From Sphingopyxis sp. (GTDB lineage Bacteria; Pseudomonadota; Alphaproteobacteria; Sphingomonadales; Sphingomonadaceae): a stretch of DNA of 64,000 nucleotides. The number at the start of each line of letters is the position of its first letter. The stretch's first letter is position 1. This document shows, one piece after another, positions 1 to 64,000 of the stretch. Under the pieces are notes generated by a model, which saw nothing but the letters and a program-made list of their open reading frames with translations, ran no database searches and was not told the origin of the DNA. The stretch is taken from NCBI GenBank assembly GCA_016463225.1, contig JAEMRT010000002.1, forward strand, positions 62,001 to 126,000, given 5' to 3'. Made by a program: the position numbers and the translations under genes.

Positions 1-55
1 GCCATGCCGGCGACAGTGCCGCGGGTGTGGGCGCGCAGGGACCAATGCTATTTGT

Positions 56-427
56 TCAGTTGGCTGGGTACTTCGGCGAACCCTGATCACGCCACTCCAT
101 ACTAACCTGCAGGTCGGTTGTCGTGGCTACGTAGCTTCCCCGCCATAGCTCTAGAATTACGGCGGGCCTCCCGTCGATCTTGCCTGATCGCCAGAGGCCG
201 TTGCGACGATCCGAGCCCTGATCGATAACGACAGTCCTACCGCCAAATCGAAACGTATGGCGCAACCCGGTCGGCGTCGAGACATACCGCAAGGTGCAAT
301 ATACCTCGGTGGCCCCGTCCTCGTCGGATTCGGTAACGTTCTGATAGGTGCAGCTTTGTGGAAATGGCCCATCCTGTGCGGCGGCCGATGAGGTAAAAAG
401 CGCGAGCGCTGAGATCAGTTCGAGCAT
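56..427 (-). CDS. Small putative secreted protein, unknown function
   Basis: A protein of about 123 residues. The N-terminus is hydrophobic and ends in Ala-Ala-Ala-Gln, like a signal peptidase I site at about residue 17, so export to the periplasm is likely. The mature part has two cysteines about 15 residues apart that could form a disulfide, and it is rich in beta-prone and Trp/Arg segments. I do not recognise a family. The ATG at 427 has a G-rich Shine-Dalgarno-like stretch just upstream. The frame stays open to a GTG at 499, and starting upstream would give the signal peptide a basic n-region that it otherwise lacks, so the start is uncertain. It is the leftmost complete gene and lies within island 1. 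Confidence 0.5.
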   Translation of the reverse strand: MLELISALALFTSSAAAQDGPFPQSCTYQNVTESDEDGATEVYCTLRYVSTPTGLRHTFRFGGRTVVIDQGSDRRNGLWRSGKIDGRPAVILELWRGSYVATTTDLQVSMEWRDQGSPKYPAN

Positions 428-605
428 GCATCCCCCGTGTTCCAATCTTGATACCGAGAGCCGCGATCGGTGTCGAGCGCGGTGCTTCGGCCGGACCACG
501 ATAGCCTAAGTATTGTAGATCAATGCCTTGCGGGCAGTCGCCCCCTAATTTCTACTTAGATGCTCACCTTTACCAGTCGAGCCGGATCGAAGGATGTCTC
601 ATCGC

Positions 606-1214
606 CTACTTGTTGCCCTGCCTATTCCACTCAGGCTTGATGAGACGGATAAGTCCCGTCTCCAGTCCTGGTGCGCCATCCACCGGCAAACCGTTCCATT
701 CGAAGCTAGGCGGGGTCGCTACGAGAACTTGGACGCGTGCTCCTGCCCGAAGCGTCTCCAAGATGCGACCTTTGATGTGCGCGGAGGTTTTTTGGCCTTT
801 GTGGCCGCGGATGTAATGGCCAAGCCGCGTCCGAAGAGCATTACGGGTCAATCCGACGTATTTGATCCAGCCATCGACCGCGAACGCATATACCCCTGCT
901 TCGGAAGGCGTCGCCGCGCTGTAGCCGAAGCTGTCGTCGTCGGTAAGCGAGCAGTCGCAGAGCAGGACGAACTGGGCTTCAATAAGTTTCTCGATTGGCC
1001 AAGGCTCAATCGGAATGGAAGCCCTTTTCGCTGTACGGTCCGAAGGCGTCCGCGCTTCACGAGGCATTCCCCTAATGAGCGTATTGCGGACATGCTGAGG
1101 CCGAATATCCAAGAAATGAGCAATCTCGGTGCGAGAGAAACCGGCAAGATCTAATGCCCTAATTTTATCCGCCTTCGTTGTCAGGCCTTCGACGATTTTC
1201 TGCGGTAGCGGCAT
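606..1214 (-). CDS. GIY-YIG nuclease domain protein with N-terminal helix-turn-helix
   Basis: A 202-residue protein. Residues about 12-48 look like a helix-turn-helix, with an Ile-Arg-Ala-Leu-Asp-Leu-Ala-Gly-Phe-Ser start and a recognition-like helix. The GIY-YIG core follows: Gly-Val-Tyr at 107-109, Tyr-Val-Gly at 119-121 (nine residues between the tyrosines), a likely catalytic Arg at 128 and the metal-binding Glu at about 185, followed by Lys-Pro-Glu-Trp-Asn, common near the end of this fold. The residues needed for DNA cleavage therefore appear intact. Known families with this fold include homing endonucleases, UvrC and mobile-element nucleases; its role here is unknown. It lies downstream of the primase-helicase gene on the same strand, separated by 362 bases of noncoding DNA with repeats. 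Confidence 0.8.
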   Translation of the reverse strand: MPLPQKIVEGLTTKADKIRALDLAGFSRTEIAHFLDIRPQHVRNTLIRGMPREARTPSDRTAKRASIPIEPWPIEKLIEAQFVLLCDCSLTDDDSFGYSAATPSEAGVYAFAVDGWIKYVGLTRNALRTRLGHYIRGHKGQKTSAHIKGRILETLRAGARVQVLVATPPSFEWNGLPVDGAPGLETGLIRLIKPEWNRQGNK

Positions 1215-1576
1215 TTATGAAGACTGGGGGATAAGACCAAAGGCTGCAAGGCAGATTTCTAGAACGCGGGCCATGTGCACCAGTGCTTGAAGCAGTATCA
1301 ATTTGTGAGCGACGGTTTCAAGCGTGAATCCCTCTACGCACGCGCGCGCGCGTTTTGCCAATGGACGGCAAGGCAAGTGAGTATCCGGGGACAGGTAGAC
1401 AAGCACGCTTCGGCTCACCCGGATTGCTCTCACTCGTCCAGTGGCGACACGATAGTCGTAATAAATTCATTTATCAGAATAGTGCTTGTCTACCTGTCTA
1501 CAGCGTCGAAAACATATGAAAATAAAGGATTTGGCGGTGGACGACATGCGCCGTCCACCGCCGGTCCATACGCGCC
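1215..1576. other. Noncoding stretch between nuclease and primase genes
   Basis: No convincing gene is seen; the short open frames here lack family features. The stretch contains a 17-bp perfect inverted repeat around an AT-rich spacer (see separate entry), a short alternating CG tract near 1340-1352, and several copies of the 7-mer TGTCTAC in both orientations. Confidence 0.6.
1390..1498. repeat. 17-bp perfect inverted repeat with AT-rich centre; candidate replication origin
   Basis: GACAGGTAGACAAGCAC at 1390-1406 is the exact reverse complement of 1482-1498. The spacer includes an AT-rich run at about 1459-1482. The 7-mer TGTCTAC occurs at 1487-1493 and 1495-1501, inverted at 1395-1401, and again at 1582-1588 within the last codons of the primase gene. 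Iteron-like repeats flanking an AT-rich segment beside a primase-helicase gene fit a replication origin, but a regulatory operator is equally possible. Confidence 0.5.
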
Positions 1577-3865
1577 TTAGCTGTCTACATCGTCGCCATG
1601 GCGGCGCTGATACGACTCCGCACGTGCTGCGGCACCTGCTCCTGCCCATTCATCGTGGTTGCGGATGGACCATAGCTGACACGACGGGCGAGCATCGTCG
1701 TCGCCCTTCGTATAACGGGTGTGTTTGACTGCGCCGACCTCGTCTTTCAGCCATCCAGCGACCTTCGTGCGAACGTTGCGCGTGTGCCGCTTGAGATCCG
1801 TCGGCACACAGGCAACGAGTTCCTCCAGCCGCACCAGATCGAAGGCAAACGGCCCCTCATGGCCTTCCAGTAGCTCGGCAAGATACTGCTCGGCTTCCGA
1901 AAGGGATCGTCGGCGCATTTCCTGCTTGCCGCTGGTCGTCGGTGCCATGCCCTTCGGATTGAGCACCACCTTGCGCTGCATCAGATAGTGTTTCACCGCA
2001 GCGGGTCCATCGCCGTCAAGGAAGGCGAACAAACGCTCGTAGTATCCTTCGTCAAGCGGACGCATCTCCGATGAGATCACAAGCCAGCGCCTGTCACCGT
2101 TTTCGAGTGGGAGGGCGTCTTCGTGGTTCGTGAAGGCTATGAGGTTGAGGTGGTTGGGGATGGTGTAGATGCTGCGCTTCTTTTCCTCGATGCGCAGCGT
2201 CGGCTCGGTGATGATCGGCTTAAGCCGGTTCGCCATATCGAGTCTGCCCCTGGCCATCAGTTCCTCGATGACAGCGAGGCAGCTGCCTTCCGTCCACACC
2301 GTCCACTGGGACAGCACTTCGTCGTTGGAAGGAAATACCACATTCGGCGCACCGATGATGGCGGTCATCATGCGTCCGATCCAGCTCTTGCCGGTGCCTT
2401 GGCCACCGCGGATCAGAAGCGCATAATGCACCTTCTGCCCAAGTGACTGCACAAGCATTGCGAGATAATCGAGCACGTATCCGCGCTCGGTCTCGTCGGG
2501 CACCACATTGGCCATATGATCGAGAAACACAGCGACATTGCCGGGCTTCGCTTCAACGCCTGAGTCCCGCCAGATATTGTAGCGCCCACCGTCCTCGCCG
2601 TCGGGAAACTCGCTCTTGCCGGGAAGGTAGACGAGCGATTCGAACTTCCTAACGCGCAGCTTTCCCTTGAACACGGCTTCGACAATTGGGCCATCGAAGC
2701 GGTGAGCGAACGCGGCTTTCCACTGTTCTCGCGACCATTTCTTTCCGTCGGAGCGGCGTACGAATGCCTCCGCATCGATCACAAAGACCCACTCGTCTGC
2801 AATGCCCGTGCGTGACGAGACCGGCTCCGTCTGATCGGGAGGCAAGTCGTCGGGAAAGTCTTCCTGCGCACTGGTGCGGGGTATCAGGTCCTCCCGGCCT
2901 GCGATGTGGAGCACTTTATAGAGAGTCCGGATGGTGACGCTGCGGCCGCCGCGGTCAGCGTTGAGGCTGTTCCATCGCTTCTCTACCAATTGCGAATGAT
3001 CGGAGTATTGGGGATCACCCGCGCTCCACAGCACGAACTCTTCGCGTCCCGCGCCTGCCGTGGCATGGTGACACGCCATCATCAGGTCGAGCCAAGCACC
3101 CTGGTCACGAAAGCAAGTCGGATCGAGGCCATCCAGCATCGCGGCGAGCTGTTCCGGTTCCAATTCTCCGCCGTCTGCGCTAGCTCCGCGTTCAGGCTTG
3201 CGGAGGCAACCGAGCAGCGTTTCTGGAGCATCGCCGACAGTGGCAAGAGGCTCGGAGAGGCTATCCCACCGATAGGGCCGACCAGTATCAGGGTGGATCG
3301 ACCCAGGCGCAACGACCTGGCGACCGTATGACTTGAACTCGATACCCGGATATTCCTTCACGCTCTCGCTGAGATCATTGCCCTCAGGCCTGCGCATGTA
3401 GAAATGAAAACCGCCGCCGGTGACGACCTGCGGATAGTCGTCCAGTCTGAATTTCAAGTCCTTCTGCAACCGGTCAACCGGATCGTCACCATCCTTAAAG
3501 TTCCTCGGATCGACATCAACGACGAGGTCACAGGACCGGAGTCTCACACCGACGTTGCAGCCGCCGTCGGCCATGCGCTGCCGCGCTTCGTGTACAGACA
3601 TAGGCGCGGCGGTGCGCCAGCCCTTCAAAGGCACCTTTCCGATCTTCTTCCCATGCTGATCGAGATCATCGGGGCCGTGCAGCTTGATGAGTTCGTATCC
3701 AGTGCCTTCAAACGGTAACAAGTCGTCGGGGAGAAAACCGAATGAGGGTGCCCCAGAGATTGATGGGGGGACATCCTCGTGACCGTCGAAGCTGCCCATT
3801 CTTGCCTCTTCGCCGCTGGGCGCGCCGTTCACATCGGCGCGCCCACTCTTTCCCGAGTATGTCAT
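1577..3865 (-). CDS. Bifunctional primase-polymerase / superfamily 3-like helicase
   Basis: A 762-residue replication protein. The N-terminal primase-polymerase domain shows the acidic Val-Val-Asp-Val-Asp-Pro motif at about 115-120 and a Gly-Gly-Gly-Phe-His-Phe motif at about 150-155, as in archaeo-eukaryotic-type (Prim-Pol, D5-associated) primases. The C-terminal helicase half has a Walker A Gly-Gly-Gln-Gly-Thr-Gly-Lys-Ser at 487-494, followed by a Walker-B-like region and a segment matching virulence-associated E / DUF5906 helicases. Such fusions start autonomous replication of integrated elements, plasmids and satellites after excision. The ATG at 3865 overlaps the upstream regulator stop by four bases, so the two are probably co-translated. 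The neighbours (AlpA-like protein, integrase) support a mobile-element role. Confidence 0.88.
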   Translation of the reverse strand: MTYSGKSGRADVNGAPSGEEARMGSFDGHEDVPPSISGAPSFGFLPDDLLPFEGTGYELIKLHGPDDLDQHGKKIGKVPLKGWRTAAPMSVHEARQRMADGGCNVGVRLRSCDLVVDVDPRNFKDGDDPVDRLQKDLKFRLDDYPQVVTGGGFHFYMRRPEGNDLSESVKEYPGIEFKSYGRQVVAPGSIHPDTGRPYRWDSLSEPLATVGDAPETLLGCLRKPERGASADGGELEPEQLAAMLDGLDPTCFRDQGAWLDLMMACHHATAGAGREEFVLWSAGDPQYSDHSQLVEKRWNSLNADRGGRSVTIRTLYKVLHIAGREDLIPRTSAQEDFPDDLPPDQTEPVSSRTGIADEWVFVIDAEAFVRRSDGKKWSREQWKAAFAHRFDGPIVEAVFKGKLRVRKFESLVYLPGKSEFPDGEDGGRYNIWRDSGVEAKPGNVAVFLDHMANVVPDETERGYVLDYLAMLVQSLGQKVHYALLIRGGQGTGKSWIGRMMTAIIGAPNVVFPSNDEVLSQWTVWTEGSCLAVIEELMARGRLDMANRLKPIITEPTLRIEEKKRSIYTIPNHLNLIAFTNHEDALPLENGDRRWLVISSEMRPLDEGYYERLFAFLDGDGPAAVKHYLMQRKVVLNPKGMAPTTSGKQEMRRRSLSEAEQYLAELLEGHEGPFAFDLVRLEELVACVPTDLKRHTRNVRTKVAGWLKDEVGAVKHTRYTKGDDDARPSCQLWSIRNHDEWAGAGAAARAESYQRRHGDDVDS

Positions 3866-4101
3866 CGCGCCACCTCCCCACGCACGAACGCGTCAAGATC
3901 GTCAACGTGGTAACGGACGAGCTTGTTCTGGATCACATGGTAGCGAGGGCCTTCGCCGCGCGAACGCCAAGTTTTCAGAGTACCGGCTGAGCACCCGAGG
4001 TACGCGGCAGCGCCCTCACTATCGAGCCAAGGCGTCTGATTATGGGTTTCGAGGACTCGCCGCAGCGCGCCCTCGATCTCAAAGATCGAGTCCGATTGCA
4101 T
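3862..4101 (-). CDS. AlpA-like helix-turn-helix regulator / excisionase
   Basis: A 79-residue protein. Its centre reads Leu-Asp-Ser-Glu-Gly-Ala-Ala-Ala-Tyr-Leu-Gly and continues to a Lys-Thr-Trp-Arg-Ser-Arg-Gly turn and a tyrosine-rich strand. This is the MerR/excisionase-type winged HTH of the AlpA and HTH_17 families, which control integrase genes or act as excision factors. The ATG at 4101 was chosen over an in-frame TTG at 4107 because AAGGAG lies seven bases ahead of it. The gene overlaps the primase start by ATGA and follows the integrase on the same strand, so it probably controls replication and excision of island 1. Confidence 0.82.
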   Translation of the reverse strand: MQSDSIFEIEGALRRVLETHNQTPWLDSEGAAAYLGCSAGTLKTWRSRGEGPRYHVIQNKLVRYHVDDLDAFVRGEVAR

Positions 4102-4245
4102 CTGCAATCTCCTTCATATGGAGGGGATTGCCGGAAACTCTCTCGCTTGCTCACTTGGGCACAGTCCGGCGACCGCAACGCGACACCGAGGGCGTCCCAA
4201 TCTTCGCGTTCGACCCTGCTTAACTCGGGTCAGCTGAAAACGGCC

Positions 4246-5439
4246 TTAACGGACAGAAATAAGTTTGCGGCCCAACGGATAGATCGTTCCACCGTCTTGG
4301 ATATGGGCGACTGGCAACTTCAACCCTTCCGCAAAAACCAAATCCTCCAGCGCCTGCGCGTGCGTGCGCAATTGCTCGACCAAGTGCTGGGCATGGACGT
4401 ATCCGCCACTTGCGCCGGGCAGCTTCTGGCCGAGCAGCAGGGCGCTTTCGGCGTAGGGCACCCCAGCGGCGATGTAGAGCGTGCGTGCATGGTGGCGATA
4501 TTCATGCGGGCTCGGAAGCCCCTTCTCCTTCGGTTCCTCGATGTGGCCGCTGCGACTGGTCACCGACGGCCAAAGCCAATCGCTCGCCAACGGCTCATCG
4601 CTCTGCATCCGACGCGTAAGGATGGCCGCAAGCCGCGAACCCATCGGAAGTTGGAGCGGTTCGTCGCTCGTCTTCATATGCGTCAGGGTCAGCACAGCCT
4701 TCTCGGCATTCACGTCCTCACGACGCACCTGCAATATGGAAGAGCGCCGGGCGCCTGTCAGCAGCATGGAGATGTGAAGATCGCGCCTCGCCGGACTGAG
4801 CCGAAGCACGTCGGACCACCAGACAGACAAGTCAAGCGGCGCGACCTTGCGCCGCTTCGTCGAAGGGACGTGAAGCGCGGCCACCGGATTGCCGACTAGG
4901 GTCTCATCGATCCGCATGGCCGTGTTTACGACTGCCCGCAGCGTCCGCATCACCGACGCACCCGTTGTCTCGCCGTGCTTCCGCTTGAGATCGCCGAACA
5001 GATCTCGCACCATCTGCCGCGAGATGTCGGCCACGGCCTTCTTTCGCCAAGCTTTCAGATAGTGGTCGAGGTGGTAGCGATAGCCCTCTTCTGTCCGTGG
5101 CCGGTGGGGCTTTTCAGACAAGTGGGCCTCCAGCGCGTGCTCCAAGGTAATGCCCGTCTCGTCGGGCCCATCCGTCGGGTCAATCCCCGACTGTATCTGC
5201 GACATCAGCGCCTTCGCGCGATTGCGGGCATCTCGCAGTCCGATCCGGTCCACGCGGTCAATTTTCACCCGCACAGTACGAACGTGGCGGCCGTTCCGAC
5301 GGACGTCGCCCTGACAAGCGTATGATTTTGTCGTTTTGTGGCAGATCACCATCAAGCCTTTGACTTGGCTATCACGGTGGATGCCCGAGCCTAAGGGCAA
5401 ATCCCGTATGCGGGCTTCGGTGAGGTTGAGTACGGCCAT
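4246..5439 (-). CDS. Tyrosine recombinase/integrase of island 1
   Basis: A 397-residue phage-type integrase with an N-terminal arm-binding region, a core-binding region at about 95-190 and a catalytic domain. Visible catalytic residues are Arg231 (Thr-Gly-Ala-Arg-Arg), His312-x-x-Arg315 and Tyr347 (Gly-Gly-Tyr-Val-His). The second histidine position, normally in Leu-Gly-His, is Leu-Gly-Gln (Gln338), a variation at a usually conserved but not absolutely required site. A GGAGA Shine-Dalgarno lies seven bases before the ATG at 5439. The gene starts about 150 bases from the tRNA-Lys-derived attachment repeat, as expected for the enzyme that inserted island 1. Confidence 0.92.
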   Translation of the reverse strand: MAVLNLTEARIRDLPLGSGIHRDSQVKGLMVICHKTTKSYACQGDVRRNGRHVRTVRVKIDRVDRIGLRDARNRAKALMSQIQSGIDPTDGPDETGITLEHALEAHLSEKPHRPRTEEGYRYHLDHYLKAWRKKAVADISRQMVRDLFGDLKRKHGETTGASVMRTLRAVVNTAMRIDETLVGNPVAALHVPSTKRRKVAPLDLSVWWSDVLRLSPARRDLHISMLLTGARRSSILQVRREDVNAEKAVLTLTHMKTSDEPLQLPMGSRLAAILTRRMQSDEPLASDWLWPSVTSRSGHIEEPKEKGLPSPHEYRHHARTLYIAAGVPYAESALLLGQKLPGASGGYVHAQHLVEQLRTHAQALEDLVFAEGLKLPVAHIQDGGTIYPLGRKLISVR

Positions 5440-5460
5440 ATGACATTCTCCATAAACACC

Positions 5461-5508
5461 GCGTCAGACACCGAACGGCCACCCTCCTTGGTTGCCGTTG
5501 GCTGACGC
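5461..5508. repeat. Nested inverted repeats between integrase 1 and its attachment site
   Basis: GCGTCAG at 5461-5467 pairs with CTGACGC at 5502-5508. Inside it, AACGGC at 5474-5479 pairs with GCCGTT at 5494-5499. The spacing is uneven, so this is an imperfect hairpin. Its position suggests recombinase or excisionase arm sites, or a folded element of the integrase leader. No binding has been shown. Confidence 0.35.
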
Positions 5509-5589
5509 AGAATGACTGAATGTCGCGGTTTTACGTGCTTGCGAGCCGCCTGATGACCATGATTAGCCTCAGATTACCGGTCGATGCGC

Positions 5590-5638
5590 AACTTTTAATC
5601 AGTAGGTCGCTGGTTCGAACCCAGCAGGGCTCACCATA
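5590..5638 (+). repeat. Attachment repeat: 3' half of tRNA-Lys(TTT), copy 1
   Basis: A 49-bp perfect copy of 12334-12382. It starts in the anticodon loop (CTTTTAA) and contains the variable loop, the T arm (TGGTTCGAACCCA) and the acceptor 3' strand ending in GGGCTCACCA. The bases to the left do not complete a tRNA (no matching GAGCCC acceptor strand or D arm), so it is a remnant, not a working tRNA gene. It marks the junction between islands 1 and 2. Confidence 0.88.
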
Positions 5639-5716
5639 AATCAAGCACTTAGCGAGAGCATGGTGAAGCGGTCGGCGGGCTAGGTAACGCACAAGGTAAC
5701 ATACGGGGGGGGCGTG

Positions 5717-6571
5717 ATGGTCGACACCAAGCGGGAACCGTTTCCTTACACGGATGATTTCCGACGAGCGAAGCGCAACAGCCTGATTTGGTCCGGAATC
5801 ACACTGGCCGTCGCCCTCGGCACTCCCCAAATCGAAGAAGGTTTAGCTACCGTCGGGTCGATCGGGGTCAACCTCGGGTACGAACAGGGTGTTTTGGTTG
5901 TCGTTTCGGGCGTGATTGCAATATTCATGATCATCGGCTTCGTGCAAGCCCTGCAACGAATGCGGCTCCACGCCAGCAATCTTTTTTACGGCGACACCGA
6001 TGTTGAAGCTGTTTTTGCCAAGCTCAGCAAGGATGCGAGGGAAGCGATTTACCGCATAAAGGACGCAAAACAAACGTTTGCGAGTAGCGCAGGCCGGATC
6101 AAAAACGAGACAGATGAAATAGCGCGGCTGGCGCAACAGTTGGAAAATCCAAACGAGTTTGCTCCGCCGCGGCCACCTCACCGACGCGGTGGCAATCTGC
6201 CAGAATTGGATGAATTACAGGCAATCCGTGCGCAATACGCTGCCCTGCAAAAATGGGCTGACGAGATAAAACCTTCGATTAAGACAGCGGTCAATAATTC
6301 AGCTGGCGCTAGGTATGAGGCGGTCGAAAGGCTGAAAAACCTCGGCAGCTTCATTTTTTCAGAGTTCAGCAAGAGCGGCGAATCATACGAACAACTTGTC
6401 TCCAACGAGGTTTCGGCCTTGGAGCACAAGGTTTCCACTTTGAAGCAGTTTCACGACGGGATCTATCGTGCCGATAGGTGGTGGTTTTGGACCTATGACG
6501 TGGCGACAGTGATCCTACTTTGGGGGGTATCGATGATACCGTTTGTTCGCGCGCTTAATCTGCCGTCTTAA
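5717..6571 (+). CDS. Membrane protein with central coiled coil, unknown function
   Basis: A 284-residue protein. A probable hydrophobic segment lies near residues 24-37, a clear transmembrane helix at about 58-80 and another near the C-terminus at about 255-277 with several tryptophans. The middle is long, helical and charged, with a Pro-Pro-Arg-Pro-Pro-His-Arg-Arg hinge near 155 that separates two coiled-coil-like halves. I recognise no enzymatic motif. The ATG at 5717 follows a run of eight G residues that can serve as Shine-Dalgarno. The gene begins 80 bases after the attachment repeat and is AT-richer than the backbone. Membrane proteins of this build occur as island cargo, sometimes in defence systems, but no effector partner is visible here. 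Confidence 0.75.
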   Translation: MVDTKREPFPYTDDFRRAKRNSLIWSGITLAVALGTPQIEEGLATVGSIGVNLGYEQGVLVVVSGVIAIFMIIGFVQALQRMRLHASNLFYGDTDVEAVFAKLSKDAREAIYRIKDAKQTFASSAGRIKNETDEIARLAQQLENPNEFAPPRPPHRRGGNLPELDELQAIRAQYAALQKWADEIKPSIKTAVNNSAGARYEAVERLKNLGSFIFSEFSKSGESYEQLVSNEVSALEHKVSTLKQFHDGIYRADRWWFWTYDVATVILLWGVSMIPFVRALNLPS

Positions 6572-6806
6572 CGCTCGCACCATATCGAACCGGCGTCAAA
6601 TGCGACGGCACGATCGCGAGATATGGGCCTTTCGCGCCGCACGTCCGACATTTGAACCGCTCGCGCCACCACGTAAAGCTATCGTTGGTCGCGCTCATTT
6701 CGAGCAGCTTGTCGAGACCGATCGTCGTCACGCGCTCGCATCCGCGGCAAGTCAGCTTGGCGGTGACGACATTTCGCAGCCAGCCACAAACGCGATCGAG
6801 TTCCAT
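6555..6806 (-). CDS. Small zinc-ribbon protein
   Basis: An 83-residue protein with two Cys-x-x-Cys pairs, Cys-Arg-Gly-Cys near residue 20 and Cys-Arg-Thr-Cys near residue 53. They are separated by a helix with Leu-Asp-Lys-Leu-Leu, a spacing typical of a zinc ribbon. A few short zinc-finger proteins of this type are common in alphaproteobacteria, with unknown roles. It converges with the membrane protein gene and the two overlap by 17 bases at their 3' ends. No strong Shine-Dalgarno is seen, so the start could differ. Confidence 0.55.
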   Translation of the reverse strand: MELDRVCGWLRNVVTAKLTCRGCERVTTIGLDKLLEMSATNDSFTWWRERFKCRTCGAKGPYLAIVPSHLTPVRYGASVKTAD

Positions 6807-7166
6807 CGCCCGACGCTAGCGATGTTCTCATCTTGTTCGCAATGATTCGGTCGTGCTGACGGGGCAAAATGCGAAAACGGACTTCAACCAATCTGGAATC
6901 TTCCCATCCGTGACTCTGGCGGTCCACAGAAAAGGGCGGCAAGGTCGTCCCCTACCGCGCTTCCTGAGACGTCCCGCTCACCTAATTGGCGAAGCGTTGC
7001 GAAAAGGTGACTAGCTTACATTCCAGGTCGTCGGCGCGCAGCCCGTCACCGCGTGAAGGATTACGACGCTCTGATCCTCGCCATCATAGGTGGGGCGCGG
7101 CAGCCTGCCGCTTCTACATACACGCGAGCGTCGCGAGCTTCCAAGGCGCTCCGTAAGGTCCAAGGA
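6807..7166. other. Noncoding stretch, nothing recognised
   Basis: This lies between the start of the zinc-ribbon gene and the stop of the beta-helix lipoprotein gene. No open frame with family features, repeat or convincing hairpin terminator was seen. The promoter of the zinc-ribbon gene should lie at its left end. Confidence 0.5.
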
Positions 7167-8723
7167 TCAAAGCAGAGGCGCGACTCCACATTCGCGGCTG
7201 TTGCTACCGAAGTCGGCATAGCTTGTGCGGCAGGTCCAGCCGATAAATGCGGTGTCCGAGGCGTCTCGGATTGCGCCGACATAGGCGACGGCCGTCATCC
7301 GGTTCGGCGTCGATGCGGGCGTCGATGCATAGGGATCGGCGTTGAAAGGCGTTGGATCGAAAGACGGAACCGCGGTCTCGTTCGGACCGTTGGCAAGCGA
7401 AGCCAGCAAAGTGGTCGTGAAAGTGGCATTGTTGTTGTTGGTGCCACTGCCAAAAATCGCGGCCTGCTGGGCAAATCCGACGTCGGACTGTCGGTCGAAG
7501 GTGATACCGTTCGAATCCAGTAAAGCCGAGCGAAAGACGGGTGGCCCCAGATCTTCCAGTGCATCATCGGGCGCTCTGACTGTCGGCAGACCCCAAATCC
7601 CCAGAATATTTTCGTTCGTATCCAGGACCGAGTTGAGCAACGCGAAATCAACGCCGTCGGATACCAGAATGGCGTTGTTGACCGAGTTTGAAGCGTGCAC
7701 CATCGTTGCGTTCGAGATGCGCAGATATGTTCGTGGGAGAGCGTCGAAATCCGTTCCGCCGCTTTTATTCAATACATTGATCGCAAAAGATGAATTGAAA
7801 TCGGCCTGACGGTGGACAAGATATTGGATCGAGCCCCTGTAACCGTCAAAGGCGGCAATTCCTCCGCCGCGATTGCCCGTCACTGCAAGATATTTGATCG
7901 ATACGCGACCGCCGTACAACAACAGGCCGTCGTTTGCGCCATCATGTATCTGGACATGGTCCACGGTCGTCGCATAGCCGACGCCGGCGAGCCGCAATCC
8001 GGCTCCCACACGTGGCCCTACCGGTGGGTAGTAGGGGTTTGTATAACGGATCTGCACGAAGCGGATCGTGCCGCTATTGTCGCCTTCGATCGCACCGCCA
8101 AAACGCACATCGGCGTCCCTAACGCTTGCCTCACAGCCAGCAGTCCCTCCGATTGCGGTGCTGGCGATGCAATTGTTGATCGGAGCTCGGCCGAGAATCG
8201 TTATTCCGCGCCAATGGCTGTCTATCTCGGCCGTCCGTTCGCCCCGGACATTGCCGACCGCTGTGAAGATGATCGGCTCGCTGGCGCTTCCGACTGCTTC
8301 GACGCGTGAGCCGCGATTGACGACAAGCCAGTCTGCCGTGCTCGCGCCATAGAAGATAACCCCGGGCGCGATCGTAAGTGTTGCGGAACGGCCGTCCGAG
8401 GCAGCGCCATCAGCACCCACGTCGGTGCCGACATCGACCCGGCCCGAAATGGCATAAACGGTGCCAGCAAGCTTCGGAAGGCTCAGGTCCGCATTGATTC
8501 GTCCCGACAGAGTGCACACCGCGATCGTTGCGCCCGCACCCGATTGCAGCGCGGTCCCGCGCATGGTTCCTGCCGGACAGGGCGGAGGGGGCGGCGTAGG
8601 CGTAGGCGTTGGTGTTGGCGTCGGGGTGACGGTGACGGGAGGCGACGATCCGCCCCCTCCTCCACATCCTGCGAGGCCAAGGGCAAGTGGCAAAAGTGAA
8701 GCAGATAGAAGCCGGCGAGTCAT
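7167..8723 (-). CDS. Exported beta-helix lipoprotein with Thr-Pro linker
   Basis: A 518-residue protein. The signal peptide ends in Leu-Ala-Gly-Cys with the lipidated cysteine at position 20, followed by a glycine run. A (Thr-Pro)n / poly-Pro linker then spans about residues 30-48. The rest is rich in Gly, Asn and Val, with repeated short strands typical of right-handed parallel beta-helix proteins, as in pectate-lyase-like and sphingomonad surface proteins. Four cysteines outside the lipobox may form disulfides, two of them near the C-terminus. No catalytic residues could be assigned. GGAGA lies six bases before the ATG at 8723. A second beta-helix protein sits directly upstream, so the pair may act together at the cell surface, possibly on polysaccharide. 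Confidence 0.75.
   Translation of the reverse strand: MTRRLLSASLLPLALGLAGCGGGGGSSPPVTVTPTPTPTPTPTPPPPPCPAGTMRGTALQSGAGATIAVCTLSGRINADLSLPKLAGTVYAISGRVDVGTDVGADGAASDGRSATLTIAPGVIFYGASTADWLVVNRGSRVEAVGSASEPIIFTAVGNVRGERTAEIDSHWRGITILGRAPINNCIASTAIGGTAGCEASVRDADVRFGGAIEGDNSGTIRFVQIRYTNPYYPPVGPRVGAGLRLAGVGYATTVDHVQIHDGANDGLLLYGGRVSIKYLAVTGNRGGGIAAFDGYRGSIQYLVHRQADFNSSFAINVLNKSGGTDFDALPRTYLRISNATMVHASNSVNNAILVSDGVDFALLNSVLDTNENILGIWGLPTVRAPDDALEDLGPPVFRSALLDSNGITFDRQSDVGFAQQAAIFGSGTNNNNATFTTTLLASLANGPNETAVPSFDPTPFNADPYASTPASTPNRMTAVAYVGAIRDASDTAFIGWTCRTSYADFGSNSRECGVAPLL
8593..8628. repeat. Imperfect 6-bp tandem repeat (GGCGTA/GGCGTT type)
   Basis: Six consecutive hexamers (GGCGTA, GGCGTA, GGCGTT, GGTGTT, GGCGTC, GGGGTG) encode the Thr-Pro linker on the minus strand. 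Units are in frame, so slippage would change linker length without breaking the protein. Confidence 0.7.
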
Positions 8724-8819
8724 CTATTTCTCCAATGCGAAAATATTCAAAAAAAAGCTACAATATTGAAATATAGAAATATAGTGGAAATCACTAATCG
8801 GCTCAGGTCGCGGTACTCC
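8724..8819. promoter_or_regulatory. AT-rich intergenic segment, probable lipoprotein promoter region
   Basis: The 96 bases between the two beta-helix genes are far richer in AT than their surroundings. They contain a poly-A tract near 8748-8756 and a tandem AAATATAG repeat near 8770-8785. A minus-strand promoter for the lipoprotein gene is likely, but no clear -35/-10 pair can be assigned. Confidence 0.35.
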
Positions 8820-10415
8820 CTAGTGAGTAGTCGTGATGGAAAGGAATCCAAACAAACTGCCGCCGATCGTGTCAACGGACTTTGTTCCGCCGCCGACATT
8901 AAACACGATCTTGCACGTATCGCCGCCGACCATCGGGACGCGAGCGCGCCCTTGGATCGTGTAACGGTTGTTCGCGTCGCGCATCGCGCCGACGTTGCCG
9001 ACGAAATATTGACGACTGTAGGAAGTGGCTACGACAAACACCGTCGCGCTGTCGTGAGCCGGGCCAAGCCGCTCAAGAGGAATCACCCACTCAAAATCGT
9101 AAACGCCCGAGAACATCGCCGTAAATATACCGGTTGAAAAATTGTAATTCCCGGCAGCATCCAGGATCTCGGCGTCGGGCTTCCAATCCACATCCGTGCC
9201 GTCCCCGGTGACGTCGTTGCTGCCGACGCCAAGTCGGGCGAATATCTGGCAGAAGGCGTGTGTCAGGTAGCCGAGGTCAGTATTGGCCTTGTCGTCGATC
9301 GTTAGCGCCGTTGCCGACCTCGGCGCCGCGAGCATGACGAGCTGACCGGCTTTCGCATCGCGCGTAATGTGGGTCCCCGCCCCTGATAGACTGTCTGCGA
9401 AAAAGATATTACCCAGTACCGTTCGTGCCGTGTCGGCCGTGATATGGATGCATTTTCCCGTGTAGGATTTGCCCGGCGCAACAAGGCCCGACATAATTGT
9501 TGCCATCGCAGACGCCCGTGGCTGGCCGAGCACGATCTGCTCACCGCCACCGTTGCTTTCCGTTTGTGCATGCCCAATGAAAATCGGGCCGCCGCCGAGA
9601 ATCATCCCCGCGCCGAAGTTCTCGGACGCCGAAATCATGTCGGCAGTAAATGCTCCCCCTATCCAAAGAAAGCCCGCCTTCTCCTGATCCGTTCCGCCCT
9701 TGCCGCCGTTCTGGAAACATCTCACGCGGCTGAAAACAATCTCTCCTATGTTGTTTCCGCCATCCGTCGTGCCGAACCCGTTATGACCGTTGTTAGAGAG
9801 GAACACGTCGCGAATTGATCCGCCATACACGCTCCCGACCAGCGACAGGCCGCGTTCAGGAAATTCACAGACATTCACGCCGTCGATTGCGGCCTTTACG
9901 AACGTCTGACCGTGACCCTTGCGCCCATTCAGGACAAGGCCATTCCCAGTCGTCGCTTTGTCGGAAACCGATCCGCCGCGAAGGGTGAAGCCGCTCAACG
10001 CTGCCGAAATGCGCCGTATTTCCAAATCCGGCGGAGAAATAACAAACCCGTCGCCGGTGGTCGCGGTATGGTGAATGACTGTGCCGCCGCCGCCATAGTC
10101 CCAACTGTTGTCGAAATTTTCGCGGCCCGGGTCGCCACTGAGCGTCATAACCACATCGCTGGTCAGGCCAGCGGAGATTTCATAAGTTCCGCTCGGAAGG
10201 TAGATGGCGGAACCCTGTGGCACGCGATCTATCTTGGCTTGCATCTCCGCCGAAACCTCGGCGCCTGATCGGGCAATGATGTCGGCACCGCTTGGTACAG
10301 AAGAAGGGTTAACGTCGCGCGCGCTATTTGCTTGAGCTGCTGCGCTAGCAAACAGGGCCGATCCTCCGACTATAACCCCACGTCGAGAAGGTCGATTGTT
10401 GAAAGCGGCACTCAT
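8820..10415 (-). CDS. Tat-exported right-handed beta-helix protein (pectate-lyase-like)
   Basis: A 531-residue protein. The N-terminus has a twin-arginine motif (Ser-Arg-Arg-Gly-Val-Ile-Val-Gly) and an Ala-rich cleavage region, so export is probably by the Tat pathway. The segment at about 45-75 (Gly-Ser-Ala-Ile-Tyr-Leu-Pro-Ser-Gly-Thr-Tyr) is the entry motif of pectate-lyase-superfamily beta-helices and phage tail-spike proteins, and Asn/Gly-rich coils follow to about 390. The last 110 residues form a separate beta-rich domain (Gly-Val-Tyr-Asp-Phe near its start) resembling the C1q/TNF-like jelly roll. GGGAGG lies seven bases before the ATG at 10415. Its substrate is unknown; a surface glycan is plausible. 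Confidence 0.75.
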   Translation of the reverse strand: MSAAFNNRPSRRGVIVGGSALFASAAAQANSARDVNPSSVPSGADIIARSGAEVSAEMQAKIDRVPQGSAIYLPSGTYEISAGLTSDVVMTLSGDPGRENFDNSWDYGGGGTVIHHTATTGDGFVISPPDLEIRRISAALSGFTLRGGSVSDKATTGNGLVLNGRKGHGQTFVKAAIDGVNVCEFPERGLSLVGSVYGGSIRDVFLSNNGHNGFGTTDGGNNIGEIVFSRVRCFQNGGKGGTDQEKAGFLWIGGAFTADMISASENFGAGMILGGGPIFIGHAQTESNGGGEQIVLGQPRASAMATIMSGLVAPGKSYTGKCIHITADTARTVLGNIFFADSLSGAGTHITRDAKAGQLVMLAAPRSATALTIDDKANTDLGYLTHAFCQIFARLGVGSNDVTGDGTDVDWKPDAEILDAAGNYNFSTGIFTAMFSGVYDFEWVIPLERLGPAHDSATVFVVATSYSRQYFVGNVGAMRDANNRYTIQGRARVPMVGGDTCKIVFNVGGGTKSVDTIGGSLFGFLSITTTH

Positions 10416-10822
10416 GAATTTACCTCCCGCAGAATAATGACAATCTAACCGACAAACACCACGCGAACCGGCTGGTTCATCGTGGTCCGGCTCAACGGGT
10501 AGAGTAGTGTTGACGGAAAGCTAGCCGCACCCGGCGCCAGATCGGCAATCGGTGCGGCGGATAGACGCAAGAGCACGCCGATTCGGATATGAACGCACTC
10601 GCGATGCATGAATGCCCATACCCCGCAGAATATCGGACAGGCGCTCAACATCGCTCGCGGCTCCGATGCTATTCGACGTGAGCAAAATCTCCCCGGTTAG
10701 CAGCGGCAAAGAGGTGAACAGCGCGCATAGGCGCTGCCCCCTTCATGCTGCGCGGCGCGCATTTCAGCACCCAAAACGCAAGGTCCACGGTCTGCACAGC
10801 AAGCGTTGAAAATAATTTCACA
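10416..10822. other. Intergenic stretch with possible gene remnant
   Basis: These 407 bases lie between the Tat protein gene and integrase 2. No intact gene is seen. Minus-strand fragments in two frames may be the decayed end of one coding region (separate entry). Confidence 0.45.
10445..10709 (-). pseudogene. Possible frameshifted gene remnant
   Basis: Two overlapping minus-strand frames read protein-like over different parts. The upstream part begins Met-Pro-Leu-Leu-Thr-Gly-Glu-Ile-Leu-Leu-Thr-Ser-Asn. The downstream part ends in Tyr-Pro-Leu-Ser-Arg-Thr-Thr-Met-Asn-Gln-Pro-Val-Arg-Val-Val-Phe-Val-Gly before a stop. A frameshift would join them, but no family could be named and chance is not excluded. 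Confidence 0.22.
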
Positions 10823-12163
10823 TCATTTGAGCGCAGCCATCTTTTCACCTGCCGTCCTAAGCCCTTCCCGTTGCACGGTCGATGACAGCGTCGCATAGCG
10901 AGCCGTGGTGGATGCCTGAGTGTGTCCGAGCGCCTTTCCTACGGTCGCCAAGGAGGCCCCTCCCGACAACATGAAGCTGGCGGTTGTCCGCCTGAGGTCG
11001 TGGAGCCTTACCCCCTCTAGCTTCGCAATCGCCCCGATGTGCTGCCACGGCTTCTTCAAATCCGCGCGTGGACCGACCCCCTTGGGCTGCCCCGTGCGAA
11101 TATCTATCGCGGCGTCGCGGCGGCGGCGCTCTGTACTGCCGGGAAACAGATAGACGGCGTGGCTTTTTCGTTCTGCCATCACGCGGAGAAGGTCCAACGC
11201 GGGGCCGTCCAATTCGAGCCGATGCTGGCGCTTTGTTTTCGTGTGCGCCAAGGGTTTTTCCCACAGGCCCGCTTCTAGATCGAATTGCACCCACTCAGCC
11301 TTTAACACCTCCTGCAGGCGGGCACCTGTGAAGAGCAGCAACCTTATGGCATCGGCTGCCTCCCGGTCTGTAGTGCTCCGTTCAACGGCGGGGAGAGGCG
11401 TACCCTTGCGGGTCATGGTATCGGCATCATCACCGGGAAGGGCCGGACGTATTCCTGCTTCATAGTCATCACAGGCTCGCAGCAGCCGCCCCACCTCGTC
11501 TTCACTAAGGTTTCTCCAGCGTTGATCCTCCGGGAACTTACGACCCCCTTTGCAGGGATTGTCGGTCCTCCAGCCCCTCTCAATTGCCAACGAAAACATC
11601 TTGCTGAGGACGGCTAGGAGGCGGTTGGCTTGATAGTTACCCTTCTTACCGCGAGCTATTCCGGCTGCCCGCAAATCACCGTGCAAGCCGCGAATGTCCT
11701 TGATGCTCACGTCCCCGACTTTCATATTTCCAATTTTGACCAGCGCCCTGCCGGTCAGTGCTCGTGCATCCCTGATAGTCGCGGGCCGGAGAGCCTGAGA
11801 GGGAGCATAGTCATCTAGATACACCCTCGACAGGCTCTCTAATGTGGGCGCACTCCTAGCAGCTTCCTGAGCCTCTCTGGCGGCATGATCGGCTTGGTGG
11901 GGGTCTACACGCGAGCGGGCGAGCCGCAGCACCTCCCGAGCTTTGTCTCGGGCCTGTTCAACCGTTAGGGTGGGATAGATACCGAGAGCCTTCATGCTGG
12001 ACCGACCTTTGGCCCCAAGGCGAGAGGCGGCAACGAAGCGACGCGCGCCAGTTGGTGACACCATCAATCGAAAACCTCGCACCTCACTATCGGAGATGCA
12101 TTGGCCCGGTGAGGCAGCCTCTACCACTCGCTTCGATAATCGGACCTGAGACAACTTGGGCAT
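10823..12163 (-). CDS. Tyrosine recombinase/integrase of island 2
   Basis: A 446-residue P4-type integrase. It has an N-terminal DUF4102-like arm-binding domain (Val-Arg-Gly-Phe-Arg-Leu, then a Gly-Ile-Tyr-Pro-Thr-Leu-Thr motif), a SAM-like core-binding domain and a full catalytic set: Arg282, His388-x-x-Arg391, His414 and Tyr423. The ATG at 12163 was chosen over one 21 bases upstream because AGAGGAGG lies five bases ahead of it. The protein is clearly different from integrase 1, yet both sit beside the same 49-bp target repeat, so two distinct recombinases recognise the same tRNA-Lys site. Confidence 0.93.
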   Translation of the reverse strand: MPKLSQVRLSKRVVEAASPGQCISDSEVRGFRLMVSPTGARRFVAASRLGAKGRSSMKALGIYPTLTVEQARDKAREVLRLARSRVDPHQADHAAREAQEAARSAPTLESLSRVYLDDYAPSQALRPATIRDARALTGRALVKIGNMKVGDVSIKDIRGLHGDLRAAGIARGKKGNYQANRLLAVLSKMFSLAIERGWRTDNPCKGGRKFPEDQRWRNLSEDEVGRLLRACDDYEAGIRPALPGDDADTMTRKGTPLPAVERSTTDREAADAIRLLLFTGARLQEVLKAEWVQFDLEAGLWEKPLAHTKTKRQHRLELDGPALDLLRVMAERKSHAVYLFPGSTERRRRDAAIDIRTGQPKGVGPRADLKKPWQHIGAIAKLEGVRLHDLRRTTASFMLSGGASLATVGKALGHTQASTTARYATLSSTVQREGLRTAGEKMAALK

Positions 12164-12207
12164 ATCGGCCTCCTCTACGATCACCGATATAGCGCGATGA
12201 ACACAAA

Positions 12208-12259
12208 AGAGACTGCGCGGCCTGTCACACCCGAGTGGGTTACCGTAGAACCAGTCTCT
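12208..12259. repeat. 8-bp inverted repeat between integrase 2 and its attachment site
   Basis: AGAGACTG at 12208-12215 and CAGTCTCT at 12252-12259 are reverse complements separated by 36 bases. They lie upstream of integrase 2 and may be recombinase arm sites or an operator. This is short enough that chance is possible. Confidence 0.3.
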
Positions 12260-12333
12260 CTATATCCTGAATTTCCGCGTATAATGTGCGACATGCCGTA
12301 GATGGCGTTAGCCCGCCGTAGCTATGACGCCCG

Positions 12334-12382
12334 AACTTTTAATCAGTAGGTCGCTGGTTCGAACCCAGCAGGGCTCACCATA
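12334..12382 (+). repeat. Attachment repeat: 3' half of tRNA-Lys(TTT), copy 2 (island/chromosome boundary)
   Basis: This is identical over 49 bp to 5590-5638. It again lacks the 5' half of the tRNA, so it is a remnant. DNA to its right is chromosomal backbone. In an unoccupied strain the bases after 12382 should directly follow the intact tRNA-Lys gene. Confidence 0.88.
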
Positions 12383-12591
12383 TTTCAATGGCTTATCGAG
12401 CACCACGTCGTGCCAGTACGCCCTGCATACCCGGCGCGTGATTCGCGGGATCCCACGGTGGATGCAGCAATATTCTTGCGGCCGTTACCTGTGAATTTAC
12501 CGATTGCCCTGATAATGGTCACAGCGGCGGCTCACAGCTTTGCCGCGGTGAGAACACATGCGCGCGCTTGCATTGCAAATGGGGACGAGAT
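12383..12591. other. Intergenic region after the island, nothing recognised
   Basis: About 210 bases between the attachment repeat and the epimerase gene. It should hold the epimerase promoter. No clear hexamer pair, repeat or hairpin was found. Confidence 0.4.
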
Positions 12592-13596
12592 TTGACGACG
12601 CTCATTACCGGCGCAGCTGGCTTCATTGGGATGCATGTGGCGGCTGCCTTGCTCGGGCGCGGCGAGCGCGTTGTCGGCATCGACAATTTCACACCCTATT
12701 ACTCGCTTGATCTCAAGCACGCGCGTGTCGCGCGTCTTGAGGCACTTTATGGCGACCTATTCGCTTTCAGGGATGTCGATTTTGGCGATGCCAACGCGCT
12801 CGCTCGGGCGCTATCCGATGTAACGATCGATCGGATCGTTCACCTCGGTGCCCAGCCGGGGGTCCGCTACTCGCTCGAAAACCCGGCGGCCTACATCCAC
12901 TCGAACATCTCGGGGCATGTGAATATTCTCGAACTGGCGCGCCATCGGGCGATAGCGCATCTCGTCTACGCTTCGTCGTCATCGGTTTATGGCATGCGGA
13001 CTGACACGCCCTTCCGGGTCGCGGACCGCGCCGATACCCCGATCTCGCTCTATGCGGCGACGAAGCGCGCTGATGAGCTGATGAGCGAAACCTACGCGCA
13101 TCTCTTCCGGATCCCGCAGACCGGGCTGCGCTTCTTTACTGTCTATGGCCCCTGGGGTCGGCCCGATATGGCGGTCTGGAAGTTCACCGAAGCGGTATTG
13201 AATGGCCGTCCGATCGATGTTTACAATCATGGCGACATGCTGCGCGATTTCACTTTCATCGACGATATCGTCAACGGCGTCACCTTGGCGCTCGACCGCC
13301 CGCCTGAAGACGACAATCGTGAGAAACCGGGCGGCTTCACCACCCCGCATCGCCTGTATAACATCGGCAACAACCGTCCCGAGCAGCTGACCGACCTGAT
13401 CCACGCGATCGAAGTCGCCTGCGACCGCAAAGCCCGGATCAACCTGCTGCCGATGCAGGATGGCGACGTCTATCAAACCTTTGCCGACATCGATGACATC
13501 AGCCGCGACCTCGGCTTCGCGCCGACCACACCGATGGCGGTCGGCATTCCAGCATTCGTCGATTGGTATCGGAAGGACTGGTCAAAGCGCCAGTAA
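12592..13596 (+). CDS. UDP-glucuronate 4-epimerase (NAD-dependent)
   Basis: A 334-residue extended SDR. It has the Gly-Ala-Ala-Gly-Phe-Ile-Gly nucleotide-binding loop at 7-13, Ser-Ser-Ser-Val-Tyr-Gly, the catalytic Tyr-x-x-x-Lys (Tyr-Ala-Ala-Thr-Lys) and the Val-Tyr-Gly-Pro-Trp-Gly-Arg-Pro-Asp-Met motif typical of LspL/GAE-type epimerases. These interconvert UDP-glucuronate and UDP-galacturonate. I chose the TTG at 12592 because it gives the usual Met-Thr-Thr-Leu-Ile-Thr-Gly start and has a GGGGA-type Shine-Dalgarno; an ATG at 12568 would add eight atypical residues. With ugd and galE it can supply nucleotide sugars for the polysaccharide locus further right. Confidence 0.88.
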   Translation: MTTLITGAAGFIGMHVAAALLGRGERVVGIDNFTPYYSLDLKHARVARLEALYGDLFAFRDVDFGDANALARALSDVTIDRIVHLGAQPGVRYSLENPAAYIHSNISGHVNILELARHRAIAHLVYASSSSVYGMRTDTPFRVADRADTPISLYAATKRADELMSETYAHLFRIPQTGLRFFTVYGPWGRPDMAVWKFTEAVLNGRPIDVYNHGDMLRDFTFIDDIVNGVTLALDRPPEDDNREKPGGFTTPHRLYNIGNNRPEQLTDLIHAIEVACDRKARINLLPMQDGDVYQTFADIDDISRDLGFAPTTPMAVGIPAFVDWYRKDWSKRQ

Positions 13597-13715
13597 CGTC
13601 GCCGCAATCAGCACTTAACCGCAACTGGACATACGCGTTGGCTTGGTTGGAAGCCCCGGATAGAATAGGGCGCCCCCATTCACGGCAAAATATCCGCTTA
13701 GAGGCAAAACATCCG

Positions 13716-14732
13716 ATGAATATCCTACTGACCGGAGGCACCGGCTATATCGGCAGCCATGTTGCAGCGGCGTTGATTTCCACGGGCCATGAGGTCGTTT
13801 GTTTCGATAACCTCGCCAACAGCGATGCGGTCGTGATCGACCGGCTCGAAGCGATCACCGGCACCGCTATCCCCTTGGTCGTTGGCGACATCCGTGACGG
13901 CGATGCTTTGCGCCACGCCTTGACCGAGCATGGCGTCGAAGCCGTCATCCATTTCGCGGGCCTGAAAGCCGTTGGCGAATCAGTCGCCCAGCCGATCAAA
14001 TACTATGACAACAACGTCCGCGGCACCCTGTCGCTAGTCGAGGCGATGGCCGATTGCGGGGTCAAGACGCTGGTCTTTTCGTCGAGCGCGACGGTTTATG
14101 GCGAGCCGCGCTACCTGCCGCTGGACGAGAGCCATCCGACCTCAGCGACCAATCCCTATGGCCGTACCAAGTTGATGATCGAAGAGATGTTGACCGACAT
14201 CGCCGCGGCCGATCCCGACTGGCGGATTGCGACCCTGCGCTATTTCAACCCCGTTGGCGCGCACGACAGCGGCCTGATCGGGGAGAATCCGAACGGCATC
14301 CCCAACAATCTGATGCCCTTCATCAGCCGCGTCGCCGCGGGACGTCTCGCTGAGCTGTCGGTGTTCGGCAACGACTATGACACCCCTGACGGCACCGGAG
14401 TCCGCGACTATATCCATATTGTCGATCTGGCCGATGGCCATGTCGCGGCGCTTGATACGATCGTCAAAATCGAACCGGCGCTTTCGACATGGAACCTTGG
14501 CACCGGACAGGGATATTCGGTGCTCGATATGGTCGAAGCGTTCGAACGCGTGAACAGCGTGCGCGTCCCATACCGCGTTGCGCCACGCCGCGACGGCGAT
14601 GTGGCGAGCTGCTACGCGAGCCCCGAACGCGCCGCGCGCGAGCTTGGCTGGACCGCGCAGCGCGATCTCGAAGCCATGTGCGCTTCAAGCTGGAGTTTCG
14701 AACGCACGCTGGCGATGCGCAATTCGGACTAG
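13716..14732 (+). CDS. galE: UDP-glucose 4-epimerase
   Basis: A 338-residue protein, the usual GalE length. It has Gly-Gly-Thr-Gly-Tyr-Ile-Gly-Ser-His near the N-terminus, Phe-Ala-Gly-Leu-Lys-Ala-Val-Gly-Glu-Ser, Ser-Ser-Ser-Ala-Thr-Val-Tyr-Gly, Tyr-Gly-Arg-Thr-Lys as Tyr-x-x-x-Lys, and the Arg-Tyr-Phe-Asn-Pro-Val-Gly-Ala-His motif diagnostic of GalE. It interconverts UDP-glucose and UDP-galactose in the cytoplasm. The frame is open upstream to 13563, but the family start is the ATG at 13716. Its stop shares the tetranucleotide CTAG (14729-14732) with the stop of the converging exporter gene. Confidence 0.95.
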   Translation: MNILLTGGTGYIGSHVAAALISTGHEVVCFDNLANSDAVVIDRLEAITGTAIPLVVGDIRDGDALRHALTEHGVEAVIHFAGLKAVGESVAQPIKYYDNNVRGTLSLVEAMADCGVKTLVFSSSATVYGEPRYLPLDESHPTSATNPYGRTKLMIEEMLTDIAAADPDWRIATLRYFNPVGAHDSGLIGENPNGIPNNLMPFISRVAAGRLAELSVFGNDYDTPDGTGVRDYIHIVDLADGHVAALDTIVKIEPALSTWNLGTGQGYSVLDMVEAFERVNSVRVPYRVAPRRDGDVASCYASPERAARELGWTAQRDLEAMCASSWSFERTLAMRNSD

Positions 14733-15301
14733 CCGAACCAGCCCGCCGTCTGGGCAAGTACCCACAGGCCGATCAACAGGAAGAGCCCTGCAGCGATCAT
14801 CCGCACCTTTGCGAGATCGACGCGCTTCAGCAATTCATGTCCCAGGAAGATTGCGGGCACGTTGGCGATCATCATGCCCAGCGTCGTTCCGGCGGTCACC
14901 GCGACGACGTCATGATACTGCGCCCCGAGCGCGATCGTCGCGATTTGCGTCTTGTCGCCCATTTCGACGAGAAAGAAGGCGACCAGTGTCGTCAGGAAGG
15001 CGCCGAACCGCGGCTTCGGCGCATCCTCGTCCTCGAATTTGTCGGGGATCAGTGTCCACGCCGCCATCGCGATGAACGACAGACCGATCGCATAGCGGAA
15101 GATCGCGCTATCGAGAAAACTGGCCGCCGACGCACCCAGCAGCGCCGCGAGCGCATGATTGGCCAGCGTCGCGACCAAGATTCCGAGGATAATCGGCAAC
15201 GGCCGGTTAAACCGCGTTGCGAGCAGAATCGCGAGCAGCTGCGTCTTGTCGCCGATTTCAGCGAGGGCGACGACGGCGGTCGAGGTCAGCATGGCTTCCA
15301 T
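14729..15301 (-). CDS. mneA: TMEM165/GDT1 (UPF0016) family manganese exporter
   Basis: A 190-residue integral membrane protein with two copies of the family signature Glu-x-Gly-Asp-Lys-Thr-Gln, near residue 15 and near residue 120. Each repeat has three predicted helices, separated by an acidic Glu-Asp-Glu-Asp loop. Bacterial members (MneA) export Mn2+. The Mn2+ riboswitch directly upstream supports that substrate. CGGAG lies seven bases before the ATG at 15301. It is last in the tamA-tamB-lipoprotein run and is probably both read through from it and controlled separately by the riboswitch. Confidence 0.92.
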   Translation of the reverse strand: MEAMLTSTAVVALAEIGDKTQLLAILLATRFNRPLPIILGILVATLANHALAALLGASAASFLDSAIFRYAIGLSFIAMAAWTLIPDKFEDEDAPKPRFGAFLTTLVAFFLVEMGDKTQIATIALGAQYHDVVAVTAGTTLGMMIANVPAIFLGHELLKRVDLAKVRMIAAGLFLLIGLWVLAQTAGWFG

Positions 15302-15302
15302 G

Positions 15303-15365
15303 AAAAAACTCCGGGGCCGGGCGGCGTTGCGACTCCAACGGACATCGGCACCCGCCGCCCGGCCC
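15303..15365 (-). terminator. Expression-platform hairpin of the Mn2+ riboswitch
   Basis: A 13-bp perfect stem (GGGCCGGGCGGCG at 15314-15326 paired with 15353-15365, loop 26 bases) precedes, on the minus strand, CGGAG and a run of six T just before the exporter ATG. The hairpin could act as an intrinsic terminator or hide the adjacent Shine-Dalgarno. The five-base gap between stem and T run makes the second mode equally likely. Confidence 0.6.
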
Positions 15366-15385
15366 GGACGAAGAATGCGATGCCA

Positions 15386-15493
15386 TTGGTCTCGCCCAAG
15401 CGGTCTCCCGCTTCCACCGCACCACGACCTCTCGGCCGAGTATGTTGACACGGTGGCCCGTCCGTTCGGACGGCTGGCTACTCCCCAGATGAC
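15386..15493 (-). promoter_or_regulatory. yybP-ykoY family manganese riboswitch upstream of mneA
   Basis: Read on the minus strand, the segment has the family's hallmark pieces in order: GGGGAGTAG, a short hairpin, GTCAACATACTCGG, a variable arm, and GGGCGAGACC. This matches the Mn2+-sensing yybP-ykoY RNA, which turns on Mn exporter genes when Mn2+ is high. Its TAG at 15478-15480 is also the stop codon of the upstream lipoprotein gene, so RNA and coding sequence overlap. Confidence 0.9.
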
Positions 15494-15762
15494 GCGGGCG
15501 GGTTAGTCGGGTTGACGGTTTCTGGCAAGGGCTCGGGATGAACGCGCGGAATTTTTCCACCGGGCTCGACCACTTGCGTCGGGGTCTTGGCGGGATCGCC
15601 GGCAGCGTTTGCCGCCGTTTCTGATTCGGCGATATCGGCGTCCATCGCCTTGGCGCGCGCCTCGATTTCTTCGGCCGCCTTGTCGTAGCGCGCCTCAAAA
15701 TCAGGTTCGTCCTTGCACCCGGCCAGCAGTATTACCGGCAGCAGGATCATTGCGCCGCGCAT
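15478..15762 (-). CDS. Small lipoprotein downstream of tamB
   Basis: A 94-residue protein. A short hydrophobic stretch ends in Leu-Leu-Ala-Gly-Cys with the lipidated cysteine near position 16. A charged helical segment (Lys-Ala-Ala-Glu-Glu-Ile-Glu-Ala-Arg-Ala) and a Pro-rich tail follow. No family function is known to me. The ATG at 15762 overlaps the tamB stop as TGATG, so translation is probably coupled and a role with TamB or in the envelope is plausible. Its last codons and stop form the 5' strand of the Mn2+ riboswitch, which may restrict their sequence. Confidence 0.7.
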   Translation of the reverse strand: MRGAMILLPVILLAGCKDEPDFEARYDKAAEEIEARAKAMDADIAESETAANAAGDPAKTPTQVVEPGGKIPRVHPEPLPETVNPTNPPASSGE

Positions 15763-18700
15763 CAATAATCCTTGCGATAGCGGATGCTGAGGTTTGACTG
15801 GCCGGAGCCGCCGGCCTGACTGAGCAGCGACAGCGCCTTGGTCAGGCTGATCTCGAGCTGCGTTGCCGTGTAGCCACGCGCGTCGGTGATGACCTCCAGA
15901 TAAATGTCCTTGGTGATATATTGCCCCGCAGCGAGCGCGGTGCCGCGCCCAACGGTATCGTCGGGACCGAGCACACGCAGCCGGTCGATGCCGGTCGCCG
16001 ACTGGAGCGCGCCAAGCGGGCTCAATCCCCCGCCCCCGCTGCTGAGCGTGTTGAGCGACGAGGCCAGCTGAACCGCCTGCAATGGCGACAGGGTCGTAAT
16101 CGAATCGCCGAACAGGATGCGCGACACGATCTCGTCCTGCGGCAGGCCGGGGACGCTGGAGAAGGCAATCTGCGGGTTGCTCGCGCGGCCGGAGACGGCG
16201 ACGTTCACCGTCACGGTTTCGATCGTATCGCTCGCCAGCAAGCGAATCGCCGGATCATAGGCGTCACCGGTCGGGAAGGTCACGCGGCCTTCCTGCAATT
16301 CGAACGAACGTCCCGCAAATCCCAGCGTCCCGCGCACCAGCTCGATTTCACCCGTCACGCGCGGCGCCAGCGTTGTCCCGCGCAGGACGATATCGGCCAT
16401 CCATTCCGATTCGAGCCCCATGCCTCTGACATAGATTTCATCCGACGCTTTCAGCGCGATATCCAGACGGATGAGGTCGAACAGGCTGCCGCCAACCGCG
16501 GCCAGTCCGTCGCCGCTGATCCGCGGGCGCCCCGCGGCTGGCTTACGCCGAATCCCGGTCAGCACCGGCACCTGCGCTGCACCTTCACGCACGATGCGGT
16601 AGCGCGTTTCGGGAAGGCGCAGGCTGCCCGACAGCAGCGCCGCCTGTCCCGCAACCTTTTCGAGCACCAGATTGCCCGTCGCGCGCGCCGCAATATTCTC
16701 ACTGCGCGCGAGCCGCGCATTGTCGAGCGTCATCGCGATGTTCATGGGATAACCGTCCGCCTGCGCGAGGCTGATATAGCCCTTGGCTTCGACCTTTCCC
16801 TCGCCTGCGGTCGCGGTCAGCTGATCGATCTCCAGCCGGTTGCCGGTGAAGCGACCATTGACGACCATGTTGGTGAGCCGCGTGCCATAGGTCTGGTTTT
16901 CATAGACCATGTCCTTGCCGCGCACGACGCCCGACAGGCAGGGATCGGCGACGCTACAGCTGAAATCGGCGGCAACCGCGATTGGACCCGAAACGCCTTG
17001 GTCGGCAGGGCCGAAGAACGAATAGAGCGTATCTGCCGGGCCATTGTAGCGAATGCCGCCGCCCAATGGCGCAGCGCGCAAACGCGTCGTCCAGTCGCCA
17101 GCACCCGGACCAAGCGGACGCAGCGACGCCTGCATCCGCCCGATCACGCTACCGCGCTTGCGCATCACCGCGCGCGCTTCACCGCCGTCGCTGAGCAGCT
17201 TGCCGGCGAAATTGACATCGACGGGCTGGCTGACCGACGCCGCAGTGGTGCGCGAAAATCCGGCGATCGACAGGCGCGCATCGGCGCGCGGGAAGCTTTC
17301 GGAGCTTGCCTGCTCGAAATCGAGGCTGCCGGTGGCACGCCCGCCAAGCCCCATGTCGGGATAGACGGCGTTGAGGATCGCCATGTTGACGCGCTCGAGC
17401 CGGCTCTGGATCATGATCCCGTCGCCAAACCGCCCGGCAACCCGCGCGCTACTGCCGCGGCCCAGATTGACCGTTGTCGGCAGCAGTTCATAGCCATCGG
17501 GACCGGGGATGATCCGCGCGGGCGAGGTGGTGCGGAAGTTGATCCCCGTCGCGCGGCCCTGCACCGACGCGCGCCATAACCCGGGCGTCAGATCGGCGTT
17601 GGCGGCGATGCGGAAAGGAACGCCGCTGGTGCCTTCGACCAGTGCCTGCGCCTTGCCGCGTCCGTCGCGATAATCGATCTTCACCCGCCCGACCGCGATG
17701 TCATAGTCGCGGATGCGCGTCTGCGCGATCTGGATGTCGGCGACGACATGCGGGGTGTCGTAAAGGGTGACATCGGCATCGACGATCGCCGATCCGACCG
17801 CCAGCTTGGCGGGTCCGGGCAGCACAACGTCATTGGCGCGGACGTTGATCGCCGCCGCCTGATGCTGGCCCGCAGCGCTCAGCCGAACGAGACCGCCCAG
17901 CCCCTGCCCCGAAGCATTGAGCTGGCCGACGAAAGGTCCGGCGTCGCTCCGCACCAGTCGCCCGTCGAACCCGATACCCGACAAATCGCCACGTTCTATA
18001 TCGATGGTCAGCGGACCGGTCGCAGTCAGCAGCACGACATCGGCGGACAACGGCCCATAGTCGGTGTCGCCCGTCGCCGCGAGGCGATAGCCGTTCGGTG
18101 CGCCGTTGATCCGCGCCACCAGATTGGCAAGCCCGATGCCCAGCCCGGGGCGGTCGGCCGTGACAACGGCCCGCGGATCGCTGATCGTCCCCGCCAGCTG
18201 GACCCCGACGGGGCCATAGTCGGTCGAACTGGCGCGTGCGGTCATCCGAATCTGGCCGTTCGGCGCATAGCTTCCCTGCCCGCCGGTGACGCGCAGCCGC
18301 GGCGCCGCCAGCCGCAGATTGGAAAAGCGGACCACGCCATCGGTACCATAGCGCACATCGCCCGACGCCGTCGCATTGCCCCCCAGAAAATCGCGAACGC
18401 CCGAGTTGAACAGCCGGGTCGAACGCGCGCGCACCCGCCCGACGATTTCAAAGCCGCCCCGCGGCGCGGTCTTCACATCGGCATCGGTGTCGATGTCAAA
18501 GATGCCCACGCTTTCGACCCGGTAGTCGTTGATCCGGCCATCGATCGCTCCGGTATAGAAGCCGCGATTAAGGTCAGCGATGACGATCGCCTTCGCATCG
18601 ATGCGTGGCGACCGCAGGCGCAAATTGTCGCTGAGGATCCGTCCATTGCTGTAAGCGAGATCGCCGTCGAGCCGAACCGCCACGAGTGTGCCGCCAGCGA

Positions 18701-19991
18701 CCGTGTCGAGCCCGCGAATCCGCGCCGCGCGTCCCGCGACCGGAATGACGATCTGGTCGGCATCGACGCGCGCCTTGCCCGACAGGGCCAGCGCCTCGAT
18801 AACGACGTCATTGACCGCAAGGGTCGTGGCGTTCGCCTGATATTCGACCGTCGGCAGGTCGAACGCGCCATTGAGTGTTGCAGTCGCCCGCACCCCATTG
18901 GCCCGCACCGCGGGGGCGACCGCGCTCGGGCGAAGCAGGACGAACGCCAGTTGCAGCGCCTCGTATCGACTGTTGCCCAGATCGACCCCGCCGCTCACGC
19001 CCAGCCGGAAGGCGTCGGACGACACGCGGCCGTCCAGATCGGCCTTTCGTGCATTGAGCCGCGCGGTCAGATCGATGGCGGTTTCCGGCCCGAGCAGCGC
19101 CGCGGTGGGGCCTTGGAAAAACCGCGACGCGCGCGCCGTGCCTTTGACGCCAAAAATGCCGTCGCGACCCGTCAGCGCGAGCCGCGCCAGCGGCGCGGCG
19201 CCGAGATTTGAGGTCAGATTGCCGTCCCAGACTTTCCAGTCGCCGCGTCCCGCCAGTTTGGCGGTCAGCGTCTCGTCGAAGCCGCCCATAGCCGCGAGCA
19301 CCCCGCCCGTTGGCGCCGTGACGTCCGCCGTTACCGCAAATCGGTTGTCATCGGGAACGGCGTCGAGCAACAGCGCGAGCGCGTCGCCCTTTGCATTCGC
19401 GCCGATCGTCTCGGCATTGGCGGTCACTTGCGCGCGGCGGTCGGCGATCGCGATCTTGCCGTTCAGCCGCGCTTCCTGCCGCTGACCCGCAACGGCGGGT
19501 TCGAAGATCAGGCGATCAACGCGCAACGCGCCGACGTCGATGTCGAGATCGGGCAGCAGCGGCTCGCCCGTATCAGGCACGATCTTGAACGCCGGCAGTT
19601 TCCGCATCGTCATCGTCGCGGCGGTCGCCGAGCGGACGTCGACATGGTTGGCGAAATAGCGGATCGGCCGCCAATCGACCCTGACCTCGGGCGACTCCAG
19701 GAAAACACCTTTGGGATCGGACAGCGTGAAGTTACGGATGACCATGCGGCCATAGAGCGACCCGTCGAGCCGACCGATGCCGATCTTCATCCCGTTTTCG
19801 AATTCATATTTCTCGACCTGGGTGACGACGAAGCGCCGACCGGCATCGCTGTTGAGCCCGACAAGGAACAGCGCGAACAACAGGATCAGCCCCAACAGCG
19901 ACAGGCCGATCCAGCGCAGGATCGTCATCGGCCAGTTGCGCGGCTTTGCGCTCATCGCAGAATCGGTCGCCACGGGCGCGTCCGCAGCCAT
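15762..19991 (-). CDS. tamB: Translocation and assembly module inner membrane protein TamB
   Basis: A 1409-residue AsmA/TamB-type protein. One N-terminal transmembrane helix lies near residues 22-47. A very long periplasmic beta-rich region follows, and the C-terminal DUF490 (TamB) domain contains the Gly-Leu-Pro-Gln-Asp-Glu-Ile-Val-Ser-Arg-Ile-Leu-Phe-Gly motif, ending in Tyr-Arg-Lys-Asp-Tyr. TamB spans the periplasm and works with the outer-membrane protein TamA in autotransporter assembly and phospholipid transport. The start overlaps the tamA stop by one base (TGATG), so the two are co-translated. Long antisense open frames over this gene are products of high GC. Confidence 0.95.
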   Translation of the reverse strand: MAADAPVATDSAMSAKPRNWPMTILRWIGLSLLGLILLFALFLVGLNSDAGRRFVVTQVEKYEFENGMKIGIGRLDGSLYGRMVIRNFTLSDPKGVFLESPEVRVDWRPIRYFANHVDVRSATAATMTMRKLPAFKIVPDTGEPLLPDLDIDVGALRVDRLIFEPAVAGQRQEARLNGKIAIADRRAQVTANAETIGANAKGDALALLLDAVPDDNRFAVTADVTAPTGGVLAAMGGFDETLTAKLAGRGDWKVWDGNLTSNLGAAPLARLALTGRDGIFGVKGTARASRFFQGPTAALLGPETAIDLTARLNARKADLDGRVSSDAFRLGVSGGVDLGNSRYEALQLAFVLLRPSAVAPAVRANGVRATATLNGAFDLPTVEYQANATTLAVNDVVIEALALSGKARVDADQIVIPVAGRAARIRGLDTVAGGTLVAVRLDGDLAYSNGRILSDNLRLRSPRIDAKAIVIADLNRGFYTGAIDGRINDYRVESVGIFDIDTDADVKTAPRGGFEIVGRVRARSTRLFNSGVRDFLGGNATASGDVRYGTDGVVRFSNLRLAAPRLRVTGGQGSYAPNGQIRMTARASSTDYGPVGVQLAGTISDPRAVVTADRPGLGIGLANLVARINGAPNGYRLAATGDTDYGPLSADVVLLTATGPLTIDIERGDLSGIGFDGRLVRSDAGPFVGQLNASGQGLGGLVRLSAAGQHQAAAINVRANDVVLPGPAKLAVGSAIVDADVTLYDTPHVVADIQIAQTRIRDYDIAVGRVKIDYRDGRGKAQALVEGTSGVPFRIAANADLTPGLWRASVQGRATGINFRTTSPARIIPGPDGYELLPTTVNLGRGSSARVAGRFGDGIMIQSRLERVNMAILNAVYPDMGLGGRATGSLDFEQASSESFPRADARLSIAGFSRTTAASVSQPVDVNFAGKLLSDGGEARAVMRKRGSVIGRMQASLRPLGPGAGDWTTRLRAAPLGGGIRYNGPADTLYSFFGPADQGVSGPIAVAADFSCSVADPCLSGVVRGKDMVYENQTYGTRLTNMVVNGRFTGNRLEIDQLTATAGEGKVEAKGYISLAQADGYPMNIAMTLDNARLARSENIAARATGNLVLEKVAGQAALLSGSLRLPETRYRIVREGAAQVPVLTGIRRKPAAGRPRISGDGLAAVGGSLFDLIRLDIALKASDEIYVRGMGLESEWMADIVLRGTTLAPRVTGEIELVRGTLGFAGRSFELQEGRVTFPTGDAYDPAIRLLASDTIETVTVNVAVSGRASNPQIAFSSVPGLPQDEIVSRILFGDSITTLSPLQAVQLASSLNTLSSGGGGLSPLGALQSATGIDRLRVLGPDDTVGRGTALAAGQYITKDIYLEVITDARGYTATQLEISLTKALSLLSQAGGSGQSNLSIRYRKDY

Positions 19992-22318
19992 CAGAACGCC
20001 TGCCCGATCGACACATAGACACTGACGAGCGCCTCACCTGGCTTGCGCCCGATCGGTGTCGCGACGTCGAGCCGCATCGGGCCGAAATTGGTATAATAGC
20101 GCGCGCCGACCCCGGCACCGAAGCGCAGGTCGGAAAAAGTCGGGGCCGATCCGCGATAAACCTGTCCCGCATCGACAAAGCCGACGACGCCGAAATTGCC
20201 GAAGCGATAGCGCGCCTCGAACGCGGCCTCGTTGACGCTGCGCCCGCCAATTGGATCGTTGTTCGGATCCTTTGGCCCGAGTTCCTGATAGCCAAAGCCG
20301 CGCACCGAACCGCCACCGCCGGCATAGAAGCGCCGCGATGGCGCCAAACGTTCGCGCGCGGCGCCCAGGATCGATCCGAAGCGGACACGAGCCGCCAGGA
20401 CGATGCTGTCGGTCACCGGATAATAGCCGCTGATATCGACGCGCGTGCGCGCATAGGGTGAAAAGCGCCCCGAGAGCGACCCTTCGGGCTGGATCAGCGA
20501 CGTGATGCGGAACCCCTTGGTTGGGTCGAGCAGACTGTCGGTGCGATCCATCCCGACCTGACCGGTCAGGCCGAAGATGGTGTAGAAATCATTCTTGCGC
20601 TCGCCAGCCACAAAATCATAATCGTCTTCGCTTGTCGCGATCAGCTCGGCGCCATAGGCATAGGTGAATTTCTTCTGCCAGATTGGCGTCGAATCATAGC
20701 TGACACGCGCCGCGATGCGCCCTGTGATCGCGTTGAACGCATTATAATCGCTACGCGTCGCTTCGGCGACAAGTTCAAAGGTTCGGTCGCGCCGTCCCGC
20801 GTTCGAACGGCGCAGCGTCGCACCGATCCCCTGTTCCTGCGTTCCCACCACGCCGCGAAAGATCAGCGCGCCTTCGGGCGGCAACAGATTGCGGTGCGTC
20901 CAGCTGCCCTCCAGCCGGATCCCCTCGCCGGTGCCATAACCCGCGCTCGCGGCCAGCGTCCGCGGCGGCCCTGCTTGCTGCGTCACCAGCATCGTCACAT
21001 ATTCGGTGTCGTCGCCCGCACTCTCACCGGTCGGTTGCGGCTCGGCGGCGACGGTCGAAAACAACCCGGTTGCGACGAGCGCCTGGCGGAGGTCATCGAC
21101 CTTGCGGCTGTCATATAAGTCGCCCCGTTTGAAGCGCGCCAACACTTCGACATGCTCGGCATCGAACGCAAGTTCGCCGGTCGTCTCGATCCCGCCGAAC
21201 CGTGACCTTTTGCCGATGTCGACGGGCAGCGTGTACACGCCGTCGCCCGTCGCACCGTCGAGCAGAATGTCGCGCTGCCCGACCTCGGCAAAGGGATAGC
21301 CTTCCTCGGGCAATTTGAGCGCGATCGCGGCTTCGGCGCCCTGGATACGCTGCGCGACAATCGGTTCGCCGATCGCGAGCGGGAAATTGTCAGCGATCAG
21401 CGTGGGCGGCACCGTCGGCGCCGCATTGATAATGATGTCGGCCAAGGTGTACCGCTGGCCGGGCTTTACATCGATGACCGCCGTAATCGGGCGGCGCTGG
21501 CGCGGTTGCCCATCCTGCCCCTCCTCGCGTTCGCCGCGATCGATCCGGGTATCAACCACCGCGTCATAATAGCCTTCAGACGCGAGAATGCGCTGCATCA
21601 ACTCGCCGTCGGCGGTCAGGCGCGCGCGCACCATGGCGGCATTGTCGGCCTTGCCATCGCCGTCATAAAGCGCCGACAGATCGCCAAACAAATCGGCAAG
21701 ATCCGCATCGGTGCTATCGTCGGCGGGGACCAGACCGTTGACCTGGACGGTGTACGCGACGCTGACATTCTCGCGGTCTGCCTCGGCTTCGGCAAACTCC
21801 ACCGGTTCGACATCGAAATTTTCCAGCGGCGGCAGTGGCGCGGCGAGTTCGCTGTCAGTGATTGGTGCATCGCCGATGGCTTCGATCGGATCGCCGTCGG
21901 CCAGCGCCGGGATCGGCACCCCGTCCACCACCGGGGCTTGCGCTTCTGCGGCGATTTCGCTGGCCTTCGTGGCTTCGGCCGCTTGCCGCTTTTCAAAGTC
22001 GGCGATCGATTCGAGCGGTTGGTTGAGTTCGGGATCGTCCTCCGCGAATATCTGCGGGATCGCCTTCTCGAACTCCTCATCGCTGATGATAGGCGCGACC
22101 TCGGGAAATTGAACATCGGGTGGCGGCGGGGTCGGGGTAGCAATCGACGTATCGGATGCCGGTTCGACCGTCGGCACGACCTGCGGCGGTTCGACCGGCT
22201 GGCCGACTGCAACGGTCGACCAGGCCAGGCAGCAAGCCGACGCCGACGCGATCAACAAGGGTCGCGCCCGCCCCAGTCGCATCAGGTGATAATCACGGGA
22301 AGTTTCATGGTTTTGCAT
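19991..22318 (-). CDS. tamA: BamA/TamA-family outer membrane protein TamA
   Basis: A 775-residue protein: a signal peptide, a Pro/Glu-rich region of about 130 residues not usual in E. coli TamA, POTRA-like repeats at about 190-420, and a C-terminal 16-strand barrel of the bacterial surface antigen family. The barrel includes the conserved Arg-Gly-Phe-Gly-Tyr motif and ends in Gly-Gln-Ala-Phe, the aromatic insertion signal. With TamB it forms the translocation and assembly module. The first ATG is at 22318, but an ATG at 22282 gives a more typical signal peptide and neither has a strong Shine-Dalgarno. Confidence 0.93.
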   Translation of the reverse strand: MQNHETSRDYHLMRLGRARPLLIASASACCLAWSTVAVGQPVEPPQVVPTVEPASDTSIATPTPPPPDVQFPEVAPIISDEEFEKAIPQIFAEDDPELNQPLESIADFEKRQAAEATKASEIAAEAQAPVVDGVPIPALADGDPIEAIGDAPITDSELAAPLPPLENFDVEPVEFAEAEADRENVSVAYTVQVNGLVPADDSTDADLADLFGDLSALYDGDGKADNAAMVRARLTADGELMQRILASEGYYDAVVDTRIDRGEREEGQDGQPRQRRPITAVIDVKPGQRYTLADIIINAAPTVPPTLIADNFPLAIGEPIVAQRIQGAEAAIALKLPEEGYPFAEVGQRDILLDGATGDGVYTLPVDIGKRSRFGGIETTGELAFDAEHVEVLARFKRGDLYDSRKVDDLRQALVATGLFSTVAAEPQPTGESAGDDTEYVTMLVTQQAGPPRTLAASAGYGTGEGIRLEGSWTHRNLLPPEGALIFRGVVGTQEQGIGATLRRSNAGRRDRTFELVAEATRSDYNAFNAITGRIAARVSYDSTPIWQKKFTYAYGAELIATSEDDYDFVAGERKNDFYTIFGLTGQVGMDRTDSLLDPTKGFRITSLIQPEGSLSGRFSPYARTRVDISGYYPVTDSIVLAARVRFGSILGAARERLAPSRRFYAGGGGSVRGFGYQELGPKDPNNDPIGGRSVNEAAFEARYRFGNFGVVGFVDAGQVYRGSAPTFSDLRFGAGVGARYYTNFGPMRLDVATPIGRKPGEALVSVYVSIGQAF

Positions 22319-22435
22319 CTGTCAGTCGTCGATACGGCATCTCTGGCTGGCGTATAGCGGCGGCGCAACCCGTTTCTATGCCGCCAAAGTCCCGAATCCG
22401 GCTCATTTCGTCGCAAATCCCCCATCAGCCGTTTC

Positions 22436-22450
22436 GGCTGCACGCGATCA
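22436..22450 (-). terminator. Short hairpin downstream of ugd, weak terminator candidate
   Basis: CAGCCG-TTT-CGGCTG is a perfect 6-bp stem with a three-base loop, 30 bases past the ugd stop. No T run follows on the minus strand, so intrinsic termination is doubtful. Confidence 0.25.
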
Positions 22451-22479
22451 ACGAGTGTGTGGAGATCGGGTTCCGCGCG

Positions 22480-23664
22480 TCAGCTATCGACGCCGAACAG
22501 ATCGCGGCTGTAAACCTTGTCGGCGACATCGGCCAATTCGTCGGTCACCCGATTGGCGATGATCACATCGGCCTCGGCCTTGAACGCCGCAAGGTCGCGC
22601 ACTACGCGCGAATTGAACAGCCGTTCGTCGTCGATCAGCGGCTCATAGACGATCACCTCGACCCCCTTGGCCTTGATCCGCTTCATCACCCCCAAGATGC
22701 TGCTGGCGCGGAAATTGTCCGATCCCGCCTTCATCGCCAGACGGTGGATGCCGACGACGCGGGGACGCCGCTTCAACACCTCAGACGCGACGAAATCCTT
22801 GCGCGTTGTGTTCGACGATACGATCGCCTGGATCAAATTCTGCGGCACCTCGCTGTAATTCGCCAGCATCTGCTTGGTGTCCTTGGGCAGGCAATAGCCG
22901 CCATAGCCAAAGGACGGGTTGTTGTAGAAACTGCCGATCCGGGGGTCGAGGCACACGCCCTCGATGATCTGGCGCGAATCGGCGCCGTGCATCGCGGCAT
23001 AGGTGTCGAGCTCGTTGAAGAAGGCGACGCGCATCGCAAGATAGGTGTTGGCGAACAGCTTGATCGCTTCGGCCTCAGTGTTGCCCGTCTGCAAAACCGT
23101 CGTTTCAGGTTTCAACGAGGCAGCCAGCAAAAGCTGGGCAAAATCGGCGGCGCGCGGGTGCGTGTTGCCGACGATGATCCGCGACGGATGCAAATTGTCG
23201 AAGAGCGCGCGCCCTTCACGCAGAAACTCGGGCGAAAAGACGATCGCATCGCTACCGTGCTTCGCGCGCATCCGATCGGTGAAACCAACGGGCACTGTCG
23301 ATTTGACGACGATCACCGCGTCTGGCGCCAATTCCAAAGCGTCGGCGATCACCGACTCGACCGAACCGGTGTTGAAATAATTGCTGTCGGGATCGTAATC
23401 AGTCGGCGTTGCGACGACGACGAAATCGGCGCCGTCATAGGCCGTTTTCCGGTCGGTCGTTGCCGTCAGATCGAGGGTTCGCTTCGCCAGATAGTCCTCA
23501 ATCTCCGGGTCAGCGATCGGCGAGACGCGCGCATTGATCTGACCGACCTTGCGCGCATCAATGTCGAGCGCGACGACATGATTGTGCTGCGCGAGCAGTA
23601 CCGCGTTCGAGATACCGACATAACCCGTGCCGACGACTGTGATCTTAACCCGGGCGTTCGGCAC
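22480..23664 (-). CDS. ugd: UDP-glucose 6-dehydrogenase
   Basis: A 394-residue protein of the short UGD form. An N-terminal Rossmann loop (Gly-Thr-Gly-Tyr-Val-Gly) is followed by Ser-Thr-Val-Pro-Val-Gly-Phe, Phe-Ser-Pro-Glu-Phe-Leu-Arg-Glu-Gly and the catalytic cysteine motif [10 protein letters not shown]. It oxidises UDP-glucose to UDP-glucuronate with two NAD+. The product is the substrate of the UDP-glucuronate 4-epimerase at 12592, so both steps to UDP-galacturonate are in the window. It is on the same strand as tamA, 160 bases upstream of it. Confidence 0.93.
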
Positions 23665-23757
23665 TGGCGCTGTTCTCCTGCGATGCTGCGCGCGCTCTAA
23701 CAGGCGTGGCCGGATCGCTCAACCGCGCAGCAGAACCACCACGCGCCATTCACACGC

Positions 23758-25221
23758 TCAAGTGCCGCAAAACGTGACGTGAGGCACCGAGTCGATCGGT
23801 GCAGGATGCGCGTAGTCATCCCATTCGGGGCGAACGACATAGGGATTCTGAACGACTTCCAACAACGCACGCCAGGGTGCCATGTCGCCGGCTTCAGCGG
23901 CGACCAGCGCGCGTTCGACCTGATGATTGCGCGGGATATAGACCGGATTCACCGCATCCATGGCATCAGCGCGTTCAAGCGGCGCAATCGCGAAGCGTTC
24001 AAACTGCACCCACCAATCGGCGATCCATGGCGCCATCGCCTCGGCGTCGGGGAGCAGCGCTTGCAGCGTCGCGCCATCGCCGCGCAGCAATTGTGCCAGC
24101 GCGCGGAAAAACGACGTGAAATCGACGCGATGCTGCTCCAGCTCGGCAAAAAGCGCGTCGATCAGCCGCCCGTCGGCCTCGCCGGCCTGAACCAGCCCCA
24201 GCTTCGAGCGCATCCGGTGGTGCCAGATTACCCGAAAGCGGTCGGGAATCGCTTCAACCATCGCCTTGGCGCGATCGACGTCGGCGGGATCGACCGCATG
24301 GATCGCCGGCAACAAGGCCTCGGCAAAGCGCGCCATATTCCAGTGCATGATCTGCGGTTGGCGGCCATAGGCATAGCGGCCGTTCGCGTCGATCGAACTG
24401 AACACCGTCTCGACGGCAAAACGGTCCATGAAGGCGCACGGGCCGTAGTCGATCGTCTCACCGCTGATCGCAACATTGTCGGTGTTCATGACGCCATGGA
24501 TGAACCCGATGCCCAGCCAGTGGGCAACCAGATCGCATTGCAGCCCGATCACGCGGTCGAGCAACGCAAGGTGTCGATTGGACGCCGCGGCCAGTTCGAG
24601 GAAATGGCGGTGGATCGTGTAATCGGACAGCTGCGTTACATGCTCAACACCAAAATGCGCAGCGAAGAACTGAAACGTGCCAACCCGGATATGGCTGCTC
24701 GCAATACGCGTCAGGACCGCCCCGGGATGCGTCTGCTCGCGCTGCACCCGGTCGCCGGTCGCCACGGCTGCCAACGACCTTGTCGTCGGCACCCCCATCG
24801 CCGCCATCGCTTCCGACACCAGAAATTCGCGCAGAACCGGACCGATTGCCGCCTTGCCGTCGCCGTTGCGCGAAAAGGCGGTCGGACCCGATCCTTTGAG
24901 CTGCACATCGAACCGGGCGCCGTCGGGCGCAATGATCTCGCCCAGAAGCAGCGCCCGACCGTCGCCCAGTTGCGCAGAAAAATGCCCGAACTGGTGTCCG
25001 GCGTAAGCAAAAGCTAGCGGATTGGCGCCGGCCGGCATCTCCATGCCCGAAAAGATGCGCGCGATTTGATCGTCATTCACGCCATCACTAACGAGGCCCA
25101 GTCGCGCAGCAAGTACAGGGTTGAACGCCAGCAGCATCGGCACCGAAGGCTTAGCCGCCTCGGCGGGCGCGTAGAAACCCTCCATCGCATCGTGAAAACT
25201 ATTGTTGAATGCGAAATCCAT
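23758..25221 (-). CDS. selO: Protein adenylyltransferase SelO (YdiU family)
   Basis: A 487-residue pseudokinase-fold enzyme that transfers AMP from ATP to Ser/Thr/Tyr of target proteins. Family motifs are clear: Ala-Tyr-Ala-Gly-His-Gln-Phe-Gly-His-Phe, Gln-Leu-Gly-Asp-Gly-Arg-Ala, Leu-Lys-Gly-Ser-Gly-Pro-Thr, His-Gly-Val-Met-Asn-Thr-Asp-Asn and Asp-Tyr-Gly-Pro-Cys-Ala-Phe-Met-Asp. A C-terminal Cys two residues from the end corresponds to the redox-active position that is selenocysteine in animals. The ATG at 25221 was chosen because CAGGAG lies five bases ahead; an in-frame ATG at 25236 lacks this. Confidence 0.95.
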   Translation of the reverse strand: MDFAFNNSFHDAMEGFYAPAEAAKPSVPMLLAFNPVLAARLGLVSDGVNDDQIARIFSGMEMPAGANPLAFAYAGHQFGHFSAQLGDGRALLLGEIIAPDGARFDVQLKGSGPTAFSRNGDGKAAIGPVLREFLVSEAMAAMGVPTTRSLAAVATGDRVQREQTHPGAVLTRIASSHIRVGTFQFFAAHFGVEHVTQLSDYTIHRHFLELAAASNRHLALLDRVIGLQCDLVAHWLGIGFIHGVMNTDNVAISGETIDYGPCAFMDRFAVETVFSSIDANGRYAYGRQPQIMHWNMARFAEALLPAIHAVDPADVDRAKAMVEAIPDRFRVIWHHRMRSKLGLVQAGEADGRLIDALFAELEQHRVDFTSFFRALAQLLRGDGATLQALLPDAEAMAPWIADWWVQFERFAIAPLERADAMDAVNPVYIPRNHQVERALVAAEAGDMAPWRALLEVVQNPYVVRPEWDDYAHPAPIDSVPHVTFCGT

Positions 25222-25492
25222 ACCGGCTCCTGACAACTGCTATGTCTGATCTTGCGCGATCGATTGCAAGTTCGGAGCAGGCGCACCGGGGCATCAGAAT
25301 GCAGATCGTGATGGATTCGACTGCCCGCAGTAAAGCGCCGGTTTGCGGCCTCCGAGCAAAGGGACCGGTGCCGTATAGGGCCAAGCTGAGCCGGTGGTCG
25401 AGGCGAATGGCAACACACGCCCGGCCGTCGCTGAAATTGACCCTTGGGTCACGATCAGGAGTTAATGCCGCATCAATGACCACCGGCGCCAT
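25199..25492 (-). CDS. Doubtful small ORF upstream of selO
   Basis: A 97-residue open frame that overlaps the selO start by 23 bases. Its N-terminal half reads protein-like (Asp-Pro-Arg-Val-Asn-Phe-Ser-Asp-Gly-Arg), but codon use has only moderate GC at third positions and no family is recognised. It may be nothing more than an open stretch in the selO leader. Confidence 0.2.
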   Translation of the reverse strand: MAPVVIDAALTPDRDPRVNFSDGRACVAIRLDHRLSLALYGTGPFARRPQTGALLRAVESITICILMPRCACSELAIDRARSDIAVVRSRYGFRIQQ

Positions 25493-25582
25493 TGTTCCTC
25501 ACGTGACGCAATGGTTCAAAGCGTTTTCGAGCTGGACGGCCGGGTTGTAACCCTGCCGCCGCGCGCTTATTGAGGCTCCCTT
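25222..25582. other. Divergent intergenic region between selO and the polysaccharide locus
   Basis: About 360 bases between divergent genes, expected to hold promoters for both. Apart from one doubtful small open frame nothing is recognised, and no promoter hexamers stand out. Confidence 0.4.
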
Positions 25583-27040
25583 TTGACCGTTGGCGGCAGC
25601 ATGATTGCTCGCCATTGTGGAGCCTTGAAAATGCCGCGCCACCGCCGCCATCCTCCGTCTGCCCGCTTGGGGGCGACCCTATTTCTCGATTCGCAATCCT
25701 GGCTTGTTGGCTTGGCGATGTGCGCGCTCGTGAGCTTCCTGTTGTTCGGCGGCGGTCCCAACAGCGCCGGTCTGCGGATGGGGATCATGCTGGCGATGGG
25801 CGCCGCCTGCCTTCTGGTCTTTGGCTCGCTGGGCGGCCTGCGGCGACTGCGGGATTTGCCGCTCGTCGAGACGTTGTGCTGGGCAGCGCTGATTGCGGTC
25901 CCGCTGCTTCAGCTCATCCCGTTGCCGCCCGGCATCTGGACCTCGCTTCCCGGACGCGGCACGGAAACGCAGATTCTTGTCCTGGCCGACCAGGCCGCGG
26001 CCTGGCTACCGATCACCTTGAATCGTGCAGCGACGCTGTCGGCTCTCGCGATGACGCTCACGCTCGGCGGCATCCTGCTCGCCGGGATCACGCTGCCCGA
26101 CAAGGGGGTTCGCCATCTGCTGATCGCGGTCATCGCCTGCCTCGCGCTGTCATTCGTCGTCGGCGCCGTTCAGCTAAGCTCGTCGGGGCGATTGCTGACT
26201 TTTTATCCGACATCGCACAAGGGCTTGTTGCTGGGGTTCTTTTCGAACCGGAACCATCAGGCGTTGCTGATTGCCGTCAGTGTTCTTGTCGCCGGCTATC
26301 TGATCGGCACGTCGCGCGTCCCCCCCCGACAGCGGCTGGCACTTTTTGGTTTCTATGCCTTCGTGGCCTTGGCCGGCGCGTTCGGAACGGCCTCGCGTAT
26401 GGGGCTGGCGCTATGCGTTGCGGCCTCCTTTGCGGCGCCATTCCTCTTTCTCGGTGCCACCATGGCGCGAAAAACTTACCTTATGGCCGCCGGTGGCGGC
26501 CTCGTCGCCACCCTTGCCGGGCTTGCCAGTTTAAGCGGCACGGCGGGGCGCTCGCTCGATCGTTTTGGCGACGTCGGCGGCGATTATCGCTGGACGATTT
26601 GGGACCGCAGCATGAATCTGATCGGTGATTACTTTCCATATGGAACGGGCCTGGGCAGTTTTTCCGATGTGTATCAGAAGTACGAGCGCCTCGAGTGGCT
26701 ATTGCCGAATTATGTCAATGACGCCCACAACGACTATATTCAGCTGATTATCGAGACGGGAGCGCAGGGCCTGTTCCTGCTGTTGCTGGTGCTGGCGGTG
26801 CTCGTCCGGGCGGCGGTGTTCGCCGCATCGGCCGGCAACAGTCGTCGCACCGGATCGACCGACCTGGCCAAATTGGGAATTGCGATTATCCTGTTGATAC
26901 TGGCGCATTCCGTCGTCGATTATCCGCTGCGACGTCCTGCTATTGCGGCGATCTTCACCCTCGCGCTTGCCCTCATTTTCCGGCAGTATCTACGTTATGG
27001 CGCTGCCAGTCACAAAGCCCCTGATTCAACAGCGGCCTAA
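25583..27040 (+). CDS. O-antigen ligase family membrane protein
   Basis: A 485-residue protein with about ten or more predicted transmembrane helices. A large periplasmic loop contains Gly-Thr-Gly-Leu-Gly-Ser-Phe and Asn-Asp-Ala-His-Asn-Asp-Tyr-Ile-Gln, the signature of the Wzy_C / O-antigen ligase superfamily. Such proteins join or transfer lipid-linked glycans in the periplasm. The start may instead be the ATG at 25601 or 25631. It is the first gene of the polysaccharide locus, directly before wza. A second, different Wzy-like protein lies at 44559, so this one may act as ligase, or as polymerase of another glycan. Confidence 0.85.
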   Translation: MTVGGSMIARHCGALKMPRHRRHPPSARLGATLFLDSQSWLVGLAMCALVSFLLFGGGPNSAGLRMGIMLAMGAACLLVFGSLGGLRRLRDLPLVETLCWAALIAVPLLQLIPLPPGIWTSLPGRGTETQILVLADQAAAWLPITLNRAATLSALAMTLTLGGILLAGITLPDKGVRHLLIAVIACLALSFVVGAVQLSSSGRLLTFYPTSHKGLLLGFFSNRNHQALLIAVSVLVAGYLIGTSRVPPRQRLALFGFYAFVALAGAFGTASRMGLALCVAASFAAPFLFLGATMARKTYLMAAGGGLVATLAGLASLSGTAGRSLDRFGDVGGDYRWTIWDRSMNLIGDYFPYGTGLGSFSDVYQKYERLEWLLPNYVNDAHNDYIQLIIETGAQGLFLLLLVLAVLVRAAVFAASAGNSRRTGSTDLAKLGIAIILLILAHSVVDYPLRRPAIAAIFTLALALIFRQYLRYGAASHKAPDSTAA

Positions 27041-27111
27041 GAGTTTCGCATTGCCTTTGATGGCGTTATTGCTAAGAGCGCAACTCGATTTTTTTTGGGA
27101 AATTTTTCTTG

Positions 27112-27813
27112 ATGCACCTCTGGCTTAAGGCTCCAGCGTTGATTGCCGCTTGTCTCGCAATCGCCGCCTGTGGTCAAAAGACAATTAGCCTTCCGTCCGA
27201 TAGCGCAGCCTATGCGCAACTGGCGACGGCGGCGGCACCGCTGGAGGGTCAGGCTTATCGAATCGGCGATGGCGACACGCTGAGGATCAATGTTTTTCAA
27301 GAGCCCGACCTGTCGCTTTCAGAAGCTGTGGTGGACGTGAACGGCAATGTGACACTGCCGCTGGTGGGCGACGTGTCCGCAATCAGTTTGACCAACTCCG
27401 AGCTGGCGGCCGAATTGACGGCGCAACTGCGACGCTATCTGGTCAATCCTCAGGTGACCGTTGCCATCACGCGATCGGTGGCTAAACGAGTGTTTGTGGA
27501 GGGCGACGTCAACAAGGCGGGCGTATTCCCGCTGGAGGGCAATGTCACACTGCTCGGCGCGCTGGCGATGGCCGAAGGAACGTCCGAGATTGCCGATACC
27601 AAGCAGGTGTTGGTTTTTCGGACGGTCGGCGGCCAGCGTTACGGCGCCAAGTTTGACGTCGATGCGATCCGCAATGGTTCCGCCGAAGACCCGCGCCTTG
27701 CCCCACAAGACCTGGTTGTTGTCGGCCTGTCGTCGAGCAAGCAATGGGTTCGAAACCTGATTCAACTCTCCCCTGTCTTCGGTTCGATCTTCATCGCGCT
27801 GAATCAGAACTGA
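27112..27813 (+). CDS. wza: Polysaccharide export outer membrane lipoprotein (Wza family)
   Basis: A 233-residue protein. The signal peptide ends in Ile-Ala-Ala-Cys with the lipidated cysteine at 20. The Poly_export domain follows (Tyr-Arg-Ile-Gly-Asp-Gly-Asp-Thr-Leu-Arg-Ile-Asn-Val-Phe), then a SLBB domain (Val-Phe-Val-Glu-Gly-Asp-Val-Asn-Lys-Ala-Gly). It is shorter than E. coli Wza (about 380 residues), as are many alphaproteobacterial members. It forms the outer-membrane exit channel and pairs with the Wzc protein encoded 40 bases downstream. The ATG at 27112 follows an in-frame TTG. Confidence 0.93.
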   Translation: MHLWLKAPALIAACLAIAACGQKTISLPSDSAAYAQLATAAAPLEGQAYRIGDGDTLRINVFQEPDLSLSEAVVDVNGNVTLPLVGDVSAISLTNSELAAELTAQLRRYLVNPQVTVAITRSVAKRVFVEGDVNKAGVFPLEGNVTLLGALAMAEGTSEIADTKQVLVFRTVGGQRYGAKFDVDAIRNGSAEDPRLAPQDLVVVGLSSSKQWVRNLIQLSPVFGSIFIALNQN

Positions 27814-27852
27814 TACCAGACCAAGGCTGCTTGGCATTTTACCGGACAAAGC

Positions 27853-30024
27853 ATGCGCTATATTGATACTTCAATGACATCTGACACCGATCTCGGGATC
27901 AAGCCCGAAGCCGGATTCTCGATCAATTTCGCGCAATTATGGGCGGCCGTTTACCGGTCCCGCTTCATCGCCGCGGGCATTTTGATCGGCTGCCTGGCGA
28001 TCGGCATCGCCATCACTTTTCTGACGACGCCGATTTATCGCGCGCAAACGACGATACAGATCGATCAAGAAGCCGCCAAAGTTCTGGGCACCGAACAAAC
28101 GGACTCATCGGCATCGATCCAGGACGCCGAACGGTTTCTCGAAACCCAGATCGGCATCATGCAGAGTCGCTCGGTTGCCCTGTCGGTCGTTCGCGACTTG
28201 CGACTGACAGCCGACGACCGGTTCCTGCTGTCCATGGATGTTGATCCGCAGCAGGCCGCCGATTCTGAACTTCCGCTGGCGGAAGCCCGGCAGGATCTCG
28301 TCTTGAAGACGCTTGCCGAGAATCTGACGGTGTCGTTGCCGCGCGTATCGCGTCTGGCAACGATTTCGTTCGATAGCCCGGATGCCGCGCTGTCGGCGCG
28401 CATCGCTAATGCCTTTGCCGAGAATTTCATCCGTAACAATCTTCAGCGCAAGTTCGAGGCCTCGGCTTATGCGCGCGAATTTTTGAGCGACCAGCTCAAG
28501 CAGGCGCAGGAACGGCTGGAAGAGTCGGAACGTGCGGCCGTCAATTTCGCCCGAGAAACGGGCATCATCGATGCCAGCAAGGGCATTTCGCGCGGCGGAG
28601 AGGATTCGGCGCAGTCGCTGACGACCTCGACGCTGGTTCAGCTCAACCAGGCTCATGCTGAAGCGCTGGCGAAACGCTCGCAAGCCGAGCGAAAATGGCA
28701 AGCCGTCAGCGCCGCGCCGGTATTGAGTCTGCCCGAAGTCATCACCAACCCTGCGGTCCAGCAGTTGTCGGTTATGAGGGCTGACTTGCAAGCCAGGGTA
28801 GAGGAAGAGCAGGAGCGCCGGACTGGAGAGCATCCCGCAGTCCGGCAGCTGCAGCAGCGCCTGCAAGAGATCGAAAACCAACAAATGGCCGTCGCGCGGC
28901 GGATTCGCGACAGCGTCAAGACCGAGCGCGATATCGCCGCTTCGCAGGAAACCGCGATCAAGCGGCAGGTCGACCAGTTCAAGGGATCCACCCTGACCGA
29001 ACAAACACAGGCGGTACAGCTGTCCATTCTGCGGCGCGAGGCCAATACCAGCCGCCAGCAATATGAAGCCCTGCTGCAACGCTTCAATCAGTTGAACGCC
29101 GAAGCCGGCGTTCAAAGCAACAATGTCTCGGTCGTCGACAAGGCAGCTTTGCCGCCCGAACCGACGTGGCCGAAACTGCCGCTGAACCTTGCGTTGGCGC
29201 TGTTCATGGGGATCAGCCTGTCGGCTGCCACCATTCTGGCCCGCGAACAACTGTTCGCAAAGCTGATCTCGCCGGACGACATCAAGGATCGACTGGGCCT
29301 GCCGGTCCTCGGGGCCATTCCGTTGTGGCATTCGGACAAGAGCTTGGTGGAGTTGCTGGCCGATCCCAAGTCAGATGTGTCGGAGGCGTATAACAGCGTT
29401 CGATCCTCGCTTTCGCTATCGTCGGGAAGCGGGCTGCCGCGCTCGATCGCATTCGTCAGCACGCAGGCCAGCGAAGGCAAGTCGTCGGCTTGCCTCGCCA
29501 CCGCACTAAGCGTCAGCAAGCTCAAAAAGAATTGCGTCATGGTCGATCTCGATCTGCGCCGACCCAACCTGCACCGGTTGCTGAGCATGTCCAACAATGT
29601 CGGGGCCAGCAACATCTTGGCTGGCGAAACCGCTGTGGCGGCGGCAGTTCAGCCGACCAAATTCCCTGGCCTGAGCATCATCACCGGCGGACCGGTGCCG
29701 CCTAATCCGGCGGAGCTGTTGACCGACGAAAATATCACGGGCCTGCTTGAAGAACTCGCGAAAATCTATGACGTGATCTTCGTTGACAGCGCGCCGATCC
29801 TGGCGCTGGCCGACGCGATCATGGTCAACAACAACTGCGAGGCGACGGTCTATATCGTCGAAGCGGGACGCAACAGCCCGAACGCGGTCCTTCGTGCCGT
29901 CAGCCGTTTGCAGGAAAGCCGTTCGAAGATCGTCGGCGTCATCCTGTCGCGCTTTGATGCCGGGCGAATGGGCTATGGCTATGAATATGCCTATGGTTAC
30001 GCTTATGAATCACGCGACACATAA
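27853..30024 (+). CDS. wzc: Wzc-type chain-length regulator and bacterial tyrosine kinase
   Basis: A 723-residue protein. The N-terminal Wzz domain has a transmembrane helix at about 37-57, a long periplasmic coiled coil at about 200-400 and a second helix near 440-460. The cytoplasmic BY-kinase domain has a Walker A loop with Lys543 (Ser-Glu-Gly-Lys-Ser), Walker A' Val-Asp-Leu-Asp-Leu-Arg-Arg-Pro and Walker B Ile-Phe-Val-Asp-Ser-Ala-Pro. The last 18 residues hold a tyrosine cluster (six Tyr alternating with other residues from 708 to 718), the autophosphorylation tail. It controls polymer length and export together with Wza and Wzy. The next gene starts inside its 3' end. Confidence 0.95.
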   Translation: MRYIDTSMTSDTDLGIKPEAGFSINFAQLWAAVYRSRFIAAGILIGCLAIGIAITFLTTPIYRAQTTIQIDQEAAKVLGTEQTDSSASIQDAERFLETQIGIMQSRSVALSVVRDLRLTADDRFLLSMDVDPQQAADSELPLAEARQDLVLKTLAENLTVSLPRVSRLATISFDSPDAALSARIANAFAENFIRNNLQRKFEASAYAREFLSDQLKQAQERLEESERAAVNFARETGIIDASKGISRGGEDSAQSLTTSTLVQLNQAHAEALAKRSQAERKWQAVSAAPVLSLPEVITNPAVQQLSVMRADLQARVEEEQERRTGEHPAVRQLQQRLQEIENQQMAVARRIRDSVKTERDIAASQETAIKRQVDQFKGSTLTEQTQAVQLSILRREANTSRQQYEALLQRFNQLNAEAGVQSNNVSVVDKAALPPEPTWPKLPLNLALALFMGISLSAATILAREQLFAKLISPDDIKDRLGLPVLGAIPLWHSDKSLVELLADPKSDVSEAYNSVRSSLSLSSGSGLPRSIAFVSTQASEGKSSACLATALSVSKLKKNCVMVDLDLRRPNLHRLLSMSNNVGASNILAGETAVAAAVQPTKFPGLSIITGGPVPPNPAELLTDENITGLLEELAKIYDVIFVDSAPILALADAIMVNNNCEATVYIVEAGRNSPNAVLRAVSRLQESRSKIVGVILSRFDAGRMGYGYEYAYGYAYESRDT

Positions 30025-31207
30025 ATACAGCCAGGACTGGTCGACAAGCGGCTTCATCATATCGGTTGGTCTTGCTGCAGCGGTCGCTTTTACCGGTTAT
30101 CATGCGATCGCCACGAAGCAGGGTTTTGATAGCGAAGACCGAACCGCTCCGATTGTGTTCAACGATCCAAAGGCAAAGAAACTCGACCCGAAAAAACTCG
30201 TCGCCGCGCAAAAGCACGAACTTGCGTGGCGTCCGCTTTCGCAAGATGCGCTGAATCGTCTGTTGGTCGCTGCGCGGCTTGATCGCCAGCGCGTGCTGGA
30301 GAAAAAGGTTGCGGACGCGATGCGGGGCTTTGCCTGGCGTACCGCTCCCGGTCAGTTGAATCTGATCACTATCGCCTTGGAACAAGGCAAATTCGATCAG
30401 GTTTTCCAACACGCCGATGCGTTGTCGCGCCGCGAAAAGGCAACTGAGGAAGTTTTCGGTCTTTTCGCTCTTTACGAGCAGATGCCCAAGCAGCGCGAAT
30501 ATCTGGTTGCGGCCCTGAAGAAATCTCCGCCTTGGCGGCAGGCATTTCTCGCCAGCGCGGAGCGGCTCAAATCCCCTCAGCAGGTCAACGCGCGTTATGA
30601 AACAATCGCGGCATTGCTGGGTACAGGGACCGTGCAACGCGACGAGTTATCCTCTCTGTTGGGAAGGATGGTCGCGACCGGCTCCGCGCCACAAGCCTAT
30701 GATCTGTGGGTCAAGACGCAGCGCCCGACGGTCAAACCCGACGGCCTGTTTGACGGCGGCTTTGAGCAGGCCGTCGATTTACAGAAATCCGCCATATCGA
30801 ATCGCTTTCCTTTCGAATGGCAGTTCGATTCCGGCCGAAATGCCGGGACGCAGTTGGTCGAACGCGATAGCGGCAACGAGCTTCAGCTCTATTGGAACGG
30901 CCAAGGCGTACCGATATTTGCCAAGCAGACCGTGCGAGCCCGCCCCGCGGTCTATGAGGTGACCCTTCGCGGCGTCGAAGCCGACAAGATTGCGCGCAAG
31001 GTGGTGGCGGTCGAACTGTTGTGCCCGGGGCAACCGGCGATCCGCCTCGGGCCGGTCGCGGCCGCAGCACAGAACGATCTTTCCTTTTCGGCCGACCGGG
31101 CGACGCGATGCACCTATCCTGAAATTCGCCTGTTCGGGCGCCCCGACATCAACGGGGCGGATTTCGAAATGTCACTAACCGGCATCAGTCTTGCCGTATC
31201 CAACTGA
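30005..31207 (+). CDS. Unknown polysaccharide-locus protein with one N-terminal membrane helix
   Basis: A 400-residue protein. A transmembrane helix lies at about residues 16-34, so the rest is probably periplasmic. Residues about 70-240 are helical and TPR-like, with Ala/Leu-rich pairs. The C-terminal 150 residues are beta-rich with Phe-Pro-Phe-Glu-Trp-Gln-Phe and two cysteines, which could be a carbohydrate-binding-like sandwich. The ATG at 30005 overlaps the end of wzc by 20 bases in another frame, so it is probably co-translated with wzc and may work with the export complex. No known family could be named. Confidence 0.75.
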   Translation: MNHATHKYSQDWSTSGFIISVGLAAAVAFTGYHAIATKQGFDSEDRTAPIVFNDPKAKKLDPKKLVAAQKHELAWRPLSQDALNRLLVAARLDRQRVLEKKVADAMRGFAWRTAPGQLNLITIALEQGKFDQVFQHADALSRREKATEEVFGLFALYEQMPKQREYLVAALKKSPPWRQAFLASAERLKSPQQVNARYETIAALLGTGTVQRDELSSLLGRMVATGSAPQAYDLWVKTQRPTVKPDGLFDGGFEQAVDLQKSAISNRFPFEWQFDSGRNAGTQLVERDSGNELQLYWNGQGVPIFAKQTVRARPAVYEVTLRGVEADKIARKVVAVELLCPGQPAIRLGPVAAAAQNDLSFSADRATRCTYPEIRLFGRPDINGADFEMSLTGISLAVSN

Positions 31208-31245
31208 CCGGCTCGCCCGGTGGAAATCAAACTTCGGAGATTATC

Positions 31246-32274
31246 ATGTTTCGCGCAGATGAACTAAACGACGGCGCCTTCGTCATTGCGGAGGTTGGCC
31301 AGAACCATCAGGGGAATCTGGATAACGCGCTCGAATATATCAAGATCTACGCCGCGGCTGGTGCCGACGCCGTCAAATTTCAGACGCGCAACAATCGTTA
31401 TCTTTTCTCCGATGAATCCTATGTGGCGCCCTACGCCAGCGAAAATGCCTTTGCCGAGACCTATGGCGCGCATCGCGAGGCGCTTGAACTCGACGTCGAA
31501 GTCCTGCCGATCATCAAACAGGCTTGTCTCGACAACAAGACCGCTTTCATGTCGACGCCGTTCGATGAGCCCAGCCTGGAACTTCTCGTCGATCTCGATG
31601 TCGATATTCTGAAAATCGCGTCGTTCGACCTCGGCAATTTACCACTGATAAACCGGATGGCGAAAACCGGAAAGCCGGTTGTAATCAGCGTGGGCGGCGG
31701 CAAGATCGACCAGATCCGCAGCAGCGTCGCGACGCTGCTCGAAGGTGGCGGCGAAGTTGCCGTGCTCCACTGCGTTTCCGAATATCCCTGCGAATACAAC
31801 CGCCTTGGCCTCGACAACATCAAGACGCTGATCGATGAGTTTCCCGACTGCGTGGTCGGGTCGTCAGATCATTTTAACGGCACATTGTCGGGACCGGTCG
31901 CCTATCTGCAAGGCGCGCGCGTTTTCGAAAAGCATGTCACGCTCAACCGCGCATGGCGCGGGACCGATCACAGCTTTGCCCTAGAACCCGAGGGTTTTCG
32001 CAAATTCGTGCGGGACATTCGCCGTGTCCGCCATATGCTGCCGCCCAAGCCGGTCGATGAGCTGGGCACCGAGGCGGTGTTCAAAAAGCTGGGCAAGTCG
32101 CTCGTCGCCTATCGCGACATTGCCGCTGGCGACACGATCACCATCGATAGCCTGTCCGGCCGTATCTTCCCCGATCAGATCATCCCGGTTCGCGAATCCA
32201 ACCGGGTTATCGGCAAGGTTGCCGCGCGGGGAATCGGCAAGGGTGAAGCAATTCGCTATGACGATGTGAACTGA
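31246..32274 (+). CDS. NeuB-family ulosonic acid synthase with SAF domain
   Basis: A 342-residue protein. The TIM barrel has Ile-Ala-Glu-Val-Gly-Gln-Asn-His-Gln-Gly at the start, Ala-Val-Lys-Phe-Gln, Ser-Thr-Pro-Phe-Asp, Lys-Ile-Ala-Ser-Phe-Asp, His-Cys-Val-Ser-Glu-Tyr-Pro and Gly-Ser-Ser-Asp-His. A C-terminal antifreeze-like SAF domain begins at about 283. These enzymes condense phosphoenolpyruvate with an aldose to form a 2-keto-3-deoxy acid. The substrate is unknown: the neighbours are not the usual precursor genes for sialic, legionaminic or pseudaminic acid. CGGAGA precedes the ATG. It is the first gene of a tight six-gene cassette ending at 37781. Confidence 0.92.
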   Translation: MFRADELNDGAFVIAEVGQNHQGNLDNALEYIKIYAAAGADAVKFQTRNNRYLFSDESYVAPYASENAFAETYGAHREALELDVEVLPIIKQACLDNKTAFMSTPFDEPSLELLVDLDVDILKIASFDLGNLPLINRMAKTGKPVVISVGGGKIDQIRSSVATLLEGGGEVAVLHCVSEYPCEYNRLGLDNIKTLIDEFPDCVVGSSDHFNGTLSGPVAYLQGARVFEKHVTLNRAWRGTDHSFALEPEGFRKFVRDIRRVRHMLPPKPVDELGTEAVFKKLGKSLVAYRDIAAGDTITIDSLSGRIFPDQIIPVRESNRVIGKVAARGIGKGEAIRYDDVN

Positions 32275-32792
32275 TGGTTCCCGCCGATCCTGAGCGGCTT
32301 GACGATCTGCGACTTGTCGAACTCGTGATTTTCGATTTCGACGGCGTGTTTACCGACAACAGCGTTCTGGTCTCGTCCGAAGGGATCGAGTCGGTCCGCT
32401 GCTGGCGGAGCGACGGCCTCGGCCTCGCACGACTGGCCGCGCTTGGCGTTGCGACCCTTGTCGTCTCGACCGAAAAAAATCCGGTCGTATCGAAACGCGC
32501 CGAGAAGTTGAGGATCGAATGCCGACAGGCGATCGACGACAAGGCCGAATGTGTTCGCAGCCTTTGCGCGGAACGCGGCATCTCGCTCGATCGCGTCATA
32601 TTCGTTGGCAACGACATCAACGACATCCCGGCGCTGGAGATTGTCGGCTTATCGGTCGTCGTTGCCGACGCCTATCCCGAAGCGGTGGAGCATGCCGACC
32701 TGCAATTGTCGCGAAACGGCGGTTATGGTGCGGTTCGCGAACTTTGCGACATGATTTGGACCGCCCGAACGACCGCGCAAGAGAAAGTCTGA
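32274..32792 (+). CDS. KdsC-like HAD phosphatase
   Basis: A 172-residue HAD-IIIA protein. It has Phe-Asp-Phe-Asp-Gly-Val-Phe-Thr-Asp-Asn with catalytic Asp21 and Asp23, a conserved Ser/Thr in Val-Val-Ser-Thr-Glu, a lysine near 82 and Gly-Asn-Asp-Ile-Asn-Asp. It is related to Kdo-8-phosphate phosphatase and to the C-terminal half of some CMP-sialate synthetases. It probably removes a phosphate from the NeuB product, which would mean the pathway runs through phosphorylated intermediates. It starts as TGATG within the NeuB stop. Confidence 0.88.
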   Translation: MVPADPERLDDLRLVELVIFDFDGVFTDNSVLVSSEGIESVRCWRSDGLGLARLAALGVATLVVSTEKNPVVSKRAEKLRIECRQAIDDKAECVRSLCAERGISLDRVIFVGNDINDIPALEIVGLSVVVADAYPEAVEHADLQLSRNGGYGAVRELCDMIWTARTTAQEKV

Positions 32793-32793
32793 A

Positions 32794-33606
32794 ATGAGCG
32801 CCGATCCCCTTTTTGACGTCAGCAACGATATTGTTGTCATCACCGGCACATCGGGTACGCTGGGCGCAAACTATGCCGCTGCGTTCCTCGCACGCGGCGC
32901 GAAGGTGGCGGGGCTCGATCGTGGCCCCTCGGATCGTTCGAACTGGCTCGCCGAGCGATTTGGCAAGCAGTTCCTTCACATCGACGTCGATGTCACGGCC
33001 AAGGCAACTTTGCAGGCCGCATTGGCCACAATCGAAGCAGCGTTCGGCACGCCGACGGTATTGATCAACAACGCCGCGCTCGATTCTCCGCCCTCCGCGC
33101 CGATCGAGGAAAACGGGCCATTCGAAACCTATCCCGAAGAAAGCTGGGACAAGGTCATCGACGTCAATCTGAAGGGCGTCTTTCTCTGCTGCCAGATCTT
33201 TGGGGCGGCGATGGCAGAGGCCGGCAAGGGTTCGATCATCAACGTGGCGTCAATCTACGGCCTCGTGTCGCCAGACCAGTCGATCTATGATTATCGGCGC
33301 CAGCGCGGCGAAGTATTTTTCAAGCCCGTCGCCTATTCGGCGTCCAAATCGGGAATATATAATCTGAGCCGCTATCTGGCCCAATATTGGGCCCCCAAGC
33401 AGGTGCGCGTCAATTCGCTGACCATTGCCGGCGTGTTCGCGGGTCAGGAACAGGCCTTCCTCGACGCCTATTGCGCGCGCATCCCCGTCGGGCGCATGGC
33501 CGACCCGACCGAATATGACGGCGCCGTGCTATTCTTGGCCAGCGACGCGACGCGCTACATGACCGGCGCGAACCTGGTCGTTGACGGCGGCTGGACGTCG
33601 ATATGA
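32794..33606 (+). CDS. Short-chain dehydrogenase/reductase of the ulosonic acid cassette
   Basis: A 270-residue classical SDR. It has Thr-Gly-Thr-Ser-Gly-Thr-Leu-Gly at 17-24, Asn-Asn-Ala-Ala, the catalytic Tyr-Ser-Ala-Ser-Lys, and Val-Val-Asp-Gly-Gly-Trp near the end. It resembles PtmA-type SDRs found with NeuB genes in flagellin glycosylation loci, and could oxidise or reduce a sugar intermediate. One base separates it from the phosphatase gene and it overlaps the next gene by ATGA. Confidence 0.88.
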   Translation: MSADPLFDVSNDIVVITGTSGTLGANYAAAFLARGAKVAGLDRGPSDRSNWLAERFGKQFLHIDVDVTAKATLQAALATIEAAFGTPTVLINNAALDSPPSAPIEENGPFETYPEESWDKVIDVNLKGVFLCCQIFGAAMAEAGKGSIINVASIYGLVSPDQSIYDYRRQRGEVFFKPVAYSASKSGIYNLSRYLAQYWAPKQVRVNSLTIAGVFAGQEQAFLDAYCARIPVGRMADPTEYDGAVLFLASDATRYMTGANLVVDGGWTSI

Positions 33607-35060
33607 GCATCGACGTCCATAATTGGATTGGCGACGCAGAACAACCCTCGCCCGGCGCGCCGCGCATCGAGCGGCACAGTCCGCACGACGGACGCCTGCT
33701 TTCTACAATGCCCGATTCACCGGCGACCGATGTCGAACGGGCGATCCAGAGCGCAGCTGATGCGTTTCCTGCATGGTCGGCCGTTACGCCGGTTCAGCGC
33801 GGTAATCTCGTCTATGGCTTTGCGGCGGCACTCCGCCGGGAAGCCGAAACGCTCGCGGCGATTGTGGCCGAAGAGACGGGTAAGCCCATCCAGGATGCGC
33901 GCGGCGAAGTCGGCGGCGCGATCCAGCTTGCCGATTTCTTCGCCGGTGAAGGGATGCGACTCTATTCCCGGACCCTGACCTCGGGAATGCCGGGCAAGAC
34001 CAGCCATACCGTTCGCCAACCGATCGGCGTCGCGGGTCTGATTGTTCCCGCCAACACCCCGATCGCCAATATCGCGTGGAAAACCTTCCCGGCGCTGATC
34101 TGCGGCAATACCGCCGTTCTGAAGGCATCGGAAGACGCGCCGCGAACGGCCGATTTCTTCGCGAAACTGGCCTCAGCGTCCGGCATCGACGGCGGCGTTC
34201 TGAACGTCGTATATGGTTCAGGCGTGACGGCCGGTACCGCTCTGGTCGCCGATGCGCGCGTCGGCGTTGTCAGTTTCACCGGATCAACCGGCGTCGGTCG
34301 CCAAATTGCCGAAGTCATGGGGCGGCGCCTAGGCCGATTGTCGCTGGAACTCGGCGGCAAGAATCCGATGGTTGTCTGCGACGATGCCGATCTCGACCGC
34401 GCGGTTCACTGGGCGGCGCTTTCGGCCTTCAGCAACGCCGGCCAGCGCTGCGCCGCGGGAAGTCGCATCATCGTCATGGACGGCATTTACGACCGGTTCC
34501 GCGATGCGCTCGGCGCGCGCGCGCGGTCGCTGACGCTGGGCATTCACGAAGGCGCCGATCTTGGCCCCGTCATGCACAAGCGGCAGCAGGCGACCATCTT
34601 GGCAGCGATCGCGCGCGCCGATGATGATGGTGCGACCATTTTATGTGGTGGCAGCAACGCGCCCGCCGACCAGCCGACCGCCGGCGCCTATGTCGCGCCG
34701 ACTCTTGTCGAGGTGCCATCGCACGATCTGGACATTGCCCACCGCGAATTGTTCGGCCCGGTCGCGACGCTGCATCGCGTCGGCGATCTCGCCGAAGCGC
34801 TGGAGCTCGCGAATGGCACCGAATATGGCCTGACGGCGGCGATCCACACCCGCGATGTCGACCGCGCCAACTGGTTCGCGCACCGGGTGCGGGCGGGAGT
34901 GGTTAACGTCAATATCGGCACCTATGGCAGCGAGCCGCACATGCCTTTCGGTGGCTTCGGCGCCTCGGGCAACGGGACGCGCGAGCCGGGCGTCGAGGCG
35001 CTGGACGTCTATTCGGAACTGAAGAATATCTCTTTCCTCACGCGCAGCGAGCTTATTTGA
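33603..35060 (+). CDS. Aldehyde dehydrogenase family protein
   Basis: A 485-residue NAD(P)+-dependent aldehyde dehydrogenase. It has Pro-Ala-Asn-Thr-Pro-Ile-Ala-Asn, Phe-Thr-Gly-Ser-Thr-Gly-Val-Gly, the general base in Leu-Glu-Leu-Gly-Gly-Lys-Asn, the catalytic cysteine in Asn-Ala-Gly-Gln-Arg-Cys, and Glu-Leu-Phe-Gly-Pro-Val. It oxidises an aldehyde to a carboxylate. Inside a NeuB/CMP-synthetase cassette this is unusual and suggests a sugar carboxylate or uronic-type precursor. It overlaps both neighbours, so it clearly belongs to the operon. Confidence 0.92.
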   Translation: MSIDVHNWIGDAEQPSPGAPRIERHSPHDGRLLSTMPDSPATDVERAIQSAADAFPAWSAVTPVQRGNLVYGFAAALRREAETLAAIVAEETGKPIQDARGEVGGAIQLADFFAGEGMRLYSRTLTSGMPGKTSHTVRQPIGVAGLIVPANTPIANIAWKTFPALICGNTAVLKASEDAPRTADFFAKLASASGIDGGVLNVVYGSGVTAGTALVADARVGVVSFTGSTGVGRQIAEVMGRRLGRLSLELGGKNPMVVCDDADLDRAVHWAALSAFSNAGQRCAAGSRIIVMDGIYDRFRDALGARARSLTLGIHEGADLGPVMHKRQQATILAAIARADDDGATILCGGSNAPADQPTAGAYVAPTLVEVPSHDLDIAHRELFGPVATLHRVGDLAEALELANGTEYGLTAAIHTRDVDRANWFAHRVRAGVVNVNIGTYGSEPHMPFGGFGASGNGTREPGVEALDVYSELKNISFLTRSELI

Positions 35061-35062
35061 CC

Positions 35063-35830
35063 ATGCCGCCGAAAGCCGTCGCCCTCATCCCTGCCCGTGC
35101 CGGATCGAAGCGGGTCGCCAACAAGAATATCCGGCAGCTTGCCGGACATCCGATGATGGCATATTCGATCCGCGCCGCGATCGACAGCGGCGTGTTCGCG
35201 TCGGTCGTCTGCGCTACCGATAATGAGGAATATGCCGATATTGCGCGCTATTATGGTGCCCATGTTCCGGCGTTGCGGCCCGCCGCCATGTCGGGTGACA
35301 AATCGCCCGATATTGAATGGATCCGCTGGATCCTCGATCTTCTCGACCAGCAGGGTGATCCGGTCGACGTGTTCAGCATCCTGCGTCCGACCAGCCCGTT
35401 TCGCCGCGCCGAAACGATTCGCCGCGCCTGGGCAATGTTTCTGGCCAGCCCCGGTGCTGATTCGCTGCGCGCGGTCGAAAAATGCCGCCAGCACCCGGGC
35501 AAGATGTGGGTGATCCGCGGCGACCGCATGCTGCCGCTGATGCCGTTCTCCAATGGTGCGACGCCTTGGCATAGCAGTCAATATGCCGCGCTGCCCGAAA
35601 TCTATGCGCAGGATGCAAGTCTCGAGATCGCCTGGGCGCGCGTTGCACGCCAAGGCGATAGCATCGCCGGTGACGCGATCATTCCCTTCGTCAGCGAAGG
35701 TCTTGACGGATTCGACATCAACGAGCCCGAAGACTGGCTTTTGGCCGAACAATATGTGACGGGCGGCGCGGTGACGTTGCAATCGATCGGACACGCCCCC
35801 TATCCCGGCCCGTCCCAACTAGGAGCATAA
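35063..35830 (+). CDS. CMP-ulosonic acid synthetase (acylneuraminate cytidylyltransferase family)
   Basis: A 255-residue NeuA-type nucleotidyltransferase. It has the N-terminal CTP-binding motif Leu-Ile-Pro-Ala-Arg-Ala-Gly-Ser-Lys-Arg, then Ala-Thr-Asp-Asn-Glu-Glu-Tyr, Leu-Arg-Pro-Thr-Ser-Pro-Phe-Arg and a C-terminal Phe-Asp-Ile-Asn-Glu-Pro-Glu-Asp. It activates a 2-keto-3-deoxy sugar acid with CTP for transfer. The substrate is presumably the product of the NeuB homolog upstream. The ATG at 35063 lies two bases after the preceding stop. Confidence 0.92.
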   Translation: MPPKAVALIPARAGSKRVANKNIRQLAGHPMMAYSIRAAIDSGVFASVVCATDNEEYADIARYYGAHVPALRPAAMSGDKSPDIEWIRWILDLLDQQGDPVDVFSILRPTSPFRRAETIRRAWAMFLASPGADSLRAVEKCRQHPGKMWVIRGDRMLPLMPFSNGATPWHSSQYAALPEIYAQDASLEIAWARVARQGDSIAGDAIIPFVSEGLDGFDINEPEDWLLAEQYVTGGAVTLQSIGHAPYPGPSQLGA

Positions 35831-35837
35831 ACAAGCC

Positions 35838-37781
35838 ATGGGTGATCTCATCGGTACCGCCGTCGGCGGAACCCTCTATTATGTCGCGAAGTCGGAATTC
35901 GATCGTGTGCTCGCCCTGCCCGTGCCGGACGTCCAGCGCGTCGGCATTTTCGCGACGCTTGCCCGGATCAACACGCTCTACATGATCGCCCGGGCGGGAT
36001 CGGGGCATATCGGCAGCAGCTTCAGCAGCCTCGACATGATGGCCTGGATCGAATTGCGCGGCCGACGCCGCGACGCCGATGGCCAATCGAACGATCTGTT
36101 CTTTTCATCCAAGGGGCATGATGCCCCGGGGCTCTATAATGTCCTGATCGCGACCGGCGCGCTCGATTTCGACAATATCCATATGCTCCGCCGCCTCGGC
36201 GGCCTGCCCGGTCATCCCGATGTCAACGTGCCCGGCATGGCCTTCAACACTGGCTCACTCGGGATGGGCGTATCCAAGGCCAAGGGGTTTCTCGCCGCGA
36301 ACCGTCTGTTGCAGCGCGACGGCCGCGTTTTTGTGTTGACCGGCGACGGCGAGTTGCAGGAAGGCCAGTTCTGGGAATCGCTGATTTCGGCGGCCAACGG
36401 CAAGATGGACAACCTTGTCGTCATCATCGACCACAACAAGCTGCAGTCGGACACGCTGGTCGCCCAGGTCAGCGACCTCGGCGACCTGGAAGCCAAGCTC
36501 AAGGCGTTCGGCTGGCATGTCGCACGGTGCGATGGCAATGATCTGGCCGCGTTTTCCGCCACCCTCGATGATTGCATGGCGGTGACCGGTCAGCCCAAAA
36601 TCATCATCGCCGACACCGTGAAAGGGAAAGGCGTGTCCTTCATGGAACATACCTCGATCGATTCTGACGTCGAGCTCTATAAATTCCATAGCGGCGCCCC
36701 CAGCGCCGAAGCTTATGTCGCTGGCGCGCAAGAACTGATCGACCTCGCCAATCGCCAGCTTGCTGGCGCCGGCGCGGACGCCCTGCTGCTGGAAATCGAG
36801 GAACGCCCGCAGGCTGCCGCGCCGCCGCCAGGCCAGCAGCGGCTGGTTCCCGCTTATAGCAACGCGCTGCTCGCCCAGGCCGCCAAGCATGCCAATCTGG
36901 TCGCGCTCGACGCGGATCTCGTGCTCGATACCGGGCTTATTCCTTTCCGCGATGCGTATCCCGATCGCTTCATCGAATGCGGCATTGCCGAACAGGATAT
37001 GGTGTCGCAGGCTGGCGGCATGGCGCGGGGCGGCCTGTTGCCGATCGTTCACTCCTTTGCCTGTTTCCTGTCGGCACGTCCGAACGAGCAGATTTACAAC
37101 AATGCGACCGAGGGTACAAAAATCATCTATGTCGCGTCTCTGGCCGGCGTGCTGCCCGCCGGCCCCGGACATTCGCATCAGGCGGTGCGCGACATATCTT
37201 CGCTCGCAGGTGTGCCGGGACTGACGATGGTCGAGCCCTCGTGCGAGGCCGAGGTCGGCGCGCTGCTCGACTGGGCCATCGACGAAAATGACGCGAGTAC
37301 CTACATCCGGCTCGTCTCCACCCCCTGTGACATCCCTTATGCTTTGCCCCAGGACTATACGCCCCGCCCGGGTATAGGCGTCATCCTGGCCGATGGCGAG
37401 GATGTGGTCGTGATCGCTTATGGCCCGACGATGCTGCCCGTCGCGATCGACGCCGCCCACAAGCTGTCGAACAACGGCATTCAGGCCCGCGTTGTGAACC
37501 TGCCCTGGCTCAATATAGTCGATCGCGACTGGTTGGCAGGCGTGGTCAAGGGTGCGAGCGCCGTGGTATCGATCGACAATCACTACGTCGTCGGCGGCCA
37601 GGGTGACCGGATCGCCGACGCTCTGGCGACGATCACCGATGCGCCGCCGCTGGTTCGCCTGGGGCTTCGCGACGTGCCGCCGAGCGGACAAAATGCCGAG
37701 GTACTGGACGCGTTGGGACTGGACGCCGCAACCATCGCATCAACCATCAGCGCCGCCCTGGCGGCGGCGCGCAAAGCGTGA
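35838..37781 (+). CDS. Transketolase in the polysaccharide locus
   Basis: A 647-residue full-length thiamine-diphosphate enzyme. The N-terminal half has Ser-Gly-His-Ile-Gly, Gly-Ser-Leu-Gly-Met-Gly and the cofactor motif Gly-Asp-Gly-Glu-Leu-Gln-Glu-Gly. The C-terminal half has Glu-Cys-Gly-Ile-Ala-Glu-Gln-Asp-Met and Pro-Gly-His-Ser-His-Gln-Ala. It resembles transketolases found in surface-polysaccharide and secondary-metabolite clusters rather than only the pentose-phosphate enzyme. It may make the sugar acceptor for the NeuB homolog or add a two-carbon branch. It follows the CMP-synthetase gene by seven bases. Confidence 0.9.
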   Translation: MGDLIGTAVGGTLYYVAKSEFDRVLALPVPDVQRVGIFATLARINTLYMIARAGSGHIGSSFSSLDMMAWIELRGRRRDADGQSNDLFFSSKGHDAPGLYNVLIATGALDFDNIHMLRRLGGLPGHPDVNVPGMAFNTGSLGMGVSKAKGFLAANRLLQRDGRVFVLTGDGELQEGQFWESLISAANGKMDNLVVIIDHNKLQSDTLVAQVSDLGDLEAKLKAFGWHVARCDGNDLAAFSATLDDCMAVTGQPKIIIADTVKGKGVSFMEHTSIDSDVELYKFHSGAPSAEAYVAGAQELIDLANRQLAGAGADALLLEIEERPQAAAPPPGQQRLVPAYSNALLAQAAKHANLVALDADLVLDTGLIPFRDAYPDRFIECGIAEQDMVSQAGGMARGGLLPIVHSFACFLSARPNEQIYNNATEGTKIIYVASLAGVLPAGPGHSHQAVRDISSLAGVPGLTMVEPSCEAEVGALLDWAIDENDASTYIRLVSTPCDIPYALPQDYTPRPGIGVILADGEDVVVIAYGPTMLPVAIDAAHKLSNNGIQARVVNLPWLNIVDRDWLAGVVKGASAVVSIDNHYVVGGQGDRIADALATITDAPPLVRLGLRDVPPSGQNAEVLDALGLDAATIASTISAALAAARKA

Positions 37782-38635
37782 CAGGCACCATGATCAAAAA
37801 ACTGCAAAACGCCGTCGCGCGAATGATCGCCGGGGTCGAAACCCACACCCGGCTCGCACAGCGGGCCCGTTACGAAGATCTCCGCGATCGCAAGCAACGC
37901 GAGCAACCCCGGACTCTGTCGGCGTCGGGCTACAAGATTTTTTCACAAAGCGACGAAGACGGTATGATCGCCGAAATTTTCCGCCGCATCGGCACAACCA
38001 ATAAGCGCTTCGTCGAATTCGGCGTCGGCGACGGCCTGGAAAACAACACGTTGGCGCTTTTGTACCAAGGATGGACTGGGCTGTGGATCGATGGATCAGA
38101 CGAGTTTTGCCGCACCATCACGGCGGCTTATGACAAAGCGATCGCCTCGGGCCAACTGGCGCTCATCAACAGCTTTATCACGCGAGACAATATCGATGTG
38201 CTGATCACCAGCCGGATTGAGGCGGGCGAGATTGATCTGTTGTCGGTCGATATCGACGGGAACGATGCCCATGTGTATCGTGCCATCAAAAGCATTTCGC
38301 CCCGCGTTATCGTATTTGAATACAACGCGAAATTTGGACCCGAGATCGACTATTGCATGGCTTATGACGCCGTTCATATGTGGCGAAAATCGGACCGTTT
38401 CGGCGCATCTCTCAAGCATTATGAAACATTGTTGGACGGCAAGGGCTATCGCTTGGTCGGATGCAATCTCGTGGGCACGAACGCCTTTTTTGTCCGCGAT
38501 GATCTGATCGGTGACAAGTTCGACGGGCCGTTTACTGCGGCAGAGCATTTCGAACCAGCGCGTTACGAACTGGCGGGCATTCCATCTGGCCATCCACCCA
38601 TCCACGCCACATTCGCGACACGGGTAGGCGGGTGA
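37778..38635 (+). CDS. FkbM-like methyltransferase-fold protein
   Basis: A 285-residue protein. A Rossmann-like motif Glu-Phe-Gly-Val-Gly-Asp-Gly-Leu-Glu-Asn-Asn-Thr lies near residue 80, followed by Thr-Gly-Leu-Trp-Ile-Asp-Gly. Later Leu-Leu-Ser-Val-Asp-Ile-Asp-Gly-Asn-Asp and Val-Phe-Glu-Tyr-Asn are the pattern of FkbM-related proteins common in glycan clusters. It may methylate a sugar, but the target is unknown. The GTG at 37778 overlaps the transketolase stop as GTGA; an ATG at 37790 is the alternative start. Confidence 0.75.
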   Translation: MTGTMIKKLQNAVARMIAGVETHTRLAQRARYEDLRDRKQREQPRTLSASGYKIFSQSDEDGMIAEIFRRIGTTNKRFVEFGVGDGLENNTLALLYQGWTGLWIDGSDEFCRTITAAYDKAIASGQLALINSFITRDNIDVLITSRIEAGEIDLLSVDIDGNDAHVYRAIKSISPRVIVFEYNAKFGPEIDYCMAYDAVHMWRKSDRFGASLKHYETLLDGKGYRLVGCNLVGTNAFFVRDDLIGDKFDGPFTAAEHFEPARYELAGIPSGHPPIHATFATRVGG

Positions 38636-39348
38636 CCTATAAGGACGCCCTTTACGACACCTATGTCTCCAGCCACATCGCGCATCGGAAAGGTATCTCC
38701 GACCCGCGTTCGCTCGCGATCCAGTCGAAAATTTTCGATGGCCATTTCGGCCGTCTTTTGCCGCTTCGCCGCGAAAAGGTCGCCGATCTGGGCTGCGGCC
38801 CGGGAACTTTGGTCGCCTGGCTCAAAAATCAAGGATTTACTCAGGTATCGGGGGTGGATTTCAGCCACGAGCAGGTTGCGAACGCCCATGCGCTGGGTCT
38901 TGAAGAAGTCGTGCAAGGCGATATTTTCGATTTCCTCTCCACCAACAAAGATTTCGATCTTTTGTTTGCACGCGATGTGATCGAACATTTCGATCGGCAA
39001 ATGGTATTCGATTTCCTGGCGGCAGCGCGCGGCGCCCTCCGCCCGGGCGGAAGATTGATCCTCCAGGTTCCCAACGCCCAATCGCCATATTTCGGTCGCG
39101 TGCGCTATGGAGACTTCACCCACGAGCTGGCGTTCACCGCGGGCAGCATGCGCCAGGTACTCAATGCCGTGGGCTATTCGTCGGCCTCGATTCATCCGTG
39201 GCGCCCCGTCGCGTTCAACCTCAAGTCGCGGGTGCGATCGATCGCATGGCGGTTACTCGAACCAGTGCTGCAATTACCGATCGTCGTCGAAAGCGCCACG
39301 CGCGACCCGATCGTCACCATGAATCTGATCGCTGTCGCCGAGAAATGA
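38632..39348 (+). CDS. Class I SAM-dependent methyltransferase
   Basis: A 238-residue protein. It has Val-Ala-Asp-Leu-Gly-Cys-Gly-Pro-Gly-Thr (motif I), Gly-Val-Asp-Phe-Ser, Phe-Ala-Arg-Asp-Val-Ile-Glu-His-Phe and Leu-Arg-Pro-Gly-Gly-Arg-Leu-Ile-Leu-Gln-Val-Pro. It is a UbiE/Methyltransf_11-type enzyme, probably modifying a sugar or chain end. The GTG start overlaps the preceding stop (GTGA), and its stop overlaps the next start (ATGA). Confidence 0.87.
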   Translation: MTYKDALYDTYVSSHIAHRKGISDPRSLAIQSKIFDGHFGRLLPLRREKVADLGCGPGTLVAWLKNQGFTQVSGVDFSHEQVANAHALGLEEVVQGDIFDFLSTNKDFDLLFARDVIEHFDRQMVFDFLAAARGALRPGGRLILQVPNAQSPYFGRVRYGDFTHELAFTAGSMRQVLNAVGYSSASIHPWRPVAFNLKSRVRSIAWRLLEPVLQLPIVVESATRDPIVTMNLIAVAEK

Positions 39349-40553
39349 CAACAAAGCGCAATATTCTCTTTATCGGCAACTACCCACCGCCATTTGGCGG
39401 CGTGCCGTTACACATCGAGTTACTGAGTGGGTATCTCGCTGCGCGCGGCTGGTCGTGCCACGTGTTATCCGGGGGCGTAACCGGGACTGAACGCATCGGT
39501 GACGTCATGGTGCACAAGCCGGGCTATGTCAGAAAGGCCCGGGGAGCGATTCGGCAATCCTTCAACCGCGACTTCGACCGCTGGCCCGACGGGCGCGACT
39601 TTGTGGCGGAGCAACCGGCAATGGCGCGGCGTTATCGCATGTTCGCCGATGTCGGCAGCGCGATCGTCCGGCGGGAGCGGATCGATCTTATCGCCTCCTA
39701 TAATCTGCTGTCCTATGCGCCGGTTGGGGCATGGCTTTCCGAACAATTCGATTTGCCGCACGTCGTCACTATCTTTGGCGAAATTTTCAAATTTCCCGAG
39801 ATGGCCCGGCACGCCGGCTTTTTCCGCGCCGCCAGCGAACGCGCGCACAAACTGCTTTCCTGCAGCGAGCATTGCGGTCGGAGCCTCACAAGGCTGGGCG
39901 TCGAAAGACGGGTCGATGCCGTCACTTTCGGGATCGACCTGAAGCGATTTCATCCCGGTGAGCCGCCGGTCGATCTTCGCGACAGGCTGGGTTTTTCGGA
40001 CGCACCTGTGGTCCTGTTCGTTGGCCGCCTGACGCGCGAGATGGGGCTCGACAGCTTCATCGCTGCGGCCGAGACAATCCAGACCGCGCGGCCCGATACG
40101 CAATTTCTTATTGTCGGGCAGGAGGGCGACTTCGCGGACGAAGCCGAAAGTCGCGCGGCGACCTGGCCGGGCAACATGGCTGTCGTGCGCAACGCGCCCT
40201 ATGACGAGCTGCCGCTCTATTACAGGCTTGCCGACGTGCTGCTCGTTCCGACGCGCGGAGACCGGACGTGCAGCAGCCTGGCCGGCATGGAGGCAATGGC
40301 AACACGCGTCGCGGTCGCAGCCTTCGCGATCGGCGGCGTGCCCGAAATCGTCATCGACGACGACACCGGCCTGTTAGTCCCGCCCGAAGACACCGACCGC
40401 CTCGCCCACGCGACGCTGCGCCTTCTGGAGGACGCCCAACTTCGCGAGCGAATGGCTGCCGCTGGGTTCGCCCAGGCACAGGCTCGGCTCGGCGAACAGC
40501 ATATGAATGCGGCCATGGAGGCCCAATTTGCCGAACTGTTGGCTCGCCAATGA
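39345..40553 (+). CDS. Glycosyltransferase family 4 protein
   Basis: A 402-residue GT-B enzyme. An N-terminal Gly-Asn-Tyr-Pro-Pro-Pro-Phe-Gly-Gly-Val-Pro loop is followed by a C-terminal donor domain with Leu-Phe-Val-Gly-Arg-Leu-Thr and the retaining-enzyme region ending Gly-Gly-Val-Pro-Glu-Ile-Val. In the usual Glu-x7-Glu pattern the first position reads Ser-Ser-Leu-Ala-Gly-Met-Glu. The ATG overlaps the upstream stop as ATGA. The donor sugar cannot be read from sequence. Confidence 0.88.
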   Translation: MTTKRNILFIGNYPPPFGGVPLHIELLSGYLAARGWSCHVLSGGVTGTERIGDVMVHKPGYVRKARGAIRQSFNRDFDRWPDGRDFVAEQPAMARRYRMFADVGSAIVRRERIDLIASYNLLSYAPVGAWLSEQFDLPHVVTIFGEIFKFPEMARHAGFFRAASERAHKLLSCSEHCGRSLTRLGVERRVDAVTFGIDLKRFHPGEPPVDLRDRLGFSDAPVVLFVGRLTREMGLDSFIAAAETIQTARPDTQFLIVGQEGDFADEAESRAATWPGNMAVVRNAPYDELPLYYRLADVLLVPTRGDRTCSSLAGMEAMATRVAVAAFAIGGVPEIVIDDDTGLLVPPEDTDRLAHATLRLLEDAQLRERMAAAGFAQAQARLGEQHMNAAMEAQFAELLARQ

Positions 40554-41980
40554 ACCGCGTGATCCTCCGCGACTTCATCGCCTACCTGCCGGCCCGTATC
40601 GTACCGGCGCTGGTAGCTCTGGCGGGAATTCCCATCGTCACCCGGCTGCTCAGCCCGGCGGATTATGGCGAATATCTGCTCGCGCTGACAACCTTGACCC
40701 TGATCGGAGCCTTCTCCGCCAGCTGGATCGTGTCGATCGTTACGCGGTTCCGACCGATCGACGTCGATGGGGCGCTGGCTGTACACTTGCGCCCATTTAT
40801 CCTGTCTTCTGTCGGAGGCGGCATTGCGGCCTGGCTCTTCATCGGGTCGGTCTATCAGGGCCATGGCGGCGATACATGGCTGCTGCTCGCCGGCGGAGCG
40901 TGGATCGCCACCTATACCGCGACCGAATACAGGACCGCGCGGTATCGGGCCGATGAACAGGCGTTTGCTTACAGTCTGGCGGTGTGTCTGCGAAGCATCG
41001 GCGGGCTGCTGGTCGGTATCGCGCTCGTCTATTGGGCTATGCGCAACGGTTCGATGCTGCTGATGGGCGTCGCGATTGCATCGCTCTTCGTGATCCTGCC
41101 GATAGGAAAGCGCAAGGCCGTGGCCGCGCGTACGCCAACGGACAATCCCGCCTTCAATCGAAAGGATCTGTTGCGCTATGCGGTGCCCATCGCCTTTTCC
41201 AATCTGTTCGTCGTCGCGCTGAGCTCCGTCAATCGCTATATTGTTGAAATCTATTGGGGCATCGAACAGGTCGCCATCTACGGCGCATCATATGACATCG
41301 CCGAACGGTCGATTTTTTTCCTCAATGCGATGATGCTGCTTTCGTCGTCGGTCATGGCAATCAAGGTTTTCGAACGCGATGGTGAGGCGGCTGCAGCAAC
41401 AATGCTGGGCGCCTTGCTGCGCTTTTACATGCTGATCGCCGGGATCATTGTCGCTGGCGCCTTCGTGCTGGCCGACCCGATCATCTGGCTGTTGTTGCCT
41501 CCGTCCTATCAGGCGGGTGCCATCATCCTGCCGATTGTGTCGGCGGGCGCCGTTCTGGTCGGGATCATGCACCGCTATTCGCTGATTCTCTCTTTCCACA
41601 AGCGAACTGACATTATCCTAGTTTGCACGATCATTGCGCTGATTGCCAACTTGGTCGCATCGATCACTCTCGTTTCGCAATACGGGATTGTCGGCGGCGC
41701 GATCGGGTCGCTCTGCGGCTATCTGGTCTGGTTCATCGCGATCCGCTGGAGCGTGCGAAAGTTTCACGCGCCACGCTTTCCCTGGTTGTCATTGCTGCGC
41801 GTCCTGTTGGCCTGTTCGGCCTCCGGACTCGTGATGTACGTACTGGCGGGACGATCGCTCGCCGAATTTGCTTTGGCGGTTGCCGGCGGGGCAGCCGTCT
41901 ATGCAGCGACGCTGTTTGCCACAGCCGAAATTTCGAAGCCTGAACTAGCTGCGTTAGCCAAATTTGTGAACCGGTCTTAG
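40550..41980 (+). CDS. wzx: Wzx-type polysaccharide flippase
   Basis: A 476-residue membrane protein with about 12-14 predicted helices. The N-terminus (Pro-Ala-Arg-Ile-Val-Pro-Ala-Leu, then Ile-Pro-Ile-Val-Thr-Arg-Leu-Leu-Ser-Pro-Ala-Asp-Tyr-Gly) is the classic oligosaccharide flippase pattern of the MOP superfamily. It moves undecaprenyl-linked repeat units across the inner membrane for Wzy. It overlaps the upstream glycosyltransferase gene by ATGA. Confidence 0.92.
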   Translation: MNRVILRDFIAYLPARIVPALVALAGIPIVTRLLSPADYGEYLLALTTLTLIGAFSASWIVSIVTRFRPIDVDGALAVHLRPFILSSVGGGIAAWLFIGSVYQGHGGDTWLLLAGGAWIATYTATEYRTARYRADEQAFAYSLAVCLRSIGGLLVGIALVYWAMRNGSMLLMGVAIASLFVILPIGKRKAVAARTPTDNPAFNRKDLLRYAVPIAFSNLFVVALSSVNRYIVEIYWGIEQVAIYGASYDIAERSIFFLNAMMLLSSSVMAIKVFERDGEAAAATMLGALLRFYMLIAGIIVAGAFVLADPIIWLLLPPSYQAGAIILPIVSAGAVLVGIMHRYSLILSFHKRTDIILVCTIIALIANLVASITLVSQYGIVGGAIGSLCGYLVWFIAIRWSVRKFHAPRFPWLSLLRVLLACSASGLVMYVLAGRSLAEFALAVAGGAAVYAATLFATAEISKPELAALAKFVNRS

Positions 41981-42082
41981 TCGTATGCTTGCCACGCTCG
42001 ACGGATCGCTAGAGAATCGGTATTCGCTGACCAACCCGTGGTCGACCCCCGTTGGGTTGCCCTGCATTTATTGGGACTTCCA

Positions 42083-42805
42083 ATGACAACGACAATGATC
42101 GAAACACCATCTCCCGATAAGGCGTTCTACGATGCCGAGGCAATTGGCGTTGGTGAAAATCATGCGATATTCGTTCGTGAAATTAGTGGATACTTCGCCT
42201 CTTACGCGCAGCAACTGAACGATGATTTGCGCGGGACAACCGGTGTCATCGTCGAGCTTGGCGCCGGTAGCTGCACATTGTCCTGCAATGCCTCGCAACT
42301 AGAAAACGTCACTAGGGTGATTGCTGCCGACATCAGTTCCAAGCGGATGGAAAAATCAATTGTTAATACTGCCGCACTTCTGGATGCAGATATTCAAAAA
42401 ATAACGACCGTTGAATGTGATTTCAACGATCGATTACCTTTCGACGATCAATCAGTTGATGCAATCATGTTCGATGCAGCCCTGCATCACGCACGAAATA
42501 TTTGGAATCTCATTTCCGAATGCCAGAGGGTCTTGACACCGTCAGGAAAACTGATTGCGCAGCGCGAATCCTATCTTAATGCACTTAGAGCTGACCGGCA
42601 AATGGCCTATCTTCTGAAAACACCAGAGGTTTCCGCACAGGTTTCGGAAAATATGTACCTTAAATCGCAGTATGAATATTATTTAAAGGTCAACGGATTC
42701 AGTGTTGAATTCATCCCGTATACAAGATCGCGATTGAAACGGATACTTGGTTTTGCTAACGGCTGGCTCTTTGTTGACGGATCGCTTTATTACAGCAAGG
42801 TCTGA
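42083..42805 (+). CDS. SAM-dependent methyltransferase, AT-rich
   Basis: A 240-residue protein. It has Val-Ile-Val-Glu-Leu-Gly-Ala-Gly-Ser-Cys as motif I, Ala-Ala-Asp-Ile-Ser and Phe-Asp-Ala-Ala-Leu-His-His-Ala, followed by Leu-Thr-Pro-Ser-Gly-Lys. The DNA is visibly less GC-rich than its neighbours, with codons such as AAT, ATT and AAA frequent; one 60-base line (42361-42420) is about 40% GC. The gene is also set off by about 100 bases upstream and 45 downstream, in a locus where most genes overlap. Recent acquisition is likely. The ATG at 42083 was preferred to upstream in-frame codons. Confidence 0.85.
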   Translation: MTTTMIETPSPDKAFYDAEAIGVGENHAIFVREISGYFASYAQQLNDDLRGTTGVIVELGAGSCTLSCNASQLENVTRVIAADISSKRMEKSIVNTAALLDADIQKITTVECDFNDRLPFDDQSVDAIMFDAALHHARNIWNLISECQRVLTPSGKLIAQRESYLNALRADRQMAYLLKTPEVSAQVSENMYLKSQYEYYLKVNGFSVEFIPYTRSRLKRILGFANGWLFVDGSLYYSKV

Positions 42806-42850
42806 ATCACCCTTCTGCCTTCTCCACATATTTTGAAGAATTTGACCGTA

Positions 42851-44566
42851 ATGTCGATTGCCAGCATTCGCGAAACCGCCCTGAGACTGATCCGGCTCGT
42901 ACCCAGTCTCGACGCCAGATTGAGGCGGTTGCGTCGGAAAGTTCTGGCGAAGGGCAGCGGCTATCCGGCTTGGTCGACCATTGTGATGGCGGAAGGCAAG
43001 CCTTCTGCGAAGGTCGGCCCAGCCGAGCGGCGCAAGGTGTTGATCGCTACCAGCATTGGATCGCATCTGCCCGCGATGCAGATGGAAACGACATTGGCGG
43101 CCGCGCTCGCGCTGCGCGGCGCTGACGTCGATGCGCTGCTCTGTGATGCCGTGCTTCCGGCCTGCCAGATGTGCGAACCACGCTTCTTTGCGAAGCCTGC
43201 AGACCTGGCAAGAAACGGACCGCAAGCCACGCTGTGCGGCGATTGCTTCGTTCCTGGCAAGCGCGTCTATGGCGAGCTCGGTATTCCGGTCCACAGCTAT
43301 TCGGACAATATCACAGCCGACGAGTTCGCCACGGCGCGCCGCTTGGCCAGCGAATTGTCGGTTACAGCCATTGAAGGTTTCGAGCTCCACGGATTACAGG
43401 TGGGCGAACACGCCAAGGCGGGGGCGCTGCGTTTTTACGCCAGCGCATCGATCGGCCACGAACCCGATGCCGATGCCATCATCCGGCGCTATTTCGAGGC
43501 GGCGCTGCTCACCGTCTATGCCGCCGACCGGTTGATGAAACGCGAGCAATATGATGTCGCGGTCTTTCACCACGGCATTTATGTTCCGCAGGGATTGATC
43601 GGTGAAGTCGCCAGACGCAACGGTGTGCGTGTGGTCAACTGGAACCCGGCATATCGGCGCAATTGTTTCCTGTTCAGCCATCACGATACCTATCACCACA
43701 CGCTGATGGTCGAACCAGTCAAAACCTGGGAGGCGATGCCCTGGCCCGAGGCACGATCCGACAATATCCGCCGCTACCTGCGTAGCCGCTGGGAGGGCAG
43801 CAACGACTGGATCCGTTTTCACGGAGACCCCGTGTTCGGCCGCGAGCGTATCCTGGACGAAATCGGCTGTGATCCATCGAAGCCGATCATCGCCTGCCTG
43901 ACCAATGTCATGTGGGACGCGCAACTGCACTATCCGGCCAATGCGTTTGCCGATATGCTGGAATGGCTGCTCCACACGATCCGCTATTTTGCCGCCCGGC
44001 CCGATATTCAGTTGGTCATTCGCGTCCATCCCGCCGAGATTACCGGGACGGTGCCGACACGCCAACCGGTGGTCGAGGTGCTGAAAGAGCATTTCGACGC
44101 ACTGCCCGCCAATGTCTTTGTCGTCCCGCCGGAAAGCGACATCAGCACCTATGTGCTGGCCGAAATGTCGGATTCGGCGATCATCTACGGAACCAAAACG
44201 GGGGTCGAATTAGCCGCGGTCGGGATCCCTGTAATCGTCGCCGGTGAAGCTTGGATCCGCGGCAAGGGCTTGACCTGTGATGCCACCAGCCCCGACAGCT
44301 ACGACGACATCCTGGCGCAACTGCCGATCGGAAACCGGATGGACGACGCCATGATAGAACGCGCACTGAAGTATGCTCACCATTTCTTCTTCCGGCGCAT
44401 GATCCCGGTGCAATGCTTTGAGCAGGGGCCGGGATGGCCGCCGTTTCAATTCTCGGGAACATCGTTCGCCGGGTTGACGGCTGGCGTTGATGTCGGGCTC
44501 GATTGCATTTGCGACGGCATATTGTCCGGAACCCCGTTTGTTTACGACGAGGCGGCCCATGCATAG
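42851..44566 (+). CDS. Capsule-type glycosyltransferase with four-cysteine motif
   Basis: A 571-residue protein with a GT-B-like layout. Its C-terminal half (Val-Ile-Arg-Val-His-Pro-Ala-Glu, then Tyr-Gly-Thr-Lys-Thr-Gly-Val-Glu-Leu-Ala) matches capsule polysaccharide synthesis proteins of the KpsS/LipB and related surface-carbohydrate families. The N-terminal half has an unusual cysteine set: Cys98, Cys105-x-x-Cys108 and Cys129-x-x-Cys132, which could bind zinc or an iron-sulfur cluster. The ATG at 42851 is preferred over a TTG at 42833. It overlaps the following wzy by eight bases. Confidence 0.8.
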   Translation: MSIASIRETALRLIRLVPSLDARLRRLRRKVLAKGSGYPAWSTIVMAEGKPSAKVGPAERRKVLIATSIGSHLPAMQMETTLAAALALRGADVDALLCDAVLPACQMCEPRFFAKPADLARNGPQATLCGDCFVPGKRVYGELGIPVHSYSDNITADEFATARRLASELSVTAIEGFELHGLQVGEHAKAGALRFYASASIGHEPDADAIIRRYFEAALLTVYAADRLMKREQYDVAVFHHGIYVPQGLIGEVARRNGVRVVNWNPAYRRNCFLFSHHDTYHHTLMVEPVKTWEAMPWPEARSDNIRRYLRSRWEGSNDWIRFHGDPVFGRERILDEIGCDPSKPIIACLTNVMWDAQLHYPANAFADMLEWLLHTIRYFAARPDIQLVIRVHPAEITGTVPTRQPVVEVLKEHFDALPANVFVVPPESDISTYVLAEMSDSAIIYGTKTGVELAAVGIPVIVAGEAWIRGKGLTCDATSPDSYDDILAQLPIGNRMDDAMIERALKYAHHFFFRRMIPVQCFEQGPGWPPFQFSGTSFAGLTAGVDVGLDCICDGILSGTPFVYDEAAHA

Positions 44567-45878
44567 CGGGGCGCAAAACAGACTGGCGTCGCGTGTCCAT
44601 ACCACGGGCACGGCGGGGACGCCCGCGTACATCATCCTATTGGGTCTGGGTTTTCTGTTTTTGCCTTTTACCAAGGCGCTGACCATTGATGTCGGTTTCC
44701 CGCTCAAAATCTATGAGCTTCTGTTCACCGCGACCCTGCCAGCCTTTCTGCTCACCCGTCATCCCTTCCACCTCAAACAAAAATGGCCGTTGCTTCGTCC
44801 GCTCATTTTCGCCTGGTTGCTCGCGGTCGGCTCTTTTTTCGCATTCTCTTATGTCGATGCCGGCCATCTTGGCATGGATTTTCGCGGCGGTGCGACGCTC
44901 GATGGCTTGGCGCGGGTGGCGTATCTTTTGCTCAACCTGAGCATCTTCTTTGTCATCATCGGTCGGCCATCGCTTTCGGCGTCCTCGTTTCTTGTCAACA
45001 GCTGGCTGATCGGTTGCGCGATTTCTGTATTTTATTCGGTTTATTGCGTTTTCTCTTACCTCATCTTTGGCGAGGCATTCCTGCTGCCCGGTCTGGAACG
45101 GCACCAGCCGGGCATGTTCGGCCCCTTTCTGGTCACCCGGTCTGGAACCTTCGAGGAAGGCAATTTCGGCGGACTGTATTTTCTGGTCAGCGCGGCGCTC
45201 GCGCTACACCTGCGCCGCCCGATTTTCGCAACGATCGCGATAGTCGGCCTGATCCTGACCCAATCGACGGCAGCCTATTTCGGCCTCATCATGCTGTTCG
45301 GTGCCTATTACCTGCTCGCAAATCGCAATTTTTTCGCTCTGATCCCTTATTTTGTCACAGCCTGCGTCGCGGCCTTCGGGTTGTTCGTCTATTTCGCCGA
45401 ACAAGGTAAATTCGAGGCCACCGGCAGCGCGTCAGGCGCCGTGCGCTTCAACGAAGCCATGACCGGCATCAACATCTGGCTGACCAGCCCGATCTATGGC
45501 GTCGGCCTGGGCCAATACGGCTTTCATTATTTCCGCAACGTTTGGGACATGGCTCTCGCCGACGCCGTGACCTCCGAACGGCATATCGCCGCGATCGTCT
45601 ATGTCGAAATTCTGTCAGAGCTCGGCATCCTTGGCCTGCTCGCTTTCGCGCTGTTCTGGGTGCGCTGGGCGCGGGCGATCAAGGCGGGCCGCAGTAGCGG
45701 AAACATTCTTTACGCCTCCACATTTGCCATTCTCGTTTCTTTCCTGGCCTATCCCACGTTCAACATAGCATTCCTGTGGTGCTATTTCGGAATGGCGCTG
45801 GTGCTGGTCCACTACAATATCGACGGCTCGCGCATTGCCGACGTCGGACTCCATCAACATAGGGCGCGTCGAAATTGA
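44559..45878 (+). CDS. wzy: Wzy-type polysaccharide polymerase
   Basis: A 439-residue membrane protein with about 10-12 predicted helices. Near residue 310 a periplasmic loop has Thr-Ser-Pro-Ile-Tyr-Gly-Val-Gly-Leu-Gly-Gln-Tyr-Gly, and a later segment reads Glu-Ile-Leu-Ser-Glu-Leu-Gly-Ile-Leu-Gly, the typical O-antigen polymerase pattern. Between wzx and glycosyltransferase genes it is the likely repeat-unit polymerase. It overlaps both neighbours. Confidence 0.85.
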   Translation: MHSGAQNRLASRVHTTGTAGTPAYIILLGLGFLFLPFTKALTIDVGFPLKIYELLFTATLPAFLLTRHPFHLKQKWPLLRPLIFAWLLAVGSFFAFSYVDAGHLGMDFRGGATLDGLARVAYLLLNLSIFFVIIGRPSLSASSFLVNSWLIGCAISVFYSVYCVFSYLIFGEAFLLPGLERHQPGMFGPFLVTRSGTFEEGNFGGLYFLVSAALALHLRRPIFATIAIVGLILTQSTAAYFGLIMLFGAYYLLANRNFFALIPYFVTACVAAFGLFVYFAEQGKFEATGSASGAVRFNEAMTGINIWLTSPIYGVGLGQYGFHYFRNVWDMALADAVTSERHIAAIVYVEILSELGILGLLAFALFWVRWARAIKAGRSSGNILYASTFAILVSFLAYPTFNIAFLWCYFGMALVLVHYNIDGSRIADVGLHQHRARRN

Positions 45879-46915
45879 TCGCCTGGAATGGGCGCAATCT
45901 GAGCAACCCGATGACCGGGGTGCAACGATATACGAGCGAGATCGTCGCGCGCTTTCCTGCCGATCAGTTGCTGCGCGTGGCACCTGACGCCGCGTGGTCG
46001 TCGGGTGTGCGTGGCCATATGTGGGAACAGATAAAGCTGCCCACCCAGCTCGGCGGGCGCCTGTTGTGGAGCCCTGCGAATACCGGCCCTTTGACCGTCG
46101 CAAACCAGGTTCTGTCGGTCATGGACATGTCGCCGCTCGATAATCCCGAACGCCTGAGCGCGAAATTCGCGGCATGGTACGGATTCCTGCTGCCCAAGCT
46201 GTTGCGCCGCGTCCGGACTGTGTTGACGATTTCAGAATTTTCGCGCGAACGGATCCTGCATCATGTGCCCGAAATAGCCGATCGCATTCGCGTCACGCCG
46301 CTGGCGGCCGATGCGCGCTTCAAACGTGCCGACGCCGCGCGGGTGGATATGGTGCGCCGCAAGTTCGGCATACCGACGCCGCATTACCTGATTGGCCTGG
46401 GATCGCTAGAACCGCGCAAGAATTTGCCGCGCTTGATCGAGGCGTGGCGCATCGCTCAGCAGCGGCTGCCCGACGATGTTTCGCTGGTGATTGCCGGCGG
46501 CGCCGGCAAGTCGATCGTCTTTGGCAATCACGATGTCGGTGAATTGCCCCCCCGCACCATTTTGACGGGCCGCGTTGACGACGATGACCTGCCCGCGCTG
46601 TACAGCGGCGCGATCGCGTCGATCTATGTCTCGCTCTACGAAGGCTTTGGCCTCCCTCCCCTCGAATCCATGTCGTGTGGAACGCCTGTGATTGCCTCAA
46701 ACGCCGGTGCGATTCCCGAGGTTGTTGGCGACAGCGCCATTCTGGTCGATCCGCTGGATATCGAATCGATTGCTGACGGCGTGGTCAAGATGGTCGACGA
46801 CACCGCGATGCAGCAATACTTGCGCGAACTTGCGCTGAAAAGAGCAACGCTTTTCAACTGGGACGAGACCGCCCGCCTGACATGGGCGGGCTTGCAAGAG
46901 GCATATCGGTCATGA
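45875..46915 (+). CDS. Glycosyltransferase family 4 protein (mannosyl/rhamnosyl-type)
   Basis: A 346-residue GT-B enzyme. It has Asn-Pro-Met-Thr-Gly-Val-Gln-Arg-Tyr near the start, Gly-Ser-Leu-Glu-Pro-Arg-Lys-Asn-Leu and the donor motif Tyr-Glu-Gly-Phe-Gly-Leu-Pro-Pro-Leu-Glu-Ser. Similar enzymes often use GDP-mannose or GDP-6-deoxymannose donors, which fits gmd in the locus. The start is a TTG overlapping the wzy stop (TTGA), without an upstream ATG alternative in the same frame. Confidence 0.88.
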   Translation: MIAWNGRNLSNPMTGVQRYTSEIVARFPADQLLRVAPDAAWSSGVRGHMWEQIKLPTQLGGRLLWSPANTGPLTVANQVLSVMDMSPLDNPERLSAKFAAWYGFLLPKLLRRVRTVLTISEFSRERILHHVPEIADRIRVTPLAADARFKRADAARVDMVRRKFGIPTPHYLIGLGSLEPRKNLPRLIEAWRIAQQRLPDDVSLVIAGGAGKSIVFGNHDVGELPPRTILTGRVDDDDLPALYSGAIASIYVSLYEGFGLPPLESMSCGTPVIASNAGAIPEVVGDSAILVDPLDIESIADGVVKMVDDTAMQQYLRELALKRATLFNWDETARLTWAGLQEAYRS

Positions 46916-48045
46916 AAATCGCAATCGTCCACGATTGGCTGACGGTTTATGCGGGCGCCGAGCGCTGCCTTGAACAAATGCTCGAATGTTTTCCCCAAGC
47001 CGACCTTTTCGCTTTGATCGATTTTGTGCCCGAAAAGGATCGCGCTTTCCTGAAAGGCAAGACGCCGAAAACATCCTTCCTGCAAAAACTGCCATTCGCG
47101 AAAAGCAAATATCGCGCCTATTTGCCGCTGATGCCCTTCGCGATCGAACAGTTCGACCTTTCGGCCTATGATGTCGTGCTGAGCAGCAGCCACGCGGTGG
47201 CCAAAGGCGTCCTGACCGGCCCGGACCAGTTACATATCAGCTATACCTATTCGCCGATACGTTATGCCTGGGATCTCCAATTCCAGTATCTGTCGGAGGC
47301 AGGCTTGTCGCGCGGGCTTCGATCCGTGTTGGTACGGTGCCTGCTCCACCGGATCCGTATCTGGGATGCACGCACATCCGCCGGCGTCGATCATTTCGTA
47401 GCGATATCGCACTTCATCAGTCGCCGCATCCGCAAGGCGTATCGGCGCGATGCCGACGTGATTTACCCACCGGTCGATCTCGAGCATTTCGCCGTTGGTG
47501 CCGTCAAAGGCGATTTCTACATCACGGCGTCGCGCATGGTACCGTATAAAAAGATCCCGTTGATCATCGAAGCCTTTGCCGCGATGCCAGACAAGAAGCT
47601 CATTGTGATCGGCACAGGACCTGAGTGGGAGAAATGCCGGGCCGCGGCAGGGCCGAACGTGAGTTTATTGGGCTGGCAATCACCAGAATCGCTGCGTGAT
47701 CACCTGCAGCGCGCCAAGGCTTTTGTTTTTGCGGCCGAAGAGGATTTCGGCATTGCGCCGCTCGAAGCCCAGGCGTGCGGGACACCGGTCATCGCGTTTG
47801 ACAAGGGCGGCGCCACCGAAACATTGCGCGGCTTGGGCGACGCACAGCCGACCGCGACATTTTTCGATGCGCAAACAACGGCCGCAATTTGCAGTGCGGT
47901 AGAACAGTTCGAGGCGAGCGCAGGCCGAATCACCGCTCAATCCTGCCGCCAGAATGCCATGCGCTTTTCCGTCGAGCGGTTCCGCCATGACCTGGTAGCG
48001 TTCGTCGAGACGCGATGGGCCGCCTATAACGACCGCGCGCGATGA
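46912..48045 (+). CDS. Glycosyltransferase family 4 protein
   Basis: A 377-residue GT-B enzyme. The N-terminus Ile-Val-His-Asp-Trp-Leu-Thr-Val-Tyr-Ala-Gly-Ala-Glu-Arg is typical of WbaZ-like mannosyltransferases, followed by Tyr-Ser-Pro-Ile-Arg-Tyr-Ala-Trp-Asp and Glu-Glu-Asp-Phe-Gly-Ile-Ala-Pro-Leu-Glu-Ala. It is probably a mannose or deoxymannose transferase. It overlaps the upstream gene by ATGA and converges with the wcaJ-type gene 16 bases further on. Confidence 0.88.
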   Translation: MKIAIVHDWLTVYAGAERCLEQMLECFPQADLFALIDFVPEKDRAFLKGKTPKTSFLQKLPFAKSKYRAYLPLMPFAIEQFDLSAYDVVLSSSHAVAKGVLTGPDQLHISYTYSPIRYAWDLQFQYLSEAGLSRGLRSVLVRCLLHRIRIWDARTSAGVDHFVAISHFISRRIRKAYRRDADVIYPPVDLEHFAVGAVKGDFYITASRMVPYKKIPLIIEAFAAMPDKKLIVIGTGPEWEKCRAAAGPNVSLLGWQSPESLRDHLQRAKAFVFAAEEDFGIAPLEAQACGTPVIAFDKGGATETLRGLGDAQPTATFFDAQTTAAICSAVEQFEASAGRITAQSCRQNAMRFSVERFRHDLVAFVETRWAAYNDRAR

Positions 48046-48061
48046 GGCGTCGGCGGGCGAG

Positions 48062-49525
48062 CTAGAATGCGTTGCGGTGCATCAGTACCGACACAGTCCT
48101 GATCAGGATACGCACGTCGCCCAGCAGGCTCCAGTTCACCACATATTCCAGATCGGCGCGCAGCCGGTTGATCAAATCGGACTTTACCAGCGTGCTGCCG
48201 CGAAAACCCCTGATCTGCGCAAGACCGGTCAGACCTGGTTTCACCGTGTGTCGATACCAATAGCGCTCGTCGATATCCCAGAACAGCATCTCCTCGGCGC
48301 GTGAACCGCTGGCGTGCGGGCGCGGGCCGACGAGACTCATGCTACCGCTGACAACATTCAGCAGTTGCGGAATCTCATCGATACTGGTGCGGCGCAGAAA
48401 GTCGCCAACGCGCGTGACGCGGTTATCTTTGCGCGCCGTCGATACCACGCCCGAGAAATCGGATGCCTCGGTCCGCATCGAGCGGAACTTCCAGATCTTG
48501 AACACCCGGTTGCCAAGGCCAATTCGATCCTGTCGAAAAAACACCGGGCCGGGACTGTCGGCCTTGATCGCAATCGCCACGACGAGGAATAACGGCGCGG
48601 AAATCGCGAGGAGGATCACGCTGACCACCAGGTCAAACATGCGCTTGCCGACGCGCTGATTCCAATTGAGATGACCGCTGTTCAACAGCAGCGAAGCGCG
48701 GCCATACGGATCGGTGCGCAACGATAATGCGCCCATCGCATCGAGTTCAGGCATGACGATTTCGCACGGGACGTCGAGCGTTTTGAGCGCCGCCGCCCAA
48801 TCCTGTCGCCGATCGGCCGCACAATGCACAACGATGCGGTCCATGCCTTCGGCAAGTTTGCCGAGTCGCGCGATTGCCGCCGCGTCGGTCAGATCGGGGA
48901 TGATACCCATCGCCTTGGCATTCACGCCAGAAAGCCCTGCCGCCTTGTTCTGACGCACACCGTCGAAAATCGCGAGATTAGCGTAGAGATTGTGCAGCCC
49001 GCTGGCCCGTCGCAGTTTGACGACAATGAACCGCCAGACGCTGACCATCGCCGCGGCGAGAAAACAGCCCAGACCAAATACCAGGCGCGAATAGTTGGCG
49101 CTGACTTTGAAAAAGAACAGGATCAGTGCCAGCGCGACGGTTGCCATTGCCAGCGCCGACAGACCACGGCGAATGCTTGCCAGATAATTTTCGCTGAGTT
49201 CCGGGTGGTTGGCATTGTTATAGATTGAAAAAACAAGATAAAGCGGGATTAGCACGAACAGAAAGTCCCGGACCGTCTCGAACCCCTGATCGCCGGTGCG
49301 GAACAGCGCGGCGATGACAAACGCCGCAACGATCGAGGAAAAATCCCCTACGACAAGCGCAAAGGCGATCTTCCGGCGAATAGCGGCGCGGTTAGGCGTC
49401 GGCCGCTCGCCCTCATAAGCCACCGATTCTTCCACATGCTCCGGCATTGCGTGCACGTTGCGCCCCTGCTCGGCGGTTGTAGCATCCATACTTCTCTGGA
49501 CCATCGTCCACCACTTCATTCCCAA
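48062..49525 (-). CDS. Undecaprenyl-phosphate sugar-1-phosphate transferase (WcaJ type)
   Basis: A 487-residue polyprenyl-phosphate hexose-1-phosphate transferase that starts repeat-unit assembly. Four N-terminal helices and a CoA-binding-like middle precede the catalytic domain: Lys-Arg-Met-Phe-Asp-Leu, Ser-Pro-Gly-Pro-Val-Phe-Phe-Arg-Gln-Asp-Arg, Lys-Phe-Arg-Ser-Met-Arg, Ser-Ile-Asp-Glu-Ile-Pro-Gln-Leu and Leu-Val-Gly-Pro-Arg-Pro. The donor is probably UDP-glucose or UDP-galactose. The start is uncertain; ATGs at 49504 and 49489 are alternatives. It is opposite in strand to the rest of the locus. Confidence 0.92.
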   Translation of the reverse strand: MGMKWWTMVQRSMDATTAEQGRNVHAMPEHVEESVAYEGERPTPNRAAIRRKIAFALVVGDFSSIVAAFVIAALFRTGDQGFETVRDFLFVLIPLYLVFSIYNNANHPELSENYLASIRRGLSALAMATVALALILFFFKVSANYSRLVFGLGCFLAAAMVSVWRFIVVKLRRASGLHNLYANLAIFDGVRQNKAAGLSGVNAKAMGIIPDLTDAAAIARLGKLAEGMDRIVVHCAADRRQDWAAALKTLDVPCEIVMPELDAMGALSLRTDPYGRASLLLNSGHLNWNQRVGKRMFDLVVSVILLAISAPLFLVVAIAIKADSPGPVFFRQDRIGLGNRVFKIWKFRSMRTEASDFSGVVSTARKDNRVTRVGDFLRRTSIDEIPQLLNVVSGSMSLVGPRPHASGSRAEEMLFWDIDERYWYRHTVKPGLTGLAQIRGFRGSTLVKSDLINRLRADLEYVVNWSLLGDVRILIRTVSVLMHRNAF

Positions 49526-49712
49526 AGATGTTCCCAGCCTGAACAGCTTGGCAATAGCGGATCAGTTTGCGCCCAATAGCAGAAATCCGGACGCAAACGA
49601 CCGAATTTTGAGCCGCTTCGCCAAATTTTCTGCAACGCACAATCCTGTCTTGCCACTGCCGGAGGCACTCGACTAGAAGCGCCTCTCCCATTCCCACGGC
49701 TTGGAAGAAATC

Positions 49713-50750
49713 ATGACAAAGACCGCCATCGTAACTGGCATCAGTGGCCAGGATGGAGCCTATCTGGCCGAAAACCTCCTTAATCGCGGATACACTGTTT
49801 ACGGGACTTATCGTAGAACCAGCTCGGTAAACTTCTGGCGCATTGAAGAACTAGGCATTGCCGACCATCCCAATCTCAAACTCGCCGAATTCGATCTGAC
49901 CGACCCCGGCGTCGCCATTCGCCTACTCGACAAGTCACAGGCGACCGAGATTTACAATCTGGCCGCGCAGAGCTTCGTCGGCGTCTCGTTCGAACAGCCG
50001 ATCGCCACCGGGCAGATTACCGGCATCGGCCCGATCATGCTGCTCGAAGCAATTCGGATCGTGAATCCCGCTGCGCGCTTCTACCAGGCATCGACATCCG
50101 AAATGTTCGGCAAGGTGCAGGCCATTCCGCAAGTCGAGGACACGCCTTTTTATCCGCGCAGTCCCTATGGCATTGCAAAGCTCTACGCGCACTGGATGAC
50201 GATCAACTATCGCGAGAGCTATGGCATTTTTGGGACGAGCGGCATCCTGTTCAATCATGAATCGCCGCTCCGCGGCCGCGAGTTTGTAACGCGAAAGATC
50301 ACCGATTCCGTTGCCAAGATCCAACTCGGCAAGGCCGAATTGCTTGAGCTTGGCAACCTCGATGCCAAGCGTGACTGGGGATTTGCCAAGGATTATGTCG
50401 AAGGCATGCGCCTCATGCTGCAGCATGACCAGCCCGACACCTTTGTGCTTGCCACCAATCGGACCGAAACCGTCCGCCACTTCGTCGAGCTCGCGTTCAA
50501 GGCGGTGGGTGTCACGATCGCCTGGTCGGGCGAGGCAGAAGCCGAGGAAGGGCGCGACGCCGCAACCGGGCAGTTGCGTATCCGAATCAATCCCGCTTTC
50601 TATCGCCCTGCCGAGGTCGAGTTATTGATCGGTGATGCCAGCAAAGCGGCGGAACAGCTTGGGTGGCGACCGCAAACCTCGCTTGAGGATCTGTGCGCGC
50701 TGATGGTCAAAGCCGACCTGGCACGGAACAAGGCAGGCTGGTCCTTCTGA
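49713..50750 (+). CDS. gmd: GDP-mannose 4,6-dehydratase
   Basis: A 345-residue extended SDR. It has [10 protein letters not shown], Tyr-Arg-Arg-Thr-Ser, Leu-Ala-Ala-Gln-Ser-Phe-Val-Gly, Ser-Thr-Ser-Glu-Met-Phe-Gly, Tyr-x-x-x-Lys as Tyr-Gly-Ile-Ala-Lys and Phe-Asn-His-Glu-Ser-Pro-Leu-Arg-Gly, all diagnostic of Gmd. It makes GDP-4-keto-6-deoxymannose. GGAAGAA precedes the ATG at 49713. Its stop overlaps the reductase start (TGATG). Confidence 0.95.
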
Positions 50751-51595
50751 TGCGGATCGCCGTCACCGGACTGGACGGATTTACCGGTCGCTATGTCGAA
50801 GCGATCCTGAAGGACATGGGCGTCGACCATGTCGCGCTCGCGGCCGATCTCACCGACAGCAAGGCCGTCGATCAGGCGGTCGCCGAGACCGAATTCGATC
50901 GCCTGATCCATCTGGCTGCCATCGCATTTGCCGGAGGTAACGATTGGCGCGCCTTCTACGAGGTCAATCAGCTGGGTACCGTGACCTTGCTCGAAGCGGT
51001 CGCGCGGCATCGCAAGGGCGCGCGATGCATCCTTGCCAGTTCGGCACAAGTTTATGGGCTGGGCGCCGAGGGATTGGTCAACGAGACGCATATCTGTAAC
51101 CCGGTCGGCCATTACGCGATCAGCAAATATGCGATGGAACTTGCCGCTCCGCTGTTCTCCTCCGCGCTCGAGATCGTCATCGCCCGCCCGTTCAATTATA
51201 CAGGGGTTGGACAAGAGGCGCGCTACCTCGTCCCGAAGATCGTTGATCATTTCCGTCGCCGCGCCCCGGAGATCGAGCTCGGGAATTTGTTCGTCCGGCG
51301 CGACTTCGGCGACGTCCGTTCGGTCGCTGAATTTTATTGCATGCTGGCGCTCGCCGATACGCCGCCACCGCACGTCAACGTAGGAACGGGGGCACTCCAT
51401 TCCATCCAAGACATCGTGGACGTGCTGACCAGCATGACAGGGCACGGTCCGCAATTGCGCACCAACCCCGCCTTTATTCGCGCGAATGACGTGCCGACGC
51501 TAGGGGCCGACATCGGCCTCGCAAAACGGGTGTTAACCGGCTGGGCACCGCGACCGATCGAGGATACGCTGGGCTGGATGCTGCGCGCCGAATGA
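50750..51595 (+). CDS. GDP-4-keto-6-deoxymannose reductase-like epimerase/dehydratase
   Basis: A 281-residue extended SDR. It has Gly-Leu-Asp-Gly-Phe-Thr-Gly-Arg at the nucleotide loop, Ser-Ser-Ala-Gln-Val-Tyr-Gly, the catalytic Tyr-Ala-Ile-Ser-Lys and Arg-Pro-Phe-Asn-Tyr-Thr-Gly. Its length and its overlap with gmd suggest an Rmd-type reductase giving GDP-D-rhamnose; an Fcl-like GDP-fucose or other 6-deoxyhexose route is not excluded. Confidence 0.82.
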   Translation: MRIAVTGLDGFTGRYVEAILKDMGVDHVALAADLTDSKAVDQAVAETEFDRLIHLAAIAFAGGNDWRAFYEVNQLGTVTLLEAVARHRKGARCILASSAQVYGLGAEGLVNETHICNPVGHYAISKYAMELAAPLFSSALEIVIARPFNYTGVGQEARYLVPKIVDHFRRRAPEIELGNLFVRRDFGDVRSVAEFYCMLALADTPPPHVNVGTGALHSIQDIVDVLTSMTGHGPQLRTNPAFIRANDVPTLGADIGLAKRVLTGWAPRPIEDTLGWMLRAE

Positions 51596-51614
51596 CCGGT
51601 CTATCGGCGCAAAT

Positions 51615-52379
51615 TCACGTCGACAGAAACCATTGCTCGGCTCCGCTAAGACCGATGGCGGTCAATGTCCCCGACGCATAGGCGCCGGTGTCGATGCCGA
51701 TGCGGTTGGCGCCGAAATCGACCGCTTCGGTAATCGTATGGCCATGGACAACCGTCCCCGGCCATCCACCTTCGGAATTCAGGAAGTCCTCTCGAATCCA
51801 GCGCAAATCGGATCGGCGCTGCCGTTCGAGGGTCGTTCCAGGGCGCACGCCGGCATGCACGAAAACATAATCGCCGATGCGGATCATGTCCTCACCGCGG
51901 CGAATAAAGTCGATATGTTCGGGCGGAACCCGCGCCGCAAGTCCCTCTGCCAATTCATCGAAACAGGCCGAGTCATAGCTTTCGTCGTCACCCCAATAGC
52001 TGCGAATGGTCGTGTCGCCGCCGATCCGAAAGAAATAACGAACCCGGCTACGGTCGCCGCTGAGTGCTGCGAGGAAACACTCCTCGTGATTTCCAATCAG
52101 CAGGCGCACCGCATCGAAAGGCGCCCCCAAACCAATCGCCCGTTGGACCACCGCGGCAGACTGCGGGCCGCGATCGACCAAGTCACCCAGCAGGACCAGC
52201 GTGGTGCGCGCGGGTTCCCGGTTGGCATTGTCCGCGACTATCTTTGCCAGCAAGTCGGCGAAAAGATCGTCGCAGCCATGGATATCGCCAATCGCATAGA
52301 CACGTTCGCCAGCGGGAATGCGTGCCAATACAGGCGATTCTTGAACAGGGCGGGGCTTGAAAAGTCTGAAAAGGGACAT
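51615..52379 (-). CDS. Metallophosphoesterase (Ser/Thr phosphatase-like)
   Basis: A 254-residue PPP-family protein. All metal-site motifs are present: Gly-Asp-Ile-His-Gly, Gly-Asp-Leu-Val-Asp-Arg-Gly, Gly-Asn-His-Glu-Glu, and two later histidines in Val-His-Ala-Gly and His-Gly-His-Thr. It resembles bacterial bis(5'-nucleosyl)-tetraphosphatase-like and PrpA/B-type phosphatases. Substrate unknown. It is on the opposite strand within the polysaccharide locus and divergent from wecB. Confidence 0.88.
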   Translation of the reverse strand: MSLFRLFKPRPVQESPVLARIPAGERVYAIGDIHGCDDLFADLLAKIVADNANREPARTTLVLLGDLVDRGPQSAAVVQRAIGLGAPFDAVRLLIGNHEECFLAALSGDRSRVRYFFRIGGDTTIRSYWGDDESYDSACFDELAEGLAARVPPEHIDFIRRGEDMIRIGDYVFVHAGVRPGTTLERQRRSDLRWIREDFLNSEGGWPGTVVHGHTITEAVDFGANRIGIDTGAYASGTLTAIGLSGAEQWFLST

Positions 52380-52506
52380 GGCGGTGCGCGGGTGCCTTAC
52401 CCCGAAGCAATGGTCAAGTTCGAACCGCTCGCACCCGACCGCGCCGAATTAAGCCGTCGGCAACGGCTTTTAAGCTAATCACGTTGAAACCATCGAAGAG
52501 ATTGCC

Positions 52507-53643
52507 ATGAACGCTACCACCAGTCCTGCCCGCGTCATTACCGTTTTCGGAACGCGCCCCGAAGCCATCAAGATGTTTCCCGTCGTTCACGCCCTGCGCG
52601 AACAGCCGGGGATTGACGTGCGAATTTGCGTGACGGCACAACACCGGGAAATGCTCGATCAGGTGCTCGACATTGCCCAACTGACCCCTGACATCGACCT
52701 CGATGTCATGACGCCCGACCAGTCTCTCGACGCACTGCTAGCGCGGCTCGTCGTCAGGCTTGGCGAGACGTTCGACGCCGAAAGGCCCGACCGTATCCTC
52801 GTTCACGGCGATACTCTAACGACGATGGCGGCAACCCTCGCCGCTTATTTCCGTAAAATCTCCGTCGGGCATGTCGAAGCGGGCCTGCGCAGCGGCAACA
52901 TCTATCACCCGTGGCCCGAAGAAGTGAACCGCAAGGTCGCCGGCGCTGTTGCCGACCTGCATTTCGCGCCAACCGAAACCGCCGCGGCGGCGTTGCGTGC
53001 GGAAAATGTCCCCGCAGACCGCATTCACGTCACTGGCAACACCGTCATCGACGCGCTGCTAGCGACCAAGGCGCGGATCGACGAGAATCCTTCGCTGGCC
53101 ATCGGCCTCGATCCGCTCGTCGCGCGCTTTGCCGACAAGCGGATCGTTGCCGTCACCTCGCACCGGCGGGAGAATTTCGGCGACGGGATGAAAGCCATCG
53201 CCAACGCGATCGCGGCAATTGCGGCGCGCCCGGATGTCGCCGTGGTGTTTCCGGTCCATCCCAATCCACAAGTCCGCAGCGTGATGGAGCCGATCCTCGG
53301 CAGGCTGGATAATGTCGCGCTGATCGATCCGCTCGACTATCCGCATTTCGTTCGCTTGCTCGCGACGGCCGAACTGGTGCTGACCGACAGCGGCGGGGTG
53401 CAGGAGGAAGCGCCGGCGCTCGGCAAGCCAGTGCTCGTCATGCGCGAGACGACCGAGCGCCCCGAAGGCATTGCGGCGGGTACCGCACGGCTTGTCGGAA
53501 CCGACAAAGCGCGTATTGTTTCCGAAATTTTCAGGCTTCTCGACGATAAGGATGCCTATTCGGCCATGGCCCGTGCCCATAATCCGTTCGGTGACGGCAC
53601 GGCGGCCAGACAGATTGCGGAGATTGTTGCGCGTGCCCATTGA
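52507..53643 (+). CDS. wecB: UDP-N-acetylglucosamine 2-epimerase (non-hydrolysing)
   Basis: A 378-residue protein. The N-terminus Phe-Gly-Thr-Arg-Pro-Glu-Ala-Ile-Lys-Met is followed by Val-His-Gly-Asp-Thr, His-Val-Glu-Ala-Gly-Leu-Arg-Ser, Thr-Ser-His-Arg-Arg-Glu-Asn and Asp-Ser-Gly-Gly-Val-Gln-Glu-Glu, the full WecB/MnaA signature. It converts UDP-GlcNAc to UDP-ManNAc. The next gene overlaps its 3' end. Confidence 0.96.
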   Translation: MNATTSPARVITVFGTRPEAIKMFPVVHALREQPGIDVRICVTAQHREMLDQVLDIAQLTPDIDLDVMTPDQSLDALLARLVVRLGETFDAERPDRILVHGDTLTTMAATLAAYFRKISVGHVEAGLRSGNIYHPWPEEVNRKVAGAVADLHFAPTETAAAALRAENVPADRIHVTGNTVIDALLATKARIDENPSLAIGLDPLVARFADKRIVAVTSHRRENFGDGMKAIANAIAAIAARPDVAVVFPVHPNPQVRSVMEPILGRLDNVALIDPLDYPHFVRLLATAELVLTDSGGVQEEAPALGKPVLVMRETTERPEGIAAGTARLVGTDKARIVSEIFRLLDDKDAYSAMARAHNPFGDGTAARQIAEIVARAH

Positions 53644-54928
53644 TACGGAACAAAAGGTCGCGGTCCTCGGGCTCGGCTATATCGGCCTGCCGACCGCGGC
53701 GCTGATTGCACGATCTGGGTGCAAGGTGACTGGCGTTGATGTCAGCCAGCACGTCGTTGATACGGTCAACAGCGGCAGGGTGCATATCGAGGAAGTCGAT
53801 CTCGACGGCCTCGTCCAGGGCGTGGTTTCGCGCGGTTCGCTGGTTGCGTCGATCGATGTCGTCGTAGCCGACACCTTCGTCATTGCCGTACCGACCCCGC
53901 ACGATGACGAGCATCGTCCCGACGTCAGCCACGTCCTTTCGGCCGCGCGCGCGATCGCACCGAAGCTGGACGCAGGCAATCTCGTCATTCTTGAATCCAC
54001 CTCCCCCGTCGGCACCACCGAAAAGGTGGCGGCGCTGCTCGCCGAGTTGCGTCCCGACCTGAAGGTTCCCGGCGCTTGCTCTGGCGCCGCCGACATCTTC
54101 GTGGCCTACTGCCCCGAACGCGTGCTGCCCGGCCGCATCCTCGTCGAGCTGGTCGACAACGATCGCTGTATCGGCGGCATCACCCCGCGCTGCGCGCGTC
54201 GCGCGATGACCTTTTACCGCCAGTTCGTGCGCGGCGCCTGCGTCACCACGTCGGCACGCGCCGCCGAAATGGTGAAGCTGGTCGAGAACAGCTACCGCGA
54301 CGTCAACATCGCGTTCGCCAACGAACTGTCGATGATGGCCGAGCAGATGGGGGTCGATGTGTGGGAGGTGATTCGCCTCGCCAACCGCCATCCGCGTGTC
54401 AACATCCTGCAACCCGGGCCAGGCGTCGGCGGCCATTGCATCGCGGTCGACCCCTGGTTCCTCGTTCATGGCGCGCCGGACCACAGCCGCCTGATCCGCA
54501 CCGCGCGCGAGGTCAATCTGGCGAAGACCGCGCATGTCATCGGCGCCGCCGAAATGCTGGTGTCGCAGCATCCGGGCGCCCGCGTCGCCTGCCTTGGCCT
54601 CGCCTTCAAACCCAATATCGACGATTTCCGCGAAAGCCCCGCGGTCGAGGTCGCCGCCGCGCTCGCTCGCCGCTTCGGCCAGCAGATCCAGATCGTCGAA
54701 CCCTATGCGCGCGGCCTGCCGATGGAGTTCGCCGGGACCGGCGCCGAGCTGATCGATCTCGACAGCGCGCTTGCCGCCTGTGACATTCTGATCGTCCTTG
54801 TCGACCACGACCTGTTCAAATCGATCCCGCTCGAAGAACGTGGCGAAAAGATCGTCTATGACACACGCGGTCTGTGGCTCGACCAACCGAATGTGACGGG
54901 GCCCAATCCGCTGCACCGCGCGGCCTGA
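53633..54928 (+). CDS. wecC: UDP-N-acetyl-D-mannosamine dehydrogenase
   Basis: A 431-residue nucleotide-sugar dehydrogenase. It has Leu-Gly-Tyr-Ile-Gly-Leu-Pro-Thr-Ala, Glu-Ser-Thr-Ser-Pro-Val-Gly-Thr-Thr, Tyr-Cys-Pro-Glu-Arg-Val-Leu-Pro-Gly and the catalytic cysteine in Gly-Gly-His-Cys-Ile-Ala-Val-Asp-Pro. Together with WecB it gives UDP-ManNAcA. The GTG at 53633 overlaps the wecB stop by 11 bases; nearby in-frame TTG codons are alternatives. Confidence 0.95.
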   Translation: MPIDTEQKVAVLGLGYIGLPTAALIARSGCKVTGVDVSQHVVDTVNSGRVHIEEVDLDGLVQGVVSRGSLVASIDVVVADTFVIAVPTPHDDEHRPDVSHVLSAARAIAPKLDAGNLVILESTSPVGTTEKVAALLAELRPDLKVPGACSGAADIFVAYCPERVLPGRILVELVDNDRCIGGITPRCARRAMTFYRQFVRGACVTTSARAAEMVKLVENSYRDVNIAFANELSMMAEQMGVDVWEVIRLANRHPRVNILQPGPGVGGHCIAVDPWFLVHGAPDHSRLIRTAREVNLAKTAHVIGAAEMLVSQHPGARVACLGLAFKPNIDDFRESPAVEVAAALARRFGQQIQIVEPYARGLPMEFAGTGAELIDLDSALAACDILIVLVDHDLFKSIPLEERGEKIVYDTRGLWLDQPNVTGPNPLHRAA

Positions 54929-54974
54929 CACAGCAAGGCTTGACGCGTTCGCGATGCCCTCGCATGGGCGAGGC

Positions 54975-55781
54975 ATGCTGCAACGTCTTGAAACGATCGT
55001 CGTCGAAAAGCCTTGGGGACGCACCGATATTCCGCGCGATTTCGGTAACTTCGGCGCGCGCCGGATCGGAGAAATCTGGTTCGATCATCCGGGCGGCGAC
55101 GCCGCGCCGATCATGGTCAAATTCCTGTTCACGTCCGAACGATTGTCGATTCAGGTCCACCCGGACGATTCCGCAGCGAAAGCGGCGGGTTTCGCCCGCG
55201 GCAAGGAAGAGTGCTGGTTGATCCTAAACGCCGACGCAGGCGCAGAACTTGGAGTTGGCTTGACCGCAGAAACCAGCCGTGAAGCGCTCCACGCGGCGGC
55301 GCTCGACGGATCGATCGTTGCCATGGTTGACTGGCGAGCGAGCAAGGCGAATGATTTCGTCTATAACCGCGCCGGGACGATCCATGCCATCGGCGGCGGA
55401 CTGACGGTGGTTGAAGTGCAACAGAATGTCGACTGCACGTACCGGCTATACGATTATGGACGCCCGCGCGAACTGCACCTTGATGCCGGGTTGAAGGTTG
55501 CGACGCCGGGTCCGGCGCACGACCCGCGCGACACCGTTGTTGATCCTGCCGCGAACCGCATGCTGGTCAGCGGCCCGCATTTCTTTCTTGCCCAGCTCGC
55601 GGGCCCGGTCGATCCAGCGATCCTGGCCCAAGCGGTCGGCGAACTCACTTTTGTTCCCCTGTCCGCCGGTTGCGCGGCGGCGGGCGAGACGGTGGCGCTG
55701 GGCGAAGCGGTGCTGCTCGACGACGCGTCGCTGATCGTCATCGAACCCGGCAGCCGCGCCCTGCTGTGCTGGGCCGCCTGA
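54975..55781 (+). CDS. manA: Class I mannose-6-phosphate isomerase-like protein
   Basis: A 268-residue cupin-type isomerase. It has Lys-Pro-Trp-Gly near the start, the zinc motif Ile-Gln-Val-His-Pro-Asp-Asp, Gly-Thr-Ile-His-Ala-Ile-Gly-Gly-Gly and [12 protein letters not shown]. It interconverts fructose-6-phosphate and mannose-6-phosphate, feeding GDP-mannose for Gmd. The ATG at 54975 fits the family N-terminus; one at 54954 would add seven residues. Confidence 0.85.
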
Positions 55782-55799
55782 CCGGCGCATCGCCCTCCC

Positions 55800-55828
55800 C
55801 TTGCGGCTCCGCGCCCGATCTCCCATAT
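55800..55828 (+). promoter_or_regulatory. Heat-shock (RpoH)-like promoter of hslVU
   Basis: CTTGCG at 55800-55805 is followed, after a 15-base spacer, by TCCCATAT at 55821-55828. This is close to the sigma-32 consensus (CTTGAA, then CCCCATNT). Transcription would begin about 55834-55837, at or beside the hslV ATG, which has no Shine-Dalgarno. Confidence 0.45.
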
Positions 55829-55836
55829 CGCCTCTC

Positions 55837-56403
55837 ATGACCAGTCCCCACGCACAAAGCGCCGCCCCCTGGCACGGAACCACCATCCTCTCCGCCCGCA
55901 CCGCCGACAAGGTCGTCGTCATCGGCGACGGTCAGGTGTCGATGGGCCAGACGGTGATGAAGCCCAACGCGCGCAAGGTGCGCCGCCTGCACGATGGCAG
56001 CGTCATCGGCGGCTTTGCCGGCGCGACCGCCGACGCCTTCACCCTCTTCGAACGGCTCGAAGCCAAACTCGAACGCCATAACGGTCAGTTGCTCCGCGCC
56101 GCGGTCGAACTCGCCAAGGACTGGCGCACCGACAAATATCTCCGCAATCTGGAAGCGATGATGATCGTCGCCGACAAGGAGGTGACTTTGGTCATCACCG
56201 GCAACGGCGACGTGCTGGAGCCCAAGGGCGGCATCGCAGCGATCGGATCGGGTGGCAATTATGCGCTCGCCGCGGCGACCGCGCTCGCCGAATATGAACA
56301 GGATGCCGAAGTGCTGGTCCGCAAGGCGATGCAGGTCGCCGCCGACATCTGCGTCTATACCAACGACCAGTTCACCCAGGAAACCATCGAAACCCAGGCG
56401 TAA
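55837..56403 (+). CDS. hslV: ATP-dependent protease peptidase subunit HslV
   Basis: A 188-residue proteasome-like peptidase. A 14-residue propeptide precedes the catalytic N-terminal threonine (His-Gly-Thr15-Thr16-Ile-Leu-Ser), and [12 protein letters not shown] follows, as in alphaproteobacterial HslV. Twelve subunits form a chamber fed by HslU. The start ATG at 55837 lacks a Shine-Dalgarno. hslU begins five bases after its stop. Confidence 0.97.
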
Positions 56404-56408
56404 AACAG

Positions 56409-57710
56409 ATGAACAAAGACCTGACTCCCAAGGCGATCGTCGCTGCGCTCGACACGCACATCATCGGCCAGGACGCCGCCAAGCGCGCGGTCGCGGTGGC
56501 GCTGCGCAATCGCTGGCGCCGCCAGCAGCTCTCGGCTGATTTGCGCGACGAGGTGACGCCGAAGAATATCCTGATGATCGGCCCCACCGGCTGCGGCAAG
56601 ACCGAGATTTCGCGCCGGCTGGCGAAGCTCGCCGACGCGCCGTTCATCAAGGTCGAAGCGACCAAGTTCACCGAGGTCGGCTATGTCGGTCGCGACGTCG
56701 AACAAATCGCCCGGGACTTGGTCGAAGAAGCGGTGCGGCTGGAAAAGGACCGCCGCCGCGAAGCGGTGCGCGCCGCCGCCGAAGAGGCCGCGATGGAACG
56801 GCTGCTCGATGCGCTCACCGGCAAGGGCGCGAGCGAGGCGACGCGCCAGAGCTTTCGCCAGCGCATCCGCGAAGGGCACCTCGATGACAGCGAGGTCGAG
56901 ATCGAGGTTGCAGACACGCCGAGCATGCCGTTCGAGCTGCCGGGCCAGCCGGGCCAGATGGGGATGATCAACCTGTCGGACATGCTCGGCAAGGCAATGG
57001 GCGGGGCACCGAAGAAGCGCCGCAAGCTGAAGGTCATCGAGGCCGCGACGCGGTTGATCGAGGAGGAGCAGGACAAGCGCCTCGATCAGGATGATGTCGC
57101 CCGCATCGCGCTCGCCGATGCCGAGGCGAACGGCATCGTCTTCCTCGACGAGATCGACAAGATCGCGGTAAGCGACGTGCGCGGCGGATCGGTGAGCCGT
57201 GAAGGCGTCCAGCGCGACCTGCTGCCCTTGATCGAAGGCACGACCGTCGCGACCAAATATGGCCCGATGAAAACCGACCATATCCTGTTCATCGCCTCGG
57301 GTGCCTTCCATGTCGCCAAGCCCAGCGATCTGCTCCCCGAGCTCCAGGGCCGTCTGCCAATCCGCGTCGAGCTGAGCGCGCTGACTGAAAGCGATTTCGT
57401 CCGCATTCTGAGCGAGACCAAGGCGGGGCTGCCCGAACAATATTCGGCGCTGCTCGGTACCGAGGGTGTCAGCCTGTCGTTCACCGACGACGCGATCGCA
57501 CGCGTCGCCAGGCTCGCCGCCGAGGTCAACGAACGCGTCGAAAATATCGGCGCACGGCGGCTCCAGACGATCATGGAGAAGCTGGTCGAAGAGGTCAGCT
57601 TCGGCGCCGAGGACATGTCGGGGACCACGCTCGCCATCGATGCCGCCTATGTCGAGCGCCAGCTGTCGGAGATTGTCGGCGATACTGACCTCAGCAAATA
57701 TGTCCTCTGA
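56409..57710 (+). CDS. hslU: ATP-dependent protease ATPase subunit HslU
   Basis: A 433-residue AAA+ unfoldase. It has Gly-Gln-Asp-Ala-Ala-Lys-Arg, Walker A Gly-Pro-Thr-Gly-Cys-Gly-Lys-Thr at 58-65, the pore loop Gly-Tyr-Val-Gly-Arg-Asp-Val, the I-domain, Walker B Phe-Leu-Asp-Glu-Ile-Asp-Lys, and the C-terminal Leu-Ser-Lys-Tyr-Val-Leu tail that docks into HslV. Co-transcribed with hslV. Confidence 0.97.
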
Positions 57711-57853
57711 ACGCGTCTCATTCCGGCGGGCTTAAATCGCACTCTTTTCAGCCAGTCGTTGACCGAACTTCATTTGACTTTCGCGCCTCGTCAATGCGAT
57801 GAACGGCGCGACACGGTCGACACGGGTTGCAACCGACCGGCGCGGAGACAATA

Positions 57854-58720
57854 ATGACCGACGAGGATGTCGCCCCGGAGCAGGGCGAGCTGGCGATTAC
57901 GCGCACCGGCGACCGGCTTCGGCTGGCGCGGGAGGCTGCGGGATTGTCGCTTGCCGATGTGGCGACGCGGACGCGGATCACCCAGCGTCACCTCTCCGCG
58001 ATCGAAAAGTCCGATTTCTCTGAGCTTCCGGGCCGAACCTATGTCACCGGCTTTGCCCGCGCCTACGCCCGCGCGGTCGACTTGCCCGAGGCCGAGATCG
58101 GCGCCGCAGTGCGCCGCGAGCTCGAAGAGAACGCCTATGGCGCCCGGCCGCTGTACGAAGCCTATGAACCCACCGACCCGGCCCGCCTGCCCACCGCCCG
58201 GATGACGTGGACGCTGGTGATCGTCGCCCTGCTGCTTGCGTCGGCTTATGGCGTGTGGCGTTTCCTTTCGGTCGAGCCCGGCGAAGCGCTGGTCGCCGCG
58301 CAGAACCGTGCTGCCGACGCATCCGAAGCGCCGCAAAGCGACGCCGCCGCGCCGCCAACGACCAAGGCCAGCACCACCCGGTCGGCCATCGCCGCCAATG
58401 CGCCGGTGGTGCTGACGGGTATCTCGGAGGTGTGGATCGGGTTCGATGACGCCGCGGGCAAGACCGAAAACTGGCGCACGCTCGATGCGGGTGAAACCTA
58501 TCAGGTGCCGGCCGAATATACCGAACAGTTTACGCTGCGCACGAGCATTCCGCAGGCGCTGAAGGTCACCGTTGGCGGCCGCGACGTCGGGGCGATCGGT
58601 CCCGCCGACACGCTGGTAAAGGGCGTCTCGCTCAAGCCTGCCGATCTGGTGGCGCGCGCCGAAGGCAATGGTGCACCCGGCGCTGCGGCGCCAGCAACAC
58701 GCGCGCTACCCAAGGGCTGA
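57854..58720 (+). CDS. RodZ-like HTH membrane protein
   Basis: A 288-residue protein. The N-terminal cytoplasmic HTH spans about 18-85 (Leu-Arg-Leu-Ala-Arg-Glu-Ala-Ala-Gly-Leu-Ser-Leu, then Leu-Pro-Gly-Arg-Thr-Tyr-Val-Thr-Gly-Phe). One transmembrane helix lies at about 118-137, then an Ala/Thr/Ser-rich linker and a periplasmic DUF4115 beta domain. This is the RodZ layout, associated with MreB and cell shape. The ATG at 57854 follows GGAGACA. Confidence 0.88.
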   Translation: MTDEDVAPEQGELAITRTGDRLRLAREAAGLSLADVATRTRITQRHLSAIEKSDFSELPGRTYVTGFARAYARAVDLPEAEIGAAVRRELEENAYGARPLYEAYEPTDPARLPTARMTWTLVIVALLLASAYGVWRFLSVEPGEALVAAQNRAADASEAPQSDAAAPPTTKASTTRSAIAANAPVVLTGISEVWIGFDDAAGKTENWRTLDAGETYQVPAEYTEQFTLRTSIPQALKVTVGGRDVGAIGPADTLVKGVSLKPADLVARAEGNGAPGAAAPATRALPKG

Positions 58721-58834
58721 AACGGCCATCTTTTGGGCCGGCGCGAACGGCAGTGCACCGAATTGGGTTTGCGCTGCCGCACTTTGCCGCGTTATGAACG
58801 ACAAAATGGTTAATTGGTGGGGGCCGAACGGCAG

Positions 58835-59788
58835 ATGAAAATGCGTCAGATCACTTTCCTGGGAGCCGCAACGATTGCGCTGGCGGCAACCATGCCAGCG
58901 CCGGCGCAAGAGGGCGCCATCGACAAGCGGGTTGAACGGCTCGAAAAGGAAATGCGGGCGGTCCAGCGCTCGGTCTTCCCCGGCGGCAGCCCGACCTTCT
59001 TCGAAGGCGAGATCGCGCCCGACAATACGCCCGGCGAGCGAGCGCGCAGCAACGCGCCGGTGATCGACCTGACCGCGCGCGTTGATGCGCTCGAAACTCA
59101 GCTGCAGACGCTGACCGGCCAGACCGAGCAGAATGCGTTTCAGCTGCGCGAGCTCGAAAAACAGTTTACCGCCTACAAGGCCGAGATGGACAAGCGTTTC
59201 GCCGATCCCGCGGCCACCGCGACCCCCGCCAGCCTCTCCCCTGCGCCAACCGTGCCAACCGTAAAGCCGCCGGCGGCGGCATCGACGGTTGCAGCCGCCC
59301 CCGCGAAAAAGCCGGTGGCGGCTGCCGCCAAACCGGCGACCACGACGCCCAACGCGGCGCGGCTCGCCATGGTCAAAAAGGTCGAGATTCCGGCGACCGG
59401 CAACGACACGAAAGACGCCTATGATTACGGCTATCGATTGTGGGAAGCCAAGCTTTATCCCGAGGCGCAGGTCCAGCTGAAACAGGTCGTCACCAAATGG
59501 CCGACCAGCAGTCAGGCCAGCTTTGCCCAGAATTTGCTCGGCCGCGCCTATCTCGACGAGGGCAAGCCCAGCCTGGCCGCGGTGGCCTTCTATAACAATT
59601 ACAAAGACCGCCCCAGCGGCGCGCGTGCGCCGCACAGCCTGATGTACATGGGCGTTGCGCTCGACAAGCTGGGCCGCAAGGCCGACGCGTGCAAGGCGTT
59701 CCGCGAGCTCGAAGAAGTCTATGGTGACAAAGCGCCGCAGGATGTTCGAACCGATGCAGCCGCCGCAAAAACAAAAGCTGGTTGCTGA
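58835..59788 (+). CDS. cpoB: Cell division coordinator CpoB / YbgF-like periplasmic protein
   Basis: A 317-residue protein. A signal peptide ends at about residue 25. A coiled coil at about 28-120 includes two short heptad stretches, followed by an Ala/Pro/Lys-rich linker and a C-terminal TPR domain (Ala-Tyr-Asp-Tyr-Gly-Tyr-Arg-Leu-Trp onward). It belongs to the Tol-Pal-associated family that couples outer-membrane constriction to peptidoglycan synthesis. The tol-pal genes are not in the window. The tilS start lies inside its 3' end. Confidence 0.9.
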   Translation: MKMRQITFLGAATIALAATMPAPAQEGAIDKRVERLEKEMRAVQRSVFPGGSPTFFEGEIAPDNTPGERARSNAPVIDLTARVDALETQLQTLTGQTEQNAFQLRELEKQFTAYKAEMDKRFADPAATATPASLSPAPTVPTVKPPAAASTVAAAPAKKPVAAAAKPATTTPNAARLAMVKKVEIPATGNDTKDAYDYGYRLWEAKLYPEAQVQLKQVVTKWPTSSQASFAQNLLGRAYLDEGKPSLAAVAFYNNYKDRPSGARAPHSLMYMGVALDKLGRKADACKAFRELEEVYGDKAPQDVRTDAAAAKTKAGC

Positions 59789-60746
59789 CCGCGACAGCGC
59801 TGACCGGCTGGCGGGCGACCTTCGCGCGCTCGCTGGCTCCGACTGGCACCGGTTCCACTATGGCATCGCGGTGTCCGGCGGCCCCGACAGCATGGCGTTG
59901 CTCTGGCTGATGGCGACGCTGCTGCCCGGGCAGGTCTGGGCGGCGACGGTCGATCATGGCCTCCGCAAAGGATCCGACGACGAAGCGCGCATGGTTGCGG
60001 GTTTTTGCGGGCGCGAGCATATCCCGCATTCAACCCTGCGGCCCGCGGCGCCGATCAAGGGGTCGTTGCAGGCAGCCGCGCGCGCCGAGCGATACCAGCT
60101 GCTCGACCAATGGCGCGGCGCCAACGCCCTCGACCATATCGTCACCGCGCATCATGCCGACGATCAGCTCGAAACGATCGTCATGCGCCTCAATCGCAGC
60201 AGCGGCGTCGGCGGCCTTGCGGCGATCCGTGCCCGCAATGGCGTGGTCATGCGGCCGCTGTTGCACTGGCGGCGCGACGATCTGGTCGGCCTGGCGCTTG
60301 AGAATGATCTGCCCTTTGTCGACGACCCGTCGAACAGCGACAACCGCTTTGACCGCGCACGGCTGCGACAGGCGCTGAAATCGCAGACAGTACTTGATCC
60401 CGCCGCTGCGGCGCGGTCGGCGGGCTGGCTGGCCGAAGCCGATGAAGCGCTCGACTGGGCGGTCGACCGCCTGATCGCATCATGGCCGGACGCGTCCGAC
60501 GTCGCGGTGATCCGCAACGAAGCTTATCCGCCCGAAATGTTCCGCCGCATTGTCGCGCAGCGCTTGCGCGCGAACGCCCCGCAGCTGGCCGTCCGCGGCG
60601 CCTCGCTCGATGGCGTCATTGCAGCGATGCACGAGGGTAAGCGCGCAATGGTCGGGGCGCTGCTGATCGACCCGGTTCGCGGCTTTGAATCGACGATTTG
60701 GCGCATTTCTGCTGCGCCGCGCCGGAAACTGCCCAAAAAGGCCTGA
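59754..60746 (+). CDS. tilS: tRNA(Ile)-lysidine synthase TilS
   Basis: A 330-residue N-type ATP pyrophosphatase. The P-loop is Ala-Val-Ser-Gly-Gly-Pro-Asp-Ser-Met-Ala, followed by Val-Asp-His-Gly-Leu-Arg, Thr-Ala-His-His-Ala-Asp-Asp-Gln and Val-Asp-Asp-Pro-Ser-Asn. It modifies the CAU anticodon of tRNA-Ile. It is short at the C-terminus compared with E. coli TilS (about 430 residues), usual in alphaproteobacteria. The start overlaps cpoB by 35 bases; an ATG at 59742 is the alternative. Confidence 0.95.
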   Translation: MQPPQKQKLVADRDSADRLAGDLRALAGSDWHRFHYGIAVSGGPDSMALLWLMATLLPGQVWAATVDHGLRKGSDDEARMVAGFCGREHIPHSTLRPAAPIKGSLQAAARAERYQLLDQWRGANALDHIVTAHHADDQLETIVMRLNRSSGVGGLAAIRARNGVVMRPLLHWRRDDLVGLALENDLPFVDDPSNSDNRFDRARLRQALKSQTVLDPAAAARSAGWLAEADEALDWAVDRLIASWPDASDVAVIRNEAYPPEMFRRIVAQRLRANAPQLAVRGASLDGVIAAMHEGKRAMVGALLIDPVRGFESTIWRISAAPRRKLPKKA

Positions 60747-60754
60747 TTGCCTCA

Positions 60755-60782
60755 TTGTCATTTAACCTGATTATCCTATCTT
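60755..60782 (+). promoter_or_regulatory. Candidate sigma-70-type promoter of ftsH
   Basis: TTGTCA at 60755-60760 and TATCTT at 60777-60782 are spaced by 16 bases in the short AT-rich gap before ftsH. Match quality is moderate. Confidence 0.3.
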
Positions 60783-60827
60783 GTGGGGACAGGAGCGCGT
60801 GGCCGCGCCGATCAGGAAAGTACTCGC

Positions 60828-62774
<1,947 letters not shown>

Positions 62775-62812
62775 TCCAATCGGCCTGGCACGTTCGATTC
62801 AGGGGTTATTCA

Positions 62813-63223
62813 TTGGCTGACGGCATTTTGCGGCGCATGATCCTCGGGAAACGCGCTCGCATTTTGCCTGTCCTGCTCGTGGCGCCGTTTCTGGGCGCGA
62901 TGGCGCCGGGTGACATGAGCGTCGCCGCCTTTCTGATGCGCGCCGACTCGCTCGCCCGGCTTGGTCCGCTCGCGTTGGCAACCCCGCAGGGTAACCAGTT
63001 GAAAGGCGAGGTCATTGCCGCGGGAAAACGCTACAAAGCGCGGATCGATGCCGACCGCCGCGCCGGGCGCAAAACCACCAGTTGCCCGCCCGAATCGGGA
63101 ACGCTGACGCCCGATCAGTGGCTGGCGCATCTGCGATCCTATCCCGCCCCGGTCCGCAAGACCGTCAGCATCAATGCGGCGTTCGACGCGTTGATGAAGA
63201 AACGCTACCCCTGCCCCGTCTGA
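62813..63223 (+). CDS. Small exported protein downstream of ftsH, unknown function
   Basis: A 136-residue protein. An N-terminal basic and hydrophobic segment looks like a signal peptide, and two cysteines (Ser-Cys-Pro near residue 93 and Pro-Cys-Pro at the end) may form a disulfide. The TTG at 62813 follows AGGGG at seven bases; the ATG at 62837 has no Shine-Dalgarno. I do not recognise a function. Confidence 0.6.
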   Translation: MADGILRRMILGKRARILPVLLVAPFLGAMAPGDMSVAAFLMRADSLARLGPLALATPQGNQLKGEVIAAGKRYKARIDADRRAGRKTTSCPPESGTLTPDQWLAHLRSYPAPVRKTVSINAAFDALMKKRYPCPV

Positions 63224-63255
63224 TCCGCCATGGAGCGTCGACAAAGGAGACGGCA

Positions 63256-63741
63256 ATGACCGGTAAATCGTGGAAAATTCTGGCGCTGCTAGTGGGCCTG
63301 ACGCTGGGTGCTCAGCCCGCCGCGGCGCAGGGAACCGGCGCGTTGACCAGCAAGATCGAACTGGAGAAGCTGGCCCCGGCGACAGCAGGCCAGGCGCCGG
63401 CCAAATCCTATATCTTGCCCGACGTCGTCGTCCCCGGCGACCGCATCCGGGTTACGCTGACCTTTGCCAACAACGGCATCGCGCCTGCGGCGGGGCTGAA
63501 TCTTACCAACCCGATCCCCGAGGGACTGGTGTTCGACGAAACGAACGATACCGCCGGATTTTCGGTGTCCACCGATGGCGGCAAGACATTCGGCGCCCTC
63601 GCGACGCTGAAGGTGCCAGTATCGGGCGCGGCGCCGCGCGCCGCCGTCGCGGCAGACGTGACGCACGTCCGCTGGCTATGGCCCGACGCGGTAGCGCCCG
63701 GTCAAAGCCGCTCGGTCGCCTTCTTCGGCCGCGTCCGGTGA
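63256..63741 (+). CDS. Secreted DUF11-like repeat-domain protein
   Basis: A 161-residue protein with a signal peptide ending Ala-Ala-Ala-Gln near residue 25. The rest has Val-Val-Pro-Gly-Asp-Arg-Ile-Arg-Val-Thr-Leu-Thr-Phe-Ala-Asn-Asn-Gly and Asn-Pro-Ile-Pro-Glu-Gly-Leu, the pattern of a single DUF11/conserved-repeat Ig-like domain. An AAAGGAG Shine-Dalgarno fixes the ATG at 63256. Its function is unknown, probably periplasmic or surface. Confidence 0.78.
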   Translation: MTGKSWKILALLVGLTLGAQPAAAQGTGALTSKIELEKLAPATAGQAPAKSYILPDVVVPGDRIRVTLTFANNGIAPAAGLNLTNPIPEGLVFDETNDTAGFSVSTDGGKTFGALATLKVPVSGAAPRAAVAADVTHVRWLWPDAVAPGQSRSVAFFGRVR

Positions 63742-63760
63742 TCGGACGGCGGCACAGCCG

Positions 63761-64000
63761 GTGACGATTTACTGCGACGAATCGGGCGGGCTCAATGCCG
63801 GCGCGATGGCCTTTTCGGCCGTGATGCTGACGCCGCAGGCCGCCGCCGACATCCATGCCCGGTTTCGCAGCGTCACCGGGCTGCGCGGTGAGCTGAAAGG
63901 CAGCCGGATCAGCATCGTCGAGCGTGCCTATCTGCTCGAACTGTTCGATCGCGCGGGCGGACGCGCGTGGGTCGCAGTGGCCAAACGCGATATGATCGGG
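63761..64000 (+). CDS. DUF3800 domain protein, truncated by the window end
   Basis: The first 80 codons, from a GTG at 63761, read Ile-Tyr-Cys-Asp-Glu-Ser-Gly at the N-terminus, the hallmark acidic start of DUF3800 (RNase-H-like fold) proteins, then Gly-Leu-Arg-Gly-Glu-Leu-Lys-Gly. Their function is unknown; some occur in mobile or defence contexts. The rest lies beyond the window. Confidence 0.7.
   Translation, partial: MTIYCDESGGLNAGAMAFSAVMLTPQAAADIHARFRSVTGLRGELKGSRISIVERAYLLELFDRAGGRAWVAVAKRDMIG

Follow-up and report, generated by a model that had tools for sequence, protein, structure and literature searches.

A recurrent NeuB–transketolase cassette that may form a CMP-activated 3-deoxy-hept-2-ulosaric acid in bacterial exopolysaccharide loci

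Which sugar is made by a gene cassette that combines a NeuB-type synthase with a transketolase? The question is raised by positions 31246–37781 of the window, that is, of the whole 64,000 nt stretch of Sphingopyxis DNA analyzed here, where six open reading frames on the plus strand encode NeuB, a HAD phosphatase, a short-chain dehydrogenase (SDR), an aldehyde dehydrogenase (ALDH), a NeuA-type CMP-synthetase and a transketolase (TK) (Table 1). The genes are as tightly packed as a sequence-only reading of this DNA had stated. The NeuB and phosphatase genes overlap by 1 nt, a gap of 1 nt separates the phosphatase from the SDR gene, the SDR-ALDH and ALDH-NeuA junctions are 4 nt overlaps (the latter with a TTG start of NeuA; an alternative ATG at 35063 would leave a 2 nt gap after ALDH), and NeuA and TK are 7 nt apart. 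Because the next ORF overlaps TK by another 4 nt, the six genes belong to an exopolysaccharide operon that extends further; a counterpart of this ORF is also located 3' of TK in two of the loci compared below (L005 and L022). The Pfam domains agree with the gene calls (NeuB plus SAF, HAD, SDR, Aldedh, CTP_transf_3 and three transketolase domains). Scans for promoters (7 matches, with 4.0, sd 1.7, expected from shuffled sequences) and terminators (11 matches, with 10.6 expected) say little, and the GC content of the cassette (57–64%) gives no sign of a foreign origin.

Table 1. Features of the cassette and its surroundings (positions in the window)
Feature	Position	Strand	Length	Basis or remark
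NeuB-type ulosonic-acid phosphate synthase with SAF domain (predicted)	31246..32274	+	342 aa	Pfam, NCBIfam, YGxHR motif
KdsC/KDN-9-P-phosphatase-like HAD phosphatase (predicted)	32274..32792	+	172 aa	KdsC and KDN-9-P phosphatase models, motifs
Short-chain dehydrogenase (SDR)	32794..33606	+	270 aa	Pfam PF13561; Ser + YxxxK
Aldehyde dehydrogenase (ALDH)	33603..35060	+	485 aa	Pfam PF00171, 486.5 bits; Cys + Glu
NeuA/PseF-type CMP-ulosonate synthetase (predicted)	35057..35830	+	257 aa	Pfam PF02348; PseF model
Divergent transketolase (TK)	35838..37781	+	647 aa	Pfam Transketolase_N, Transket_pyr, Transketolase_C; NF004559
ORF with a 4-base overlap with TK	37778..38635	+		no Pfam or NCBIfam family
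Orphan protein, candidate ulosonyltransferase of KpsC/WbbB fold	42833..44566	+	577 aa	same locus, beyond the cassette

The arrangement is not confined to the window. Among 20 fetched loci from several phyla that carry this NeuB (58–76% identity), SDR, ALDH and TK were found together, in the same order and on one strand, in 16, a recurrence that is beyond chance; the four others have none of the three genes nearby. Since the trio is thus either complete or missing altogether, it apparently acts as one unit. The 16 trio loci stem from Beta- and Alphaproteobacteria, Bdellovibrionota, Bacteroidota and one Zixibacteria MAG, and their proteins are 46–76% identical to those of the window. The trio is always located 3' of NeuB on the same strand (16/16), 14 of the 16 loci have a similar NeuA between ALDH and TK, and a HAD gene adjoins NeuB in 13, being absent from this place in L008, L015 and L017. 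Extra genes are inserted between ALDH and NeuA in L009, L010 and L012, and a split TK of 28% identity (L021) was left out of the trio counts. The sequence-only reading had held that the six genes belong together and had suggested a search for the same synteny; the gene order recovered across phyla supports this view. The trio is not strictly linked, as a Streptomyces cluster unites NeuB, SDR and TK without a similar ALDH. A class-III aminotransferase gene begins 2.2 kb downstream of TK in this cluster; enzymes of this class often act on terminal aldehydes. One further genome (L018) has a TK at 52% identity, located at a contig edge, and no ALDH above 33%. In plasmids, NeuB had no match at 1e-60 and TK had one, from Streptomyces; in phages, there was one match for NeuB (29% identity, at 1e-20) and 12 records for TK (32–37% identity, three of them spanning 80% of the query), while viral contigs had no match for NeuB. 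The open-access literature searched contained no paper joining these genes; in the available part of PMC12342839 the terms 'nonulosonic acid' and 'transketolase' both occur, in unrelated places.

The first enzyme, NeuB, matches Pfam PF03102 with 218.7 bits and carries a SAF domain, but remains below the cut-offs of the NCBIfam models for N-acetylneuraminate synthase (TIGR03569; 238 bits, cut-off 400) and pseudaminate synthase (TIGR03586; 197 bits, cut-off 340). A YGxHR motif is present in all 23 members of the NeuB clade, in the three synthases that adjoin a KDN-9-P phosphatase (L087–L089, where the phosphatase was recognized by an NF058599 score above the cut-off and the L089 synthase was taken from residue 236 onward as the C-terminal part of a 581 aa ORF), and in three of three additional synthases of that phylum. 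None of five others (Nm NeuB, SpsE, an SpsE-like protein and two PseI) has it. The shared motif fits a phosphorylated substrate and product for the cassette enzyme, as in the synthases beside KDN-9-P phosphatases, and together with the phosphatase it is consistent with the phosphorylated ulosonate that had been suggested for the cassette. In Nm NeuB, Arg314 contacts the N-acetyl group of ManNAc (available part of PMC6795526). This position is occupied by Ile in 25 of 25 counted rows of the clade, by Ser in the three KDN-type synthases and by Arg in both PseI. The phylogenetic comparison, read for the split and the clade support only on account of its long outgroup branches, placed these NeuB in a clade of their own (support 100/99), with 33–36% identity to the KDN-type synthases. 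Thus, the clade stands apart from the sialic and pseudaminic acid synthases in its motif and from the KDN-type synthases, which share the motif, in the tree. It also differs from the latter at Nm positions 112 (3/3) and 55 (2/3), so its aldose may not be mannose-6-phosphate.

The remaining enzymes retain the residues that we take to be catalytic, namely the HAD DxD and GNDxND motifs (17/17 relatives), the SDR Ser and YxxxK (18/18) and the ALDH Cys and Glu (17/17). The phosphatase scores below the cut-offs of both the KdsC model (NF007019; 103.5 bits, cut-off 208) and the KDN-9-P phosphatase model (NF058599; 96.3 bits, cut-off 180). NeuA, for which the CTP_transf_3 match covers the N-terminal part only, reaches 125 bits with the PseF model (cut-off 206) and at most 42 bits with the Kdo cytidylyltransferase models. 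The cassette would share with the Kdo pathway (KdsA, KdsC, KdsB) a KdsC-like phosphatase, a phosphorylated ulosonate and CMP activation. However, its synthase is a NeuB and not a KdsA, and its NeuA is closer to PseF, so that a plain Kdo pathway was rejected.

The transketolase is the most unusual member, with 385 bits against NF004559 (cut-off 488). Its ThDP motif, presumably catalytic, and its conserved histidines, which we assume to bind the ketol, do not vary in any of the 15 aligned rows. The residues that presumably hold the sugar phosphate in human TK (R318, S345, H416 and R474) have been lost: R318 is replaced by I or V, S345 by D, H416 by L and, in addition, D424 by P in all 17 rows covering these positions, and R474 by Ser in 15 of 15. 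The Streptomyces TK has Pro instead of I/V at the R318 position, whereas a solved split TK retains S, H, D and R at the positions of S345, H416, D424 and R474. The available part of PMC8016368 places R318, S345, H416 and R474 in an active-site model of the human enzyme. The cassette enzyme therefore appears to be a divergent TK devoid of the phosphate-holding positions. It would represent a subfamily with a fixed active-site signature from Proteobacteria to Streptomyces, and its substrate could not be the same as for the textbook transketolase.

Does the trio act before or after NeuB? Two cyanobacterial stretches encode NeuB, HAD and NeuA in a row (59–61%, 54–55% and 52–53% identity) with no trio nearby, an absence that applies to the local stretches, one of which (L102) ends 1.3 kb after NeuA; in one core-only cyanobacterial genome, an SDR 40% identical to that of the window is located away from the core. 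At 18 compared positions of Nm NeuB, five of which are additional to a published list and of which position 288 may be misaligned, the 19 trio rows (including L026 and L027, 4-kb loci with SDR that are too short for ALDH or TK) agree with the six core-only rows, the sole exception being position 74 in two trio rows. The other 13 positions are from a list in the available part of PMC6795526. Across the NeuB alignment, no column separates the two groups, from which L018 was excluded as ambiguous because its TK lies 36 bases from the contig start. For NeuA, two mildly discriminating columns were found (random groups: mean 0.007, maximum 1, in 300 draws), which carry little weight because the groups are small and related (15 and 4 rows; in L011, L016 and L103, identity or length was too low for inclusion). 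The occurrence of the same NeuB clade without the trio, with similar pocket residues, indicates that the trio probably tailors the product of NeuB rather than feeding it. The sequence-only reading thus stands as regards the union of the genes, their distinctness from known clusters and the phosphorylated product, but not in its assignment of TK, SDR and ALDH to the supply of an aldose.

It also passed over the closest known route, the KDN pathway of Bacteroides thetaiotaomicron and Prymnesium parvum. According to the available part of PMC6200933, KDN is made from mannose-6-phosphate and phosphoenolpyruvate, followed by a phosphatase and a CMP-synthetase, so that the route starts from a common sugar phosphate. 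The cassette core has the same NeuB-HAD-NeuA logic; SDR, ALDH and TK are without counterpart in the route as described there. From the observed gene content, conservation, motif losses and modular pattern we propose, with a probability of roughly 40%, that a KDN-like core and the tailoring trio together yield a CMP-activated 3-deoxy-hept-2-ulosaric acid. NeuB would condense phosphoenolpyruvate with a phosphorylated aldose of general metabolism, most likely mannose-6-phosphate, and the HAD enzyme would remove the phosphate to leave a nitrogen-free 3-deoxy-2-ulosonate such as KDN. SDR would then oxidize the penultimate hydroxyl (C8 of a C9 sugar), creating a terminal HOCH2-CO-CH(OH)- group from which TK could remove a two-carbon ketol unit; the resulting aldehyde at C7 would be converted by ALDH to a carboxylate. 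NeuA would couple the ulosaric acid to CMP, and the sugar would enter the Wzx/Wzy-type exopolysaccharide of the surrounding locus, possibly via the KpsC-like orphan protein. All substrates, the order SDR-TK-ALDH, the two-carbon acceptor and the final sugar are inferred from sequence; no other order was found that lets every enzyme supply the next with its substrate. The chemistry of the core step is known, although its NeuB clade is separate, and the trio step would be new.

The proposed product would be isomeric with, or otherwise related to, Dha (3-deoxy-D-lyxo-heptulosaric acid), a sugar of plant rhamnogalacturonan II. However, the cassette is bacterial, and the stereochemistry would differ if mannose-6-phosphate were the start. 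The enzymes and the nucleotide form of Dha in plants are listed as unidentified in the available part of PMC12168206. The ulosaric acid literature returned by our searches mainly concerned plant pectin. If correct, the proposal would provide the first candidate route to a Dha-type sugar, with cloneable candidate enzymes, a new use of a transketolase as a side-chain trimmer, and a tailored class of CMP-activated sugars without nitrogen on bacterial surfaces of several phyla; it would also account for a recurrent, apparently unassigned operon in exopolysaccharide loci. The wider claim of a scattered, probably laterally moved pathway, in which a phosphate-independent TK cuts two carbons off a KDN-type sugar to give a CMP-3-deoxy-ulosaric acid, is doubtful. 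To our knowledge, none of the carriers has a described polysaccharide structure. Several observations speak against the proposal. The trio is incomplete in the Streptomyces locus and in the genome of L018; TK requires a two-carbon acceptor, and none can be named; the phosphatase is below both cut-offs and missing beside NeuB in 3 of the 16 trio loci; and NeuA should read the tailored end, yet only the two mild columns discriminate. The proposal also leaves unexplained the MR_MLE protein, PanE-like reductase and additional NeuA that adjoin NeuB-HAD without the trio in L016 and occur with the trio in L011.

The existence of core-only stretches and the slight difference of NeuA between the groups (two columns) would also suit a core that makes plain KDN or another simple ulosonate, by chemistry known from the KDN pathway (available part of PMC6200933), next to a trio with a separate product for the same polymer, for instance an acyl or ether group. 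This is rather unlikely in view of the constant position of the trio 3' of NeuB and the frequent one of NeuA between ALDH and TK, and the Streptomyces locus, which joins NeuB, SDR and TK directly, fits action on the NeuB product. Precursor supply, with TK, SDR and ALDH preparing an uncommon aldose or sugar acid from which NeuB and phosphoenolpyruvate give a new ulosonate, is unlikely. SDR and ALDH do sit between the phosphatase and NeuA in a packed set of six genes, and a TK without phosphate positions could use an unphosphorylated aldose. However, the same NeuB with a similar pocket occurs without the trio nearby, its motif and the phosphatase indicate a phosphorylated substrate, and the cassette has no isomerase that could convert a ketose formed by TK to an aldose. 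Chain lengthening, in which TK would add a two-carbon ketol to an ulosonate end aldehyde and form a C10–C11 ulosonic acid, makes use of the reversibility of TK, and a donor without phosphate, for example hydroxypyruvate, would suit the lost phosphate positions; it is quite improbable, since TK would use up the aldehyde and leave ALDH without a role.

The Neu5Ac, legionaminic and pseudaminic acid clusters resemble the cassette in their NeuB plus SAF synthase and NeuA/PseF-type CMP-synthetase. As stated by the sequence-only reading, the cassette lacks their dehydratase, aminotransferase, acetyltransferase and hydrolyzing epimerase, and its synthase is of the phosphorylated-product type by motif. 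Epimerase, aminotransferase and dehydratase genes for a known precursor elsewhere, of the kind that reading had named as a refutation, were sought in the host genome (96.2% complete, 7.2% contaminated) and not found. This genome encodes one NeuB and a single 2-epimerase, the non-hydrolyzing WecB (477 bits, compared with 83 for NeuC), and thus no NeuC-type enzyme; the aminotransferase and dehydratase families gave weak partial matches only, four above the gathering score for DegT (best 30 bits, 68/360 positions) and six for PF02719 (best 62.5 bits, 175/293 positions). No Epimerase_2 match was found in three (L008, L014 and L022) of the eight trio-bearing genomes searched, host included. A disguised pathway of this kind is therefore very improbable and was rejected on the host-genome searches, even though NeuB and NeuA are members of the same superfamilies and DegT and PF02719 exceed their gathering scores, because these matches are weak and partial, the epimerase findings oppose it and Arg314 is replaced.

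The 577 aa orphan matched no family model; a cyanobacterial homolog has a weak match to the BFO_1060 transferase family (37 bits, cut-off 200), to which no weight is given. The orphan has the KpsC/WbbB fold, with 9–15% identity to the beta-Kdo transferases KpsC and WbbB and a match to single KpsC domains. By its fold, it is perhaps a candidate ulosonyltransferase for CMP-ulosarate transfer.

Open reading frame calls reproduced, to the base, the six-gene cassette that the sequence-only reading had placed in the window, and Pfam assigned its products to NeuB with a SAF domain, a HAD protein, an SDR, an aldehyde dehydrogenase (ALDH), a cytidylyltransferase (NeuA) and a full-length transketolase (TK). 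Against the curated NCBIfam families that define known ulosonate enzymes or transketolases, the proteins score below the cut-off in each case: NeuB reaches 238 bits for NeuB (cut-off 400) and 197 for PseI (340), the HAD protein 103.5 for KdsC (208) and 96 for KDN-9-P phosphatase (180), NeuA 125 for PseF (206), and TK 385 for the transketolase family (488). The cassette is located in an exopolysaccharide locus. Upstream, there are a Wzy_C protein, a Poly_export protein and, by eye, a Wzc-like ORF; downstream, there are a protein without a family, methyltransferases, glycosyltransferases, a flippase-like protein and a Wzy_C protein, as well as a priming transferase on the opposite strand, a GDP-mannose dehydratase, WecB and a UDP-sugar dehydrogenase. 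The family-less protein, which matches neither Pfam nor NCBIfam, resembles an FkbM-like methyltransferase by eye, and homologues (59-61% identity) are also found 3' of TK in two other loci (L005 and L022).

A NeuB scan of 84,980 species, with one genome each, yielded 67 pattern matches, of which 21 were relatives, representing 20 distinct loci, in which gene presence was scored by tblastn with the six cassette proteins. The trio of SDR, ALDH and TK is complete in 16 of the 20 loci and wholly absent in four (L016, L018, L020 and L021; a split TK of 28% identity in L021 was left out of the TK count). HAD adjoins NeuB in 13 of the 16 trio loci (exceptions L008, L015 and L017), and NeuA, with at least 50% identity, lies between ALDH and TK in 14 (exceptions L011 and L013). 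Extra genes separate ALDH from NeuA in L009, L010 and L012, and the TK of L010 is incomplete, being cut by the locus end. The cassette unit probably moves laterally because its carriers are so diverse, including Methyloversatilis, Rhizobium leguminosarum, Bacteroidetes, Pseudobdellovibrio and a Zixibacteria MAG. It is also rare: of the 199 genomes searched in the host's family, only that of the host itself matched (E 1e-60). Matches came from 3 of 300 genomes in the Methyloversatilis order, from 1 of 347 in the order that includes the Pelagibacter locus, and from 4 of 350 in the family that includes the Prochlorococcus locus, counting the locus-bearing genome in each case. Among the open-access papers searched, none was found that connects a NeuB cassette to transketolase, SDR or ALDH; the one in which 'nonulosonic acid' and 'transketolase' co-occur has them in unrelated places. 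We regard the cassette as a genuine pathway that recurs across genomes and seems not to have been reported. It resembles a variant of the KDN-type route that has gained a tailoring module.

A known Neu, Leg or Pse route had been dismissed in the sequence-only reading, and this view stands: the precursor genes that would contradict it did not turn up when Epimerase_2, DegT and PF02719 were searched in the host genome, which has 5.63 Mb at 96.2% completeness and 7.2% contamination. The genome encodes a single NeuB, and its single Epimerase_2 protein is WecB (477 bits) rather than NeuC (83 bits). Four DegT aminotransferase and six PF02719 dehydratase matches exceed the Pfam gathering scores, all of them partial: the top DegT match scores 30 bits across 68 of 360 positions, and the top PF02719 match 62.5 bits across 175 of 293. 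In ten further genomes, Epimerase_2 had no match in four (L008, L014, L016 and L022), three of which bear the trio.

For comparison, we used synthases adjoining KDN-9-P phosphatases, drawn from 247 genomes of the phylum of the Bacteroidetes genome with L010. Seven of these genomes encode a protein above the KDN-9-P phosphatase family cut-off, and the stretches around all seven were fetched. NeuB adjoins a stand-alone phosphatase in three (L087-L089) and a NeuA-HAD fusion in two (L090 and L092), L091 contains HAD, SDR, NeuA and NeuB, and the 3.3-kb stretch of L093 contains no NeuB. The motif YGxHR is present in all six NeuBs beside these proteins, in 23 of 23 aligned members of the clade that contains the window NeuB (the window clade) and in a Streptomyces relative; it is absent from N. 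meningitidis (Nm) NeuB, B. subtilis SpsE, an SpsE-like protein and two proteins above the PseI cut-off. In the tree, the window clade (support 100/99) is separate from the group of SpsE, Nm NeuB and PseI (98/93). According to PMC6795526, Arg314 of Nm NeuB contacts ManNAc; this position is Ile in all 25 window-clade rows counted, Ser in 3 of 3 KDN-type synthases and Arg in 2 of 2 PseI. Given the motif, the clade placement and the replacement of Arg314, NeuB is likely to make a phosphorylated product that lacks nitrogen, like that of the KDN route, which begins with mannose-6-phosphate (PMC6200933). The aldose may be another one in the window clade, which departs from the KDN-type synthases at Nm positions 112 (3 of 3) and 55 (2 of 3). 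In L091, the HAD resembles a KDN-9-P phosphatase above the family cut-off and the SDR is 37% identical to that of the window; this locus perhaps specifies another tailored KDN.

The earlier proposal that the trio builds the aldose for NeuB was not borne out, as the core of NeuB, HAD and NeuA occurs with no trio nearby. In L101 and L102 (Prochlorococcus family), the core genes are arranged in a row (59-61%, 54-55% and 52-53% identity), with no trio matches in 18 kb and 11.5 kb, respectively (the L102 contig ends 1.3 kb past NeuA); in a third member, L103, NeuB-HAD-cupin is accompanied by a diverged NeuA. Searches of the L016, L020 and L021 genomes revealed no close TK (at best 34-37% across under half of its length, or no match at 1e-30), ALDH (33-37%, or no match at 1e-60) or SDR (36%, or no match at 1e-20), and the genome-wide search of L101 and L102, which covered SDR only, gave at best 34% and 40%. 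The trio is also incomplete in places: in the L018 genome, a TK (52%) lies at a contig edge, and ALDH reaches 33% at best. At 18 Nm-derived positions, NeuB residues are identical in 19 trio and 6 core-only rows, save position 74 in two trio rows, and no NeuB column has a residue that every trio row shares and all other rows lack. The discriminating columns, two in NeuA and one in HAD, are mild and come from small groups. If the trio supplied the NeuB substrate, NeuB would be expected to differ between the groups; its likeness disfavors this order, and the trio probably acts after NeuB.

The cassette TK is unusual, differing from human TK at R318 (I/V), S345 (D), H416 (L), D424 (P) and R474 (S). 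The first four replacements occur in 17 of 17 covering rows, and the Ser is invariant in a 15-row alignment. In human TK, R318, S345, H416 and R474 hold the substrate phosphate. The TK histidines and the ThDP motif, which hold the ketol end, are retained. In a solved split TK, the human residues S345, H416, D424 and R474 are conserved; R318 falls outside that alignment. All five human residues are listed in the active-site model of PMC8016368.

From gene content, conservation and residue changes, the following reactions are predicted. NeuB would condense PEP with an aldose phosphate to a ulosonate phosphate, from which HAD would release the ulosonate. SDR would then oxidize next to the chain end, creating a terminal ketol, the donor part that a transketolase must recognize; TK would remove two carbons, ALDH would convert the remaining aldehyde to a carboxylate, and NeuA would add CMP to the tailored acid. 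The product of the tailoring module is predicted, with at most moderate confidence, to be a 3-deoxy-ulosaric acid; with KDN as the start, it would be a 3-deoxy-hept-2-ulosaric acid in which C4-C6 have the L-arabino configuration by our own count, in contrast to D-lyxo in 3-deoxy-D-lyxo-heptulosaric acid (Dha) of plant rhamnogalacturonan II.

Coordinates of the cassette and of associated features
Feature	Sequence	Coordinates	Remark
Six-gene cassette	window	31246-37781	+ strand
Wzc-like ORF	window	27853-30024	by eye
Family-less protein, 285 aa	window	37778-38635	4-base overlap with TK
HAD, SDR, NeuA, NeuB	L091 (G700:C12)	111900-120300	
NRPS-like cluster	L100 (NZ_CP108509.1)	8583-19437	by eye
MR_MLE/PanE-like/NeuA add-on	L011	12880-15729	trio present
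MR_MLE/PanE-like/NeuA add-on	L016	10023-12843	trio absent
Small cupin gene	L016	12901-13335	
Small cupin gene	L020	11360-11791	by eye
Small cupin gene	L021	10019-10444	by eye
Small cupin gene	L103 (reversed)	10088-10528	
HpcH/HpaI-type aldolase gene	L101	14032-14811	
Like aldolase gene	L102	2933-3712	by eye

Another incomplete trio is found on a plasmid of Streptomyces sp. NBC_01237, where NeuB (40% identity), SDR (43%) and TK (52%) are consecutive and 30 kb yielded no match to ALDH, KdsC-like HAD or NeuA. This TK, of the cassette-type subfamily, shares the D, L, P and S replacements and carries Pro at the position of human R318. Further along are an RraA-like aldolase, a HAD_2 protein and a class-III aminotransferase (Pfam), as well as a reductase. 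By eye, the neighborhood resembles an NRPS cluster with hydroxyphenylglycine-type genes, and possibly it makes a natural product with a ulosonate-derived building block.

L011 and L016 share an add-on after NeuB-HAD, consisting of an MR_MLE enolase-superfamily protein, a PanE-like reductase and a different NeuA. In trio-less loci, a small cupin gene, possibly for a sugar isomerase, lies beside the window-clade NeuB, or within 4-5 kb of it in L101 and L102, where an HpcH/HpaI-type aldolase gene is also found near the core.
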